A stretch of DNA of 64,000 nt from the NCBI RefSeq assembly GCF_963678975.1, contig NC_089274.1, forward strand, positions 21,971,133 through 22,035,132. The letters are read 5' to 3'. The DNA comes from Dysidea avara. Its lineage: Eukaryota > Porifera > Demospongiae > Dictyoceratida > Dysideidae. Within the stretch, counting starts at the first letter, position 1, and each line of letters starts with the position of its first letter. Both the position numbers and the translations under genes were made by a program. Below are positions 1 through 64,000 of this stretch, one piece after another. Below the pieces are notes generated by a model that saw only the letters and a list, made by a program, of their open reading frames with translations, was not told the DNA's origin and did not search any database.

Positions 1-681
1 TTTAATTGCCATGTATATACACTTGATCACTAAACATGCAGCTATTATTTGTAATTGGATTTAGCCTTCATTTTTCCATACTAGATCTGTAGAAGTAGAA
101 CTTCAATGTTTCGACGAGCCGGGAATCCTAATGTAGATGGGACAGACCTAAGCACCCAAACAGCTAAGGCCGCTAAATGACAACCAGAAGATGGGATGAA
201 TTCATTTAATATTCCCTTGTACAGTAGGCAGATGTGGTGTGTGAGTTAATCAAGTTCCCATTGTGTGAAAGTAGAGCAACTATTATCGGCCACCAGGGAG
301 AAAAGCCATCATGAATGATTATTATTATTATTAATAATGATGAAAATATGTACAGCCACAACAAAACAGCAAAAAAATGTAAGCACGTGAGTTCTTGGAC
401 AACATGCAAGTGATGCGACCACAAATAGGACAATGAATGGAACCAATGTGGGCATGGTAAGGAAATACCAAAAATTAAGATACAACTGGCCAGAAAAATC
501 TTTCTAGAAGCCAATATACTGGCAGAGGCAGCACATTTCTGAAAGACTTTGATGTATTCAACTTGGCTCAGGATGAACAAAATTAAATTATCAGACGCAA
601 TGTTTTGTAGAAGAGCAGTGAGACCCGATCATTATGGCACTATTATGGAGACCTATGTCTATAACCTCCATGTATAAAGTA
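1..681. other. Non-coding left edge
   Basis: No convincing gene. Stretches on the minus strand at about 300-580 resemble the interior of the hAT-like element at 5237-6004: both contain a run reading GCTGCCTCTGCCAGTAT followed by a similar TTTTTCT-containing segment. This is probably old repeat DNA. Confidence 0.5.
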
Positions 682-882
682 CAGTGGAACCTCAGTTATC
701 CGGACCCCACTTATCCAGATTCTTGGTTAACCGAACAGAAATGACTGCTCTATTAGAGTAGTGACTGTACTATTAGAGTAGCTTTTCTTCAGGTTATTTA
801 TACACAGTTTCAGAGATATGGACTTTTCAGACTTATGGACCACCCCTGGTCCCAAGGAGTTCAGATAACTGAGGTTCCACTG
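682..882. mobile_element. pogo/Tigger-like MITE
   Basis: A 201-bp element begins CAGTGGAACCTCAGTTATC and ends with its imperfect reverse complement, GATAACTGAGGTTCCACTG. It is flanked by TA on both sides (680-681 and 883-884), the target duplication expected of Tc1/mariner-superfamily elements. The CAGT.GAACCTC terminus is like that of pogo/Tigger elements. There is no transposase, so it would move only with help from an autonomous relative. Inverted copies of the window's recurrent motif CTCTATTAGAG lie inside. Confidence 0.75.
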
Positions 883-1905
883 TATGAAAGGATTTGGTGT
901 GACTGCAGTGACCTTCAAGACCCACTGTCAAATAAAATCGATGCTCAGACAACCTTATGCATGCAACTTATAAGCTATTGCATGGAAGTGATTGGTAGAT
1001 TAGGATTGTAGACATCGCCTGCTTTGATCAAAATATCGGACACCAAATTGCAATTATAATTTCAGACAGAGCGATTTTTTAATGATTATTCAAGTTTGGC
1101 ATTTTATGAGTATAAGTATAGCACTAGACATAGGTTGTAAATTCTTTATACGAAGAATATACGATCTATGCACTAGATTATTGAAAGCAGCTATTGAGGC
1201 ACCTGTATAGGATGATTTTTGTCAATTCGAGATGAAAATAGTAGCTAAATTATGTAGCTACAATACAGTAGGCTTATAATAACTAAAAGGTTAATGGTGT
1301 TAAACTCAACAATAAACTGTAACAGTGTGCAGAAGTCACCTGATTTTCGTACTGAGGCACTCTTGGATAGTTTGTATGCATGTACAAATGACGAAAATTA
1401 TATAATTCATAAAGTGAAACATTATGGCATGTAACAGGAGCGAATCCAGGGTTGGCAAAGTGGTGTAGGTATATGGAATAGGGGGTCTAGGAGACGAAGC
1501 TCCCAAAACGCTAAAGGTACTTTATACGTTTCAGGACTGAAATTTTTGATGTAGATAAATTATGCTTTCTAAGTAGTCAAGAGTTGTACGGGTCAGTGAC
1601 AAACAGTAGTTCAGCTTTGAGCCAATTGTCATACAGAATGGCATACAAAGACAACCATGTAATGAAATATTCCTGGTAGGCTAAGCATGCCTTTGGGATA
1701 GTGCTGCTAACCAAATCTTTTCATATTTTATACATGGAGGTTATAGTCATAGGTCTTCATATTAGTGTCATAAATGATCAGGTGTCATTGCTCTAGGAAA
1801 TATTACGTCCAATGATTTATGGTGGCCAATAATACATGAGCTGCTCTATTGCAGGGTGAATTATTTGTAAGATCCCATTCCTTTGTGTGCTTCATCATTA
1901 TTATA
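883..1905. other. Intergenic, nothing recognised
   Basis: AT-rich sequence without a supported open reading frame, RNA gene or clear repeat. Confidence 0.5.
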
Positions 1906-2132
1906 TGTGACCCGATTTAGGAAAATCAGTCTTAATGTCATATTTGACACCTCAAATATTTCTGAACATAATAATGCATTTTGAGCTATCAATTAGCTTT
2001 ACAGTGATTACAATCACTCAAAACCCTGAATTACATATTCTGTGACAGGTGCATAACTGTCACAATGGTGACACAGTAAATTACAAGGTGTCATGCGTGA
2101 CATTAAGACTGATTTTCCAAAATCCAGTCACA
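1906..2132. mobile_element. MITE with ~33-bp terminal inverted repeats
   Basis: The left end TGTGACCCGATTTAGG and the right end match as an inverted repeat of about 33 bp that includes the segment GAAAATCAGTCTTAATGTCA. TA lies just outside each end. There is no coding capacity. The superfamily is not assigned; the TA flanks would suit Tc1/mariner-like mobilisation. Confidence 0.7.
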
Positions 2133-2960
2133 TATGCAGTTGGGTCTTTGTAGAAAGATACATTCCTACCACCCATTATTTTACGTACTGTGTAGCTGTA
2201 CTAGCATCCTGTCATGCTACAACCGGTCTCCCCAAAATCAGTCCCCCGGACCAGCACTTGCAATGCCACAATTTGTGAATGGCCCCTCTCCGCCATAGGT
2301 GGTCCCCCCACCTGACAACACGAGTGACAACATTATTGTTTGAGTTGCATAGTTTGAGTCTTTCACTCGCGAGTCTTCATGAGCAAGATTGAAACCAGTC
2401 AGTTTAATAGCTTTGGAAGTAGCTAGCTATTAAAATAAGTTGGAACGCACTAGATACTCTAATTATATAGAATGTTCATGAGGAAATTCTAATATAGCAT
2501 GCAGTGATGCATGGAATTGGAATACTCTGATAAAGCACTCATGTAAGCTATCTATAGCTAGCTATTTGAAGCATGCCTGAGATGAAATAGCATAGACTAT
2601 ATCAACTAGCATGAAAGCAGGGGCGTACTGGTAGCTACAATGCATGTAGGCAGGTGAGGCAACTGCTTCACCAAATATTGCATGCTGATTGAACTGCAAA
2701 GCTAGCATTGGACCTTTTAGAAATCTTAATAGCAATTTATATGCTATTTAGTTCAACTTACTGTATGCAATAGTAAGAGTTCATCCAGAGTTTCCAGAAA
2801 CTGGTCAAGCAAGATCGAGATACCCTAATAGAGCAGTCACTCTAATAAAGTACTAATATATAGAACAGTATTTAATATACTGATTTTTGATAAACTGATG
2901 GTCTAGCTTTACTATGGGGGTAGCATGCCACCAGGTGCCAGGCCTGACATGTTTTGCAAG
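2133..2960. other. Intergenic, nothing recognised
   Basis: AT-rich, no supported gene. It contains one copy of the window-wide motif CTAATAGAGCAGTCAC near 2825-2840. Confidence 0.5.
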
Positions 2961-2964
2961 GATA

Positions 2965-3395
2965 ACGACTGTTTCCATCAGGAGTGACAGTGAAGGAGTG
3001 ATCACATATTGTTGCAGAGGTTTATAAGTGCCAAAAGGTACTTATAAGCTCCTGTTTCTACTATGGCAGTAAAATAATCTGCAAGTTTCGGGCACTGTTT
3101 AAACCACATGTAACGGTCCTATTGGTCACTCATATTAGCCCTAAAACACGAATCAGATGTTTAAAATTTACTAGGGGCTTACCCAGTTAACATAATATTA
3201 TCACCAAATATGAATAGCTTGGTATGCTGTATTCCAAATCTTTCATTAAATTGTTCTGTTTCACAAGTCCTCTTAGGTTTGGCATATGGAACAAAAACAG
3301 CTGAAAATTTTGTCTGTTTTGAGTGACAAGTTTTGGCAGCTTTGTCTTGGAATTCCCATGATCCCTGAGATGATTGAGCAACATAGTAACCCTAA
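2965..3395 (-). pseudogene. PGS1: Partial duplicated copy of PGS1
   Basis: This segment matches 37,360-37,790 of the PGS1 gene at high identity. It covers the 3' end of PGS1 exon 3, the short intron that follows, and part of exon 4. Because the intron is present, the copy arose by DNA duplication and not by retroposition. It is broken: about 15 nt of exon 4 are missing, about 40 nt are inserted near 3015-3055, and exon 3 carries small deletions and substitutions that destroy the frame and remove the HKD motif. No other part of PGS1 lies nearby. It cannot encode a working enzyme. Confidence 0.9.
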
Positions 3396-4064
3396 CTGAG
3401 TTGATCCCTCACTTGATTATGAGAAAGAACTGTTATGAACCAGTGTTTGACTATTTTATGAGTCCTACAGATGATGATTGTGAGGAACTGCAAAACGAAC
3501 AAGATAATCGTGAAAGACTGCAAGGCAAGGGTAATAATCAGGTGTGTATATAGATTGCATTGGACCAATCACTATTTTAGTGTGTGTTTATTGTACACAC
3601 CACAGTTAATTTGCAGAAATGCAATTCTGTGTACGTTGAGCTTTAGGATACAACACAAAGACGGTATTTGGCCAGTCATTGTAAATAAAGCAAGTTAGAT
3701 AAAACCGTCATTCCAAGTTGATCAAGTAGTTGTTCTAGCTTGTAAACTGGTGCCAGGGCACATTGAAACTTAAGAAAATACACCAAAAGTAAGGAAAGGC
3801 TTTTGCAACTGTATTTTGAACCACTGACCTGACCTCTAGCTTTGGTATGCTTGGAAATTTTTGTGATATGAAATTTTCTGCTGTGTTAATTGCAAAATCC
3901 ATGAAAATTACACACCATAAAAATTTCCACAATACCATGCACCATGTCACTGTTATACACTTGCTGCCAATTCCTTTTGCTTTTGTAAAATACAAAATGA
4001 ATTCATAACCCTATTAACACAGTTTCCTAACCATAGGAGCACATATTCTAATCCTAGAAGTGCA
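3396..4064. other. Intergenic, nothing recognised
   Basis: AT-rich sequence with no supported gene between the PGS1 fragment and the composite repeat. Confidence 0.45.
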
Positions 4065-4640
4065 CTGTGAGTATATTGACAGAAATAAAGAAAGTGTGAT
4101 TTTCTAGCTCTGTGATCTCTTAACCGATTACAACCAATTTTGCTGTAGAGTTTCCCACCAGGTAGAGGAGTCTACATATATAGTACTTATCAAATTTGAA
4201 AAAAATCTTCCAAAGATATGTGTGGCAAAAGTTTCGGGTTTTTTTCTTGGTTTTTTTCCTCTCTACTTCTTTTTGCACACTTTGCAAAATCTGCCATAAA
4301 ACACATATTTGTGTTCTAATCAGGCTGAAATTTGGCACACTTAAAGGGCTTACTAAGCAAATCTCAACACTAATTTTTAGTGAGAATCCATCAACATCCA
4401 CAGAGTTGTGACCAATTATTTGCGTAAAATAAGATCGAACTTTTGTCACTCCATCAGGGTAAACTGCTTTTGATAATTGAAAATTGGTCTGTAGTTAGAG
4501 TAACCATCGTAGGAGTGCCTTTTGGTGGTTTGAAAGAAATCGAGAGTAATACCACGAAGATGCAACATGAAAGCCAAAAGTGTGCAACAATTACACAATC
4601 AAGTTTTGGTAATAAAAAATTGCCACACCTACTACATATA
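4065..4640. repeat. Composite repeat copy 1, conserved 5' module
   Basis: About 570 bp similar along its length to 27,122-27,690. Shared landmarks, in the same order, include GTGAGTATATT, a run CAAATTTGAA, GGCAAAAGTTTCGGG followed by a T tract, CTGAAATTTGGCACACTTAAA, and CGTAGGAGTGCCTTTT. Both copies are followed downstream by a 31-bp minisatellite and then a foldback element, so I treat them as two copies of one composite repeat. Open frames crossing it are short and not conserved between copies. Confidence 0.75.
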
Positions 4641-4689
4641 ACAAATGCTCAATCAAAATTTTCTGATAATGCAGTCACCCTATTAGAAT

Positions 4690-5236
4690 ATTCAGTAAGT
4701 AGCAAGTCATCCTGTAGAGAGTTCCAGCTTCACGTTCAGCTGCAAACAAGTCATCCTGTAGAGGCTACAAACAAACTACCCCTTACAAAGTACAGCTAGA
4801 AATCAGCTAGGAAAAAGTCACTCTGTAGAGAGAGAGCTAGAAACAAATCACCATGTAGAGAGATCAGCTAAAAATGAGCCACCTTGTAGAGAGTTCAGCA
4901 ACATTTCTAGTCACCATGTAGGGAATTCAGGATCACCTTGTATAGAGTTAAGCTCCAAAAAAGTCAACCTGTAGGAAGTTCAGCTACATTACAAGTCACT
5001 CTGCATGTAGAGAGTAAAGCTACATTAAAAATCATCAAGTCACCCTGTAGGGAGTTTAGCCATAAACAGTCACCCTGTAGAGAGTTCAACTACAAACAAG
5101 TCACCCTGTAGAGTGTAGATATGTTACAAGTCACTCTGTCCATTTTACAATTCACCCTGAATGGAATTCAGCCAGTAAGGCATTGCAATTTACTCAGTAA
5201 ATAGTTCAGCTAAAAATATCAGTGTAGAGTGTTCAG
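4690..5236. repeat. Degenerate 31-bp minisatellite (copy 1)
   Basis: Diverged tandem units built on CCCTGTAGAGAGTTCAGCTA followed by CAAACAAGTCA. The same family makes the longer array at 28,357-29,556. Units vary in length and the array is interrupted. A hAT-like element is inserted at its right end, and the sequence GTTCAGC resumes just beyond that insertion. Confidence 0.85.
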
Positions 5237-6004
5237 CAGTGTTGGGCAATTACATATTACATATTACTTGCAACTGAACTATTTAGTTACAGTTACATAT
5301 TACCCATAAAATAAAGTAACTGTAATAATATTACATATTATATTACTTTGTGTCCACAGCCTTAAGCTGTCACGTGTGAAACTACCACCTTATCACGTGA
5401 CATGATTGCGTTGTTGGACAATATGCAAATTTTGGTTATAAGTAAGAAGCTGGTGAATAAGCTTCATTCAGTAGGCCTCGTTACTTCGTTGTGGCTAGGC
5501 GTTACTCAGAGGATAACTAACAAGATTAGTAACTTCGTTACTTGTAGTAATAATATTAAGGAATGGTTAGATGCTGCTGCCTCTGCCAGTATCTCTGCCT
5601 CTCAGAGAATTTTTCTAGCACGAAACTGTACAGAGTGGTGCACAAATTAGACAGTTTTATTTTTGTAATTACAGTAATTAGTCTTTTTTGTTGTTGTTGT
5701 TTTTGCCTTGCCATGCCCACAGTGTAGTCCTCTACTTTTTGTGTTCGCATGCTGTCCGAGGTTTCACATGCCTATTTGTTTTGTTGTACATCTTTTCATC
5801 ACAATTGTTAATGATGGTTATCTCTCGTAATATTAGACTCGTTACAGTAACTATATTACTTAGGTAATGCGTTACATTTGTAAGTAAAGTAACTTGAGTT
5901 ATATTACCTGTTTTTATAGCGTATTTCGTTATATTACTCTGTTACCACAAAAGTAATAATATTATGTAACACGTTACATAAGTAACACGTTACTCCCAAC
6001 ACTG
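5237..6004. mobile_element. hAT-like non-autonomous element
   Basis: About 768 bp starting CAGTGTTGGG and ending CCCAACACTG, with long stretches of repeated TTAC/GTAA near both ends. Flanking 8-mers GTGTTCAG (5229-5236) and GCGTTCAT (6005-6012) match at 6 of 8 positions, fitting a decayed 8-bp hAT-type duplication. An 82-codon open frame inside is not a recognisable transposase. It interrupts the minisatellite of composite repeat copy 1. Confidence 0.7.
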
Positions 6005-6033
6005 GCGTTCATCGTTCAGCCATGTACAAAGTC

Positions 6034-6306
6034 AAGCTGTAAAAAAGGTGTGGCCTCCAAAAAGGCCAGGGTGAATGAAATCAAAAATGGCAGCCAATAA
6101 ATGGCTGTGATGGTAGCAAAAATTTTAATAATGACAATTCAGGTAAATTTTGTGGTGAATCTAACAAAAAATCACCTGAATTGTCGTTATTAAAATTTTT
6201 GCTATTAACCTACCGTCACAGCTATTTCTTGGCTGCCACTTTTGATTTCACAACTTTTTTCACCCTGGTCTTTTTGGTGGCCGCACCCTTTTTTGCAGCT
6301 TGGCTG
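6034..6306. mobile_element. Foldback element (copy 1)
   Basis: A near-complete inverted repeat: CAAGCTGTAAAAAA on the left pairs with TTTTTTGCAGCTTG on the right, and the arms continue through GTCACAG, TGGCTGCCA-like and CACCTGAATTGTC segments towards the centre. Arms are roughly 125-130 bp. A related foldback lies at 29,766-30,097, again just downstream of the 31-bp minisatellite. Confidence 0.85.
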
Positions 6307-6430
6307 TGGTTTAGATAATATATATTAACAACTTTTGTATGAGCAAACACTTTGCCTTGCCAGATCCTGTGTGGAATTTCATCTAGGCAGTCTAGCAACC
6401 CAAATTGCTTTTTTCAGTAATGTACATGTG

Positions 6431-6578
6431 TAGTCTTGTGTGGCCAGACCGCTTTTTTTCTTTTTTTGAGTGATATATAGTCGGCACACACTGACTTAGT
6501 AAAGGAAAAAAAATCGGTCTGACCATGCAAGACTATGTGGTGGTGGGAAAAAATCCGAATGGTCTGGGTGCAAGACTA
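6431..6578. mobile_element. Small inverted-repeat element related to 61,306-61,691
   Basis: It begins TAGTCTTGTGTGGCCAGACCG and ends GGTCTGGGTGCAAGACTA. These ends match the termini of the larger foldback in MED11 intron 1, which has a clear 9-bp duplication. The interior differs and is partly palindromic (a second CGGTCTGACCATGCAAGACTA-like segment sits at about 6514). No convincing target duplication is visible here. Confidence 0.6.
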
Positions 6579-7216
6579 CATGCATGACAAGATCCAGTGG
6601 TATGCTATTACAGTGAATTGACATGATACTAAAGGTGTGCGTGTAGTATAGTGTGAAGAAATCAGATACTCCGGTTATGTGGATGACACAATTGGAGATT
6701 ATGGAAGTATGTTTGAAGTGGTAATGACACTGACTGTTTCTAGTAGTACTGCTAGTGTTAAACCCTACCACGAGTAGGATATTATTGTTATCAACCCGAG
6801 GCTGATGCAAAGCCATGCATGGCCGAGGTATTGATAACATATATCTTATGAGTGCAGGTGTATAGTTTAAATGGCTTCTATCTCATACTTTGAATGTGAA
6901 GAATGTGAAATTAAGAGGTGGCCACTAAACAAGGATTTTACTCTAAGGAACATTAATGATGCATGATTTGACTCATTTCCGTTTTCCATTTCCAGTTTCC
7001 GTTTCCACTGTTTCCAGTTTCCATTTCCAATTTCCCATAGTAATTTTGCTGTGCTTGCATGTATATACTTATTGTATATTATATATGATATGGCTTCGTG
7101 TTTCTCTTTTGATCCAACTGAAGTGTAAATCAGCTTGTCCTTCATATTTAAGGATTCTGACCTACTGGCCATTTCCAGGGTTTAACTACTGCATCCTCCT
7201 ATACTTTTTATTTTGA
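6579..7216. other. Intergenic, nothing recognised
   Basis: No supported gene. A short run of TTTCCATTTCC-type pyrimidine repeats lies at about 6978-7035. Confidence 0.4.
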
Positions 7217-7701
7217 TGTAGGGCTTCGATCAGTGGGATAGAAATTGAAGATAATTCTGGAGGTTTGACAGATGAAGCAAACCAACAAATTGAAGCACCA
7301 GCCCATCAAAGTATGTAATTCTCATCTGGTGCACCTTAAGAGACTCCTAGAGCCTATAACCAGTTGTGTTACCTGTAGCATAGATACTATAGCCTATAGT
7401 ATCTATGCCTGTAGGGATAACTATGAGTTATACAAACAAGACAATTTGATCACCAAAAACTTGCATGTCGCTGTGATGGGACAAGAATTTGACCGTTGCT
7501 GAGAATTTGTTGCATGAACAAGTTGAATTTCTTGGATACGTGCAGGACCTGTTAATGGGAAGAATACATGACTCAGATGTACAAAGACATGACCTTGTTA
7601 TGATGTGTTATAATGCATCGGAGACATTTATCATGCTTACTGGTGAAGCCGGATGGATTTTATTCAAAATTGTTAACACAAGTCTACAGCTTACTAGGTA
7701 A
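7217..7701 (+). pseudogene. Unrecognised coding-like fragment, probably broken
   Basis: Two stretches look like exons. One, about 7219-7311, is open, preceded by an AG and followed by GTATGT. The other, about 7411-7698, has an acceptor-like TGTAG before it and GTAAGC after it. The second reads as a plausible protein (acidic, then LLHEQVEFLGYVQDLLM and FIMLTGEAGW) only if a single-base frameshift near 7500 is allowed; the unshifted frame stops at TGA (7500-7502). I do not recognise the product. It may be a decayed gene piece. Coding status rests on codon flow and splice-like borders only. Confidence 0.3.
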
Positions 7702-8248
7702 GCTAGAGTGTGTATTAATAGCAGTTGATGTATACCAGTCTATTCCAGGTACCAACAAAGCAGTGCTGTTATCATGAGTAAATATCATTCTTTGGTGGTG
7801 GATAGCTACATTGATACCAGAGTCACGTCTTAGTAGACAACCAGAGTTGGAGGAGACTGATAAACCCACTGCTGTAGACTAAATGAATTAGCTTGTGTCA
7901 TAGGAACACCTGTAAATTTAGTGCTCATATAACCTACGGATATTAAAGTTTTGAATAAACGGATAATATACGGTATGCGTAAAAGGCGGTATATTTGGCG
8001 CATGCGTATGTGTAGTAAGTGTTTGTAGCTATAGACACCTTTGTCGTCATGGCGATTTGGCGGAGGTAGCAACTGGTTTTCTCCAAGTTCGCTTTCGTCT
8101 TTCCCGTCAGTGTTGAAAGAAGTCAAAAGGAGTTTTATCGTGTGCGTGTTTATTATTTGCGGTACTATACCCTGGGATTTTGTGTCGGGTGTCAGTTGGA
8201 AGTCTACCATATTTATGGTTGAGCGTTGTCAACTAGTGCAGCAGTAAA
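7702..8248. other. Upstream region of the dynein gene
   Basis: No supported gene. The promoter and 5' UTR of the dynein heavy chain should lie here. I looked for an RFX X-box, expected for cilia genes, and found only a weak half-site (GTAGCAAC at about 8066). Confidence 0.4.
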
Positions 8249-11200
8249 ATGGCTGGCGAAGAAGAAGAACAAAATACCGGGGAAGACCCGAGGATGGCGT
8301 TTATCTCACAGTTCAGCATGAAGACGTTGAAGCAGAAAACAGACAAATGGTCTAAAATGATGAGCCAAGAAGACAATGTTGTGATGCTGCAAGACTTCCT
8401 AGAGAAGGGTGATACTCGTGTACTGGTGGTGTATGTAACACCACAAGGTCAGATGCAACCAACTACTGAGTTTCCAGCCACCAGCAAGCACAAGGCTGTA
8501 TATTTTATCAAACGTAAACCTGAGCCGATTAAAAAGGAAACGATTCACACTTTACTGATGTTTGGGGATATGTCGTACACCCCGTTGGACCAGTTGTCAT
8601 CACTTGTTGATGCTGTAAGTGTGTTTGTGTATATGTGCTGTAACGTGTGTAACTCAGAGTCTATGTGTGTTTGTTCTCACTACCCCACACACTCATGTCA
8701 CAGGTAATGCTACCATTACTGGGCAATGATTACAATCATGTCAAGTGGCCTAACGTGGTGACAGCAGATGTGATGAGGAACGTCACTGACTTAAAGGGAA
8801 ATGTGTTTGTGTTCTCTGGTCAAGTGAAGGGAAAGACTCTGTTACCTCTACCAGCTAGGTCTGATAATGTTGCAAAGGCAGCAGAAAGACAAGAACGGTA
8901 AATTGTCATTGATCACAATAACTTGTAAGGAGTTGTTACCCATTTAGTGGAATGCCATTTGACAAGACAGTGATTCATGCAGTAGAATCAGTTGTCATTG
9001 AATGGTCTCACCAGATCAGGGGAGTACTTAAGAAGACATCTGCTCAGCCATTGTTGGATGGCAAGTGTCCGTGGCCGACTGCAGAACTGGACTTCTGGAA
9101 GGCTCGTTATGCTGACATGGAATCAATAGTTGATCAGGTATACAACAGCATTTACTTTGTGTACAGTAATGACAATGTATTGATTATTATGTAGCTACAT
9201 GATAACAAGGTTGTTAAAATGAAGGCTTTATTGAAGAGAACACAGAGCAGCTACTATCCTGCCTTTGTGGACATGTATAAGGATGTAATGGAAGGTATGT
9301 AATAAAAGCTTTCATCACTATTACATATACTTGCTTAGCCCTTGAGGAAGCTGCTGATATTAACATGTTCCTGAGTCCATTGAGGCCACATTTTGAAGGG
9401 ATGGAGGAGTGTGATTATTTGGAGCTTGAGAAACGACTACCAGCAATCATGCATGTCATCTGTCTGATATGGGCCAACTCTAAACACTACCAACAACCAG
9501 CCAGGCTAGTTGTACTCCTGCAAGAAACGGCAAATCTCATCATTGATATTGTAAGTGTCATACAACATGAGGTGTTTGTATTTACCAGACTGTCTGTTAC
9601 AGACTAAGACATTTGTGTCTGAGGAGATACTTCGTATGGAACCAGACGAGGCACTAGAGAAATTAGCTGATGCTACAAAGATGTGTAAAGTGTTTGTGAA
9701 TGTGTTTAGTGACAGAAGGAAGAGTCTTGCTTCATATTTCAAAGAAGGACCCGTTGTTGAGTGGGACTTCCAATCCAGCATTGTATTCACAAGATTTGAT
9801 AAGTTTATGTCCAAGCTTAAACAATTGCAGGCAAGAAATTATTGCCAAATTCTTGATGATGTTGTTTCATGTAGTATTACCTTTGTAGGAGTACTTCCAT
9901 CTAGTGATGGAGTTTAATAAGTTGGAGAAGGTCGAGTATGGTGGCTTCAATGGACAAACTTTCAGTGATAAAACCGAACAAATGTTCACTAATTTTACAG
10001 AGCTCACTCAACGTATTCAACAGAAGAACTGTGACCCCCTCGACACTGCCGGTGATGTGAGTTAATGTGTGCATCGATCACACATGTTGATGACTGATTC
10101 AACAGGAATTTGATGAAGAATTTAAAGCCTTCAGGAATGCTGTATTAGACATGGAGCAGAGACTTGGTTCCATTGTGTGCCAAGCTTTTGAAGATTGTGG
10201 TTGCTGTGAATCAGCATTTAAAGTCAGTAATGTTTTATCAAACACATTATGTGTATTGATATAGTCACTGTATAGCTGATTGAGATGCTCGGTACACTAT
10301 TGGAGAGACCTCTTATCAGCAGAGACTTCCAGAACAAGTATCCGAAGCTGATTAACATGTACAATTTGGAGCTTGATGAGGCTAAACTGATATTTGATCG
10401 ACAGTTATTGTTGACCCAGTCACCCGAGGGACCTGTGATCAACAAGAACATGCCATATGTTGCCGGACTGTTGAAGTGGAGCAAAGAACTGAGAGATCGT
10501 GTTGATAGTGGGATGTCTAAACTGAAGACAATCAATCATGGGTAATTACCCTGTACATATGTCATTGATACTGCATCATCTGTTGTTGTTGTTTAGTACA
10601 ATGGAGAGTGCTGAAGCCATGATAGTGTTTAATAAATATGATGAGATGATGGAACTAATGAAAAAGTAAGAGATATGTGGTAATTGATGGTAGCATATGT
10701 ATACAGTACACTATTAATGCCCCTCCATTCCGAAGTGTAGAATATGTTAGAATTTGACAACTATGTAATATTCTAATAGAACATTCACTTGTGCTACAAG
10801 TGTTTTAAAATAGCTTGAGGTCATATGGAAATTAAAATTTACATTTTCTCATATAGTTTTGAGGATAAAACGTATCTTGAATGGACTGAAGGAGTGGATG
10901 CCATTGCCAAGACTAATTTGGAGCGTCCTTTATTAGTACGAGATGACAACACTGAATTACTCAGTGTCAACTTTAATCCTCAACTGGTAGCCTTGTTGAG
11001 GGAAGTTAAATATCTTGAGATGCAGAAGGATGCTAATCGTGTCATTCCTGAGAAGGCAGCAGCTGTGTTTGCTCAAAACGAAACTTACCGCAAGTATCTG
11101 CAAAATCTTGATGTGACGGTGCACCTTTACAACCGTGTCAGAGAAACCGTACTAGATGTGGAGTACCCATTAATTGAAGGACAACTACAAAGTATTGACA

Positions 11201-14200
11201 ATCAGATAGAGAGAGCTATATCGGAACTGAACTGGACCAGCGATGGTATAATCTTAATACTTTGTAGTGTGACAGTACATCTAGGTTAAACTTTTGACAG
11301 GTGCCTGGGAATATATTGAGTCAACACGTGATGTAGTTAGAGACTTGGAGAAGAGAGTACAACTGGCGAAGGATAATATAGAACAAATTATCACTATCAT
11401 GGCTAAGTGGTCTGAGTCACCAATGTACCTAAGGAAAGGTGATAAGAAAGATTCCTTGTTGAATTTGGAGGTATATGTAGCTATATTACATAACAGTGTT
11501 TAACAGTTTTGTTAATTAGGAAAGAGAAGCCAACCGTAAAGCTCGTTATGATAACATTACCTCTGGAGGTGAAAAAATACACAAGCTAGTGAAGGTATTA
11601 CTTGTATTTGAAAAACCAAGGTCATTTAATTGTGTATCATTTGGTAGGAAAATTTGGCATATTTCAAAGCTGAGGATGGTTCAAAGATTTGGCATGACTA
11701 CATCGAATATCTTGATGACATAGTGTTGGATGGCTTCTTCAACTACGTCCATTGTTCTCTTCAGTACTTCCTGGAGAACACAGACAAGGAGAAGTCAGGA
11801 ATGCCACCATTGCTCGAGGCCAGATTAGAGCTACAGGCACCAGCCATTATCTTCTCTCCTTCTATCGACCAGGATGCTGCTGACAGCTTCTTCATCTTGG
11901 TGGAAGGATTAGCAAATGATATTTTTAAAGGAGCATCTTTGATGCCACGACTAGCACTGCACAACGGGCAGGAAAATTATCAAGTAAGTCTTTATGTGGA
12001 TCCTGAATTGAAAGTGACCGCCTATTTTCTGAATTGTTGGTGTACATTCTATTAGAGTAATTGAGACGGTTTGTTCATATGCCACGTGTATGTATTTCAC
12101 AGAATGATGTGGAAGAGATTGCAGAACTTTCTGACTTGAGAGAAGAGTTGTTGGCACATGTTAACAATGCAATTGCTTTAGCTAGTGAATATTGCAACTC
12201 ATTCCAAAAGTACTCCTATTTGTGGGTTGATGACAGGCAAGAATTCATGCAGCAATTTTTGGTGTATGGACATGTTTTGACAGCTGAAGAAATTGAGCAG
12301 CATGGTGACGAGGGGGTGCCTGAGACTCCCCCAACACTAGAGCAGTTTAAGACACAGGTAGACACTTATGAGAAACTTTACATTGAGGTGGAGCAAGTTG
12401 AGGGCACTGCAATCTTTGATGTGTGGTTCAGAGTGGATTCTAGACCATTTAAACAAGCTCTATTAAATACTATCAAACGGTGGAGCTATATGTTCAAACA
12501 GCACTTAATTGATCATGTAGAGAATAGGTAAGATTTGTTCTTTACACATGAGCACAAGTGCACACTTGTGTGTGCACTTGTACGGGTGTGTGTGTTCATT
12601 AAAAGTTACTTTGAATATGAATTCCCCACAGCCTTACTGACTTAGCTGTCTTCATCAAGGAGACTAAGGCTGGTGTAGGTGTTGAAATACAAGAGGGAGA
12701 TTATGATGGATTAGTGGAAGTGATGGGACACCTACTAGCTGTTAAGGACAGACAAGCAACCACTGATGTGATGTTTGAACCACTGAAGCAGACCATTGAT
12801 CTTTTGAAGACGTATGAACAAGAGATGTCAGATGAGGTGCACCAGAGGTTACAGGAGTTACCAGAGCAGTGGAATGTCGTTAAGAAACAAGCTATAGTCA
12901 TGAAACAGAATGTTGCCCCACTACAAGCCAATGAGGTTTCTCTACTTCGAAGGAAAATAGCATCATTTGATGTAAGCTAAGAATTTTTGCTTTTTATTGC
13001 TATTCTCTAATGTATTTAAACACATTTAGGTGAAGCAGCACACATTTAGGGAGACTTTCAGGAAGAAGGCTCCACTGTTTTATGATTCCAACAATGTGTA
13101 CTCAAGAATTGATAAGGTGTGTATTGTGTTTGTTAAATAACATTTTATACACATATTTTTGTAGGTCAACTGTGATACTCAAGCTATGGAACAAGAGATG
13201 CAGCAATTGCAAGAAAGTGGTGGACTGTTTGAAGTCAACACTCCTGATTTCAAACAGCTCAAGGCTTGCCGCAAAGAAGTGGTCATGCTAAAAGCTCTCT
13301 GGGACACTATATTTTTAGTAAATAGTTCTTTTGATGACTGGAAGACCACATTGTGGAGAGAAATCAATGTGGAGACCATGGAAATGGATTGTAAGAAGTT
13401 TGTCAAAGATATCCGATCTTTGGACAAGGAGATGAGAGCTTGGGATGCATTCAGTGGTCTTGATTCTGCCGTGAAGAATATGGTGACATCACTACGTGCT
13501 GTTGGTGAACTTCAGAACCAGGCCATCAGGGACAGGCATTGGAGTCAGCTTATGCAGGCAACACAGGTTAGTACTGTTTAGCATGTACCGGGTTTATATG
13601 TGTTCATCAGGTTAAGTTTGTGATGTCAGATGAGACAACCCTGTCAGACCTGCTTGCTCTCAACCTACACAGTTTTGAAGATGAGGTTCACGGCATTGTG
13701 GACAAGGCCACTAAGGAATTATCAATGGAGAAGACATTGAAAGAATTGGATGCCACTTGGTCTCAGATGCAGTTCCAACATGAACAACATCACAGGACTG
13801 AAACAATGTTGCTAAAATCTGATGAAGAATTGATTGAAACACTAGAAGATAATCAGGTAATGATGATTGTGATTATTTGTATGAGATGTACAAGGTCTTT
13901 TGTGTTATAGGTTCAAATGCAAAACATGATGACTTCAAAATACGTTGGCTTTTTCCTGGAAGAAGTATCTGGCTGGCAGAAGAAGCTTGCCACTGCTGAT
14001 TCCGTGATAACCATTTGGTTTGAGGTGCAGCGAACCTGGTCCCATTTGGAGAGCATTTTTATTGGGTCTGGAGATATACGTTCTCAGTTACCTGAAGACT
14101 CTAAACGTTTTGATGGAATTGATACTGACTTTAAGGTAAGACTTACAGCCATGTATATATTGCTGTTGTTAGCTGTACATTGTAGGAGATAATGGCTGAA

Positions 14201-16943
14201 GCTGCTCAGGTACCCAATGTTGTTAAAATAACAAACAGGAAAGGTCTGTACGACCAATTGGAAGACATTCAAAAACGGTAAGGTAACAACAATATATTAT
14301 GGGTATATGCAGAGATGGGGTAACGCGTTACATAATAATTATAACATGTTACGTAATATATATTACAATTTGCGAGTTGAAGTAATATAATGCGTTACAT
14401 TGTGAAATGCATGTAATATAACTTAAGTTATACTTTTAGAAACTATTAACTCGTTACTAGTAACGAACAAAGTAATAATATTACGTAACAAGCAAGGTAA
14501 CGAGTAGCGATAAGCGCGATGTAACGAGTAATACTATGAGCAACAATGAGCCAGTAATGCATTACAAATGGCTTTTATACTGCGATTTACTATCCATTAA
14601 ACTACTCAGTGATCCATTACCTCAATCCATTAACCTTTCACCAATATTAAAGGATGCTGCCCGGTCCATTGGATTGATACGTACCACGTGACCACATAGA
14701 CCATTGCTATAAATGCCCACCGTCTGTGTGAAAACATGTGGTTTGCATGCATATATGCTGAAGTGTTAATTTAATTCATAATATTAAAGTATGTGAAGTT
14801 ACTTGCATTCAGTAACTTTAATATTTACAGCTAATAATATTAAGTTACATTTCACAAGTAACTTAATATGTAATATTATTAAGTAACATTTTATTTTAAG
14901 TAATATACTGTAATATATTTCATTGTGTAGAAAGTATTATGTATAATATGTAATATATTACCAAGAGTTAATAATAAGAGAGGCACTCTCTTATTATTAA
15001 CTCTTGATATTACTTTGAAAAGGTAACTTCCCCAACTCTGGGTATATGTCATTTACACATCTGCATATACAGGTTGGCAGTGTGTGAGAAAGCTCTGGCT
15101 GAATATTTGGAGACAAAGCGTCTTGCCTTCCCACGGTTTTACTTCATCTCATCTGCTGATCTGTTGGACATCCTGTCAAAGGGAAATCAACCTTCTGAGG
15201 TTAATTTAATACCACTAATGTTCCCATGTATAGTGTAAGTATTGTATGTAGGTTGCACGGCATCTGGCAAAGCTGTTTGACAGCATGGCCAAGTTGAAGT
15301 TCAAAGAGGATGACAAAGGAGAAAACACAGAGGAGGCACTGGTTATGTTTAGCAAGGATGGAGAGGAGTGCCCCTTTGACAATCCTTGCATGTGCATTGG
15401 ACCAGTGGAGGATTGGCTTAACAGGCTGCTGGACACAATGAAGTCTACTGTTAGGTACCAGTTCACTGAAGCTGTTGTTGCTTACGAAGAGAAGCCTAGG
15501 GAACAATGGCTGTTGGACTATCCTGCACAAGTGGCTCTAGCATGTACACAAATCTGGTGGACCACTGAGGTCGGTATAGCCTTCTCAAGACTAGAAGAAG
15601 GTTACGAGAATGCCTTGAAAGACTATTACAAGAAACAAGTCACTCAGTTAACAACACTTATCACTATGCTGCTGGGAGATCTCACCAAAGGATTGCGTCA
15701 GAAGATCATGACAATCTGTACAATTGATGTACATGCCAGAGATGTGGTAGCCAAGCTGATAGCACAGAAGGTGGAGAATGCTCAAGCCTTCACCTGGTTA
15801 TCCCAATTAAGACATCGCTGGGATGAAGAACAGAAACATTGTTTTGCTAACATCTGTGATGCCCAGTTCAAGTATTCTTATGAATACCTGGGGAATACCC
15901 CTCGTCTGGTGATTACACCTCTAACTGACAGGTACAGAGATTTAGTATCACCAAACTATCTTCTATTTCTTATCGCAGGTGTTACATTACATTGACGCAG
16001 TCTCTTCACTTAACCATGAGTGGTGCTCCTGCTGGGCCAGCTGGTACTGGCAAGACTGAGACAACTAAAGACTTGGGTAGAGCCCTAGGAATCATGGTGT
16101 ATGTGTTTAACTGCTCTGAACAAATGGACTATAAGGTTCATACTGCACTTACTGTAAAACTGAATTAAACAAATACTTTTGTAGTCTTGTGGCAACATTT
16201 ACAAGGGACTTGCACAGACTGGTGCTTGGGGTTGTTTTGACGAGTTTAACAGGATTTCAGTTGAAGTATTGAGTGTTGTTGCTGTCCAAGTAAAGTCCAT
16301 TCAGGATGCCATTAAGGCTAAGAAGAAGAGGTTCTTGTTTGAAGGCATAGAAATCAAACTCACCCCATCTGTTGGGTTGTTCATAACAATGAACCCTGGC
16401 TATGCTGGTAGGACTGAGTTACCAGAAAACTTGAAGGCATTGTTTAGGTAGAGGAATGTTAAATACATATGCCGTATATGTAACACTTCTTGCAGGCCTT
16501 GTGCTATGGTAGTACCTGATTTTGAGTTGATTTGTGAAATTATGTTGGTGGCAGAAGGTTTCCTTGATGCTCGACTGTTAGCCAGAAAGTTCATTACTTT
16601 ATACACACTTTGCAGAGAACTGTTATCAAAGCAGGTAACACTGAAACAGTTTTATAATCTGTTGCTCAGGATAATTTCCTAGGACCACTATGATTGGGGT
16701 TTACGAGCCATCAAGTCAGTGTTGGTAGTGGCTGGGTCTCTGAAGAGAGGTGACCGGGGCAGGCCTGAGGACCAAGTGTTGATGAGAGCTCTTAGAGATT
16801 TCAACATTCCCAAAATTGTCACTGATGACATGCCAGTGTTTATGGGTCTGATTGGAGACTTGTTCCCTGCCCTGGATGTACCCAGGAAGAGAGATTTGGA
16901 TTTTGAGAAATATGTGAAACAGGCTATTGTGGTATGTTGTGTG

Positions 16944-17008
<65 letters not shown>

Positions 17009-17388
17009 GGGGGAGGGGGGATATTAGATATCCTTACAGAGTAACTAAGTTGTAGACGTGCATTTACACTTTGTATAAATACTCTAATAAAGCAGTCTGC
17101 ATTAATTCACTTGTATACGTGTTGCACTTTCTTCAAGGAACTACGCCTGCAACCTGAGGACAGTTTTGTACTGAAGGTAGTTCAATTGGAGGAACTACTA
17201 AATGTTAGACACTCTGTGTTTGTTATTGGCAATGCTGGTACTGGCAAGACACAAATCCTCAAATCACTTAACAAGACTTATGTTATTATGAAGCGTAAAC
17301 CAGTTTGGGTTGACATCAACCCTAAAGCTGTCACAACTAATGAACTGTTTGGCTACATCAATCGTGCAACCAGAGAATGGAAAGATGG

Positions 17389-17481
<93 letters not shown>

Positions 17482-17822
17482 CTTTGCTCCAGTCTACCCA
17501 GCTGTTTAAATGGGGACCTGGTTGCCTGGTGTCAACTGGGGAAGCAGTCCACCCACCTGTAACATCAATGCGTACCTAGTATTAACTGGGGAAGTAAATG
17601 CCAACTGTCCAGTGGTTGAAGGTCCAGGTGGGACTTAGGGTGCCCACTGTGGGACATGGTACAGCCTCCTATGGGTTACTAGTCCTGCCCCAGGAGGATT
17701 TTCCTTCGCTGACTCCTAGCACTTGAGTAGCGCACAGGTGTCTCAGTGCTGGTTCACTGGGTAGGTGTGACTGTGCTAGCACGGCAGCTGAAGGCTTTGC
17801 TTTGTGTGTGTTGTGTGTGTGC

Positions 17823-17898
<76 letters not shown>

Positions 17899-20800
17899 AC
17901 ACACACGTCATAATTAATGGATATACACTGGCCATATCGCCAGTAGTTATCTAAACAATTAAATAGAAGATGCTGAGATGGCCTCTTCAGGAAGGGAATT
18001 CCACCCAGTTAGAAAAAAGTTTTGGGTAGATTCCATGTTCTTATATAATTAACTTTACCGGCTCCAAGTGTACAATGAGGAACCGGATAGTTCTGTATGG
18101 ATTACCGTGGAATGGGAGAATGGGAACTGTGTGCTGTAGGCTTGGAGTTCTCCGTCACAGGATCACGGGAAACTCACGTGACTGCTGCTGTGACGCAATG
18201 GATGCTCTACGTAGCACCGTCTAGGCACATGCAAGCAAGGCGACTGCATGGATGAACATCTGTTGACTTCCTTCCTTGGAGGCCGTGGGGGGCGACCTAC
18301 CCCCTACCCCTACTAGCGGATCCCTCTCCAGACAGAGCCTACAGCACAGCCCATTGTCACACTAACACTATCGCAAGCCTCATGACTCGGTTCACCAGTT
18401 AGTGGAGGTATGACAGAGTAAAATGGGAGGGATCAGGGAGGGACAAAGAAGCAAGTTGCTATCGCAACGAAATTTCTGAAAAGAGCGGGTAGATTATCCC
18501 GCTTGCCCCCAACAACTGCTCTTTCGTCACGTGCGCGGAATTTGAATATGATGGAAGAAGGGGGGCATCTGCGTGTTGTGTCACCTCAAGTTAACACCCT
18601 TTAACCTGCGGTTAAATTCGTATTAACTTTACCGGCTCCAAGTGTACAATGAGGAACCGGATAGTTCTGTATGGATTACCGTGGAATGGGAGAATGGGAA
18701 CTGTGTGCTGTAGGCTTGGAGTTCTCCGTCACAGGATCACGGGAAACTCACGTGACTGCTGCTGTGACGCAATGGATGCTCTACGCAGCACCGTCTAGGC
18801 ACATGCAAGCAAGGCGACTGCATGGATGAGCATCCGTTGACTTCCTTCCTTGGAGGCCGTGGGGGGCGACCTACCCACTCAAGCTAGACTGTAGAGGGTA
18901 ACAGGCTAGTAGTTCACCACGGCCTTCTGGCTACAGCACACTGGAGCCGCATTCACCCATTCAAGCGATTGTGTGGCAGCATGATTGTATTTCGTGCGGA
19001 AATTATCTTCCACCTAACTAGTAAATGAATTAAATGGACCACACGCATACACACACACACACACCTTAATAACAAACTGAACATCCCAATAATATCCGGA
19101 AATATACTGGTACGGACAGTTTGAGAGAGCCGAGGACACTGCTGCCAGTCGATGGGGATCCATCCTGATATAAAGCTTGTACGAAGAGCTCTTCCATCTG
19201 CCCAGGGTCTGAATAGTTGAGTCTTCTATGCCTTCCATAGCTGCTGTGGTGGCCGCTCCAATACGGAAGCTATGGCCAGCAAAGTCACAAGCCGGAAGAT
19301 TAGCTGAAGTCAAAGCCTGGCGGGTTGCAGCGATAAAAGCCGTCTGGGATAGTGGAGTACCATCCTGCCATTGAAATAGAGCACCTGGAACACTCCCCCG
19401 TTTCTGTAGATAACTCATGAGGGCACTAATGGGGCAGAGGTCATCCCCTGTCTTCCCTATAAATACTTTGACGCCCACCCTTTCCTGATCTGTCTTGGAT
19501 TGCTTGATCAGGAGTGAAATGATTGCCGGGGAAACAGGATTATCGACTGCCACATCTGAGAAGGAGAGATCAGCACTGGGATCGAATTTGGCTGTATCCA
19601 TAACTGTGACCTCACCTGAGCGGCAGAAAGAAAAGAAAGTCACCACAGCTGCCGCCCATAACACTACTGAATTGAAAGTAGGCTGATCAGTGATCCAGAA
19701 TGGTTTAATCCTCCTTAAGATCATGGGAGTAATGGGTAAGCGAGAGTGTTGAGGATAACCATCCCTACCCTCTCAACTTTAATTCCTCTGCTCTCTGATG
19801 ACCTGCTGTAATCGTGGCATCAGACCAATCTTGGGATCAGGGAGGCCATGGGAGATTTGCAGCTGACGAACCCCTGCCAGGTATGTGCGGATTGAGGCCT
19901 CCGCTAGACCCTGTTGACCCAAGCATGCCACAAAGTAACACAGTGTGGTTTCTGAGGTTGGCAGGGGTATGATTGAGAAACTGGCACAAAAATCCAAGTA
20001 GCGATGCTCAGCTGATTGATAAGTTTTGTGAGTAGATGGAGCCAGTCCAGCCATATAATATTTCTATACTGCTGCAAGTTGGGAAACCGTCGCCAAGGAT
20101 CCTAAGGTGAAAGGAGAGCATCTCATGATGGTATATTCATACAAATAGCTATGGGAATATACATAGGAACAAATAACAGAACACAAGCACAGTTCAATAT
20201 ATTTGTACAGATATACACAGAGTCGTAACATAGAATTACTACTGAATAAGTCTGAAGTCAGGATATCTAGATCCGTTGTAGTCGGCCTTTACTTGTCTCA
20301 TGTAAAGATTTATTGTCGGATGTAACTGCCACAAATAGTTGAGCCCATGAGGGGGAAATCCAGGTAATGTTCTGGGATATGAGATCCACCAATGGACGTG
20401 ATATGGAGGCTGGAGAGGGTGATGCGTGAGGAATCATAGCAAAGAACTGGTCCAGATGGTTACGCGAGATGGCATCTGCCTGAGAATTGAGCCGGCCAGG
20501 AATATGGATAGCTGAGAACCAGAAATCATGCCAAGCAGCAAAGAAAGCCAATAGGCGAATTAAGTGCATCATATGGATGTCCTTAGATGTGGTAGGGTTC
20601 AGGACTAACACCACTGCCTCATTATCTACCACGAATTGAACCATCTTGCCTGACCAAGAGGTGCTAAAGGTAGCAGCCGCAAGCACCACAGGAATAAGCT
20701 CCTTGACAGCGATGTTCAAGTGATATAGACGGGGTGACCACTTTAGTTGTAGCCATAGACGGTCTTGGACTGCTCCGCAACCCCAAGAGCCAGAAGCGTC

Positions 20801-23800
20801 CGTGTAGATTGAGATGTCAACCCCTGTCAAGCCCAGGTCCCACAGGAGGGACACACCGTTCCACTGTTCGGCAAAGAGCAGTCACCAAGTGATATCCGCT
20901 ATGGCCGAGTTGTTGAGACGTACAAGATGATCAGGGCGGCTGCCCACTCCTTGAAGGGTGTATAATCTTCTTACGAAGGGCCTTCCCGGGCGGACCACTT
21001 TGGACGCGAACTGTAGTAGACCGGTTAACTGCTCTAATGCATGTTTGGTTACTGAACGATGGTAAGCATAGAGACGCAAGTAGAAGAGTAACTCGGTTAG
21101 TTTAGCTCTGGGGAGGCGGAGTTGGAAAGCTTCCATATCTACCTCGATTCCAAGGAAGGTCAGGCAAGGGGAAGGGCCTTCCAACTTGGACGGTTCGACC
21201 GGGACGCCGAGAGAATCAAACAGGGATAGTAGCAAACGCTTCTGTAGCTCTGCTGAGGGCTGAGACTGTGCCACGAAAATGAAATCGTCGAGGTAATGAA
21301 GGCCCCGGGATACTCCCTGGCGCATAAGTATCCACTGTATGGCGTCCGTAATAGCTGTGAAGACCTTGGGAGCTGAATGTAGGCCGAAGGGAAGCATTCG
21401 GTCGATAAACACAGTACCTTGCCATTGGACACCCAGAAAGTACTGGTCTTCTGGGTGGACTGGTACCATACGATAAGCCTCTTTGATGTCGGCTTTTACT
21501 AGGAACGGGCCCCTGCCCGTGGCTACAATCAGGGCTGCCAAGTGGTCCACGGAGGCGTAAAACAAAGAGGATCTTTCTTTGCTGATACCATTGTTAACGC
21601 TGAAATTCCTTGGGGATGATAGGTCTACAATAAGTCTCCACCTACCCGGCTTATGTTTCTTGGGAATTAGACCAATGGGACTAATGTGGATTCCCCTCGG
21701 GGAAAACCCTGTAGGGCACCGCCACATTCGGTTCAGCTGCACCTCACGTGCTAGGTAAGCCGATACCAGTGATGGCCTTGGAATGTATAGATTCTGGCCC
21801 GAGTATTGGAGTGGATAGGAGCGACTGAATCCAATACGGAATCCGTCGTGAATACCCGACAGGATATAATTTACAAATTGGCAATCCGGGTGATCGGCAA
21901 GCTGTGCTGCCCAGGTTGTCCATCTAAGAGAGGTATCAATCTCTGTAGAAATGATGGCGTTGGGAGTGGGTGAGTGACCACACTGGCTGTCTAAGGCCAA
22001 CAAGTCATCATAATACTTGTATCTTCCATTCATCACCATCCCTCCAGTGAACAGGGTGAGCTCCAGATCTATGGAGGGGGGGAACAGTGAATTACACACC
22101 AAGCGGTGGAGAGTTGATTCCCCCCAACCATGTTATATAGTTGCCAGTGACAACCAGAGAGTGGCATGCAAGGAGATACAATGAACTATGAAGTTGAACA
22201 AGTGGTCATACTTGAGACTTTATAACATGACATGATGTAAGTAGCTATGTTAGTTTGTATATGTAAAGGTATACATGTATAATAAGGCAAATAGGAGCCC
22301 AGCTCCATCAGTAATACAATAAGATAAATACATAAATGAGTCCGGCTCAGTATATACCATTGCTACATGATAAGTGTCAACCACAGGTGGGGAGGACCAT
22401 CCTCACTTTTTGCCCCACGATCGTTTCATGGTGCAGGCGATTCTTGAGTGAGGACCCCCGCACTCTGAGCAGGCGTGCAAATATTGGCAGCGTGGGCGCT
22501 GACAGTTGCCAGTGTTCCATTTGAAGCAGATGGGGGTGGTGCCAGCAAATAGATCTGTTGGTCCTGACGAGGCTGGGGGGGTGGGTCGGGGCAAACATCT
22601 GCCGTAAATCGAAAGGTTAAGTTCACCCCAGACATTAATGCCTTTGGCAGCTGCCCACTCCCTGAACTCCCAGTCGTAGACGAGCCAATGACGGCCGCCC
22701 AGATCTTGAGCTAATTGAAGCACCACATGAAGGTGGGCTGCAAGGCCTGCTGCCTCTGCCTTTGATGTCGTCGGAGCTGACAAAAGGACTGCCATCAGCT
22801 GGGCATATGCCTGCAACCAGGTAGCAAGATCCGTGATGGTGGAAGGGGACTTCCTCGGGGATTTGGCCTGAGTAACAATGTGGCCCTCCACCATTGACGA
22901 TGAGCCCTCACTGGAGTCAGCCCCTCCGATTAGCTGGGCCAAGTCTATAAACTCCCAGCGTCTGATTTTCTCAATGAGACGAGTGGACACTGGAGGAATA
23001 CCCTCAGCCACAACCAGGGAGGGGCCTCGGTTGAGTTGGGGAAAGTCCGGTACACTGCTTACAGGGGGCAGTGGTGCTCCCCGTACCCCCAGCAATGGGT
23101 CAACAGGAAGAAGTGGTCCAGCGCTGCGGCCACCTGAACAGAAACAATTAAGATAATGGCAGTCCATTAGCAATGTGACAGTGCGCTGCACTGGGCAACC
23201 AAACCAAATTACACAATGAAAGTAACTGGATACTGGCCTTTTTGGCCCCCCTTTGCTACCACCAGTAACTGGAGAGCAGCCTCCTATACTAGCGACTGCC
23301 GACAGGGTAGAGCAGCCAGGTAGAGTGCGCTGCACTACTCAGAGGATTGGTGCGCTGCACTGCTACGAACATTCAACAGAGCTAATATAAAGGAAAACAA
23401 CAACAGCCATGACCAATAACAGATAACTACCTGAAGACGAGGGTGGGACTTGTACCCCGGCTGGAGTAGCCGCAGAGGACAGGGGGTTTCTCGACGAAGG
23501 TCCCGGCTGTTGTAAAATTCCGGCAACGGTCGTGGCAATGTTTGAGAGGTCGTTCGGGGTAAGTCTCAGACGAAGCGTGGATGAAGTGGATGGCGGTAGC
23601 CCAGGCATGGACACTGGGATAGCCGGTGGGGGCGGAGGAAGTCCTGGAACTATCGGCACTGATGCCGGAACTACTGGAGCAGGAATGGCGGGAACCATTG
23701 GAACGGAGACAACTGGTTGCACGAGAACTGGAGCCGTTGTAGAGGACTGTATTGACACTACAGCCGGAGGAGCCGGCGGCACACCAGAGCCAGACGCTGA

Positions 23801-26800
23801 TGACGAATTCATCTCACTTTGAACGTAGAACAAAGAAGCAAGCTGCTATCGCGATTAAATTTCTGAAAAGAGCAGGTAGATTATCCCGCTTGCCCCCAAT
23901 AACCGCTCTTTCGTCACGTGTGCGGAATTTGAATATGATGGAAGAAGGGGGCGTCCTCGTGTTGTGTCGCCTCAAGTTAGCACCCTTTAACCTGCGGTTA
24001 AATTCGTATTAACTTCAACATGTGACCCCTAGTTCATGTTTCAATAAACAGGATGAAGAAGAACTCAGGATTAATAGATATCAGTAACTTGGAAGATTTT
24101 GAAAGTTTCAATAATATCTCTCAGATTCACTCAAACAATGTAAATTGAGATATCTTAGTTTGTCTTCATATAGGATCAAATATTTGATACAAGTTTAGTA
24201 GGACTTTCTCTAATATATCAATGGCTTTACTAGATAAGGATTTAAGGATTCCAGACCTGTAATTTATTTATTCATTGATCCACGAGGAAATGTACCAAAT
24301 GCTTTGGATTAGTGTATCCATTCTACACAGGTTTATTCTCTGTAATCATGAGAGATATGTCAAATCTGACCAACCTTGATTCTCCAAAGTGGATAGTGTT
24401 GGACGGAGACATTGATACAATGTGGATTGAGTCTCTTAATACTGTGATGGACGACAATAAGGTATATACCAACTCAGTGGTATATGTTACTGTAATGTAC
24501 TACTCAGGTGTAGTGATGTGCAATAATATTGATAGTGTGGTAATCGTATTGCAGAGATCCATTATTATGATATGATAATAGGTCGTGATTATTGTGAGCA
24601 CAAATCAGACATTCTAATCTTATAATTGAAGCATTTGTTGGTTTATTTCAACTATGTATTCTAATTCACTCACAAAATTGCACTTGGCTGTATTTTGGTA
24701 TGGCATATAGGAAAAAATAAAAGTAGTACTAAATTATGCATTTGATCATTTGGATCTACTGTACGTACGTACTATTGTGATAAATGTATTGTATACAGTT
24801 GCAAAATTGCTATCACACATTACTACTCAGGTGCTGACGTTGGCCAGTAATGAGCGTATCCCCCTGACTCCTTCGATGAGGTTGATGTTTGAGATTGGTC
24901 ACCTTCGTACTGCCACTCCAGCCACAGTATCACGTGCTGGTATCCTATTTGTTAACCCAGCTGACCTGGGTTGGAACCCGTGAGTAATTTGGTAGTAATT
25001 CTTGAATAGTAATCACTGTATGTTACATAGTTACATACAGAGCTGGATTGATAAACGAGAAATACAATCAGAAAGGGCTAATTTGACTATCTTATTTGAT
25101 CGCTATGTGCCAGTGTGTCTTGATGTACTAAGACAGCGTTTCAAGAAGATCACTCCAATAACAGACTTCAGCATGTTACAAACACTCTGCTTCTTGTTGG
25201 AGTCTTTCCTTAATGCCAAGAACACTCCACCTGATTGCCCTAAGGAGTGGTATGAGCTTTACTTTGTGTTTGCTGCAGTTTGGGCCTTTGGTGGATCAAT
25301 GTTCCAAGATCAGGTAAATAAATGCTTAGCTTTTGTCAATCTTTTAAATGTGGTATGTTTTGTTTAGTTGGTTGATTATCGTGTTGAATTCTCCAAGTGG
25401 TGGGTGACTGAATTTAAAGTGGTCAAATTCCCTTCTCAAGGCACTGTGTTTGATTACTTCCTTGATTCTGACACAAAGAAGTGGATGCCATGGAATGAGA
25501 AGATTCCCAAGTATATCATGGATCCCGACATGCCCTTACAGGTAAAGCTTTGTATTCTTACTGTGCTAAATTTATTACAAGGTATTCATTAGGCTGTGTT
25601 AGTGCACACAGCAGAAACAATCAGATATCGTTACTTTGTTGACTTGCTAATGGACCAAGGACGTCCGGTAATGTTAGTTGGTAACGCAGGTAGTGGTAAA
25701 ACTGTCATGATTGGTGACAAGTTAGCCAGTCTTGGAGAAGACATGATGGTCACCACCATACCATTAAACTACTACACCACATCTATGATGTTACAACAAG
25801 TCATGGAGAAACCATTGGAGAAGAAAGCTGGTAAAAACTATGGACCACCTGGTTCCAAGAAACTCATTTACTTCATTGATGATATGAACATGCCAGAGGT
25901 GACTATATATTATAGTTAAAGCACTGCCGCACGTGTGTACAGAAAATACAGCATGAGGAAAGGCCAATACAGAAGTCGAGTGCAGTGTACGGAAAAACAG
26001 CATGAGAAGAGGCCAATACAGAAGTCGAGTGCAGTATTTGCCTTGAGATACCCCCAAGTGCTGTATTTTTTGCACACACAGCATATATAGGCGGTGCTTT
26101 ATGTGTTTTATTATACTGGTCATCTTGCTTGAAACAATTTTTTTGAGTACCCGATTTTCAGTGATCAGACTATCTCATATAATCTATTTGTAGTTGTGAT
26201 TGAACTGGTAGGATTAGTAATTGGCTATATAGTTTAAGCATTTGACAGTGTCATACAAGTGATCCATCATACTGTTTGCATGGGTTGTTGCTTTGACTTT
26301 TGTCGATTGGATGATCAGTAAGTGTTTATATAATCTATTCCTAGTTATAGAACGAACTGGTAGGATTAGTTTGGCTAATTTTAGTGATTTACAATGCCAC
26401 ATGATCAATCATGCTGTCTGAGTGACATTGTTTTCATAACATATTCTTTATATACTGTAATTTTCAGCATAACTGTACTGTATTTGCCCAAGTGTACTGT
26501 ATTTGCCAAATTATCTGCATAACTGTACTATATTTGCTGGCAGTATTTTGATCCTCCCATGCAAATTACAATACATTACTTTAAAGAATGCTTCATGTAC
26601 ACCATCTTCATATAGGTTGATTTGTATGGCACAGTTCAACCTCACACATTGATCAGACAACATCTTGACTACAAACATTGGTATGATCGACAGAAGATGG
26701 TCCTTAAGGAAGTCCACAATGTTCAATATGTTGCCTGTATGAACCCTACTGCTGGTAGCTTTACCATTAACCCTCGACTGCAACGACATTTCTCTGTATT

Positions 26801-29800
26801 TGCTGTCAGCTTCCCGGGGATGGCTGCCCTTAACACAATTTACAGCAGTATCTTGTCTGGCCATGTTTCCAGTGGTGGCTTCACTGCACAAATACAAAAA
26901 TGTGTGGATAAGATTATTAGTGGAGCACTAGCCTTACATCAGAAGGTAACAGTCACAGCATTAAACTTTTGTAATGTTGACTCTTATTCTAGGTTGCCAG
27001 TACATTCTTGCCAACTGCTATTAAATTTCACTACATATTCAACTTACGAGATCTCTCAAACATATTTCAGGTAATCAAGACACACGGTAGTGTGTCATGC
27101 GGCCCAAGAAGCCGGCGCGCCACACCGTGAGTATATTAACAGGAAGAAAGAAAACACGATTTTCACACCTGTGATCCCATATCCAATTGGAACCAAATTT
27201 GCTACAGAGGTGCCGGCTAGGTTGGGGAGTGTACATAACAAATTTGAAGAAAATCGCTCCAGACATTTCCGAGATACGAGCGGCAAAAGTTTCGGGGTTT
27301 TTTTCTTCGCTTTTTCTTCTACTTCTTTTCGCACACTTTGCAAAATCTGCCATAAAACACGAATGCGTGCTCCAATCAGGCTGAAATTTGGCACACTTAA
27401 AGGGCTCATTACAGCAGATCTCAGTACAAAGTTTGGTAGGAATCCGATGAACATTCACGGAGTTATGACCAATTATTCACGTAAAATAAGGTTGAAGGTC
27501 TGTCATGCCCACAGGGTAAACCCCTTGGAGGAATGAGCTGAAAATTGCTATGTAGATGGAGTAACTATCGTAGGAGTGCCTTTTTGTGGTTTGAAAGGAA
27601 TCCAGATAAAGGCCATCGAGATATGACAAAACCCAACCTGTGTCACAATTACGCGATCGACTTTTATGAATAAAAAAACTATTAGTTTTCACGCCTACCA
27701 GGCAAACCGCTTAGAGCAGTGAGCTGAAAATCGGTGTGTAGCTGGAATAATCATCATAGAAAGTCCTTGCAGTAGTACAGAAGAATCGGAGTACAAACCA
27801 CTGAGTTGTGATCGAGGAGTCCGACACGTATGGAATCTAACATTAAGCAGGATTCAAATCCTTAAATTTTGGATAAATCTATAGGGCTAAAGAAATCTTT
27901 AAATCCTTAAATTTCCTGAAATTCCGTAAATTTTTGTATTCTATTCCTCAGTTCTCCGTTTATTCCTTGTACAAGATTGAGAAACTCTAATAGAGCAGTC
28001 AACTGCAGCAGTCGAAATTATTCTAATAAAATATTCATATGTTAAACAGATATTGAGGAAGAAAAGCTAAAATTTAATTCAAATTTAGTACTGTTAATCT
28101 GTAATTAGATACTTTGCATAACTCTGGTAGTTTATTTCAATGTATTTGAAATACATTAAATCATGTTTAAAATCCCAAATCCCTGCTAAAATTTTACAAA
28201 TATTGAATCTAAGGTCTTCGTGTCGGACCCCTCAGTTGTGATTCGAAAGCCAACTACATGTAGCAAATGCGAGATCGCGATACTCTAATAGAACAGTCAC
28301 CCTAATAGAGCATTCAACTACGTTTATAACTTACTCCATTATAGAATTATATTACATTGCAAGTTATTCTGTAGGGAGTTCAGCTACAAACAGTTAATCT
28401 TATAGACAATTCAGCTACAAGCAAGTCACCCTGTAGAAAGTTCAGCTACAAATATATTGCTGTAGAGATTCAGAACATTACAAGTCACACTGAAGAGAGT
28501 TCAGCTATAAAAGATTCTTCCTGTAGAGAGATCAGCTAGTAGAAGTTACCTTGTAGAGAGTTCAGCTACAAAGAAACCATCATGTAGAGAGTTCAGTTGC
28601 AAACAAATCACCCTGTAGAGAATTCAGCTGCAAGCAAATCACCCTGTAGAGAGTTCAACTACAAACAAATCACCCCGTAGAGAGTTCAGCTAGAAACAAG
28701 TCATCCTGTAGAGAGATCAGCTAGAAGGATCACCTTGTAGAGAGTTCAACTACAAACAAATCACCCTGCAGATAGTTCAGCTAGAAACAAGTCGTCTTGT
28801 AGAGAGATCAGCTAGAAACCAGTGACCTGTAGAGAGTTCAGCTACAAAAACAAATCACCCTTTAGAGAGATAAGCCAGACAAAGTAATACCCCTGTAGAG
28901 AGATCAGATAGAAACAAACCATCCTGTAGAGAGTTCAGCTACTGTGTAAACAAGTTACCCTGTAGAGAGATCGGCTAGAAAAAAGGAGAGATCAGCTAGA
29001 AACAAATCACTTTGTAGAGAGTTCAGCTAGAAAAAAGTCATCTTGTAGAGAGATCAGCTAGAAGGATCACCTTGTAGAGAGTTCAGCTACATACAAATCA
29101 CCCTGCAGATATAGTTCAGCTACAAACAAGTCACCCTGTAGAGAGATCAGCTAGAAACCAGTGACCTGTAGAGAGTTCAGCTACAAAAATACATCACCCT
29201 TTAGAGAGATAAGCCAGACAAAGTAATCCTGTAGAGACATCAGATAGAAACAAATCACCCTGTGGAGAGTTCAGCTACAAAGAAACCACCCTGTAGAGAG
29301 TTCAGCTACTGTGTAAACAAGTTACCCTGTAGAGAGATCGGCTAGAAACAAATCACCTTGTAGAGAGTTCAGCTACAAACAAATCACCCTGTAGAGAGTT
29401 CAATTACAAACAGATAACCCTGCAGAGAGTTCAGCTAGAAACAAGTCACCCTGTAGAGAGAATCCTGTAGAGAGTTCATCTACAAGTAAATCACCCTGTA
29501 GAGACTTCAGTTACATTTCAAGTCATCCAGTATAGAGATCAGCTGCAAACAAGTTATCCATAAGGAATAATTGACATGTAATAAATATATGTATTATATA
29601 TATAAAATTTGTACATTTACTGATGAAAATCAGAAATAGTTAAAGTATTTAAAATCTGCTTCATCCTTTTCTTCTTGCTGTGGTAAAGAAAAAAAGTTAG
29701 GTTTAAAAAAGCCCCAAAGCTGGCCATAGGGCAGCTTTGGGGTATACACATATAAAAAGAAGTGAAATCTAATCCAAAACAGCCAAGCTGTAAAAAAAGA

Positions 29801-32800
29801 GTGCGGCCCTCAAAAAGGCTATGGTGAAAAAAGATGTGAAATCCAAGGTGGCGGCCAAGAAATGACTGTGATGGTAGGTTAATGGTAAAAATTTTAATAA
29901 CAACAATTCATCTGAATTTGGTGCCGCTTGGTCTTGGCACAAAATTCACCTGAATTGTCATTATTAAATTTTTTACCATTAACCTACCATCACAGCCATT
30001 TCTTGGCCGCCACCTTGGATTTCACATCTTTTTTTTTACCATAGACTTTTTGAGGGCCGCACTCTTTTTTTACAGCTTGGCTGTTTTGGATTAGATTAAT
30101 ATATCATAATTATTTGGTCTATGTATTTTACAGGGAGTGTTGTTCTCTGGTTGTGACTGCATCAAAACTCCAATGGACTTTGTGCGTTTATGGCTACATG
30201 AGGCTAGTCGAGTATATGGAGACAAGCTAGTGGATGAAAAAGACATAGCTGTGTTTGAGAAAATTAAATTTGATGTTGCAAAGCAAACTTTTGAAGTATG
30301 TAAGAAAATTTATCTTAATTGGTTGATAATTTTTGCATAGGATTTAGACGATGAAGCACTAAGATCAGAGCCACTGATATATTGCCACTTTGCTGCTGGA
30401 ATTGGTGAACCAAAATACTTGTCTATCCCCACCTGGCCTCATCTTAGCAAAATCCTTGAAGAAGCTTTGGACTCTTACAATGAAATTAATGCTGTCATGA
30501 ATTTGGTGTTGTTTGAAGATGCGTTGCAACATGTGTAAGTAAACCATTTTAGTCACTGCGTAATATCACAATGTAATTCATATTTAGGTGTCGTATTAAT
30601 CGTATCTTGGAGTCACCTCGTGGTAATGCATTACTTGTCGGTGTGGGTGGTAGTGGCAAACAAAGCTTGACAAGGCTTGCTGCCTCAGTCAGTGGCTTAG
30701 AAGTATTTCAAATACAACTCCGTAAAGGATACAGCTCAGCAGATTTAAAGGTTCAAAAACTTACTACCATGCATTAAACTACCAATACATATTCACTAAT
30801 AGCTTGACCTGGCACAACTGTACATCAAGGCTGGTGTTAAGAGTATAGGCACAGTGTTCTTACTGACTGATGCTCAAGTACCTGATGAACGGTTTCTTGT
30901 GTTAATCAATGACTTGTTAGCGTCTGGTGAGATCCCTGGCTTGTTTGCTGATGATGAGTTTGAGAACGTTATTAGTGGTGTACGTAATGAAGTGAGGAGT
31001 ACTGGTATACAAGACACTAAAGAGAATTGTTGGAAATTCTTTATTGATCGAGTTAGAAGACAACTGAAGGTGACAATAAAATAACTATAGATATCATTTT
31101 TATAAATGATCTCTCATTAGGTCGTGTTGTGTTTTTCACCTGTTGGTACCACACTGAGGGTACGTAGCAGAAAGTTCCCAGCTGTAGTTAATTGTACTAG
31201 TATTGACTGGTTCCATGAATGGCCGGAAGAAGCTTTAGTGTCTGTTAGCTCAAGATTCTTGGCTGAAGTTGAACTTATTTCTGTAAGATTTTTGCTTTGT
31301 CCTCATACACAATAGATATTGCTACATATACTCTATTCCTGTAGGAAGATGTACGTAAGTCAGTGGCAAAGTTTATGGCCTATGTGCACAGCAGTGTTAA
31401 TGAAATGAGCAAATTATATTTGGCTAATGAACGACGTTACAACTACACTACACCCAAGAGTTTTCTTGAGCAGATCAAACTGTACGAGAACCTGTTAAAC
31501 AAGAAACACCAAGAGTTAACTTCCAGTATGGAGAGATTGGAGGGTGGACTGACTAAACTACAGAGCACTGCTGCTCAGGTAGATGATTTGAAAGAGAAAT
31601 TGGCTGCTCAAGAAGTGGAACTTAAGCAAAAGAATGAAGATGCTGATGCTTTGATTAAGAAGGTAAATTTGTTACACTCTGTGCATGTTTTCACTACCTT
31701 CTTGTATGATAGGTCGGTATAGAGACAGAAAAAGTTAGCAAAGAGAAAGAGATTGCTGATGCTGAAGAAAAGAAGGTGGCTATTATTAACAAGGAGGTAT
31801 CAGAAAAACAGAGATCTTGTGAAGAAGATTTAGCTAAGGCAGAACCTGCCCTCAAAGCTGCAGAGGCTGCTCTCAACACACTAAACAAAAACAATCTTAC
31901 TGAACTGAAATCTTTTGGCAAACCTCCTCCTGCAGTAATGAATGTTACTGCAGCTGTAGTAGTACTATTGTCACCTTCCAGTAAAATACCGAAGGATCGT
32001 AGTTGGAATGTATGTAAAGCATTTATGGGCAAAGTAGATGCTTTCTTGGATTCTCTACTACACTTTGATAAGGAGAACATTGCTGATCCCAACCTTAAGG
32101 CTGTTGATCCATATCTGAGCAATCCTGAGTTTGATCCAGAATTTATCCGTAACAAATCATTTGCTGCTTCTGGTTTGTGTTCATGGGCCATTAACATTGT
32201 AAAGTTTTATCGAGTGTTTTGTGATGTGGAGCCCAAGCGACGTGCTCTGGCTCAAGCCAATGCAGAATTAGCAGCTGCTCAGCAAAAATTGACTCAGATC
32301 AAGGCCAAAATTGCTGAATTAGATGAAAATCTTGCATCTCTAACAGCTGAATTTGAGACTGCCACAGCTGCCAAGCTGAAATGTCAACAGGAAGCCGAGT
32401 CAACAGCACTGACAATATCTCTTGCTAATCGGCTAGTAGGGGGTCTTGCCTCAGAGAAGGTACGTTGGGCTGAGTCTGTACAGAGGTTCAAACAAGAAGA
32501 GAAGACGCTACCTGGAGATGTACTGCTGACAACAGCCTACCTGTCCTATGTGGGCTGCTTCGGTAAGAGCTATCGACAAGATTTGCTGGATAATAAATGG
32601 CAACCATTTTTGAATACGCTAGAGGTATGTCTTGTGTTTCGGTACTTTGATATTATAGTATTTTAACAGCCTAAAATACCAATGACTGAAGGGTTAGATG
32701 TGCTACACTTGCTAACTGATGGAGCCACTATTGCCATTTGGAACAATGAAAACCTCCCCAGTGATAGGATGTCTACTGAGAATGCTACTATACTGACAAA

Positions 32801-35800
32801 TGCAGAACGTTGGCCTCTCATGATAGATCCACAACTACAAGGGATAAAGTGGATCAAGACCAGGGAGGGAGAAGAATTGCAGGTGATCCGACTTGGACAA
32901 AGAAGGTAAACAATCTTGATTCTACCATGCAAATGTAGTACTCTTTTATCAACAGCTATTTGGATTCTATTGAGAGAGCAGTATCTAATGGAGACTGTAT
33001 GTTGATTGAGAACATGGAAGAATCTGTTGATCCTGTATTGGACCATTTACTAGGTAGAAACACCATCAAGAAAGGAAGGTAATGTATATTAACAGTATAC
33101 ATTTTAGAACGTGGTATAAATGTAGGGCAATTAAAATTGGTGACAAAGAAGTTGAGTATAATCCAAAGTTTAGGCTAATTCTCCATACAAAGTTGGCTAA
33201 TCCTCACTACAAACCTGAGATGCAGGCCCAGTGTACATTAGTCAACTTTACAGTCACCAGGGATGGTTTAGAGGATCAGTTGTTAGCTGAAGTGGTGGCC
33301 ACTGAACGACCTGACCTGGAGACCCTTAAAGCTCAGCTCACTAAACAACAAAATGATTTCAAGATCAAACTAAAGGAACTTGAAGATTCTCTGTTAAATC
33401 GTTTGTCTTCCGCTGAAGGAAACTTCCTTGGTGATACCTCACTTGTAGAAAACTTGGAGACTACTAAACGTACAGCAGCAGAAATTGAGGAAAAAGTCAA
33501 GGAAGCTATCGTGACTGAGAAAAAGATTAATGAAGCCAGGGAATATTACCGTCCTGCTGCAGCCAGGGCTTCTTTGTTGTATTTCATTCTTAGTGACTTG
33601 AACAAGATAAACCCGCTATACCAGTTTTCATTGAAGGCATTCAGTGTGGTATTTCACAAGGCCATAGAGAGGGCAGATCCTTCTGAGGACCTGAAACAGC
33701 GTGTTGAAAATCTGATTGATTCTATCACTTACTCTGTATTCATGTACACTAGCCGTGGTCTGTTTGAAAAGGATAAGTTGACGTTTACTTCACAGGTAAC
33801 ATTCCAGGTAAGCAAGCATGAAATGCTGCTGTGTGTTCTATTAGAGTATTTCATTTGTTCAGGTGTTGCTAATGAAGAAAGAACTTGATCCAGTCGAGTT
33901 AGACTTCTTGCTACGTTTCCCTGCAGTTCCTAATGTTGTTAGTCCAGTTGATTTCCTCACCAACAACTCCTGGGGTGGTATGAAGGCATTATCCAACATG
34001 GAACAATTCAGGAATCTTGACAAGGACATTGAAGGGTCTGCCAAGAGATGGAAGAAATTTTCCGAGAGTGAGTGTCCAGAGAAGGAGAAATTCCCTGGAG
34101 AATGGAAGAACAAGTCATCTTTACAGAAATTATGTATCATGCGTGCACTCAGGCCTGACCGAATGACATATGCATTAAGGTACATATCATCCTTTACTTA
34201 TTCAGTGTATAATAGGTTTTGTGTAGGTTGTTTGTTGAGGAACGATTGGGGTCCAAATATGTGGAAGGAAGAAATATTGAATTTGAAGTATCATATGGAG
34301 AGAGCGGTCCTGCTACTCCCATCTTCTTTGTGCTGTCACCCGGTGTGGATCCACTGAAAGATGTTGAGGCTTTGGGAAAGAAACTAAACTTCACAGTAGA
34401 CAATAGAAACTTCCACAACGTTTCACTGGGACAGGTAACGACTTGAGAGAATTATAACAGTTAATAATTTACTAACATTTTAGGGTCAAGAGGTTGTTGC
34501 TGAACGAGCTCTGGAGGTTGCTGGCACCGAAGGCCACTGGGTGATTTTACAGAATATTCATTTGGTGGCTAAATGGCTGGGCAAACTAGAGAAGACATTA
34601 GAACAGTATAGCACTGGCAGTCACCCTGATTATAGAGTGTACATGTCAGCAGAACCAGCAGGAGTTCCCTCTGAGCACATCATCCCACAAGGAATACTGG
34701 AGTCTTCAATTAAGATCACTAATGAACCTCCAACTGGAATGATGGCCAATCTCCACAAAGCATTGGACAACTTCAACCAGGTACAGTCGATATTACCTTT
34801 CTTTGTCATTACACCATTTCATATAGGATACTCTTGAGATGTGTTCAAAGGAAAATGAGTTTAAGAGCATCTTAAATTCTCTGTGTTACTTCCATGCTGT
34901 TGTGGTGGAGAGGAGAAAGTTTGGTCCTCAGGGATGGAATCGCTCTTACCCCTACAACACTGGCGATCTTACTATCAGTGTTAATGTGCTGTATAACTAC
35001 CTGGAGGCTAATGCTAAGGTGCCCTGGACTGACCTGCGTTACCTGTTTGGTGAGATCATGTATGGTGGGCATATCACTGATGACTGGGACAGGAGATTGT
35101 GCAGGACTTACCTCGAAGAATACATGAAACCAGAACAGGTAAAAGAATTAAAGTATATTGTAAAATCATCCAGAAGGCATTTTCTTATCCAACAGCTTGA
35201 CGGTGACCTAATGCTAGCCCCAGGCTATACTATACCTCCCAACTCAGACTATGTTGGCTATCATCAATATATCGATGAGAACCTGCCCCCAGAGAGTCCC
35301 TACTTGTATGGACTACATCCTAATGCTGAGATAGGCTTTCTCACAACTACCTCAGAAAGCTTGTTCCGTACTGTACTAGAGATGCAGCCTAGGGATACAT
35401 CTGGTGGAGCAGGGGCTGCTTCTTCAAGAGAAGAAAAGGTGTACACACTATTTAGAATGTACTGAATCATTTTAAAATGATACATGCTTCTGTAGGTGAA
35501 AACTTTGCTGGATGAAATAATGGAGAAGTTGCCTGAAGAGTTTAACCTACCGGAGATGATGGCAAGATGTGAAGACAGGACACCTTATGTGGTTGTTGCT
35601 TTCCAGGAGTGTGAGAGGATGAATGGATTGACTAGAGAAATGAAGAGGACTTTGAAAGAACTGGATCTGGGATTGAAGGTAACCAATTTTGCTACTCTAC
35701 ATATAGCTATGACCAGTGGTGTTTGTGTAGGGTGAACTTACCATCACAGCTGGAATGGAAGAACTAGAGAATGCTTTGTTCTTGGGTGATGTACCCAATA

Positions 35801-36348
35801 ACTGGGCCAAGAGAGCTTACCCTTCCCTCAACAACCTTGCTGCCTGGTATGCTGACCTTTTGTTACGTATCAAGGAGTTAGAATCTTGGGTGACCGACTT
35901 CAACATGCCAATAGCAGTGTGGTTAGCTGGTTTGTTTAACCCCCAATCCTTCCTCACTGCAATCATGCAGTCTATGGCCCGTAAAAATGAGTGGCCTCTT
36001 GATAAAATGTGTCTACAATGTGATGTGACGAAGAAGAACAAAGAAGACTTTGGCAGTCCACCTCGTGAAGGAGCATACATACATGGTTTTTTCATGGAGG
36101 GTGCTAGGTGGGATACCCAGACTGGCTTAATCCAGGAGTCACGTTTGAAGGAACTGACCCCACCAATGCCAGTGATCTTCATTAAGGCCATTCCAGTTGA
36201 TAAACAAGAGACAAAGAACATCTACGAGTGTCCTGTATACAAGACCAAGCATCGTGGTCCAACTTTTGTGTGGACTTTCAATCTGAAGACAAAGGAAAAG
36301 GCAGCCAAGTGGGTGATTGCTGGAGTGGCTCTACTACTAAGTGTGTAA
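8249..36348 (+). CDS. DNAH9/11/17: Axonemal outer-arm dynein heavy chain, 52 exons
   Basis: ATP-driven motor of the outer dynein arm of motile cilia. Exon borders with GT(GC)..AG join in phase from ATG 8249 to TAA 36346-36348, giving 4,469 residues, close to human DNAH9 and DNAH17 (about 4,460-4,490). The tail fills roughly residues 1-1800. P-loops: AAA1 GPAGTGKT (~1854), AAA2 GNAGTGKT (~2135), AAA3 GNAGSGKT (~2463), AAA4 GVGGSGKQ (~2808). AAA1 Walker B is CFDEFNR (~1905). Coiled coils (about 2990-3160 and 3300-3400) flank a microtubule-binding domain at ~3165-3285. The C-terminus ([37 protein letters not shown]) is typical of the DNAH9/11/17 (beta heavy chain) class. The gene appears intact. 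Forty-one of 51 introns are 44-62 nt; intron 28 (6,943 nt) and intron 35 (3,063 nt) are filled with repeats. The single-paralog assignment needs a tree. Confidence 0.97.
9831..9888 (+). other. GC-AG intron in the dynein gene
   Basis: Exon 6 ends CAG and the intron begins GCAAGAAA, ending TTTGTAG at 9888. Joining here keeps the frame (Q then [13 protein letters not shown]) and matches the spacing of dynein tail sequence. The exon CAG followed by GCAAG is the standard strong-context GC donor. No GT donor nearby keeps the frame. Confidence 0.85.
14310..15040. mobile_element. hAT-like MITE with perfect 8-bp target duplication
   Basis: A 731-bp element in dynein intron 21. Ends are CAGAGATGGGGTAAC and GTAACTTCCCCAACTCTG, inverted repeats with few mismatches. 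The flanking octamer GGTATATG occurs exactly at 14,302-14,309 and at 15,041-15,048. Eight-base duplications are the hAT hallmark. The interior is rich in GTTAC/TTACAT repeats as in the element at 5237-6004, and has no transposase. A 47-nt foldback is nested at 14,961-15,007. Confidence 0.92.
14961..15007. mobile_element. 47-nt foldback nested in the hAT-like MITE
   Basis: CCAAGAGTTAATAATAAGAG pairs with CTCTTATTATTAACTCTTG through a central GGCA. It is flanked by TATTA on both sides (14,956-14,960 and 15,008-15,012). A second copy of the same design occurs at 54,315-54,364. Confidence 0.7.
16946..17005 (+). repeat. (GT)n microsatellite in dynein intron 27
   Basis: About 30 GT units starting some 14 nt after the 5' splice site of intron 27 (donor at 16,932). 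It ends in a G-rich run. Confidence 0.97.
17388..17478 (+). repeat. (GT)n microsatellite at the donor of dynein intron 28
   Basis: The intron begins GTTA and passes directly into about 43 GT units, so the donor site is contiguous with the repeat. A SINE-like repeat follows. Confidence 0.97.
17479..17803. repeat. SINE-like interspersed repeat, copy 1
   Basis: About 325 bp matching 53,640-53,976 closely. Shared landmarks include CAGTCTACCCAGCTGTTTAAA, GTGTCAACTGGGGAAGCAG, ACTAGTCCTGCCCCAGGAGG and GGCAGCTGAAGGCTTTGCTT. Both copies have a GT tract on each side. The CAGTCTACCCAGCTG part resembles the core of CORE-type SINEs, but I see no clear RNA polymerase III A and B boxes, so the class is unproven. 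Confidence 0.65.
17804..17896 (+). repeat. (GT)n microsatellite right of the SINE-like repeat
   Basis: GT tract with a few GC and TTG interruptions at its left end, ending in ACACACAC. It closes the same repeat block as the tract at 17,388-17,478. Confidence 0.95.
18048..18302 (-). repeat. Ngaro B2 direct repeat
   Basis: 255 bp matching B1 (18,622-18,876) with only a few substitutions. It begins ATTAACTTTACCGGCTCC on the plus strand and forms the outer 3' end of the element. Confidence 0.92.
18443..18629 (-). repeat. Ngaro A2 direct repeat
   Basis: About 187 bp matching A1 (23,830-24,015), from ACAAAGAAGCAAG to TTCGTATTAACTT. It overlaps B1 by the eight bases ATTAACTT and is separated from B2 by about 140 bp. 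Confidence 0.9.
18622..18876 (-). repeat. Ngaro B1 direct repeat
   Basis: 255 bp copy of B2, abutting A2. Similarity stops sharply after GGGGGGCGACCTACCC. Confidence 0.92.
19014..20054 (-). pseudogene. Ngaro tyrosine recombinase, interrupted by stops
   Basis: Integrase-type recombinase that would insert the circular cDNA. The N-terminal SAM-like core-binding part reads from 20,054 ([14 protein letters not shown]); the catalytic part follows from 19,724. Catalytic residues are visible: an Arg in [10 protein letters not shown], the HxxR pair in [10 protein letters not shown], and the Tyr in [13 protein letters not shown]. Both parts share one frame but TAA and TGA stops near 19,765-19,781 split them, just before the conserved LPITP motif. 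An intron here is possible but I see no good splice pair. The coding strand is that of the other Ngaro genes. Confidence 0.88.
20267..22102 (-). pseudogene. Ngaro reverse transcriptase-RNase H, one in-frame stop
   Basis: Replication enzyme of the element. The reverse transcriptase reads from 22,102: [48 protein letters not shown], and the active site LHYLDDF near 21,280-21,300. An in-frame TGA at 20,884-20,882 follows DITW, and the same frame then runs on into RNase H ([43 protein letters not shown]) to 20,267. The stop probably arose by mutation of a single Trp codon, so the copy is recently inactivated rather than old. No DIRS methyltransferase domain is visible. Confidence 0.92.
22403..23833 (-). 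CDS. Ngaro gag with predicted internal intron
   Basis: Nucleocapsid-like protein. Part one (23,833-23,431; a better start may be the Met at 23,812) is rich in Pro, Ala, Ser and Val. Part two (23,133-22,403) ends with a C-x7-C-x4-C-x3-H finger followed by a C-x2-C-x3-H-x4-C knuckle. A donor CAG/GTAGTT at 23,430 and an acceptor TTCTGTTCAG ending at 23,134 join the parts in phase, giving 378 codons with stop. Unspliced, part one runs to a stop in the intron and part two would need its own Met. The finger pattern is usual for DIRS/Ngaro gag. Splicing is inferred. Confidence 0.75.
23830..24015 (-). repeat. Ngaro A1 direct repeat
   Basis: About 186 bp matching A2 at 18,443-18,629; forms the outer 5' end of the element. 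The gag frame begins at its inner border. Confidence 0.9.
25937..26400. repeat. Local tandem duplications in dynein intron 33
   Basis: Two kinds. A unit of about 50 bp containing CAGCATGAG and CCAATACAGAAGTCGAGTGCAGT occurs twice at about 25,937-26,036. A diverged unit of about 153 bp, containing ATAATCTATT and AACTGGTAGGATTAGT, occurs at about 26,170 and 26,325. No coding function. Confidence 0.75.
27085..27690. repeat. Composite repeat copy 2, conserved 5' module
   Basis: Second copy of the module at 4065-4640, in dynein intron 35 (27,071-30,133). It starts near a GC-rich stretch (CATGCGGCCCAAGAAGCCGG) that copy 1 lacks. Overlapping open frames on both strands are by-products of the repeat. 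Confidence 0.75.
27815..28232. mobile_element. MITE inside composite repeat copy 2
   Basis: Ends AGGAGTCCGACACG and CGTGTCGGACCCCT are inverted repeats that extend inwards through GAATCTAA. Similar flanks, GAGTTGTGATCG on the left and CAGTTGTGATTCG on the right, may be a target duplication of about 9-11 bp. The interior is AT-rich with repeats of AAATCCTTAAATT. Confidence 0.65.
28357..29556. repeat. 31-bp minisatellite array (copy 2)
   Basis: About 1.2 kb of tandem units, typically CCCTGTAGAGAGTTCAGCTA plus CAAACAAATCA. Variants alternate: GAGTTCAGCTACAAACAAATCACC and GAGATCAGCTAGAAACAAGTCATCC types occur in local patterns, and a block of several units including GATCACCTTGTAGAG and AAGCCAGACAAAGTAAT is itself repeated at about 28,730-28,990 and 29,060-29,350. 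This is higher-order structure, so part of the array was duplicated as a block. Confidence 0.95.
29766..30097. mobile_element. Foldback element (copy 2)
   Basis: About 332 bp, nearly a perfect inverted repeat: AATCTAATCCAAAACAGCC on the left pairs with GGCTGTTTTGGATTAGATT on the right, and arms of about 145 bp continue through GAGTGCGGCCCTC and GTGATGGTAGGTTAATGGTA. The centre reads GGTGCCGCTTGGTCTTGGCAC. It is related to 6034-6306. It ends about 36 bp before dynein exon 36. Confidence 0.92.
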
Positions 36349-36414
36349 CTGACTAGATAGCTTAACCCGATCACTTGTATTTATTGCTTTGTATTTAATC
36401 ATCTTATTGTATTA

Positions 36415-38170
36415 TTAAACATGTTGTTTTAAAACATTAGTGGCTATCCATTCCCACAGTAACAGTTTACGATGTGGATCTGATAATGTTTCTTTTGATT
36501 GGAGTTGTGTTGCATATGAAAACAAGTGTTCTCTCTCCTGTAAATAATAGTGATCAGAAGTGTATTGAGTAATAACACTTACCTTGAGTAGTGATTCCCC
36601 CAGTGAAGGATTACTTGTTACCAATGCAACTTGTGCTTCCAAGTCTTTCACTAGTGAACGATTACCTGTTACAATGTCATTGCATAACATTTGCCTTTTG
36701 GTGATAATTATATATACCAAAATTACTTGATCCTATGAACGTCAAACTTGGCAGGTTCTCTCCACTGAGGGTATACCAGAGTCCTACAGAGTACGTATGT
36801 AAAATGTCTACAAATGCTTCCTTACCTTTTCCATGAAAAGTCCAACCTTTCTTGAAGAATTCAAAATACTTTACTAAATCTTGTCGGTTGAAATGCTGAA
36901 TTTCTTTCATGAACTGATTGGCAAAGTGTATGTACATGCTGGGGACATGGCCTGGTATTCCACTAGCACCATAGAACCCATTAGCCTATGTAATAACACC
37001 ATCATAATCTATTCAGTTATGATGGACAGTACCTGAGGAGATGCAGCCAGGACTGAAAAACTACCCATATTCCTCAATAAGGTGTTCATGTATATTTTCG
37101 GCAAGTTGAAGTAGCCTGATGCCAGATGTACATGATCTCCATGATTACATTCCTCCAGCAATTTCACCATCACTTGTTCTTCCTGTCTAATCTTATACTG
37201 GCCCATTTGTACCAGTGGGTATACCATAGTGTCACATGAGCTAGTGATCTTAGCAGTAGATTGGTACTGGATAACTTTGTTCATTTCATGTCTCAAGGAA
37301 GAGATAAATTTCTGTTTACCAGTAAGAGTATTGAGGTAGTCAAAGTTAATAGCTTTAGGATAACAAGTGTTTCCGTCAGGAGTAACAGTGAAGGAGTGAT
37401 CACATATTGTTTCTACTATAGCAGTAAAATAATCTGCAAGTTCTGGACACTGTTTAAACCACATGTAACGGTCCTGTCTATTTATAAAATATTGGTCACT
37501 CATATTAGCCCTAAAACACAAATCAGATTTTTAAAAGGATCAAAATTTACTAGGGGCTTACCCAGTTAACATAACGTTGTCATCAAATATGAATAGCTTA
37601 GTATGCTGTAGTCCAAATCCTTCATTAAATCGTTCTGGAAAGAAACGTTTCACAAGTCCTCTTAGGTTTGGTGTATGGTACAAATACAGCTGAAAATTTT
37701 CTCCACTTTGTGTGATAAGTTTAGACAGCATTGTCTTGGAATTGGGCAGCCCTCGTGACCCCCTGAGATGATCAAGCAACAATGTAACCTTCTTACCCTC
37801 CTGTAGTGAGTTTTGCAAAGTATCAACCTGTAAAAAATGTCCTATGGCCAAGTGCACTGTACGATCGAGTCATAAATTCCATTAATAAATGGCAGGAATC
37901 TAATTATTGCCTTACAATTTCTTGTTCAGGACCTCCACTGCCCAGATACAAGGAGGACATAACGATGCGGTGTTGTGCTGCCGCGATTGCATCCTGTGCA
38001 AAAATCACAGCATGCGCGTTAGAGCAGAAGAGGTGACCCACGTGTGCGCATACCTTGATTGATCGAAAATACTCACTCGGATGTTGCAGGATGGCTACAT
38101 TGTCTCCTGATATTGGGAACCCTCTCGTGTGTTTGCCAATCCAGGCAAATCGTTTCAGGCCACACGACAT
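36415..38170 (-). CDS. PGS1: CDP-diacylglycerol-glycerol-3-phosphate 3-phosphatidyltransferase (mitochondrial)
   Basis: Makes phosphatidylglycerophosphate from CDP-diacylglycerol and glycerol-3-phosphate in mitochondria, the committed step to cardiolipin. Eight exons (38170-38054, 37993-37916, 37827-37562, 37510-37033, 36985-36826, 36783-36718, 36665-36583, 36537-36415) join in phase to 456 residues; an in-frame stop lies upstream of the first ATG. It belongs to the phospholipase D superfamily: the first HKD motif is LQHTKLFIFDD within exon 3-coded sequence, the second is the FHGKG segment and GSSNFG context near the C-terminus. NVAILQHPSEYF, SSLYLGSG, NRQDRYMWF and LIGSSNFG-like blocks are PGS1 signatures. 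Human PGS1 is longer (about 556) mainly at the N-terminus; no obvious transit peptide is seen here. It is convergent with the dynein gene (66 bp between stops). A broken partial copy lies at 2965-3395. Confidence 0.95.
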
Positions 38171-38446
38171 CCAAACCTTCGAGGTGGAAAGCGAATACGG
38201 CTATGAAATACGGATCTCCGTTTATTAAAGCAGCATGGAATCCTAATGAACGTGTCAAACTTGGTGGAGTTCAGAGAGTCTGAGCGAAGTCCCGTCGGGC
38301 AGCTAGCCAGCTCTGGGCGCGGTATCTCCGGTCTTGCAACTTCCGCGGACTGTATCCTTTTTCACTCCGCCCTTCCACTTGTTTATTAGTGTTGCTCTCG
38401 GTGTTGCTAAGATGTCCAGAGGGCTGAACATGTTGTTAACACTTAA

Positions 38447-41400
38447 CGCAATGTAGTTCATGTTGGCAGTATTGATTCTGTTAACAAGCAAATCAGTGAT
38501 TCTTTCGTGGCGGACAGACACTCAGTGGCTGCTCCACTAGTGTGCGATCATGACCACTCTTCAAATGTGCATCTTGATAAGCCAGTTGCTAAGAAGAGGA
38601 AGAGATTAAAACGCACTTCTTCTGTCCCCTTGCCTACACATCAAACTAGCCCAGAGAAACATTCTGCCCTGATTGAAGTAAGTTTTATGCTGTATATGTC
38701 ACTGGGAAGCATGTTATGTACCCCGCCTCAAATCCATTGGAACATCTACAGTACAGATTTTGGATCAAATACAGCGAACAACAAAAGTTTGGCATGACTT
38801 TAAGTTTGGCGAATCAGCATGCGAAATAGGTTGGTGAGCAAAGGTTTGCAAATAGCCAATATAATTGGTAAATAAAGTTTGGCGAGTCCACTTCAATTTG
38901 CCAAATTTAGTCATGCCAAACTTTCGTTGTTAACGGTATATTGCAAAGTATTTAAATTAAACTACAAATACACTAACTCAAATACAACACTTGTAAAGTG
39001 ACTCAACGTGCCACTTTATTGCCTTGCATGTAGTTTACTATACAATTATTTGTTAATGCTGTTATTGTAAGACTAGCTGTATATGACTATTGATTATGAA
39101 TAAACACCAGTTCCTTGTGGGTTGAGATATTTTTGCCTACAGTATTTTTGATGGGTGTAGATGATGCTGGTATACACAGAAGCTGTGGCACTGTTTTAGC
39201 CAATGGGAAAAGCTTTGCCATTGGAAGAGACTTCTTTAAACTTGCTGCAAAAATGTAGATTTCACTTGCTTACATATGTACTGGTAAATTTCAAAGGTTG
39301 TATGAAATTCAGCTTTTATTATTGGGAAGGACACAGTATCTACAGCACAACAGGTTGGAATTAGAAGGAGCTAATAATGTCACTGAACCAGCTACAATTC
39401 ATCACCCATTGGTCCAAAAAAGTGTCACAGAGTGAAAAATCTTATTGCTGCAGTGAGTAGTGTCGGGTTTCACTTTTTGTTGCACCGGTAGGACTTAGTA
39501 TTATAGAGGATTCACCATATGTTGTTTACAACTAGACGGCCACTTTTCCTGGCTACTCACCCCACCACACTACCCCATTACCTCAAGGCATAGACGCCAC
39601 CCATCATCTCCAACTAGTCATTGACGCTCAGGATGATCTCAAGTGTAAACCATTTTTAAAAGAATTCTGGACAGAGCAGTTCCTATCGCAGTGTTCACAA
39701 GCCATTTTCCTTGACACGTTCTGGTGGTGGTTCTTGCAAAAATTTCAAGTGAGTTTATGTTAAGATGTGGTCTTCTTTTTCAACTATGACCAACAAGACC
39801 TATAATAGTTTTGATGTGAATCCTGTTGTAGCAGGCAACTAAATATAGCATTGAACTATGTGGAGTAGATCCTTACACACAGGCATTTGCCCTACTATTA
39901 ATAGTAACTATTTGTACCATATAGGTACAAGAATGTATGCATGGTCACCTCTCATTCCATGCAGGCTAATCAGCCGATACAGGATAGCTTGTTTACAAGG
40001 ATATCTGATCATTATGTGGAGTTTCTTAATGATTGTGCCATGGCTGCTGTTGATGTCAAGTGTGCTGAGACATTTCTTCATCGTTATCCTGACTGTATGT
40101 GCCAGGCTGTGTATAGTGCTTTCATAAATGGCTACCCTGCGTCATGGAAGAGATTTGATGGAGAGTTTCGTACCGATCTCTGTAACATAGTCCACATGTG
40201 GCAAGTTGGTATGATATATATGTGATTACCAGAAATGCTGTGTTGTACTGAAATCTCACACCATATTAAAATGATCTCCTGATTATAATGGTCATGTTGG
40301 GTAGGTCCTAATATAACTAATGATCTAATGATTGGTACCACATTTTTGTCCAAAAATGAGGTTTGAGCATGGTATTTTAGAAACCAATCGTGGTCCCATT
40401 TGTGCAATAGTGTACACACAATCCCAGGACACTATATACAGTTTTGTATTGCACTACATTTTTAGGTCCCCAAAATCTCCAATCGTGCTATGCATAGTAG
40501 AGAGGTACATATGTACTACTGGTAATATATTATATTTTCACAGGTACAAGGCCAATATCACGATACTGGTTGAAATGGAATTATGATGTCCTTGAACCAG
40601 ACAATAAACTAAAACACATGACAGCAACTGAAGACTCTACTTCACCCAAGTCACCCAAAAAAGGTGTGCCAGTGTGTTGTGTATTATGACTTAGTCCATC
40701 ATGTATTAGATTTCATCTTTGACAAGCTCATCCAGGAAGAGAGAGAGAAGGCAAATTCACTTCCTTCTCAAAAAGAGGCAGCACCATCAAGACAAATTTC
40801 ATTTCACAAGACATTAAGTAATGTTAGTACTGGTGTAAAGTTTTCAGAAGATGGCAGTGATATTAAACGATTAGCCCCACAGATTTTAGTCCATGACACT
40901 GACAATAAAACAAGTGCAATTTCAGTATTAATAGAGCCAGAAACTCAGCCACTATCAACAAAAGATGCTGCTACTACTGCACAGACTAAACTGTCCAGAA
41001 GGTGCAGAAAAACTAAAGGGTGGACACCAAAACTAGGTAGCAGAGATACTAGTGTTCAGGCAAGTGTGGGAGCTATCTTTTTTTATGGGCAGACACTTAT
41101 GCAACTTTTTATCTAACTGTAGTCCCATCCAGTTGGTCAGGGAGTTAGGTTTGCTCATGTGGTATTCGACACATGTGGCCACAGTCCTCTGGTAAGACAT
41201 TATCTGGAGAGGAAAGGATTGTTGAAGAGTTCAGGATACTCTATGTTGGTGAAGAGAACAGAAGTAGACAAGCTACCACCATATCCTTTGAGAATTAGTT
41301 ATATTGTATTGAGTTTTCCTTAACACTTGCCACTATTGAATCACAAACTTACAGAGATCTTCTTCATGAGTCATCTGTGACCAGCAAGGCTGCCCATGCT

Positions 41401-41783
41401 ACATTCAACCAGTATGGGAATAGAATTCTTAACAAAATGCGTTATTTGATACTCCATAACTACAGGAAATACTCAGAGCAAGTGCAGGCATTGAACAGAT
41501 TTGAACATCAGTTTCAAAAGGAGCGCACACAACATAACAAGTGAAAAATTGTGTGTAGGTTCATATTTAAATGCTTTTTACAGTAATGTCAGTAAAATCT
41601 TGTCCAAGCCTCGTGTAGTACGAAAACTAAGCAATGCCTTATTACTCCAAGTAATGGTAAGACGCAACATGTATTTGTTAGGCACTTTAACCCATAGAAT
41701 TGTTGTAGGGAGAAGGCAGGAGGATCACTCAAATATCAAATACCATTGAAGAAACACTAGAGCAACTGAAATCAACATTGTAA
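38447..41783 (+). CDS. FAM227: FAM227-family protein (FWWh domain)
   Basis: Function poorly known; the family is linked to cilia and sperm. Eight exons join in phase: 39536-39748, 39965-40208, 40544-40663, 40710-41059, 41123-41280, 41334-41540, 41584-41650, 41709-41783 (477 residues to TAA). The diagnostic AIFLDTFWWWFLQKFQ precedes LFTRISDHYVEFL, YSAFINGYPASWKRFDGEF and TCGHSPLVRHYLERK, the family's core order. Upstream, an open segment to 38,677 with donor GTAAGT (KKRKRLKR-rich) and exon-like pieces near 39,200 and 39,291-39,440 (LYEIQLLLLGRTQYL) are probably earlier exons, but I could not join them in phase and no start codon is fixed. Intron 41281-41333 is U12-type AT-AC and 41060-41122 is GC-AG. 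It is divergent from PGS1 and convergent with NDUFAB1 (58 bp). Whether it is FAM227A or B is not resolved. Confidence 0.88.
38774..38935. mobile_element. MITE in the 5' part of the FAM227 gene
   Basis: AACAACAAAAGTTTGGCATGAC on the left pairs with GTCATGCCAAACTTTCGTTGTT on the right, with further AGTTTGGCGA repeats inside. About 160 bp, non-coding, probably intronic. Confidence 0.75.
41060..41122 (+). other. GC-AG intron in FAM227
   Basis: Exon ends GTTCAG and the intron starts GCAAGTGT, ending TAACTGTAG. The join keeps the frame (SVQ then SHPVGQG). Reading through the intron also stays open for a time but ends at a stop at 41,114-41,116, before the conserved CGHSPLV segment. Confidence 0.85.
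41281..41333 (+). other. U12-type AT-AC intron in FAM227
   Basis: The 53-nt intron starts ATATCCTTTG, the exact minor-spliceosome 5' site, carries TTTCCTTAAC at 41,315-41,324, the exact U12 branch-point consensus, and ends CCAC ten bases after the branch A. Joining CC from the upstream exon to TATTGAATCAC downstream keeps the frame (LPP then IESQTYRDLLHES). No GT donor in this stretch gives an in-frame join to the later AG. Confidence 0.92.
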
Positions 41784-41841
41784 GAATTAATTTATTTTTA
41801 ATTACTAAATAAATGAGAATACATGGATGCACAGGTACTTT

Positions 41842-42396
<555 letters not shown>

Positions 42397-42433
42397 TTTC
42401 TTGTGACGTTTCGGAGTGATCACGTGGTAGGCA

Positions 42434-45400
42434 ATGGAGCCGTTGAAAGATGCGGGCAAGTACGACAGTGCCTTTCTCGGCATCTTACAGAGCGTTGGGA
42501 AGATTGAACCGTTTATGGATCACATCTTTAGCTTCCTGAGAACGAGGACAGACTTCTATGTGATCACGTCACCGGAAAACACAAAGATGGGGTTTGCTCC
42601 TGGCGTGGCCGAATCGATTGTGCAAACTGTATGCCTATTTTGTATGTCTTTGTGCTTTCCAGAATTAAATGCATGTGTGTGTTGTTTAGGCGTTTAAAAA
42701 ACATGAAATTCTGGCGCGCAAGGCAGAGGCAGAAAAGCTCAGACAAGAAGCAACACGTCAGGCGAATAGGATAGGGCTAGATGACTCGGAGCCTGCCACT
42801 GTTGGTGACACAGACGTAGTAAAAGATGATGTAAAGGATGAAGAACCCCCTGTTGCTGCCACTGCTGCTGAGCTGAAGACATCGACAGATGATTCAAAAG
42901 AAAAGCCATCATCCACAGATAAAGCACCAATGATTGCTGACGAGACGTGGAATGGTGCAGTCACTGACAACTACACATGGTCACAGACGCTAACTGATTT
43001 GGATGTCAGAGTGGTTGTCCCAAAAGGCACAACGGCCAAGGACCTGAAGATAGATATTTCCACTAGTCACCTTAAAGTGGTCCTACTCAACACAAGGGAT
43101 CCAGACAATCCTGGTCCATGTATAATCATTGAAGGAGAGTTCACCAAGAAGGTGATCCCGAGCCAGTCAATGTGGAGCATCGAGAAGGCTACAAGTGTGG
43201 TGCACATTAACCTGGAGAAGCCTCAGGAGGTGATGTGGAAGTCGGTGTTGAAGGGAGATGCTGAAATAGATCTCACCAAGGTGGATACAACTAGGAACAT
43301 CACGGACTTTGACCCAGACACGCAGGCTGCTATCCACAGAGTACAATATGACCATCATCAGAAACTACAAGGAAAGCCAACTAGCCAGCAAAAAGTGAGT
43401 GCATTTCTACACATTTTGTATATACAGATTGTGTCATACATGCACTTTTTAAGGACTTTTATAACCTTCATAGCTTTCGTAAATTTTTAGTCGTGAATTG
43501 TCCTACTTTACTTCACCTTTTACAGAAGTTATGTCCCTTGAAAAGAAGTGTCTAATCTGCGGACTGGGCTTAACCCTTAAACCCACAAAGAACTTTGGGA
43601 AATGTGTGTTTACACAATACGAGCGCATGTGGCAACACTAGGTGAGGAATTAATTCTTATACGAAAGACTGCTCACTGGGCTACTTGGAAAATGTTAAAT
43701 GAGCACTGTAACTACAGCGGCTAACTACAGTGGCTTACTTGTTATGAAGCGATGAACAACAGCAAGTCACATACCGTATAATGGGTTAATTTCGAAGGGG
43801 AAAATTTTCGAAGAGCAGCTGCTAAAATAAATTTCAAAGGTATAATTTCAAATGCTCTATCATCATGCTTAGCTCCACTAAAATTATTTTTGAAAAGTGC
43901 ATGTTAAATTTAGTGAAGACGGTGACCATGCGTAACGATAAAATCGAAATTGAGACATTCATTAGGTGTTATTGTATTGGGACTGCTCCACTATAGGAAA
44001 AGTGGTTTTGCCAATGGGGAAACGAGTAATCTTCACCGTTGATTTGCCGTGGGCGTAGCCATTGCAGCATCAACAAAGCAAAGGTGTTGGTACGGAAAGA
44101 GATATGCATTTGTTCTGTATTTCTTCTGCCCAGGATAATAAGGTGTGGAGTCTTGTTTAATAGTGGACAGAATTTGGCCGACCTGGCACAAGGCAGCTTT
44201 ATATCCGAAGAGTTAAAGTTTCGTAAAAGCCGTGTTTTCAAATAATTTGAAAATTAAGCTCATTCGAAAATAACCCATTATACGGTACATCTCTGTTTCA
44301 CAATTCCTGCCATGTGTTTAATTTCGATTGTGGGTTTACTCACATGAATCATATATGGCCTGATAGAAATGTAATGGCAAAGCAAGTGGAACTTGTGATA
44401 GGAGCAATCACTATTGAGTTATGAATCATTTTATAAAGTATGTAAAGGGTGTGTGTGTTTCCTTACAAAAGGTTATTTAAATGGCTAGTTTTGGCCTCAC
44501 CATTTAGCATTAGGGTAAAACCCTAGGTATCATTTTAATCCTTGTTACATTGCAAGTAGAATGACGTAAATTGTGTACGGATGTTTCGAAAATTACAGCA
44601 CTTTGTGCAAGGTATGTATATATTTTAAAAGATTTTCTGGGCTATGCAGGTTTAAGGGTTAAAAAAAGGCTCTTAACCATTAACCAGCTCTTTGTAATGC
44701 TGGAGACACTATTATCAAGCAAACTCTAGTAAGGCTCTTGTAAATCATGGAGGTCATGCGTGCATTTTTAGAATGTTTGCATACCAGTAGTTTTGTGGAC
44801 AGGACAAGCTATTTCCAATGATTGTAGCTGTATTGTATGCACCTGTAGCTAGTTAATATAGACTGGCTAATTCATTATTGAGTGGGTGGACAGCACAATA
44901 ACAACCTTTACCACTATTGGTGCGCAGAAGAGGGCAAGCATGTTTCAAGTGTTTAGTAAAGTTATTGCTTTAACCATGTAGTATTTTGTGTAGCCTTCGT
45001 AGCTGGTAGCTGTAATACAAAACTAGCAAATGGTGGGATTTATTGGTTATGCTTTGTGTTTAGCTTTACAAAACCCTAAGGTGATACTAATTAATGTCAC
45101 GTGTATCATGTGATTGCCTCACTCTTCACATACTGGTAAGCCAGAGGAGGTTGGTCACGCGTCATAATCCTATGACGTGAAATTATGCATCCAAGCATTG
45201 TTCTATGTGTTAAGGCTTGTTTAACAGCTAGGAAAGCAGCGCATTGTACTGAGAAGGCTCGTAATATCACTGGGACGCTCTGGTATGGATATACAATCCG
45301 TCCTTTAGAATATTAAGAGGTGTGATTCAACCCTTCCTTTGAGATCACGAGATGAATAATGACGCGTGACCAACCTCCTCTGCTGGTAAGCTATCGCTTT

Positions 45401-45840
45401 TAATCTGTGTTATGATAAACAAAAAGGTTTTTATAATGTATTTTAGTGGTGCTCAAGTTATGTCCACCTTTGACTGGTATACATTTTGCTAATAAATTAG
45501 TGCACGTTGGCTGTCATGAGCTGTTAAGAAAGAGCAGCTACAGTTTGATACGATAAATGGTGTCTCCAGGGGCCTAACTTTTTGTGAGAGTCAATTTCAT
45601 GCCCAGTCCAATAGACCAAAAGGGCAAGTGTACGCATAGCTAGTGGGTCAACTTTTTTTGAAAGCAGAGACTTTATAGGTCACTTGAAATATGTATGGTA
45701 GTAAGCTTGCTGATTGACTGCTATTTGTTCTATTGTAGAAAACCGAAGACATTCTAAAGAAGGCATGGAATGCTGAGGGATCTCCTTTTAAAGGAACCCC
45801 GTATGATCCATCTAGGGTGAATTTTCAAGGATCTTACTAA
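42434..45840 (+). CDS. NUDCD3: NudC domain-containing protein 3
   Basis: HSP90 co-chaperone; in vertebrates it stabilises dynein intermediate chain and supports cilia. Three exons (42434-42628, 42690-43394, 45739-45840) join in phase to 333 residues (human about 361). An N-terminal NudC_N helical region is at about 8-70 (YDSAFLGILQSVGKIEPFMD, FYVITSPENTKMGFAPG). A charged linker follows, then a CS/p23-like domain from about residue 165 (YTWSQTLTDLDVRVVVPKGT, DLKIDISTSHLKVVL, WSIEKATSVVHINLEK). The last exon encodes the family-specific tail ILKKAWNAEGSPFKG. Intron 2 is 2,344 nt and holds at least two inverted-repeat elements, in contrast to the 61-nt intron 1. Convergent with the RING/TRAF gene, 109 bp apart. 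Confidence 0.96.
43772..44287. mobile_element. MITE in NUDCD3 intron 2
   Basis: TACCGTATAATGGGTTAATTT on the left pairs with AAAATAACCCATTATACGGTA on the right, continuing through TTCGAA. About 516 bp. If the outer TA is the target duplication the element is Tc1/mariner-sized; the superfamily is not proven. Confidence 0.8.
45142..45382. mobile_element. MITE with perfect 9-bp target duplication
   Basis: CAGAGGAGGTTGGTCACGCG on the left pairs exactly with CGCGTGACCAACCTCCTCTG on the right. CTGGTAAGC flanks both sides (45,133-45,141 and 45,383-45,391). A 241-bp element with a 9-bp duplication fits Mutator-like (MULE) mobilisation best. Inside NUDCD3 intron 2. A diverged end, CAGAGGAGGTCGGCCAC, recurs at about 54,839. 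Confidence 0.9.
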
Positions 45841-45949
45841 CTGTTGAGTTTTTTTATAATACAACATGTTTTGCATTCAATGCTAGCTGCTCATTCATTT
45901 GCATAATATAGTTTGTACGTTTAGATTATTTTGTTGAAAAAGGATCATT

Positions 45950-48433
45950 TTAAACTGTTGTCATTGTAAAGTTATGGTGGTGGTTGAACGTTTGTGTTAC
46001 AGTAACTTGCAGAGTTATGCTATTGTCTTGTATGAAATTGTGGTAGTTCTTCATTGTTAAGCAACATTCCTGGAGCTTTTTTCTGGTCAATGCCATTTCT
46101 GATGATATCATTAGTACTTCATTAGCGCTAGACCTGCCTCCATTCACAATGGATAATGCCACAGAAAACTGTTGTATGTTAGCCATAGCATCTCTAGACT
46201 CTTTCATTCTTTCATGCCTACTGCTCTCTAGTTGTACATGTACATCGAGAGATGGTGAAGTATTGGTTGGTGCAAGGATGTGTCTGTTAACTGTGGTTTC
46301 TTCAATCTGAATGGCAAGAGAAAGCCAGCATTTGTAAGCTAGTTTCATCACAATGGGACTATGCCATGTCTCAGCTTGTACTGCTGGTTGCTGTTGCATA
46401 ATCTCTCGTAAGCCTTCCTCAGATGTGATGCCAATTTGTACAAGAAATGTGTACACTACAAGGACACTAACCAATATGCTGCCAACCAGATAGTCTCCAG
46501 TCTTCTGAATCATAGGGATTATAAGATGTGAAATGACTACATAATTGAATACAGTGGTCACAAGTACTCTACCCCAGAAACAGTACATGTCTGCATTGTA
46601 AATCTTCTCTGCAATTCTACTTAGCATGTTTTGCACCTCTTCCTTTGACAGGGAGTAAATGTAGGCAAATGGCCACGTTGTAACTAAAGCAACATTGATA
46701 ACTGTAAAATTACCATAGAAAAAGTAGCATGATGTAATGTACAGTGAGCAACTGGTGATCTTCAATAGGACCATAAGGTAGAGAACAACCAAACACACTG
46801 TTTTTATTGTATTTGACGTTTCAATCCACATCTTCCTAATATACTCCTTCTTCTGCAGTATAAGCATGTAGATATCGAATAGCACAACTAAAGCAATCAC
46901 CTTGGCTAAGGGTACCATTGTTACGTGGTAATACTTCATCACTGACAAAACTAACATGGACTCCACCAAATGTGTAATCAAATAAAATGTATGGCCATAA
47001 CTCTCAGGGTATCTCTGTCTATGTTTGATAAACAGCAGTGTTATAAGTGCAGATCCTAGTAGTGAGCCAATTATCATCGGAAGGATGTGACTGTTAAAGA
47101 AGCAGGTCAAATAGAGTAACTGTGCAATGGTAAACACAATCACCCATTCCCTGACTAAACCTAGCCTGCATCCAGTCCAGCCACCCATGAGGAGATTGAT
47201 AACAGATACAGACATGAATGTGCTCCATAATAATAATGAAGGAATATTGTGATCTTCTTCAGGATCAGCAACATGTATTTGATTACGGAGAAGGGCGAGC
47301 AGAAATATGGTGCACATTGACAAATATGAAACAATGATCCTCTGAAACACCTCACCAACTGAGCTATTGTCATTTATATAAGTGTATTTCTTGTAGTTGT
47401 CTATAATGAGTTTCTTATTCACATGATGAGGGTTATCTGCTAATTGAAACCTGCTAGACAAAGATGTATCACTGCTAGAATTAGAGGCCCTGCTTAAATT
47501 CCTTTTGCAGTGTTGTTGCTCATGCATTTCCTGTTCACTTCTAGGGAATTGTATAGCGCACTTGGAACAACTGATCATCTGCATGGGACACTCATCCAGG
47601 TGCAAATCAAGCTTATCATGTTCAATGCTAAACACATGGCAGTAATTCGGACACTGGACTCTCCGTCTTGGACAATGAAAGGCCTCATGATCTTCAATTT
47701 CGTGGGCAAGTCCTTGCAGTCCACAATACATACAGTAACGTTTCTGATTTGGACAGTTATCTAATTGGTGAGCAGCTAGAAATTTCTTGACAACTTCTTT
47801 GCTGCATAAACTACATGGTACTATTCGGTATTCACACTTGTGCAGATGTGCCTTGACTTCTTTAACTTTTCCACTCCATCGACACTGGCAACCACACTTT
47901 TGCACATCGGTGTAAATTGTAGGACACTTCACTACTAAGTTACTGATCTTATTTTCATAGTAAGGATTAGAGAAGGGCCTGCAGGAAGCTTTGCGACAGA
48001 AGGGGCAGTGATTCAACTGAGCCCCAAGGCACGACTTTCCGCATACACTCCGCCCACAACCAGACATCTGACGAGGGATATTCATTACTAAATGACACTT
48101 CTCACATATTAGTTCCTTAGGCACGTCTTCTAGAACTATATGAAGCGAGTTCAGCACCAACTTGCTCTTGCTTTTCTTCATGTTGTGGTGGAACGGCCAA
48201 GGAAAAGACGGCATTTTGAAGTTGACTGCACCAGCGATGGGCGCCAGTGCTCCAGTTATTCCGCTCTTTAGTGCATGCATGTCCACCCAGTAGAGTAGAA
48301 AGGAAACGTCGATTTGTTTGAGAATCTCCAGGCGAATCTTATAAATAAAGAGCGAAATAGCTATAGTGATTCTTGAGATCACGTGCGCAGGATCCCACGC
48401 TTTAAAGACTGTAAACACGCGCTGTTGTGGCAA
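45950..48433 (-). CDS. RING/TRAF-zinc-finger multi-pass membrane protein, intronless
   Basis: Probable membrane-bound E3 ligase or adaptor; no ortholog recognised. A single open frame of 827 codons. A RING-like motif at about residues 110-146 reads ICEKCHLVMNIPRQMSGCG then CGKSCL and CPFC. Several TRAF-type Cys/His fingers follow to about residue 320 (CGCQC..HLHKCEY, CSLCSKEVV..HQLDNCP, CMYCG..HEAFHCP, CSKCAIQF..HEQQHC). From about 375 to 680 there are many hydrophobic stretches, perhaps eight to ten membrane spans, then a cytosolic tail. RING-TRAF modules normally precede a MATH domain; none is seen. The first ATG (48,433) lies only 18 bp from the start of the next gene, so translation may begin at Met52 (48,280) or Met74 (48,214). 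Being intronless among intron-rich genes, it could derive from retroposition. Confidence 0.8.
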   Translation of the reverse strand: MPQQRVFTVFKAWDPAHVISRITIAISLFIYKIRLEILKQIDVSFLLYWVDMHALKSGITGALAPIAGAVNFKMPSFPWPFHHNMKKSKSKLVLNSLHIVLEDVPKELICEKCHLVMNIPRQMSGCGRSVCGKSCLGAQLNHCPFCRKASCRPFSNPYYENKISNLVVKCPTIYTDVQKCGCQCRWSGKVKEVKAHLHKCEYRIVPCSLCSKEVVKKFLAAHQLDNCPNQKRYCMYCGLQGLAHEIEDHEAFHCPRRRVQCPNYCHVFSIEHDKLDLHLDECPMQMISCSKCAIQFPRSEQEMHEQQHCKRNLSRASNSSSDTSLSSRFQLADNPHHVNKKLIIDNYKKYTYINDNSSVGEVFQRIIVSYLSMCTIFLLALLRNQIHVADPEEDHNIPSLLLWSTFMSVSVINLLMGGWTGCRLGLVREWVIVFTIAQLLYLTCFFNSHILPMIIGSLLGSALITLLFIKHRQRYPESYGHTFYLITHLVESMLVLSVMKYYHVTMVPLAKVIALVVLFDIYMLILQKKEYIRKMWIETSNTIKTVCLVVLYLMVLLKITSCSLYITSCYFFYGNFTVINVALVTTWPFAYIYSLSKEEVQNMLSRIAEKIYNADMYCFWGRVLVTTVFNYVVISHLIIPMIQKTGDYLVGSILVSVLVVYTFLVQIGITSEEGLREIMQQQPAVQAETWHSPIVMKLAYKCWLSLAIQIEETTVNRHILAPTNTSPSLDVHVQLESSRHERMKESRDAMANIQQFSVALSIVNGGRSSANEVLMISSEMALTRKKLQECCLTMKNYHNFIQDNSITLQVTVTQTFNHHHNFTMTTV

Positions 48434-48451
48434 GTTTGAAAGAGAGCAAGA

Positions 48452-48975
48452 ATGAAGTATACCCTGGCGTTGATTTTCGTGGGCATCGCTGCCTTGTTCT
48501 CATATGGTAAGCAGATAGCACAATATTGTTTGTGAATGTGTTGTTTATTAATATCTCGTAATACAGGTCAGGCGTATGAGAGTTGCGGCGATGGGTATTG
48601 CCCTCCAGCTGACGAACCAGATTACGACGAATGTTGTAAATACTTCAAGAATGCGTGTTGTACACATGACGAAAACCAGAAGCTGAAGACCATGTAAGAG
48701 CGACTCGGGAAGTCTACCTAGATGCATGTATATCGTAACGCCCTTCCTTTTATGTGCAATTCCACAGATTCATTGTCGTGGTGGTGGTGAGTGTTTTGTC
48801 CTTTGTTGGCCTGATTGCCTGTGTCGTCGGCATCATCGCTTGTTGCTGCTGCGCTGTGGCAAGTGCTGCGGCTCCATCAAGTGGAAGGACAGTCGTGGCA
48901 ACCACAGGGTACACCCCAGTACCTACCAATGTGGTCATTGCTAACAGTACCACTACTACCACTAAGCCTATTTAA
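48452..48975 (+). CDS. Small Cys-rich type I membrane protein (Shisa/CYYR/WBP1-like layout)
   Basis: Three exons (48452-48506, 48567-48693, 48768-48975) join in phase to 129 residues. Residues 1-19 form a signal peptide (KYTLALIFVGIAALFSYG). A short ectodomain has the pattern C..GYCPP, then CC and ACC, six Cys in about 26 residues with an acidic middle. One membrane span at about 62-90 is followed directly by a CCCC run, a likely palmitoylation site, and a Thr/Ser/Pro tail without PPxY. The layout recalls Shisa, CYYR1 and WBP1/VOPP1-type adaptors, but similarity is too weak to name an ortholog. Divergent from the RING/TRAF gene, so the two probably share a promoter. Confidence 0.8.
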
Positions 48976-49229
48976 GACTAACAGCTGATCCTTTTCAGTT
49001 GCTTTATTTTAGTTTTAAGAGTGATTTGTTTTTGTATGATTAAAGTTGCTACCTTTTTTATGTGTTTGTAATCAAAAGCATTGGAATGTATATGGTAAGA
49101 CCATTTAACTGCAACCAACAGCAGTATCGAAGAGTCTGTAAACTCGTACCCCAAAACAAAACTTACAGCATACCACAACTCAAACCCACAATCATTTTCT
49201 ATCTTGCAGCAACCTATGAATTTTTGCCT
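48976..49229. other. Short intergenic gap before PWP2
   Basis: 254 bp; no feature recognised. It should hold the 3' end of the small membrane protein gene and the PWP2 promoter. Confidence 0.5.
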
Positions 49230-52200
49230 ATGAAGTTTTCTTACACGGTGAGCTGTTCTGTGACGAGCAATTTTATATTTCTCCTTGAAACGGACCATTA
49301 TCAGTCACGTTTACCTTTTTACTGTAGTTTTCAAATCTCTGCGGAGCTGTTTACAAACAAGGGAATGTTTTGTTTATGAGTGATGGCGATAGCGTGTTCA
49401 GTCCAGTAGGTAATCGCATATCTCAGTTTGACCTGAAGAGGTGTGTTGTGTCTGAAGGTGTGCATATGTCTCCACGTGTGTTGTCACGTGCCGCATATTA
49501 CAGGAACAAGAGTTGGACGCATCCTTTCGAGAATCGTACAAACATATCATGTTTTGCCGTCAGCCCGAATGGCCTCCTTATGATCTCCATAGATGAAGGT
49601 ATTATTTACCTATCAATGTGACAAGTACATGTGCCCTTATAATTTCTAGGGGAATGTGTTGTATGGCCTCAAACACATAATGATTATTGTTAACCTGTTG
49701 TCAACAGTGTTGTTTACAATAAACAGTAAAGTTTATTGTTTTAATTGTAGCAAACAGCTCTTTTCTACATTTACACATTCATGTTTACAATGAGTTAGTT
49801 TATACTGTTCATGACAGTAGTGAAATTTGCCTGTTTATATTACTGGTGTTTTTATTGTGGTATGTACACAAGGTAGAGATAATGCCTTTAAGTCTCTAGT
49901 GTTTACCTAGCCTTTCTTTTGATACTTACAATACTAAGTGTGTGAATATTTGAGACATGCGGGAACCAGGTATACCCACAGGCTGGGCACATACCTGGTG
50001 TCCTGAATAGAGTATTGATATTGATACTCTAACTCCTTGTGTTTACAGGATTTGAGTAGGTATGTAATGATAATCTGAGATTTGTGCAGGAAATTTGGGT
50101 GGATAGTGTACCAGATTACCTTCTAGATAACATGAGCAACTCACGAGTGCTCTAAATTACGTAGGAATACACTTTCAACATTTATAACACAATTTTAGCA
50201 AATTCCTAATAAACAAGTTGATGTTGTGCTACTTCTAAAAACCAGGTGCCATGCAGCTAGCTAACTCATCTGGAATTAACTATAGACAGTATGTACTACT
50301 ATGAATTAACCAACTATGTATTACTACTTTACAATAGGGTAGTTTTGGATTGTGCAATAATATTATTAGCTAATTCTCGTATTTTGTAATTCATGAAATA
50401 TTCGTAATTCGTTCAATTATGTTGCTATGCACTGCTAAGGAAGCGTTTGTAACAAACCGCTTTTACCAACATATTATGCACAAAACTATCTTCTAAACTG
50501 TTTTATAGTGTGACTAACGTGTTTTTTCCCACAAATTCTCTCGACAAAGCCTCAAAGCTGCTCTTCATTTTCGTTTGTGTACGTAAGGGATACACCCCCT
50601 TTCAACTCGAAGCGATAGGCTATTCTTGGTAGTGTATGAGGCCTGCACTGTTGTTTTTCAGTTGCTAAATGCCTGAAAGCCTCAAGGGGAAGGTAGTCTG
50701 AGGAAAGTCACCACACCCGTATTTCAGTCCGCCGAAAAGAAACCACCTCAGAGCAAAGTTCACCTGTGCAGAAGTTTAATACAGACTTCATTTCACTTTT
50801 ACTTCTTACGTAAAAGCTGCTTTTACCATTATTAAACGATTTTGCTCACATGGGTGCGTACGGACAAACATTGATAGGTAGATAGGTACACACATACACA
50901 CTTTTACGAAAACAATTTCAGTAAACCAGGCGCACGCCCACAGCCGGCCGAAGGCCGGCTGTGGGCATGCGCCTGGTTTAAAAATTCATGTGGTGTAAAC
51001 AGTATCTACAAGAAGAGAAACATCATTGACCGCACCAGGTTAGTGGTAGGGTTGGTGGGAAAATCAGCTCCCTAATCTGCTACAACTTGTTCAGTGAGCA
51101 TCACTGCTAAGTTAAGTACAAGTAACCTGCTTGTTTTAACTGTTGGAGGTGTTGTGTGAAGATTACGGATGATTTTTGTTTTATCCATAATACGTGATAG
51201 GCAACACATAACAGTTGGTGTGCTATAGTGAAATGGGACACAAAGGAGGACAAGATGTGTGTGTTATATGTACTGTAGTATGCCAAAAGGTACTTGTTGG
51301 GGTCTAACAATGATGTGTGGGCCTTAGCCATTATTGAGTAATTATGCTTGTCTGAAGACGTCAGTCAGTCAAGAGCAAGTAGAAAATTTGCAGTAAATGC
51401 TAAATGCTGTCTAGTTTGTGTAAGACAGCACACAACAAGCATACATACATATTTGTCCCATCCTCATACTACCTGATACTAATGACATCACAATGAGAAA
51501 ATTCTGTTGCTGCCATAGTTGTCTTGGTATCAAAGAGGGAAATCAATTGTGTGAGGAATTCTGAAGTGTATCTATACGTATTTGTACTTCTTTTGTGGAA
51601 CTATTTTAAACTATTTTGATGAAGAAGCCTTTAGACATGTAATTCATTGTAATTCATTGAAAGCTAATATACTAACAGCCAGCGTGTAACAGCCAGCGTG
51701 TATCAGATAGCACTCTAGCACTTGTAGTCTTCCCATGTCTTAAACATCACCATATATGGTTGGATATAAGCTGCAGAGCACTGGGTGTTATTCTATCTGG
51801 TGATAGCTTTCCCTACATGACTTCTGAAGATGTGCTTTGCAACTAAGAAATCTAACCAATCATCTAATTTTAGATAGACATTTCCTGCTTGTACAATGTG
51901 CATACAGTTGTAAAATAACCATATTTGTAAAACTAAGTTTTCGTTTATAGTATTGGTGGTCATACCGTGCTTATTTCGTGTTTTAGTCATGGTGTAAATG
52001 TCATAATCATGTTTACTTACAGATGGGAGAGCTCTACTGGTCAACCTCCATCGTAAGGTTGTTCTCCATCACTTCAATTTCAAGAGGCCGGTGTGTGATA
52101 TCAAGTTTAGTCCTGACGGAAAGTGAGTTCTTGTACTGTTGTAAACAGTATTAGGTCAATGCATCATCACTTTTTCCAGAGTTAGTAGTTAACTGTTGTT

Positions 52201-53521
52201 AATGCTTATAAGCCACTTATAGCCTCCAGTAATATAGAAACAATATAGAGCCACCTTGAGTCAATATATAGCACTTCAAGCTTTGTACCTATGTCTGCAA
52301 TCCATTCAAGAGTTACTAAGTGGTCTTCAAATACTTGAACTGTCACTAGATATCGTGTTTTATAATTCTCATCTAGTGTTATTATTCAGTTTCACCCACA
52401 ATGCTACAAGTATCATGATATAACACAATTCCCAACAACTTTGCCTTTTTATTATTTTATTTTTTTCCAAAAATGTGCAGCTTCAGTTTGAGGATTAACG
52501 CACATATGAAACATACATACAAAATGTTTTACAATGTGATTGATTATGGGATTACTGATTGGTAGGGGAAAGTAATAATAATTTCAGTTGGTGCTTAAAA
52601 ATTTGTAATGATTGTTGTTGGATTAGGCCTTTGTAACTGCTTTCAATCCCTGCACTATTTTTTATGCCAGCTTAGTTCAAATGTCAGTAATATTTTATGA
52701 TATTTTTATATATTTTGTGCTGCAGGTTCTTTGCAGTCACACACAGCAAGTCTGTACAGGTGTGGCACAGCCCAGGAGCGGTGATTGAGTTTGCCCCTTT
52801 TGTGCTCTACCGAACATTTCCAGCGCAATATGATGATGCTACTTGTCTGTGCTGGTCTGATGATTCCAAGTTAGCAATCATTGTTTGTGAACTATATAGG
52901 CCTTGTATACTGGAAGGAGTGAAATGTCACTCTGAGGAAGATTTTAATAATTCTCAATATTTAAAATTTTTTTAGTGCGTTTGTATCTATGTATGTAATT
53001 AATAATATGATTTTTAAACTATATAGTGCAACTAGTTTTGCTGTTCACTACAGTGTCAGGGTTGTTACTGTAGTTACATACAGTGTGAAATGGATTAGGA
53101 TGGTGTGTGTGTGTGTCTGTCTGTCTGTCTGTCTTTCTGTGTGAACAATTAATACACTAGTTAGTTAAATTGTTTTGGATGAGATCAGTTATTATGCAAT
53201 GATCCACATGACCAACCTCAAATAAACTCTATGTTATTCATGCAAGGTGTACCAGCATTTGCATTAGATATGCGTATAGCTAAACTATCAAGTCTATCAG
53301 ATTATTTTTGTTTTCTTTTTGTCCATGTCTGTGTTCATGATTGTAGTGTCATGTCATGCTATCTTGTGTGTCTGTTGTACAGTTTCCTAGCAGTTGGATC
53401 ACAAGACACATCATGTCGTGTGTACAGCTTACGACACATTCGTGGCTTCCACTATGTCAACCTGGCAGGTCACCGAAGTGCTGTAGTATCTTGTTTCTTT
53501 GAGCATAATTCTTTAACAGTA

Positions 53522-53613
<92 letters not shown>

Positions 53614-56600
53614 GATGCTCGGTTATGCCACTTTGGTGTTGTTGTTTCCTTATTGCTCCAGTCTACCCAGCTGTTTAAATGAGGACCTGGTGAACTGGTG
53701 TCAACTGGGGAAGCAGCCCACCCAGCTGTAACATCAATGGGTACCTGGGGAAGCAAATTCCAACTGTCCCATGTCTCATAGAGTGGGTGAAGGTTCAGGT
53801 GGGACTTCGGGTGCCCACACCTTCATCTGTGGGACGGCCTCCTGCGGGCTACTAGTCCTGCCCCAGGAGGATTTTCCTGTGCTGACTCTTAGTACCTGAG
53901 TAGTGCACAGGTGTCCCAGTGCTGATTCACTGGGTAGGCGTAACCATGCTAGCATGGCAGCTGAGGGCTTTGCTTTTGTGTGTGTGCATGCCTGTGTGTG
54001 TGTTGACATTCATGTAGCATTACAGTTGTTGGAATATATCAGTGTTCTGATCTACAGACAGATTCTAATCCAATGTAATCAGTTTCCTAAATAGGAGGAA
54101 GTATGGTTAAATCTTGCAGACAACTGCCTTGTGTCTGTAATTGATAATTTAATGCTATCTAGAGCCTCTTAATAAATCTTTTTGAAGGTTCCTCTATAGT
54201 CTAGAGGCAAGGCCTAACACAAGTTTTCTTCCTGAACATCTGTTAAATATATGTATCACCATAGAAAGGGCTCAGATTTACGAAGTTATTCTGCTTATTT
54301 CACGGAACATGTTACCAAGAGTTCATAATATAAAATAGTAATAGTAAAAATTATGAACTCTTGGTGTTACTAGTCACACCCCACCCTTTAGCTCTACACA
54401 GTCAGCAGGGATGGGGCGGTGGTCAGGTGGCAATGTGACAAGACCATGGAGGAGATGCAGCAGTTACAACAAACACAGGACAGTGAGAGACGAAGGGAAG
54501 AAGATGATGATGATAGTAGCTCTGAGATGGAACAGGATGGACCAGCAGTCACTGAAGATCATTACAGAGATGGCAGTGATGAAGGTACAATGGATTTCAG
54601 ATGTTATTTGTTAATACCAAATAGTAAACCAGAGCTAAGACTCTATTCATGACACAATTATGGAGTATTTACATCTAATATTGAAGATGGCAGAAGATAT
54701 GTGATGGTCTTGTGTTTCCTATATTTACAGAGCCAGTAGATAGTGTTGATCCTCCTTTGCAAAAGAAGAGAAAAACCCGTCATCAGCCTAACATATGTTA
54801 TTGGAGCAAGACTGCCAAGTGAGTGTGTATTGTGATCTCAGAGGAGGTCGGCCACACAGCCCTGGTGGGGCTGCATCTTTTCTTGGGGGTCATGTGATGT
54901 GTGCTACTCTAATCATGTGATGTTTGCAGACACCTCTTCCAGCAGGAGGGTGGGGCTGAGGTATCATGTGCTACCTATCATGCTCCCACCCACTTACTAG
55001 TGGTCGGGTTTACTAGTGGAGTATTTACCCTTCATGAGATGCCTGACTTTAATCTGATCCACTCCTTAAGGTAATGATGTACTTTACTTGCAGCCTATAT
55101 CTACTGTTCAAGCAAGACATATGCCTGTTAATAATATGTTATACTCTTTGTTGAAATTTTCAAGTATAATTCGGTTTACCACAATATTTATTTACTTATG
55201 ACAAGACATTTTCTTAAGATATCAATCATTTCAGGTTTACAAAATTTATCAATCACTCTATATGTTTATTTATTAAGGCTTTGTAGCACAGGTGCTGAAG
55301 GTCCTAAGCCTGTTTAAAGATGCTATATTAAGCATGTTTGAAAAGTTGCAGAAAAAACCTAGGCAGCCTTGATCCTGCAGCCATACAGTTTACGCTCAAA
55401 CACTTACAGGAGTCAGTCAGGCAAACATAGTCATCAACAGGTCTACTTTTATTGGTGTTTTATTGTTGTCCATTGTTCTTTCCTCCAGTATTTCACAACA
55501 GAAGATCACAAGTGTTGCAGTGAACAGTTCAGGGGAGTGGTTGGCATTTGGCTGCAAGGGGGTGGGGCAGTTGTTGGTGTGGGAGTGGCAGTCAGAATCA
55601 TACATTATGAGACAACAAGGACATCACTATGACATGAACGTGTTAGCATATTCTCCTGATGGTCAGACCATTGCTACTGGTGGAGATGATGGGAAGGTAC
55701 TGCATACTATCATCTGATACCAATATTGGGAGTTGTTCCGCAATACCAATGTTTACATCCGGAATTTTAAAACAATACTAATATTGGACGATACTTGAAA
55801 TCCTGATGTAAACATTGACAATTCCCATTATTGGTATATAAAATTTTTTTACTGTGTATTGTATTAGAGTAGTTTATCAGATGGTGATGCCAATTTTGGT
55901 GCTGTCTTGGTGTTTTTACACACCAATTATTAGAGTTTAGTACTGTGTAATAGTCTCCCGTAGTCTCTTATAATCTCTTGTAGTCTCTCATAGTCTCCTA
56001 TGTGTAGTCTCATAGTCAACTTTTCTGACTGTTCTATTAGAGTAGTCAAGTCAGCCTTACAGTTCTTAGGTTACTCTTGGTCTTAGCTCTTCATATCCAA
56101 ATCTATTTTTAATAATCAGATTTCTCATTGTTTATGTATGGCTTCTCCAAAGCTAATTAGTGCTTTTACTTAATGTGTTCATTTATGTAGAGTATATAGC
56201 TGCATCTGTGATAAGTGTGCTTAATATTTTTTTCTTTCCAGGTAAAGTTATGGAACACTTCTACTGGATTTTGTTTTATCACATTCACTGAGCACACTTC
56301 AGCAGTTACTGCGGTGACATTTAACCACACTGGTCAGGTGGTGGTTAGTGCATCTGGTGATGGAACAGTTAGAGCATTTGACATGCACAGGTGAGCAGCG
56401 TGGTGATGATGTCAGCTTGGAAATATATGTGTAGCTTATTTGTGTACATGCACGCACACATACACACACTATCCTGGTATTCACACTGTTATAATATTTC
56501 AGGTATCGTAATTTTCGGACATTCGCCTCACCTCGTCCAGTCCAGTTTGCCTGTCTGGCACTAGACCCTAGTAGTGAAGTGGTTAGTGCTGGATCACTGG

Positions 56601-59354
56601 ACACCTTTGAGATATTTGTCTGGTCCATGCAGACTGGGAGACTGCTTGAGGTACATAAACCACACCAAAGAAATATCAAAGGATTATTACTCTTTGTTGT
56701 GTGTTTGTAGTTGTTGACAGGTCATGAGGGGCCAGTGAGTGGTCTAATGTTTAGCCCACTGTCAGCAATCTTGGCTTCTTGTTCATGGGACAAGACCTGT
56801 AAATTATGGGATGTGTTTGAGAGAAAAGGAAACATCGAAACACTCCATCACAACTCAGATGGTTAGTTAACTGGTATTGTGAGATCTGTTCTACCTGTTT
56901 TAAACCAACCACCCTAAAATGTGACCTCCAACCACCCTCAAATGTACAACTTGACCTCCTTCTCTAGCTGCTTGTTGAAGCTATAGTGGAAGAGAAGGTT
57001 CCACTGCCTCCCAGTAATGTGGACTAACAGAACTTGGTTGTTTATTAGAATATTGCACATCCAACAATTACAAACCTTCACCGTCCCTACTGTACAGTAC
57101 GGTAGCAGTCACATGTTCTCTAATAGAATACACAGTAGCTTAAATAAGTAGTAAATAGCTGTTTGTGCTGTGACAGACCTTATTTACACCGGTGATATAT
57201 AAACTACTTGTGCATATGCAAACCTATAAAGTTATATTTATCCTTATCTGTATAGATGCCCGGGTATTTATTTCTTGTAATTTACAGGTTATATTGTGTT
57301 TGTAGTGTTGTGTTTGGTATTCAGACCAGATGGAGAAGAGTTAGCTGTATCCACACTGGACGGACAGATAACATTTTGGAACATTCGTGGGGTGGTTCAG
57401 ACAGGCTCTGTAGAAGGTAGGAGGGACCTGCAAGTTGGCAGAAGTGTTGAACACAAAGTAACTGCTAAACATTTAGCTGGTGGAAGGTGTGCTATATGTC
57501 TAGAATTACTACAAATTTATTGACCATTTTGCAGCTGTTTCACCAGCTTATGTTATTCTGCTGATGGAAAATGTATTTTAGCTGGAGGAAGATCAAAATT
57601 TGTTTGTATTTATGAAGTATCTCAGCAACTGTTGATCAGGAAATTTCAAATATCCAAGAATCGGTCCTTTGATGGAATGCAGGTAAACAGATGACAATTT
57701 ATTTTTATTGCTATCATTTTGCTGAACATTTCACAGCCATACTTGAACAGTGCTAAAATGTCTGAAGCTGGTCCCCTAGACTTGCTAGAAGTGGACAGTG
57801 ATAGTGACAAAGAAGACTTGAGCCTTCCAGGGGTATTGAAAGGTAGACAGTAATTCTGGGTGTGTGTGCATAGTAATTCAGAAAATTTATGCTTGAAAAT
57901 TTGTGGTACCAACAGCCTATACTCACAAGTAGAATTTTCACAAATCATGAAAATCCAATAACCAGCTATACAGTACTCTAATAAAGCAGCCAGGCACTGC
58001 TCTGATGAAAATTGCAACCTGAGAAACCCTTTTATGAATTCCTTGGGTACTCCCCTGAAAATTGATTGTGTTCCTGCATAGGTGACATGAGCTCTAGGAA
58101 GACACGACCTCAAGTAAGAACAAAATGTGTCCGGTTCTCGCCAACAGGTAAAGTCTATAATATTATGACAAAAAGTTAAATGATCACTTGTCTTTACACA
58201 GGTAGGGCATGGGCTGCTGTGTCAACAGAAGGATTGTTGATCTATTCCCTTGATGATGTGGTGTTGTTTGATCCCTTTGATTTGACCATTGATCTGACAC
58301 CATCAACAGTCAACCAGGCATTGATCAACAAAGAGTACTTGGCAGCCGTTGTATACAGCTTCCGTTTGAATGATCATGACCTTGTGTCTCGTGCTATGGA
58401 GAGTGTTCCTGTTGATGATAGTAAGTGGGTGGGGCTAGTAGCTAGGAGTTCTAGGAATTGTCTTAAAATGTGCACCAAGTCCTAATTGGACACTGAAAAG
58501 TTATAACAAACCTTTAGCTCTTATAGTGAAGACTTGCTATACACACCTTTATAGATCTAATCAAGTTGGTAGTTTGTAAAGACTATGTCAGCAGCTGCTG
58601 TTACAAAAAATACAGGAGGGTCCATGTTGCTTTGGATAACATGACAGAGCAATAGAATGCTGAGTTACAGGGTACATGTACAAACCATATATCTCATTCT
58701 TTCCTCAGTTCAGTTAGTGGCACAGAGCTTGTCAGCTGTTTACGTAGAGAAGATGGTTGAATTCCTTGCCATCAAGTTGGAGAACTCCTGTCACTTACAG
58801 TTCTACCTTAGCTGGTGCAATCACCTGCTAACAGCTCATGGTACTTACCTAAAGGAAAACTCAGCATCTAACATGAGCAAACTGAGGGACCTACAGAAGA
58901 GCATTGTTGAGAAACAGAATGACCTAGGATCACTGTGAGTTGAGGATACATACTGGCTCTATTACAGTCACCTTTGTGGCAATAATGACCCCATTGGTGC
59001 GACTGCTCTATTAGGGTGTGTTGTAGCAACTGTGTAGGTTGGTATCTTATGAATGTGGGTCCATCATGAATCCCCCAATGTATTGACTGTGCACCAGGCT
59101 TGCTATGGCACAACAGGGCTTGCTATGGCACAACATACATGTATGATGCAAAGGTGCATGCGTACACACAAAGAGACAAGGTCTTGTGGTGCAACAACTA
59201 GTTGAGAAATTTCAGCTCCTTGGTGTCTACTATTTTGTTTACATATTCAAGTCCTTTGTTTATTATCACTTGTTCTATCCACTCTAGTTGTGATGGCAAC
59301 AGTTACACTCTACAGTACCTCATCTCACTGTCCAGACTACATAGTCAACAATAG
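49230..59354 (+). CDS. PWP2: Periodic tryptophan protein 2 (UTP-B / SSU processome)
   Basis: WD40 protein of the UTP-B complex, needed for 18S rRNA processing in the nucleolus. Nineteen exons: 49230-49247, 49328-49598, 52023-52122, 52726-52869, 53383-53518, 54392-54584, 54731-54818, 54930-55070, 55489-55696, 56242-56390, 56503-56650, 56711-56861, 57306-57486, 57535-57682, 57737-57842, 58082-58147, 58202-58420, 58709-58934, 59288-59354. They join in phase to 919 residues, the length of human PWP2. The 18-nt first exon encodes MKFSYT, leading into FSNLCGAVYKQGN. Signatures: DGDSVFSPVGNRI, GQLLVWEWQSESY, GGDDGKVKLWNTSTGF, RYRNFRTFASPRP, FVWSMQTGRLLELLSGHEGP, ASCSWDKTCKLWD. The C-terminal Utp12 domain runs from about residue 795. 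Introns are long for this window; intron 2 is 2.4 kb. Confidence 0.97.
50922..50980. repeat. Near-perfect 59-nt GC-rich hairpin
   Basis: Arms of 28 nt (TAAACCAGGCGCACGCCCAC and on through AGCCGGCC) separated by GAA, with one C/T difference that still pairs as G-T in RNA. Lies in PWP2 intron 2, after a run TAGATAGGTACACACATACACAC. It may be the end of a mobile element. Confidence 0.9.
53519..53611 (+). repeat. (GT)n microsatellite at the donor of PWP2 intron 5
   Basis: The intron begins GTAAGTGTGTTT and runs straight into about 40 GT units, followed by copy 2 of the SINE-like repeat. Confidence 0.97.
53612..53976. repeat. SINE-like interspersed repeat, copy 2
   Basis: Second copy of the repeat at 17,479-17,803, in the same orientation and again directly after a GT tract that starts at a splice donor. 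It has an extra left part (GATGCTCGGTTATGCCAC) that copy 1 lacks, and a short GT-rich run follows it to about 54,002. Confidence 0.7.
54315..54364. mobile_element. 50-nt foldback in PWP2 intron 5
   Basis: CCAAGAGTTCATAAT pairs with ATTATGAACTCTTGG around an AT-rich centre. TGTTA flanks both sides (54,310-54,314 and 54,365-54,369). Same terminus and same 5-bp type of duplication as 14,961-15,007. Confidence 0.7.
55717..55840. mobile_element. Small MITE in PWP2 intron 9
   Basis: ATACCAATATTGGGA on the left pairs imperfectly with TCCCATTATTGGTAT-like sequence on the right, and AATGTTTACATC pairs with GATGTAAACATT inside. About 124 bp, non-coding. Confidence 0.7.
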
Positions 59355-60776
59355 TTGTCATTTTGTAGCACCATGTACATCATCAATATCAATGAATATT
59401 TTTTATTTCATATAATAAGTAGCCAAACAGTTGACAGTACAAGCGTGTAGATATTGGTCCACATCGTCAATTTCAAAGAAAGCTATTTGGTACTGGTATT
59501 TATGCAAAGCACTTGTTTTTTTGTTGTTTTTTTACAATACGATTGTACTGTACAACTGGATTTAGATTGTAAATACGTATCTCAGACCAGGTGATGATGT
59601 TAATTTTTCGGAGGAGCCACATATCATTGTGTTGCCAAAAGTTAGTATGTTACAAAAGTACACATTAATTTTGCTGCCTAAAGTCATGGTAATATACGAT
59701 CGCATTAATATTTGAAGTTTCGCATAATGGACATACACACTTATTTTTTTATTGCAAGATTGTCCTGTACCATGAGTATTTACATAAGACTCCTTGTGAG
59801 TTGTTCTTGCAGTGTATGCAATGGATTCAACAGCAATTGAACCACTCCTCATTGCAGCTAGTTTACCAACTTTGTGAGCTCACAGAATGTTCATGATACA
59901 GGGAAAAGGTTCTCAGCAATTGACTGTATGGTACCTGCACATTATACCACGTACAGTGTGTGTATACAAGTACACACTAAAACCTTCATTATGGTGAGAG
60001 ATTATTTGACATTTTAAAGCCCACTAGTACTGGGGCAAGGCTTAAACCTTCCCTCCAATGCTTTGTAACCATGGATACTACCCAGCTGTAGGGTTATGAG
60101 AATCCTTGTACTGTAGTGACTACTATAATTATAATGCAAAGTATGAGGTCACGTACACACACAAACACCGACACAAGCAACAAAGCTTCAGAAAAAATTA
60201 TAACTTCATACAAGAATTTCTTGTTATAGCTTTAACATTAGTAATAATATGTTCCAACTGTTGAAGCCTTTCAAAATAATCATTGATATAAAAACTGACA
60301 GTGCAATTCCCCTGGCAAAAAAAAAAAAACTCACTATGTGAGTCTTATATAGCCCATGCCAATCTATTAGAGCATCTCAATCTTTCACAACAACAATGGT
60401 AGCTGCAGTGGTAGGACCATGTTCTTGATCTACATCAGTTAACTAAATAGTGCATAAAGGAATTATGCCACATACAGTTAATGTTTGGATATTTTGATTA
60501 GTAGCTGTCATACAGTGCACTAGGAATCCAAAGATTTTGGCTTACCTGTGAGGTATTATTGTGCACAAAATTAATATCCAACTTTTATGTAATTTTTACA
60601 TGATTTGCTCTATGAAAAGCCTCGTGTTGAAATTTCAACCTTTGACAGAGAAATTGCGGTAGTTCTAAAGAATATAATTTATATTCTGGTATATTACTAC
60701 ATACCAGCACACGTAGAACCTGACCAAATTCATTTAACGTACCATCATAGTTACACATATATACAAAAAATAAATC
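59355..60776. other. Intergenic between PWP2 and MED11
   Basis: About 1.4 kb. No supported gene or clear repeat; open frames on both strands are short and unlike known proteins. It contains the 3' ends of two convergent genes. Confidence 0.5.
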
Positions 60777-62100
60777 TCATGACGATACAAAACTCATTGT
60801 ACGACTATCCCTATTGTTCAATTGAGATTGTTTACTACTGAGAGAGATCAATAATTTGTTGAGTTTCTCTTTGGCCAGTATCACTTGTTGACAGGTTAGC
60901 TCATAATCCTGTAGGTAGATAATGTCTACAAACACAGGTAGGGGAAATACCCAATACCTTTTCCTCTCCATATATGGAGCCAACATGAGGGTGAGTGGTT
61001 GAGACTTCTGACAGGTAAGCTATTTCTTCTGACAAAGAATAATCAATTTTCTGTGGAATGAAATGAATTTTTTATTGTCATACAAATAAGAATTGTGGCT
61101 ACCTCTAACGCAGACAAGAATTGTTTGGTTTTTTCTTCGACAACTTCAAGGGATGGATTATCCTTTGACATCTCTCGTACTGACTCAGCAATGTTACTGA
61201 GCATCTCAGCTATGCTCTAACACAACACACATGTCAAACATTGTTCTATTGTAATTCACATCAAAAAAGGACTCCTTAAAATGTGTCTGGAGCACATTAA
61301 GTCCTTAGTCTCGTGCCCAGACCGCTTTTTTTTTTCTTTTTGTGTGGGGGCGGAGAAAAAAAGGGTCTGGTGGATCTCCAATACATTTTTTGTGCAGCCG
61401 GATCTACAACTTTTGGGGATCGTTGATTAGTGGTGATGAATAGCAAAGGCTTGTTAACGAAGCAACAATAGGAAATACGGCGCGCTTACCCAAGGATGCA
61501 GCCTTGCCAACAAACGCGCGCAGTATTTCCTATTGTTGCTTCGTTAACAAGCCTTTGCTATTCATCACCACTAATCAACGATCCCCAAAAGTTGTAGATC
61601 CGGCTGCACAAAAAATGTATTGGAGATCCACCAGACCCTTTTTTTCTCCGCCCCCACACAAAAAGAAAAAAGCGGTCTGGGCACGAGACTATTAAGTCCT
61701 ATGGACAATCCATAGGCTTTGATGTGTTCTTCAATGCACCTGGATACCAGCCTTATAGGACACCAGCCTTATAGGACACCACACTTGTCTGAATGGATGT
61801 GGTCCCATTTTACACTCATTATGTACACACTCAAATCCGGACACCTCACAACATAAGGCCACTTCACAATGGTGAGTCCAGTATGCAGTTAGCTGACAGA
61901 AATACATTCTGTGAATACTATGCCACTATACAGTATATAGGGACATGTAGGGACCAGTGAGAAGGCTTATAAAACTTGTGAATACATGTGCATCATCACT
62001 ATTTAATAAGCTGTTTTCTGCTTAACATAATTTACATCTTTCATCAACGTACCCTCTCAATAGAATTTAGTTTCTCTATTTTGGATATCGTAACGTCCAT
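60777..62100 (-). CDS. MED11: Mediator complex subunit 11
   Basis: Head-module subunit of Mediator, bridging activators and RNA polymerase II. Four exons (62100-62053, 61216-61103, 61050-60958, 60908-60777) join in phase to 128 residues (human about 117). The sequence is helical and polar. It starts MDVTISKIEKLNSIER and ends with a short Ser/Asn-rich tail. The match is in IAYLSEVSTTHPHVGSIYG, DYELTCQQVILAKEKL, spaced as in MED11. Intron 1 is 836 nt and contains a Mutator-like foldback; the other introns are 49-52 nt. The start codon is about 149 bp from that of the USP36-like gene on the opposite strand. Confidence 0.88.
61306..61691. mobile_element. Mutator-like foldback MITE with 9-bp duplication
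   Basis: A 386-bp, nearly perfect inverted repeat: TAGTCTCGTGCCCAGACCGC pairs with GCGGTCTGGGCACGAGACTA, and arms of about 165 bp reach the centre through TTGTTAACGAAGCAACAATA. TTAAGTCCT flanks both sides (61,297-61,305 and 61,692-61,700). Long arms plus a 9-bp duplication indicate a Mutator-type element. The near identity of the arms suggests recent insertion or ongoing arm conversion. A short relative is at 6431-6578. Confidence 0.92.
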
Positions 62101-62248
62101 TCTGGTGTCGCGGCGACGTACGGTATCAATTCCAATTAATACGCACATACGATTTTGATTTTTGAAGTAAAGTTGGCACGTGTAGTAGTACTCTGCGAAG
62201 GGAAAACAGTTATGCAATGTGTGCCGTTGGCACTTTCCCTGTAATGTA

Positions 62249-62927
62249 ATGGATGTTAGTGGATCGATAGTGAATAGTGGAGAGTTCGAATCGCACTTAC
62301 TCTACTCTTGTCAACAGCTTCTGTTGCAGAGAATCAATTTCGTACCGGCTTCGTCTCCAGACAATCATTTGGAACAGTTGAAGGCTAAGTATAAGCCACT
62401 GAACGTCGCTAAGTGCAAGAAGAAGAAGAAGTTATCGAAAATGCTACAGACCACGAAAGCAGAAGAAACGGATTCGGCCCAGGCTCCAAACTCTAGCGAG
62501 GAGTCGTTTCTAACACCCAAAATAACACTGTTTAACAAGGCGGATCTAGTTTTGTGCTGGAACAATATTCGTAGCGTAGGACCAGGCCTTGTAAACCTCG
62601 GCAACACGTGTTTTCTGAACTCGGTCATTCAGTGCCTGACCTACACCCCGCCATTAGCCAACTACCTTTTGTCTGGAGAACACAAGAAGAATTGTAAGTG
62701 CTTACACCATGAACCAATGCACACATCAAATGTATTAGCCTTGTTTACACCACCTTGTTTACACCACCTTGTTTAGTGTGTTGTGATGTCATGTTTGTGT
62801 CGGTGTGTAGGTCAAAATTCTGTCAATGGGTCATGTGCCCTGTGTCAACTTCAAGATCATGTTGTGAGAGTGTTGAAGGCATCTAGTGGCAGTGTCAGAC
62901 CAGCACCAATAATTCAGCACCTCAAGT
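62249..62927 (+). CDS. USP36: Ubiquitin carboxyl-terminal hydrolase, USP36/USP42 type (5' part)
   Basis: Deubiquitinase; USP36 acts in the nucleolus on ribosomal and rRNA-processing factors. Two exons are seen: 62249-62693 and 62811-62927, joined in phase, with a GTAAGT donor after 62,927; the rest lies beyond the window. Residues 20-50 ([26 protein letters not shown]) match the conserved N-terminal region of USP36. A Lys-rich stretch ([10 protein letters not shown]) could be a nuclear signal. The catalytic Cys box follows: [20 protein letters not shown], then [19 protein letters not shown] and [11 protein letters not shown]. The start at MDVSGS is the only good ATG; the upstream in-frame codons lack one. 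Divergent from MED11. USP36 and USP42 cannot be separated from this part. Confidence 0.92.
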
Positions 62928-64000
62928 GTAAGTTACTGTTAGAATGTACCATCGTTGAAGTCTCAGCATATTTGTGTTGTGAAATAATCTATTACAAGGG
63001 TCATTAAGTACCCGTTCTACAGGTTTAAACAACAGAAAAGAACCAATAGTGTATAGAAATGAGGGGACTACATGACATTGACTATAATTATACTAAAATG
63101 GTATTGAGTTATATAGTGTGTTAATTGTTCACACTTAAGCCATTGGATTTGACTGATTGAGGTGATAATTTCTTGTATTAAATTATTCTGTTGGTGGTTG
63201 GCATATGTCTGATTAGAAGTAAACCAATTTGGAGGCAAAATAAAGACAATATTGTTGGGATAAAGGGGAAGTTTTGCTGCAAAGAAACATGGCTTTGTTT
63301 AATAATGTAATATATTGGCACAACCATTAATGCAGAATGAAATGATTTTATCTGCAAGGATTCTGTTTTCAGGAAAGGGTTTTGGTTTAAATTTTATTGT
63401 GTTTAATGTTTGAGTGGTATTTTTACTACCATTTTTTCACAGTTACATGTGGATGACTCAGTGTCCATTACATTATTTTCATGTATAATGGCTAGCTGCG
63501 TTATTTAAATTTGTGCTTATTTTATCTCACATGTTTTTGTGTCTTCTTTCCTGTAATTCTACGTATTATTGAAACGAAAACAAGCTCCATATCCTTGAGG
63601 GGACGTACAGTAAGTGTTACACTACTGTTGGGTTGTCACGCAGTGCATATCCCCACCAATGCAAGTACTGTAAGTTCCAAGTGACGGAGTCCAAAATGCC
63701 TTTAACATGATAGCCATGCTTAACAATGTTTCCCTCTCCTCTTTCAACGTGTTTCTAGTAATTAAAATAAAATTTTCAGCAGACTTTCTTTTTGCTGAGA
63801 ACTTTATTTGTGTTACACTTTTTAAGATTATTTTAATTTTTGTCACAAAGACTCTCTATGCAAGTCCCTTGATGAAAATTGTGGTTGTGGTAAAAGGCTA
63901 TTGCTTTCTCTGGTACCATGCCAGCTGTGCAATAAACAACTGTTCACAAATTTGGTTTGGTAACGTCATCATAACACAACCACAATAAGAGTTAGTGACA
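62928..64000. other. Intron of the USP36-like gene, to the window edge
   Basis: I searched for the next conserved USP segment (the block leading to EDAHEFL) and did not find it, so this is probably a single long intron of at least 1.07 kb. AT-rich, no clear repeat. Confidence 0.6.

Follow-up and report, generated by a model that had tools for sequence, protein, structure and literature searches.

Results

Features of the FAM227 locus

The window analyzed here, a 64,000-nucleotide stretch of Dysidea avara DNA (C3:21971133-22035132), contained a FAM227-family gene with a dynein heavy chain gene as its neighbor. The proposed FAM227 features, all of which were located on the forward strand, were as follows.

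39578..39748, + strand: exon with the FWWW motif; the start given is the first residue of the Pfam query, and the 5' limit is provisional
39965..40208, + strand: exon, FWWh domain
40544..40663, + strand: exon, end of the FWWh domain; as drawn, the frame is lost between this exon and the one that follows
40736..41059, + strand: linker exon; its acceptor is unsure, and its 3' end borders a proposed GC-AG intron (41060-41122)
41123..41280, + strand: exon 5' of the AT-AC intron, ending ...TEVDKLPP with CC as the last bases; similar to the paralogue (E 7e-09)
41281..41333, + strand: putative U12-type AT-AC intron, 53 nt, phase 2, assigned from its letters, the frame, and a homologous intron in the paralogue
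41281..41289, + strand: putative U12-type 5' splice site ATATCCTTT, with CCUUU and UCCUUU complementary to the U11 and U6atac RNAs of the genome, respectively
41316..41324, + strand: putative U12-type branch site TTCCTTAAC, branch A at 41323 (or 41322), eight potential pairs with the U12 RNA of the genome and one A bulged
41334..41540, + strand: exon 3' of the AT-AC intron, beginning with T and continuing IESQTYRDLL...
41584..41650, + strand: exon; the frame is open across the proposed introns 41541-41583 (43 nt) and 41651-41708 (58 nt)
41709..41783, + strand: final coding exon, open frame, TAA stop

The exons 5' of the AT-AC intron matched Pfam family PF14922 (FWWh) with an E value of 1.1e-42 and a score of 146 bits (cut-off, 25), and we take the human members of this family to be FAM227A and FAM227B. 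The C-terminal portion of the predicted protein had no match in Pfam. No FAM227 relatives were found in the PDB or in the viral and genome contig collections, from which the genome of the window itself was possibly left out. The proposed intron at 41060-41122 was of the GC-AG type (CAG/GCAAGT) and was 63 nt long.

Two repetitive features were observed in the span of the dynein heavy chain gene. A retroelement whose open reading frames encode a tyrosine recombinase and a reverse transcriptase was located at 19014-23338 on the reverse strand; this combination is presumably that of a DIRS-like element. The other feature was a tandem array at 28369-29460, in which a 31-bp unit was repeated about 35 times.

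Letters and frame of the AT-AC intron

The U12-type 5' splice site has the consensus RTATCCTTT, and the U12-type branch site, which is located near the 3' end of the intron, has the consensus TTCCTTRAY. The forward-strand letters of 41281-41333 were ATATCCTTTGAGAATTAGTTATATTGTATTGAGTTTTCCTTAACACTTGCCAC. As indicated by this sequence, the stretch began with AT and ended with AC, and neither ATATCCTTT nor TTCCTTAAC had a mismatch to its consensus (0 of 9 positions in each case). The second A of the branch site was 10 nt from the final base of the intron, and nine bases, ACTTGCCAC, separated the branch site from the exon boundary at 41333/41334.

Joining 41280 to 41334 produced a single open frame, ...VKRTEVDKLPP/IESQTYRDLL..., in which the peptide at the join read ...KRTEVDKLPP/IESQTYRDLLHE.... 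With the two proposed GT-AG introns farther downstream (43 and 58 nt) also removed, this frame ran to a stop codon directly after ...SNTIEETLEQLKSTL. Retention of 41281-41333, on the other hand, led to a stop 13 residues past LPP, at a TAA within the branch site. RNA folding around the intron was no better than that of shuffled sequences (z 0.61). The original prediction of a 53-nt AT-AC intron with exact U12-type 5' and branch sites, an AC end ten bases after the branch A (the second A of the branch site), and a join that restores the FAM227 frame was thus borne out by the letters; the frame stayed open through two more exons.

Minor spliceosome components

All four minor snRNA families named in the original prediction were found over the Rfam cut-offs when the genome was searched. 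Specifically, the U12 match scored 107.7 bits, the U11 match scored 83 bits, and two U6atac matches scored 108.5 and 58.1 bits, all of them over the Rfam gathering scores; the U4atac match, at 57.6 bits, was just 4.6 bits over its cut-off of 53. The weaker U6atac match (58.1 bits, C5:36200715-36200813) lacked part of the middle and the 3' stem and was possibly a pseudogene. In the window itself, nothing reached the Rfam cut-offs, and none of the 12 weaker matches up to an E value of 1 was a minor snRNA.

Alignment of U11, U12, and U6atac indicated that the intron-pairing segments were present in these three RNAs. In 41281-41333, CCUUU was complementary to U11, UCCUUU was complementary to U6atac, and UUCCUU-AC was complementary to U12 with one A bulged. 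The U11/U12 particle also contains a protein, PDCD7, for which the genome had a single match (58.4 bits); this match was interrupted by one TAG, perhaps because of an intron.

U12-like motifs in the window and in the genome

We scanned the window for U12-like pairs of sites that had at most one mismatch in all and were at most 3000 nt apart. The pair in 41281-41333 was the only one that had no mismatch at either site. None of 60 simulated 128-kb sequences contained a zero-mismatch pair within 100 nt, and pairs with up to one mismatch occurred in the simulations at 0.08 (AC) and 0.05 (AG) per 128 kb. When the 5' motif was counted alone with at most one mismatch, its frequency was at chance level (20 in the window versus 21.0 expected); the exact 5' motif was present once, at 41281.

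The window also contained other candidates. A one-mismatch pair on the forward strand, 24314/24940 to 25478/25481, was set aside, since by eye the branch-like motif on which it relies, near 25458, looks like dynein coding sequence. The motif GTATCCTTT, at 38352 on the forward strand and at 30724 on the reverse strand, had no partner within the limits of the scan. On the reverse strand, 8541-5541, a one-mismatch U12-like pair spanning 3001 nt, was set aside as well.

The genome (550.8 Mb in 108 contigs) was then searched with the pattern ATATCCTT N15-45 TTCCTTRAC, which yielded eight matches versus 10 for the reversed control. Thus, the AT motif pair alone proves nothing at that scale. The significance of 41281-41333 comes instead from its fitting exactly between two coding exons in one frame, from the absence of a U2 alternative with a typical score, and from the intron in the paralogue, all of which are described below or above.

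Three of the eight matches were in-frame AT-AC introns. One was the 53-nt FAM227 intron, and the others were as follows.

L007, C9:15538285: AT-AC intron in a casein kinase II beta (CK2-beta) gene, 69 nt
L009, C12:22352194: AT-AC intron in a myosin-VII-like gene, 59 nt

The joined CK2-beta peptide aligned with a solved protein without a gap across the junction (E 4.9e-37). The joined myosin VIIa peptide aligned with a solved protein with one 1-residue gap located off the junction (E 8.6e-16), and the short joined peptide of this gene had no match in Pfam. The remaining five matches were read individually, and none had an in-frame AC intron.

The GT version of the pattern had 15 matches genome-wide, compared to 4 in the control. 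When tested loosely, 14 of these had an AG end flanked on each side by 10 or more open codons. Joined peptides from eight of the 15 were checked in Pfam; L026 (the FAM227 paralogue), L020, L024, L025, L029, L030, and L032 were left out. For VPS35 (L027, 61 nt, GT-AG), the Pfam match spanned the junction with confidence. The matches of TRAPP (L022, 53 nt) and DHHC (L023, 59 nt; E 0.004) also spanned the junction, each below the Pfam cut-off, and that of ERF4/GOLGA7 (L031, 58 nt), also below the cut-off, reached only two residues past it. In the case of SRP68 (L019), the match was over the cut-off and lay wholly past the junction, and the joined peptides of L021, L028, and L033 had no match. L021, L029, and L032 looked like copies of one repeat.

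The original prediction also implied a working minor spliceosome in this organism. What stood was the presence of the parts, namely, the four snRNA families, the PDCD7 match, and the other short in-frame U12-type introns; that the machinery works went beyond these findings.

A second FWWh gene with a U12-type intron

The FWWh model takes no account of splice sites, and a genome search with it returned three matches, two of which were exons of the window gene. The third was a single place on contig C7 with a TAG inside. The following feature was found in this second FWWh/FAM227 gene.

L015 (C7:10582500-10590500), 3458-3508: putative GT-AG U12-type intron, 51 nt

This intron read GTATCCTTC ... 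TTCCTTAAC ... AG, with one mismatch to U12 in the 5' site, none in the branch site, and 10 nt from the branch A to the end. The paralogue protein, ...ALTRTEVKALPP/PAPTYKQV..., spanned GTATCCTTC...TTCCTTAACACAGTGTAG. Two of the three pieces of the paralogue were over the PF14922 cut-off of 25 (26.1 and 48.4 bits); the piece adjoining the junction had no match in Pfam, which was also the case for that part of the window protein.

The introns of the window gene and the C7 gene were both in phase 2 and both interrupted LPP within the codon for its second P, directly after CC. Around the junction, the two proteins were 38% identical over 55 columns (E 7e-09, in a single comparison). The similarity 3' of the junction was short and faded after TY. 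In a longer alignment the identity was 25%, and that row probably ran into an unspliced intron. The presence of a U12-type intron at the same codon of the paralogue is independent evidence that 41281-41333 is real and U12-type. Because one copy is AT-AC and the other is GT-AG, it also points to a subtype switch in one of them.

Neighboring U2 introns and alternative explanations

Matrices for U2 introns were built from 25 of 28 predicted dynein introns, all of them in 8250-17390; 8381-8484, 9696-9888, and 16154-16205 were left out, by eye, as artefacts of the simple predictor. The median length of these 25 introns was 53 nt, with a range of 44 to 795 nt. The remaining FAM227 introns were 43, 58, 63, 72, 216, and 335 nt long, although the acceptor of the 72-nt intron was unsure. 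Since the U2 median in this part of the dynein gene was 53 nt, a 53-nt AT-AC intron was of ordinary size for its genome. The description of the intron as being as short as the U2 introns around it was therefore fair for the genome, and its length was not remarkable here, contrary to what the phrase "only 53 nt" had implied.

In leave-one-out scoring, the dynein introns had a median of 11.4 bits, a 10% quantile of 7.3 bits, and a minimum of 2.7 bits (n = 25), and the four FAM227 U2 introns that were scored ranged from 9.9 to 16.2 bits. All 29 of these U2 introns had at least three mismatches to the U12 5' splice site, whereas 7 of the 29 contained a stretch with two mismatches to the branch consensus, so the 5' site sets a U12-type intron apart more clearly than the branch consensus does.

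It is conceivable that the major spliceosome removes an overlapping GT-AG or GC-AG intron and that the AT-AC signals are a coincidence. There were 48 in-frame splicings of the stretch, of which the 22 GT-AG or GC-AG pairs were scored and the other 25 AT-AC pairs were left unscored. In-frame GT-AG pairs such as 41264-41313 and 41306-41370 were present, and the best of the 22 alternatives, at 3.2, 2.8, and 2.7 bits, reached the level of the weakest real dynein intron (2.7 bits); none was near a typical one. All 22 fell below the 10% quantile, with 41264-41313 and 41306-41370 scoring just 1.6 and 1.5 bits. In addition, many of the alternatives would remove part of TEV.LPP..TY, which is common to the paralogue, and a coincidence would leave the U12-type signals at the same codon of the paralogue unexplained. 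We therefore consider this explanation highly unlikely. It seems just as improbable that the FAM227 copy or its intron is inactive, that is, a decaying remnant retained in RNA to give a truncated protein. Retention would bring in the branch-site TAA 13 residues on, and the available text of one study (PMC6717393) states that retained minor introns were significantly shorter than non-retained ones. However, the proposed FAM227 frame was intact up to its stop, and the window copy had no mismatch at either site, compared to a single mismatch in the paralogue, located in its 5' site, with an exact branch site.

Separate gains of a U12 intron at one codon in the two FWWh genes would also account for both introns. 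Nothing beyond the subtype difference favored separate gains, whereas the phase, the codon, and the 10-nt branch spacing were identical in the two genes. Shared descent needs one gain only, which disfavors separate gains, and we regard them as very unlikely. Shared descent is the reading we prefer: the two FWWh genes most likely arose by duplication of a gene that already had the U12 intron at its LPP codon. The subtype would since have switched in one of them, leaving AT-AC in one copy and GT-AG in the other; when the switch took place and in which direction are matters of inference.

Discussion

On the basis of its sequence, 41281-41333 is almost certainly a genuine U12-type AT-AC intron of FAM227, and it is most likely older than the duplication of the two FWWh genes. 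The letters, the frame, the snRNA genes, the pairing potential, and the position of the paralogue intron suggest that it is very probably removed by splicing. In the mechanism we propose, U11 and later U6atac would pair with CCUUU of the 5' site, and U12 would pair with UUCCUUAAC, bulging an A. The intron would then be removed as AU...AC, and CC would be joined to T in phase 2 within the LPP motif of FAM227.

The four minor snRNA genes of this genome occur together with consensus minor introns of about 51 to 69 nt, where ordinary introns are often about 50 nt. Short minor introns in a short-intron genome suggest that minor introns can shrink along with the others. Among the literature matches listed, we found no report of minor splicing in sponges, and Amphimedon was not named in the available portions of the main texts of PMC2831892 and PMC10639083.

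We also lean, if only slightly, toward a broader proposal in which FAM227 is an overlooked ancient family of minor-intron genes. Under this proposal, the LPP-codon intron would predate the duplication, and perhaps the split between FAM227A and FAM227B, and one copy would have switched subtype. If this is true, the presence of both subtype states in one genome is a natural experiment on switching. The proposal predicts U12 introns in the FAM227 genes of other species. Outside of supplementary gene lists, no report of FAM227 as a minor-intron gene was found in the literature, and FAM227 was absent from the available main text of PMC13216214 and PMC6717393.

The original prediction had further described the intron as a regulated step in a cilia-linked gene. 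Neither half of this description was supported. The available portions of the literature on radial spokes, the axoneme, and cilia held no tie between FAM227 and cilia, and the dynein heavy chain gene next door is only suggestive of one.

U12-type introns are well known as a class, and the useful addition here is the difference in subtype within one genome. An intron of 53 nt is short compared to human minor introns. In the available text of a survey of more than 3000 genomes, the lengths of minor and major introns were correlated across species (rho 0.903 for medians; PMC10639083), so a short minor intron is expected in a short-intron genome. In the same text, Blastocystis has the lowest mean length of minor introns, slightly less than 42 bp and thus below that of the FAM227 intron, and about 26% of human minor introns are classified as AT-AC; as far as this source goes, both the subtype and a length this short have precedents. 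Changes of subtype between AT-AC and GT-AG introns have been observed and, according to the available text of PMC3584512, are apparently rare. The known cases resemble the one described here in that AT-AC and GT-AG introns occupy one codon position. They differ in that both states are found here in a single genome, in two FAM227 paralogues, and this pair allows the two subtypes to be compared at a single codon, so that subtype switching can be put to the test.
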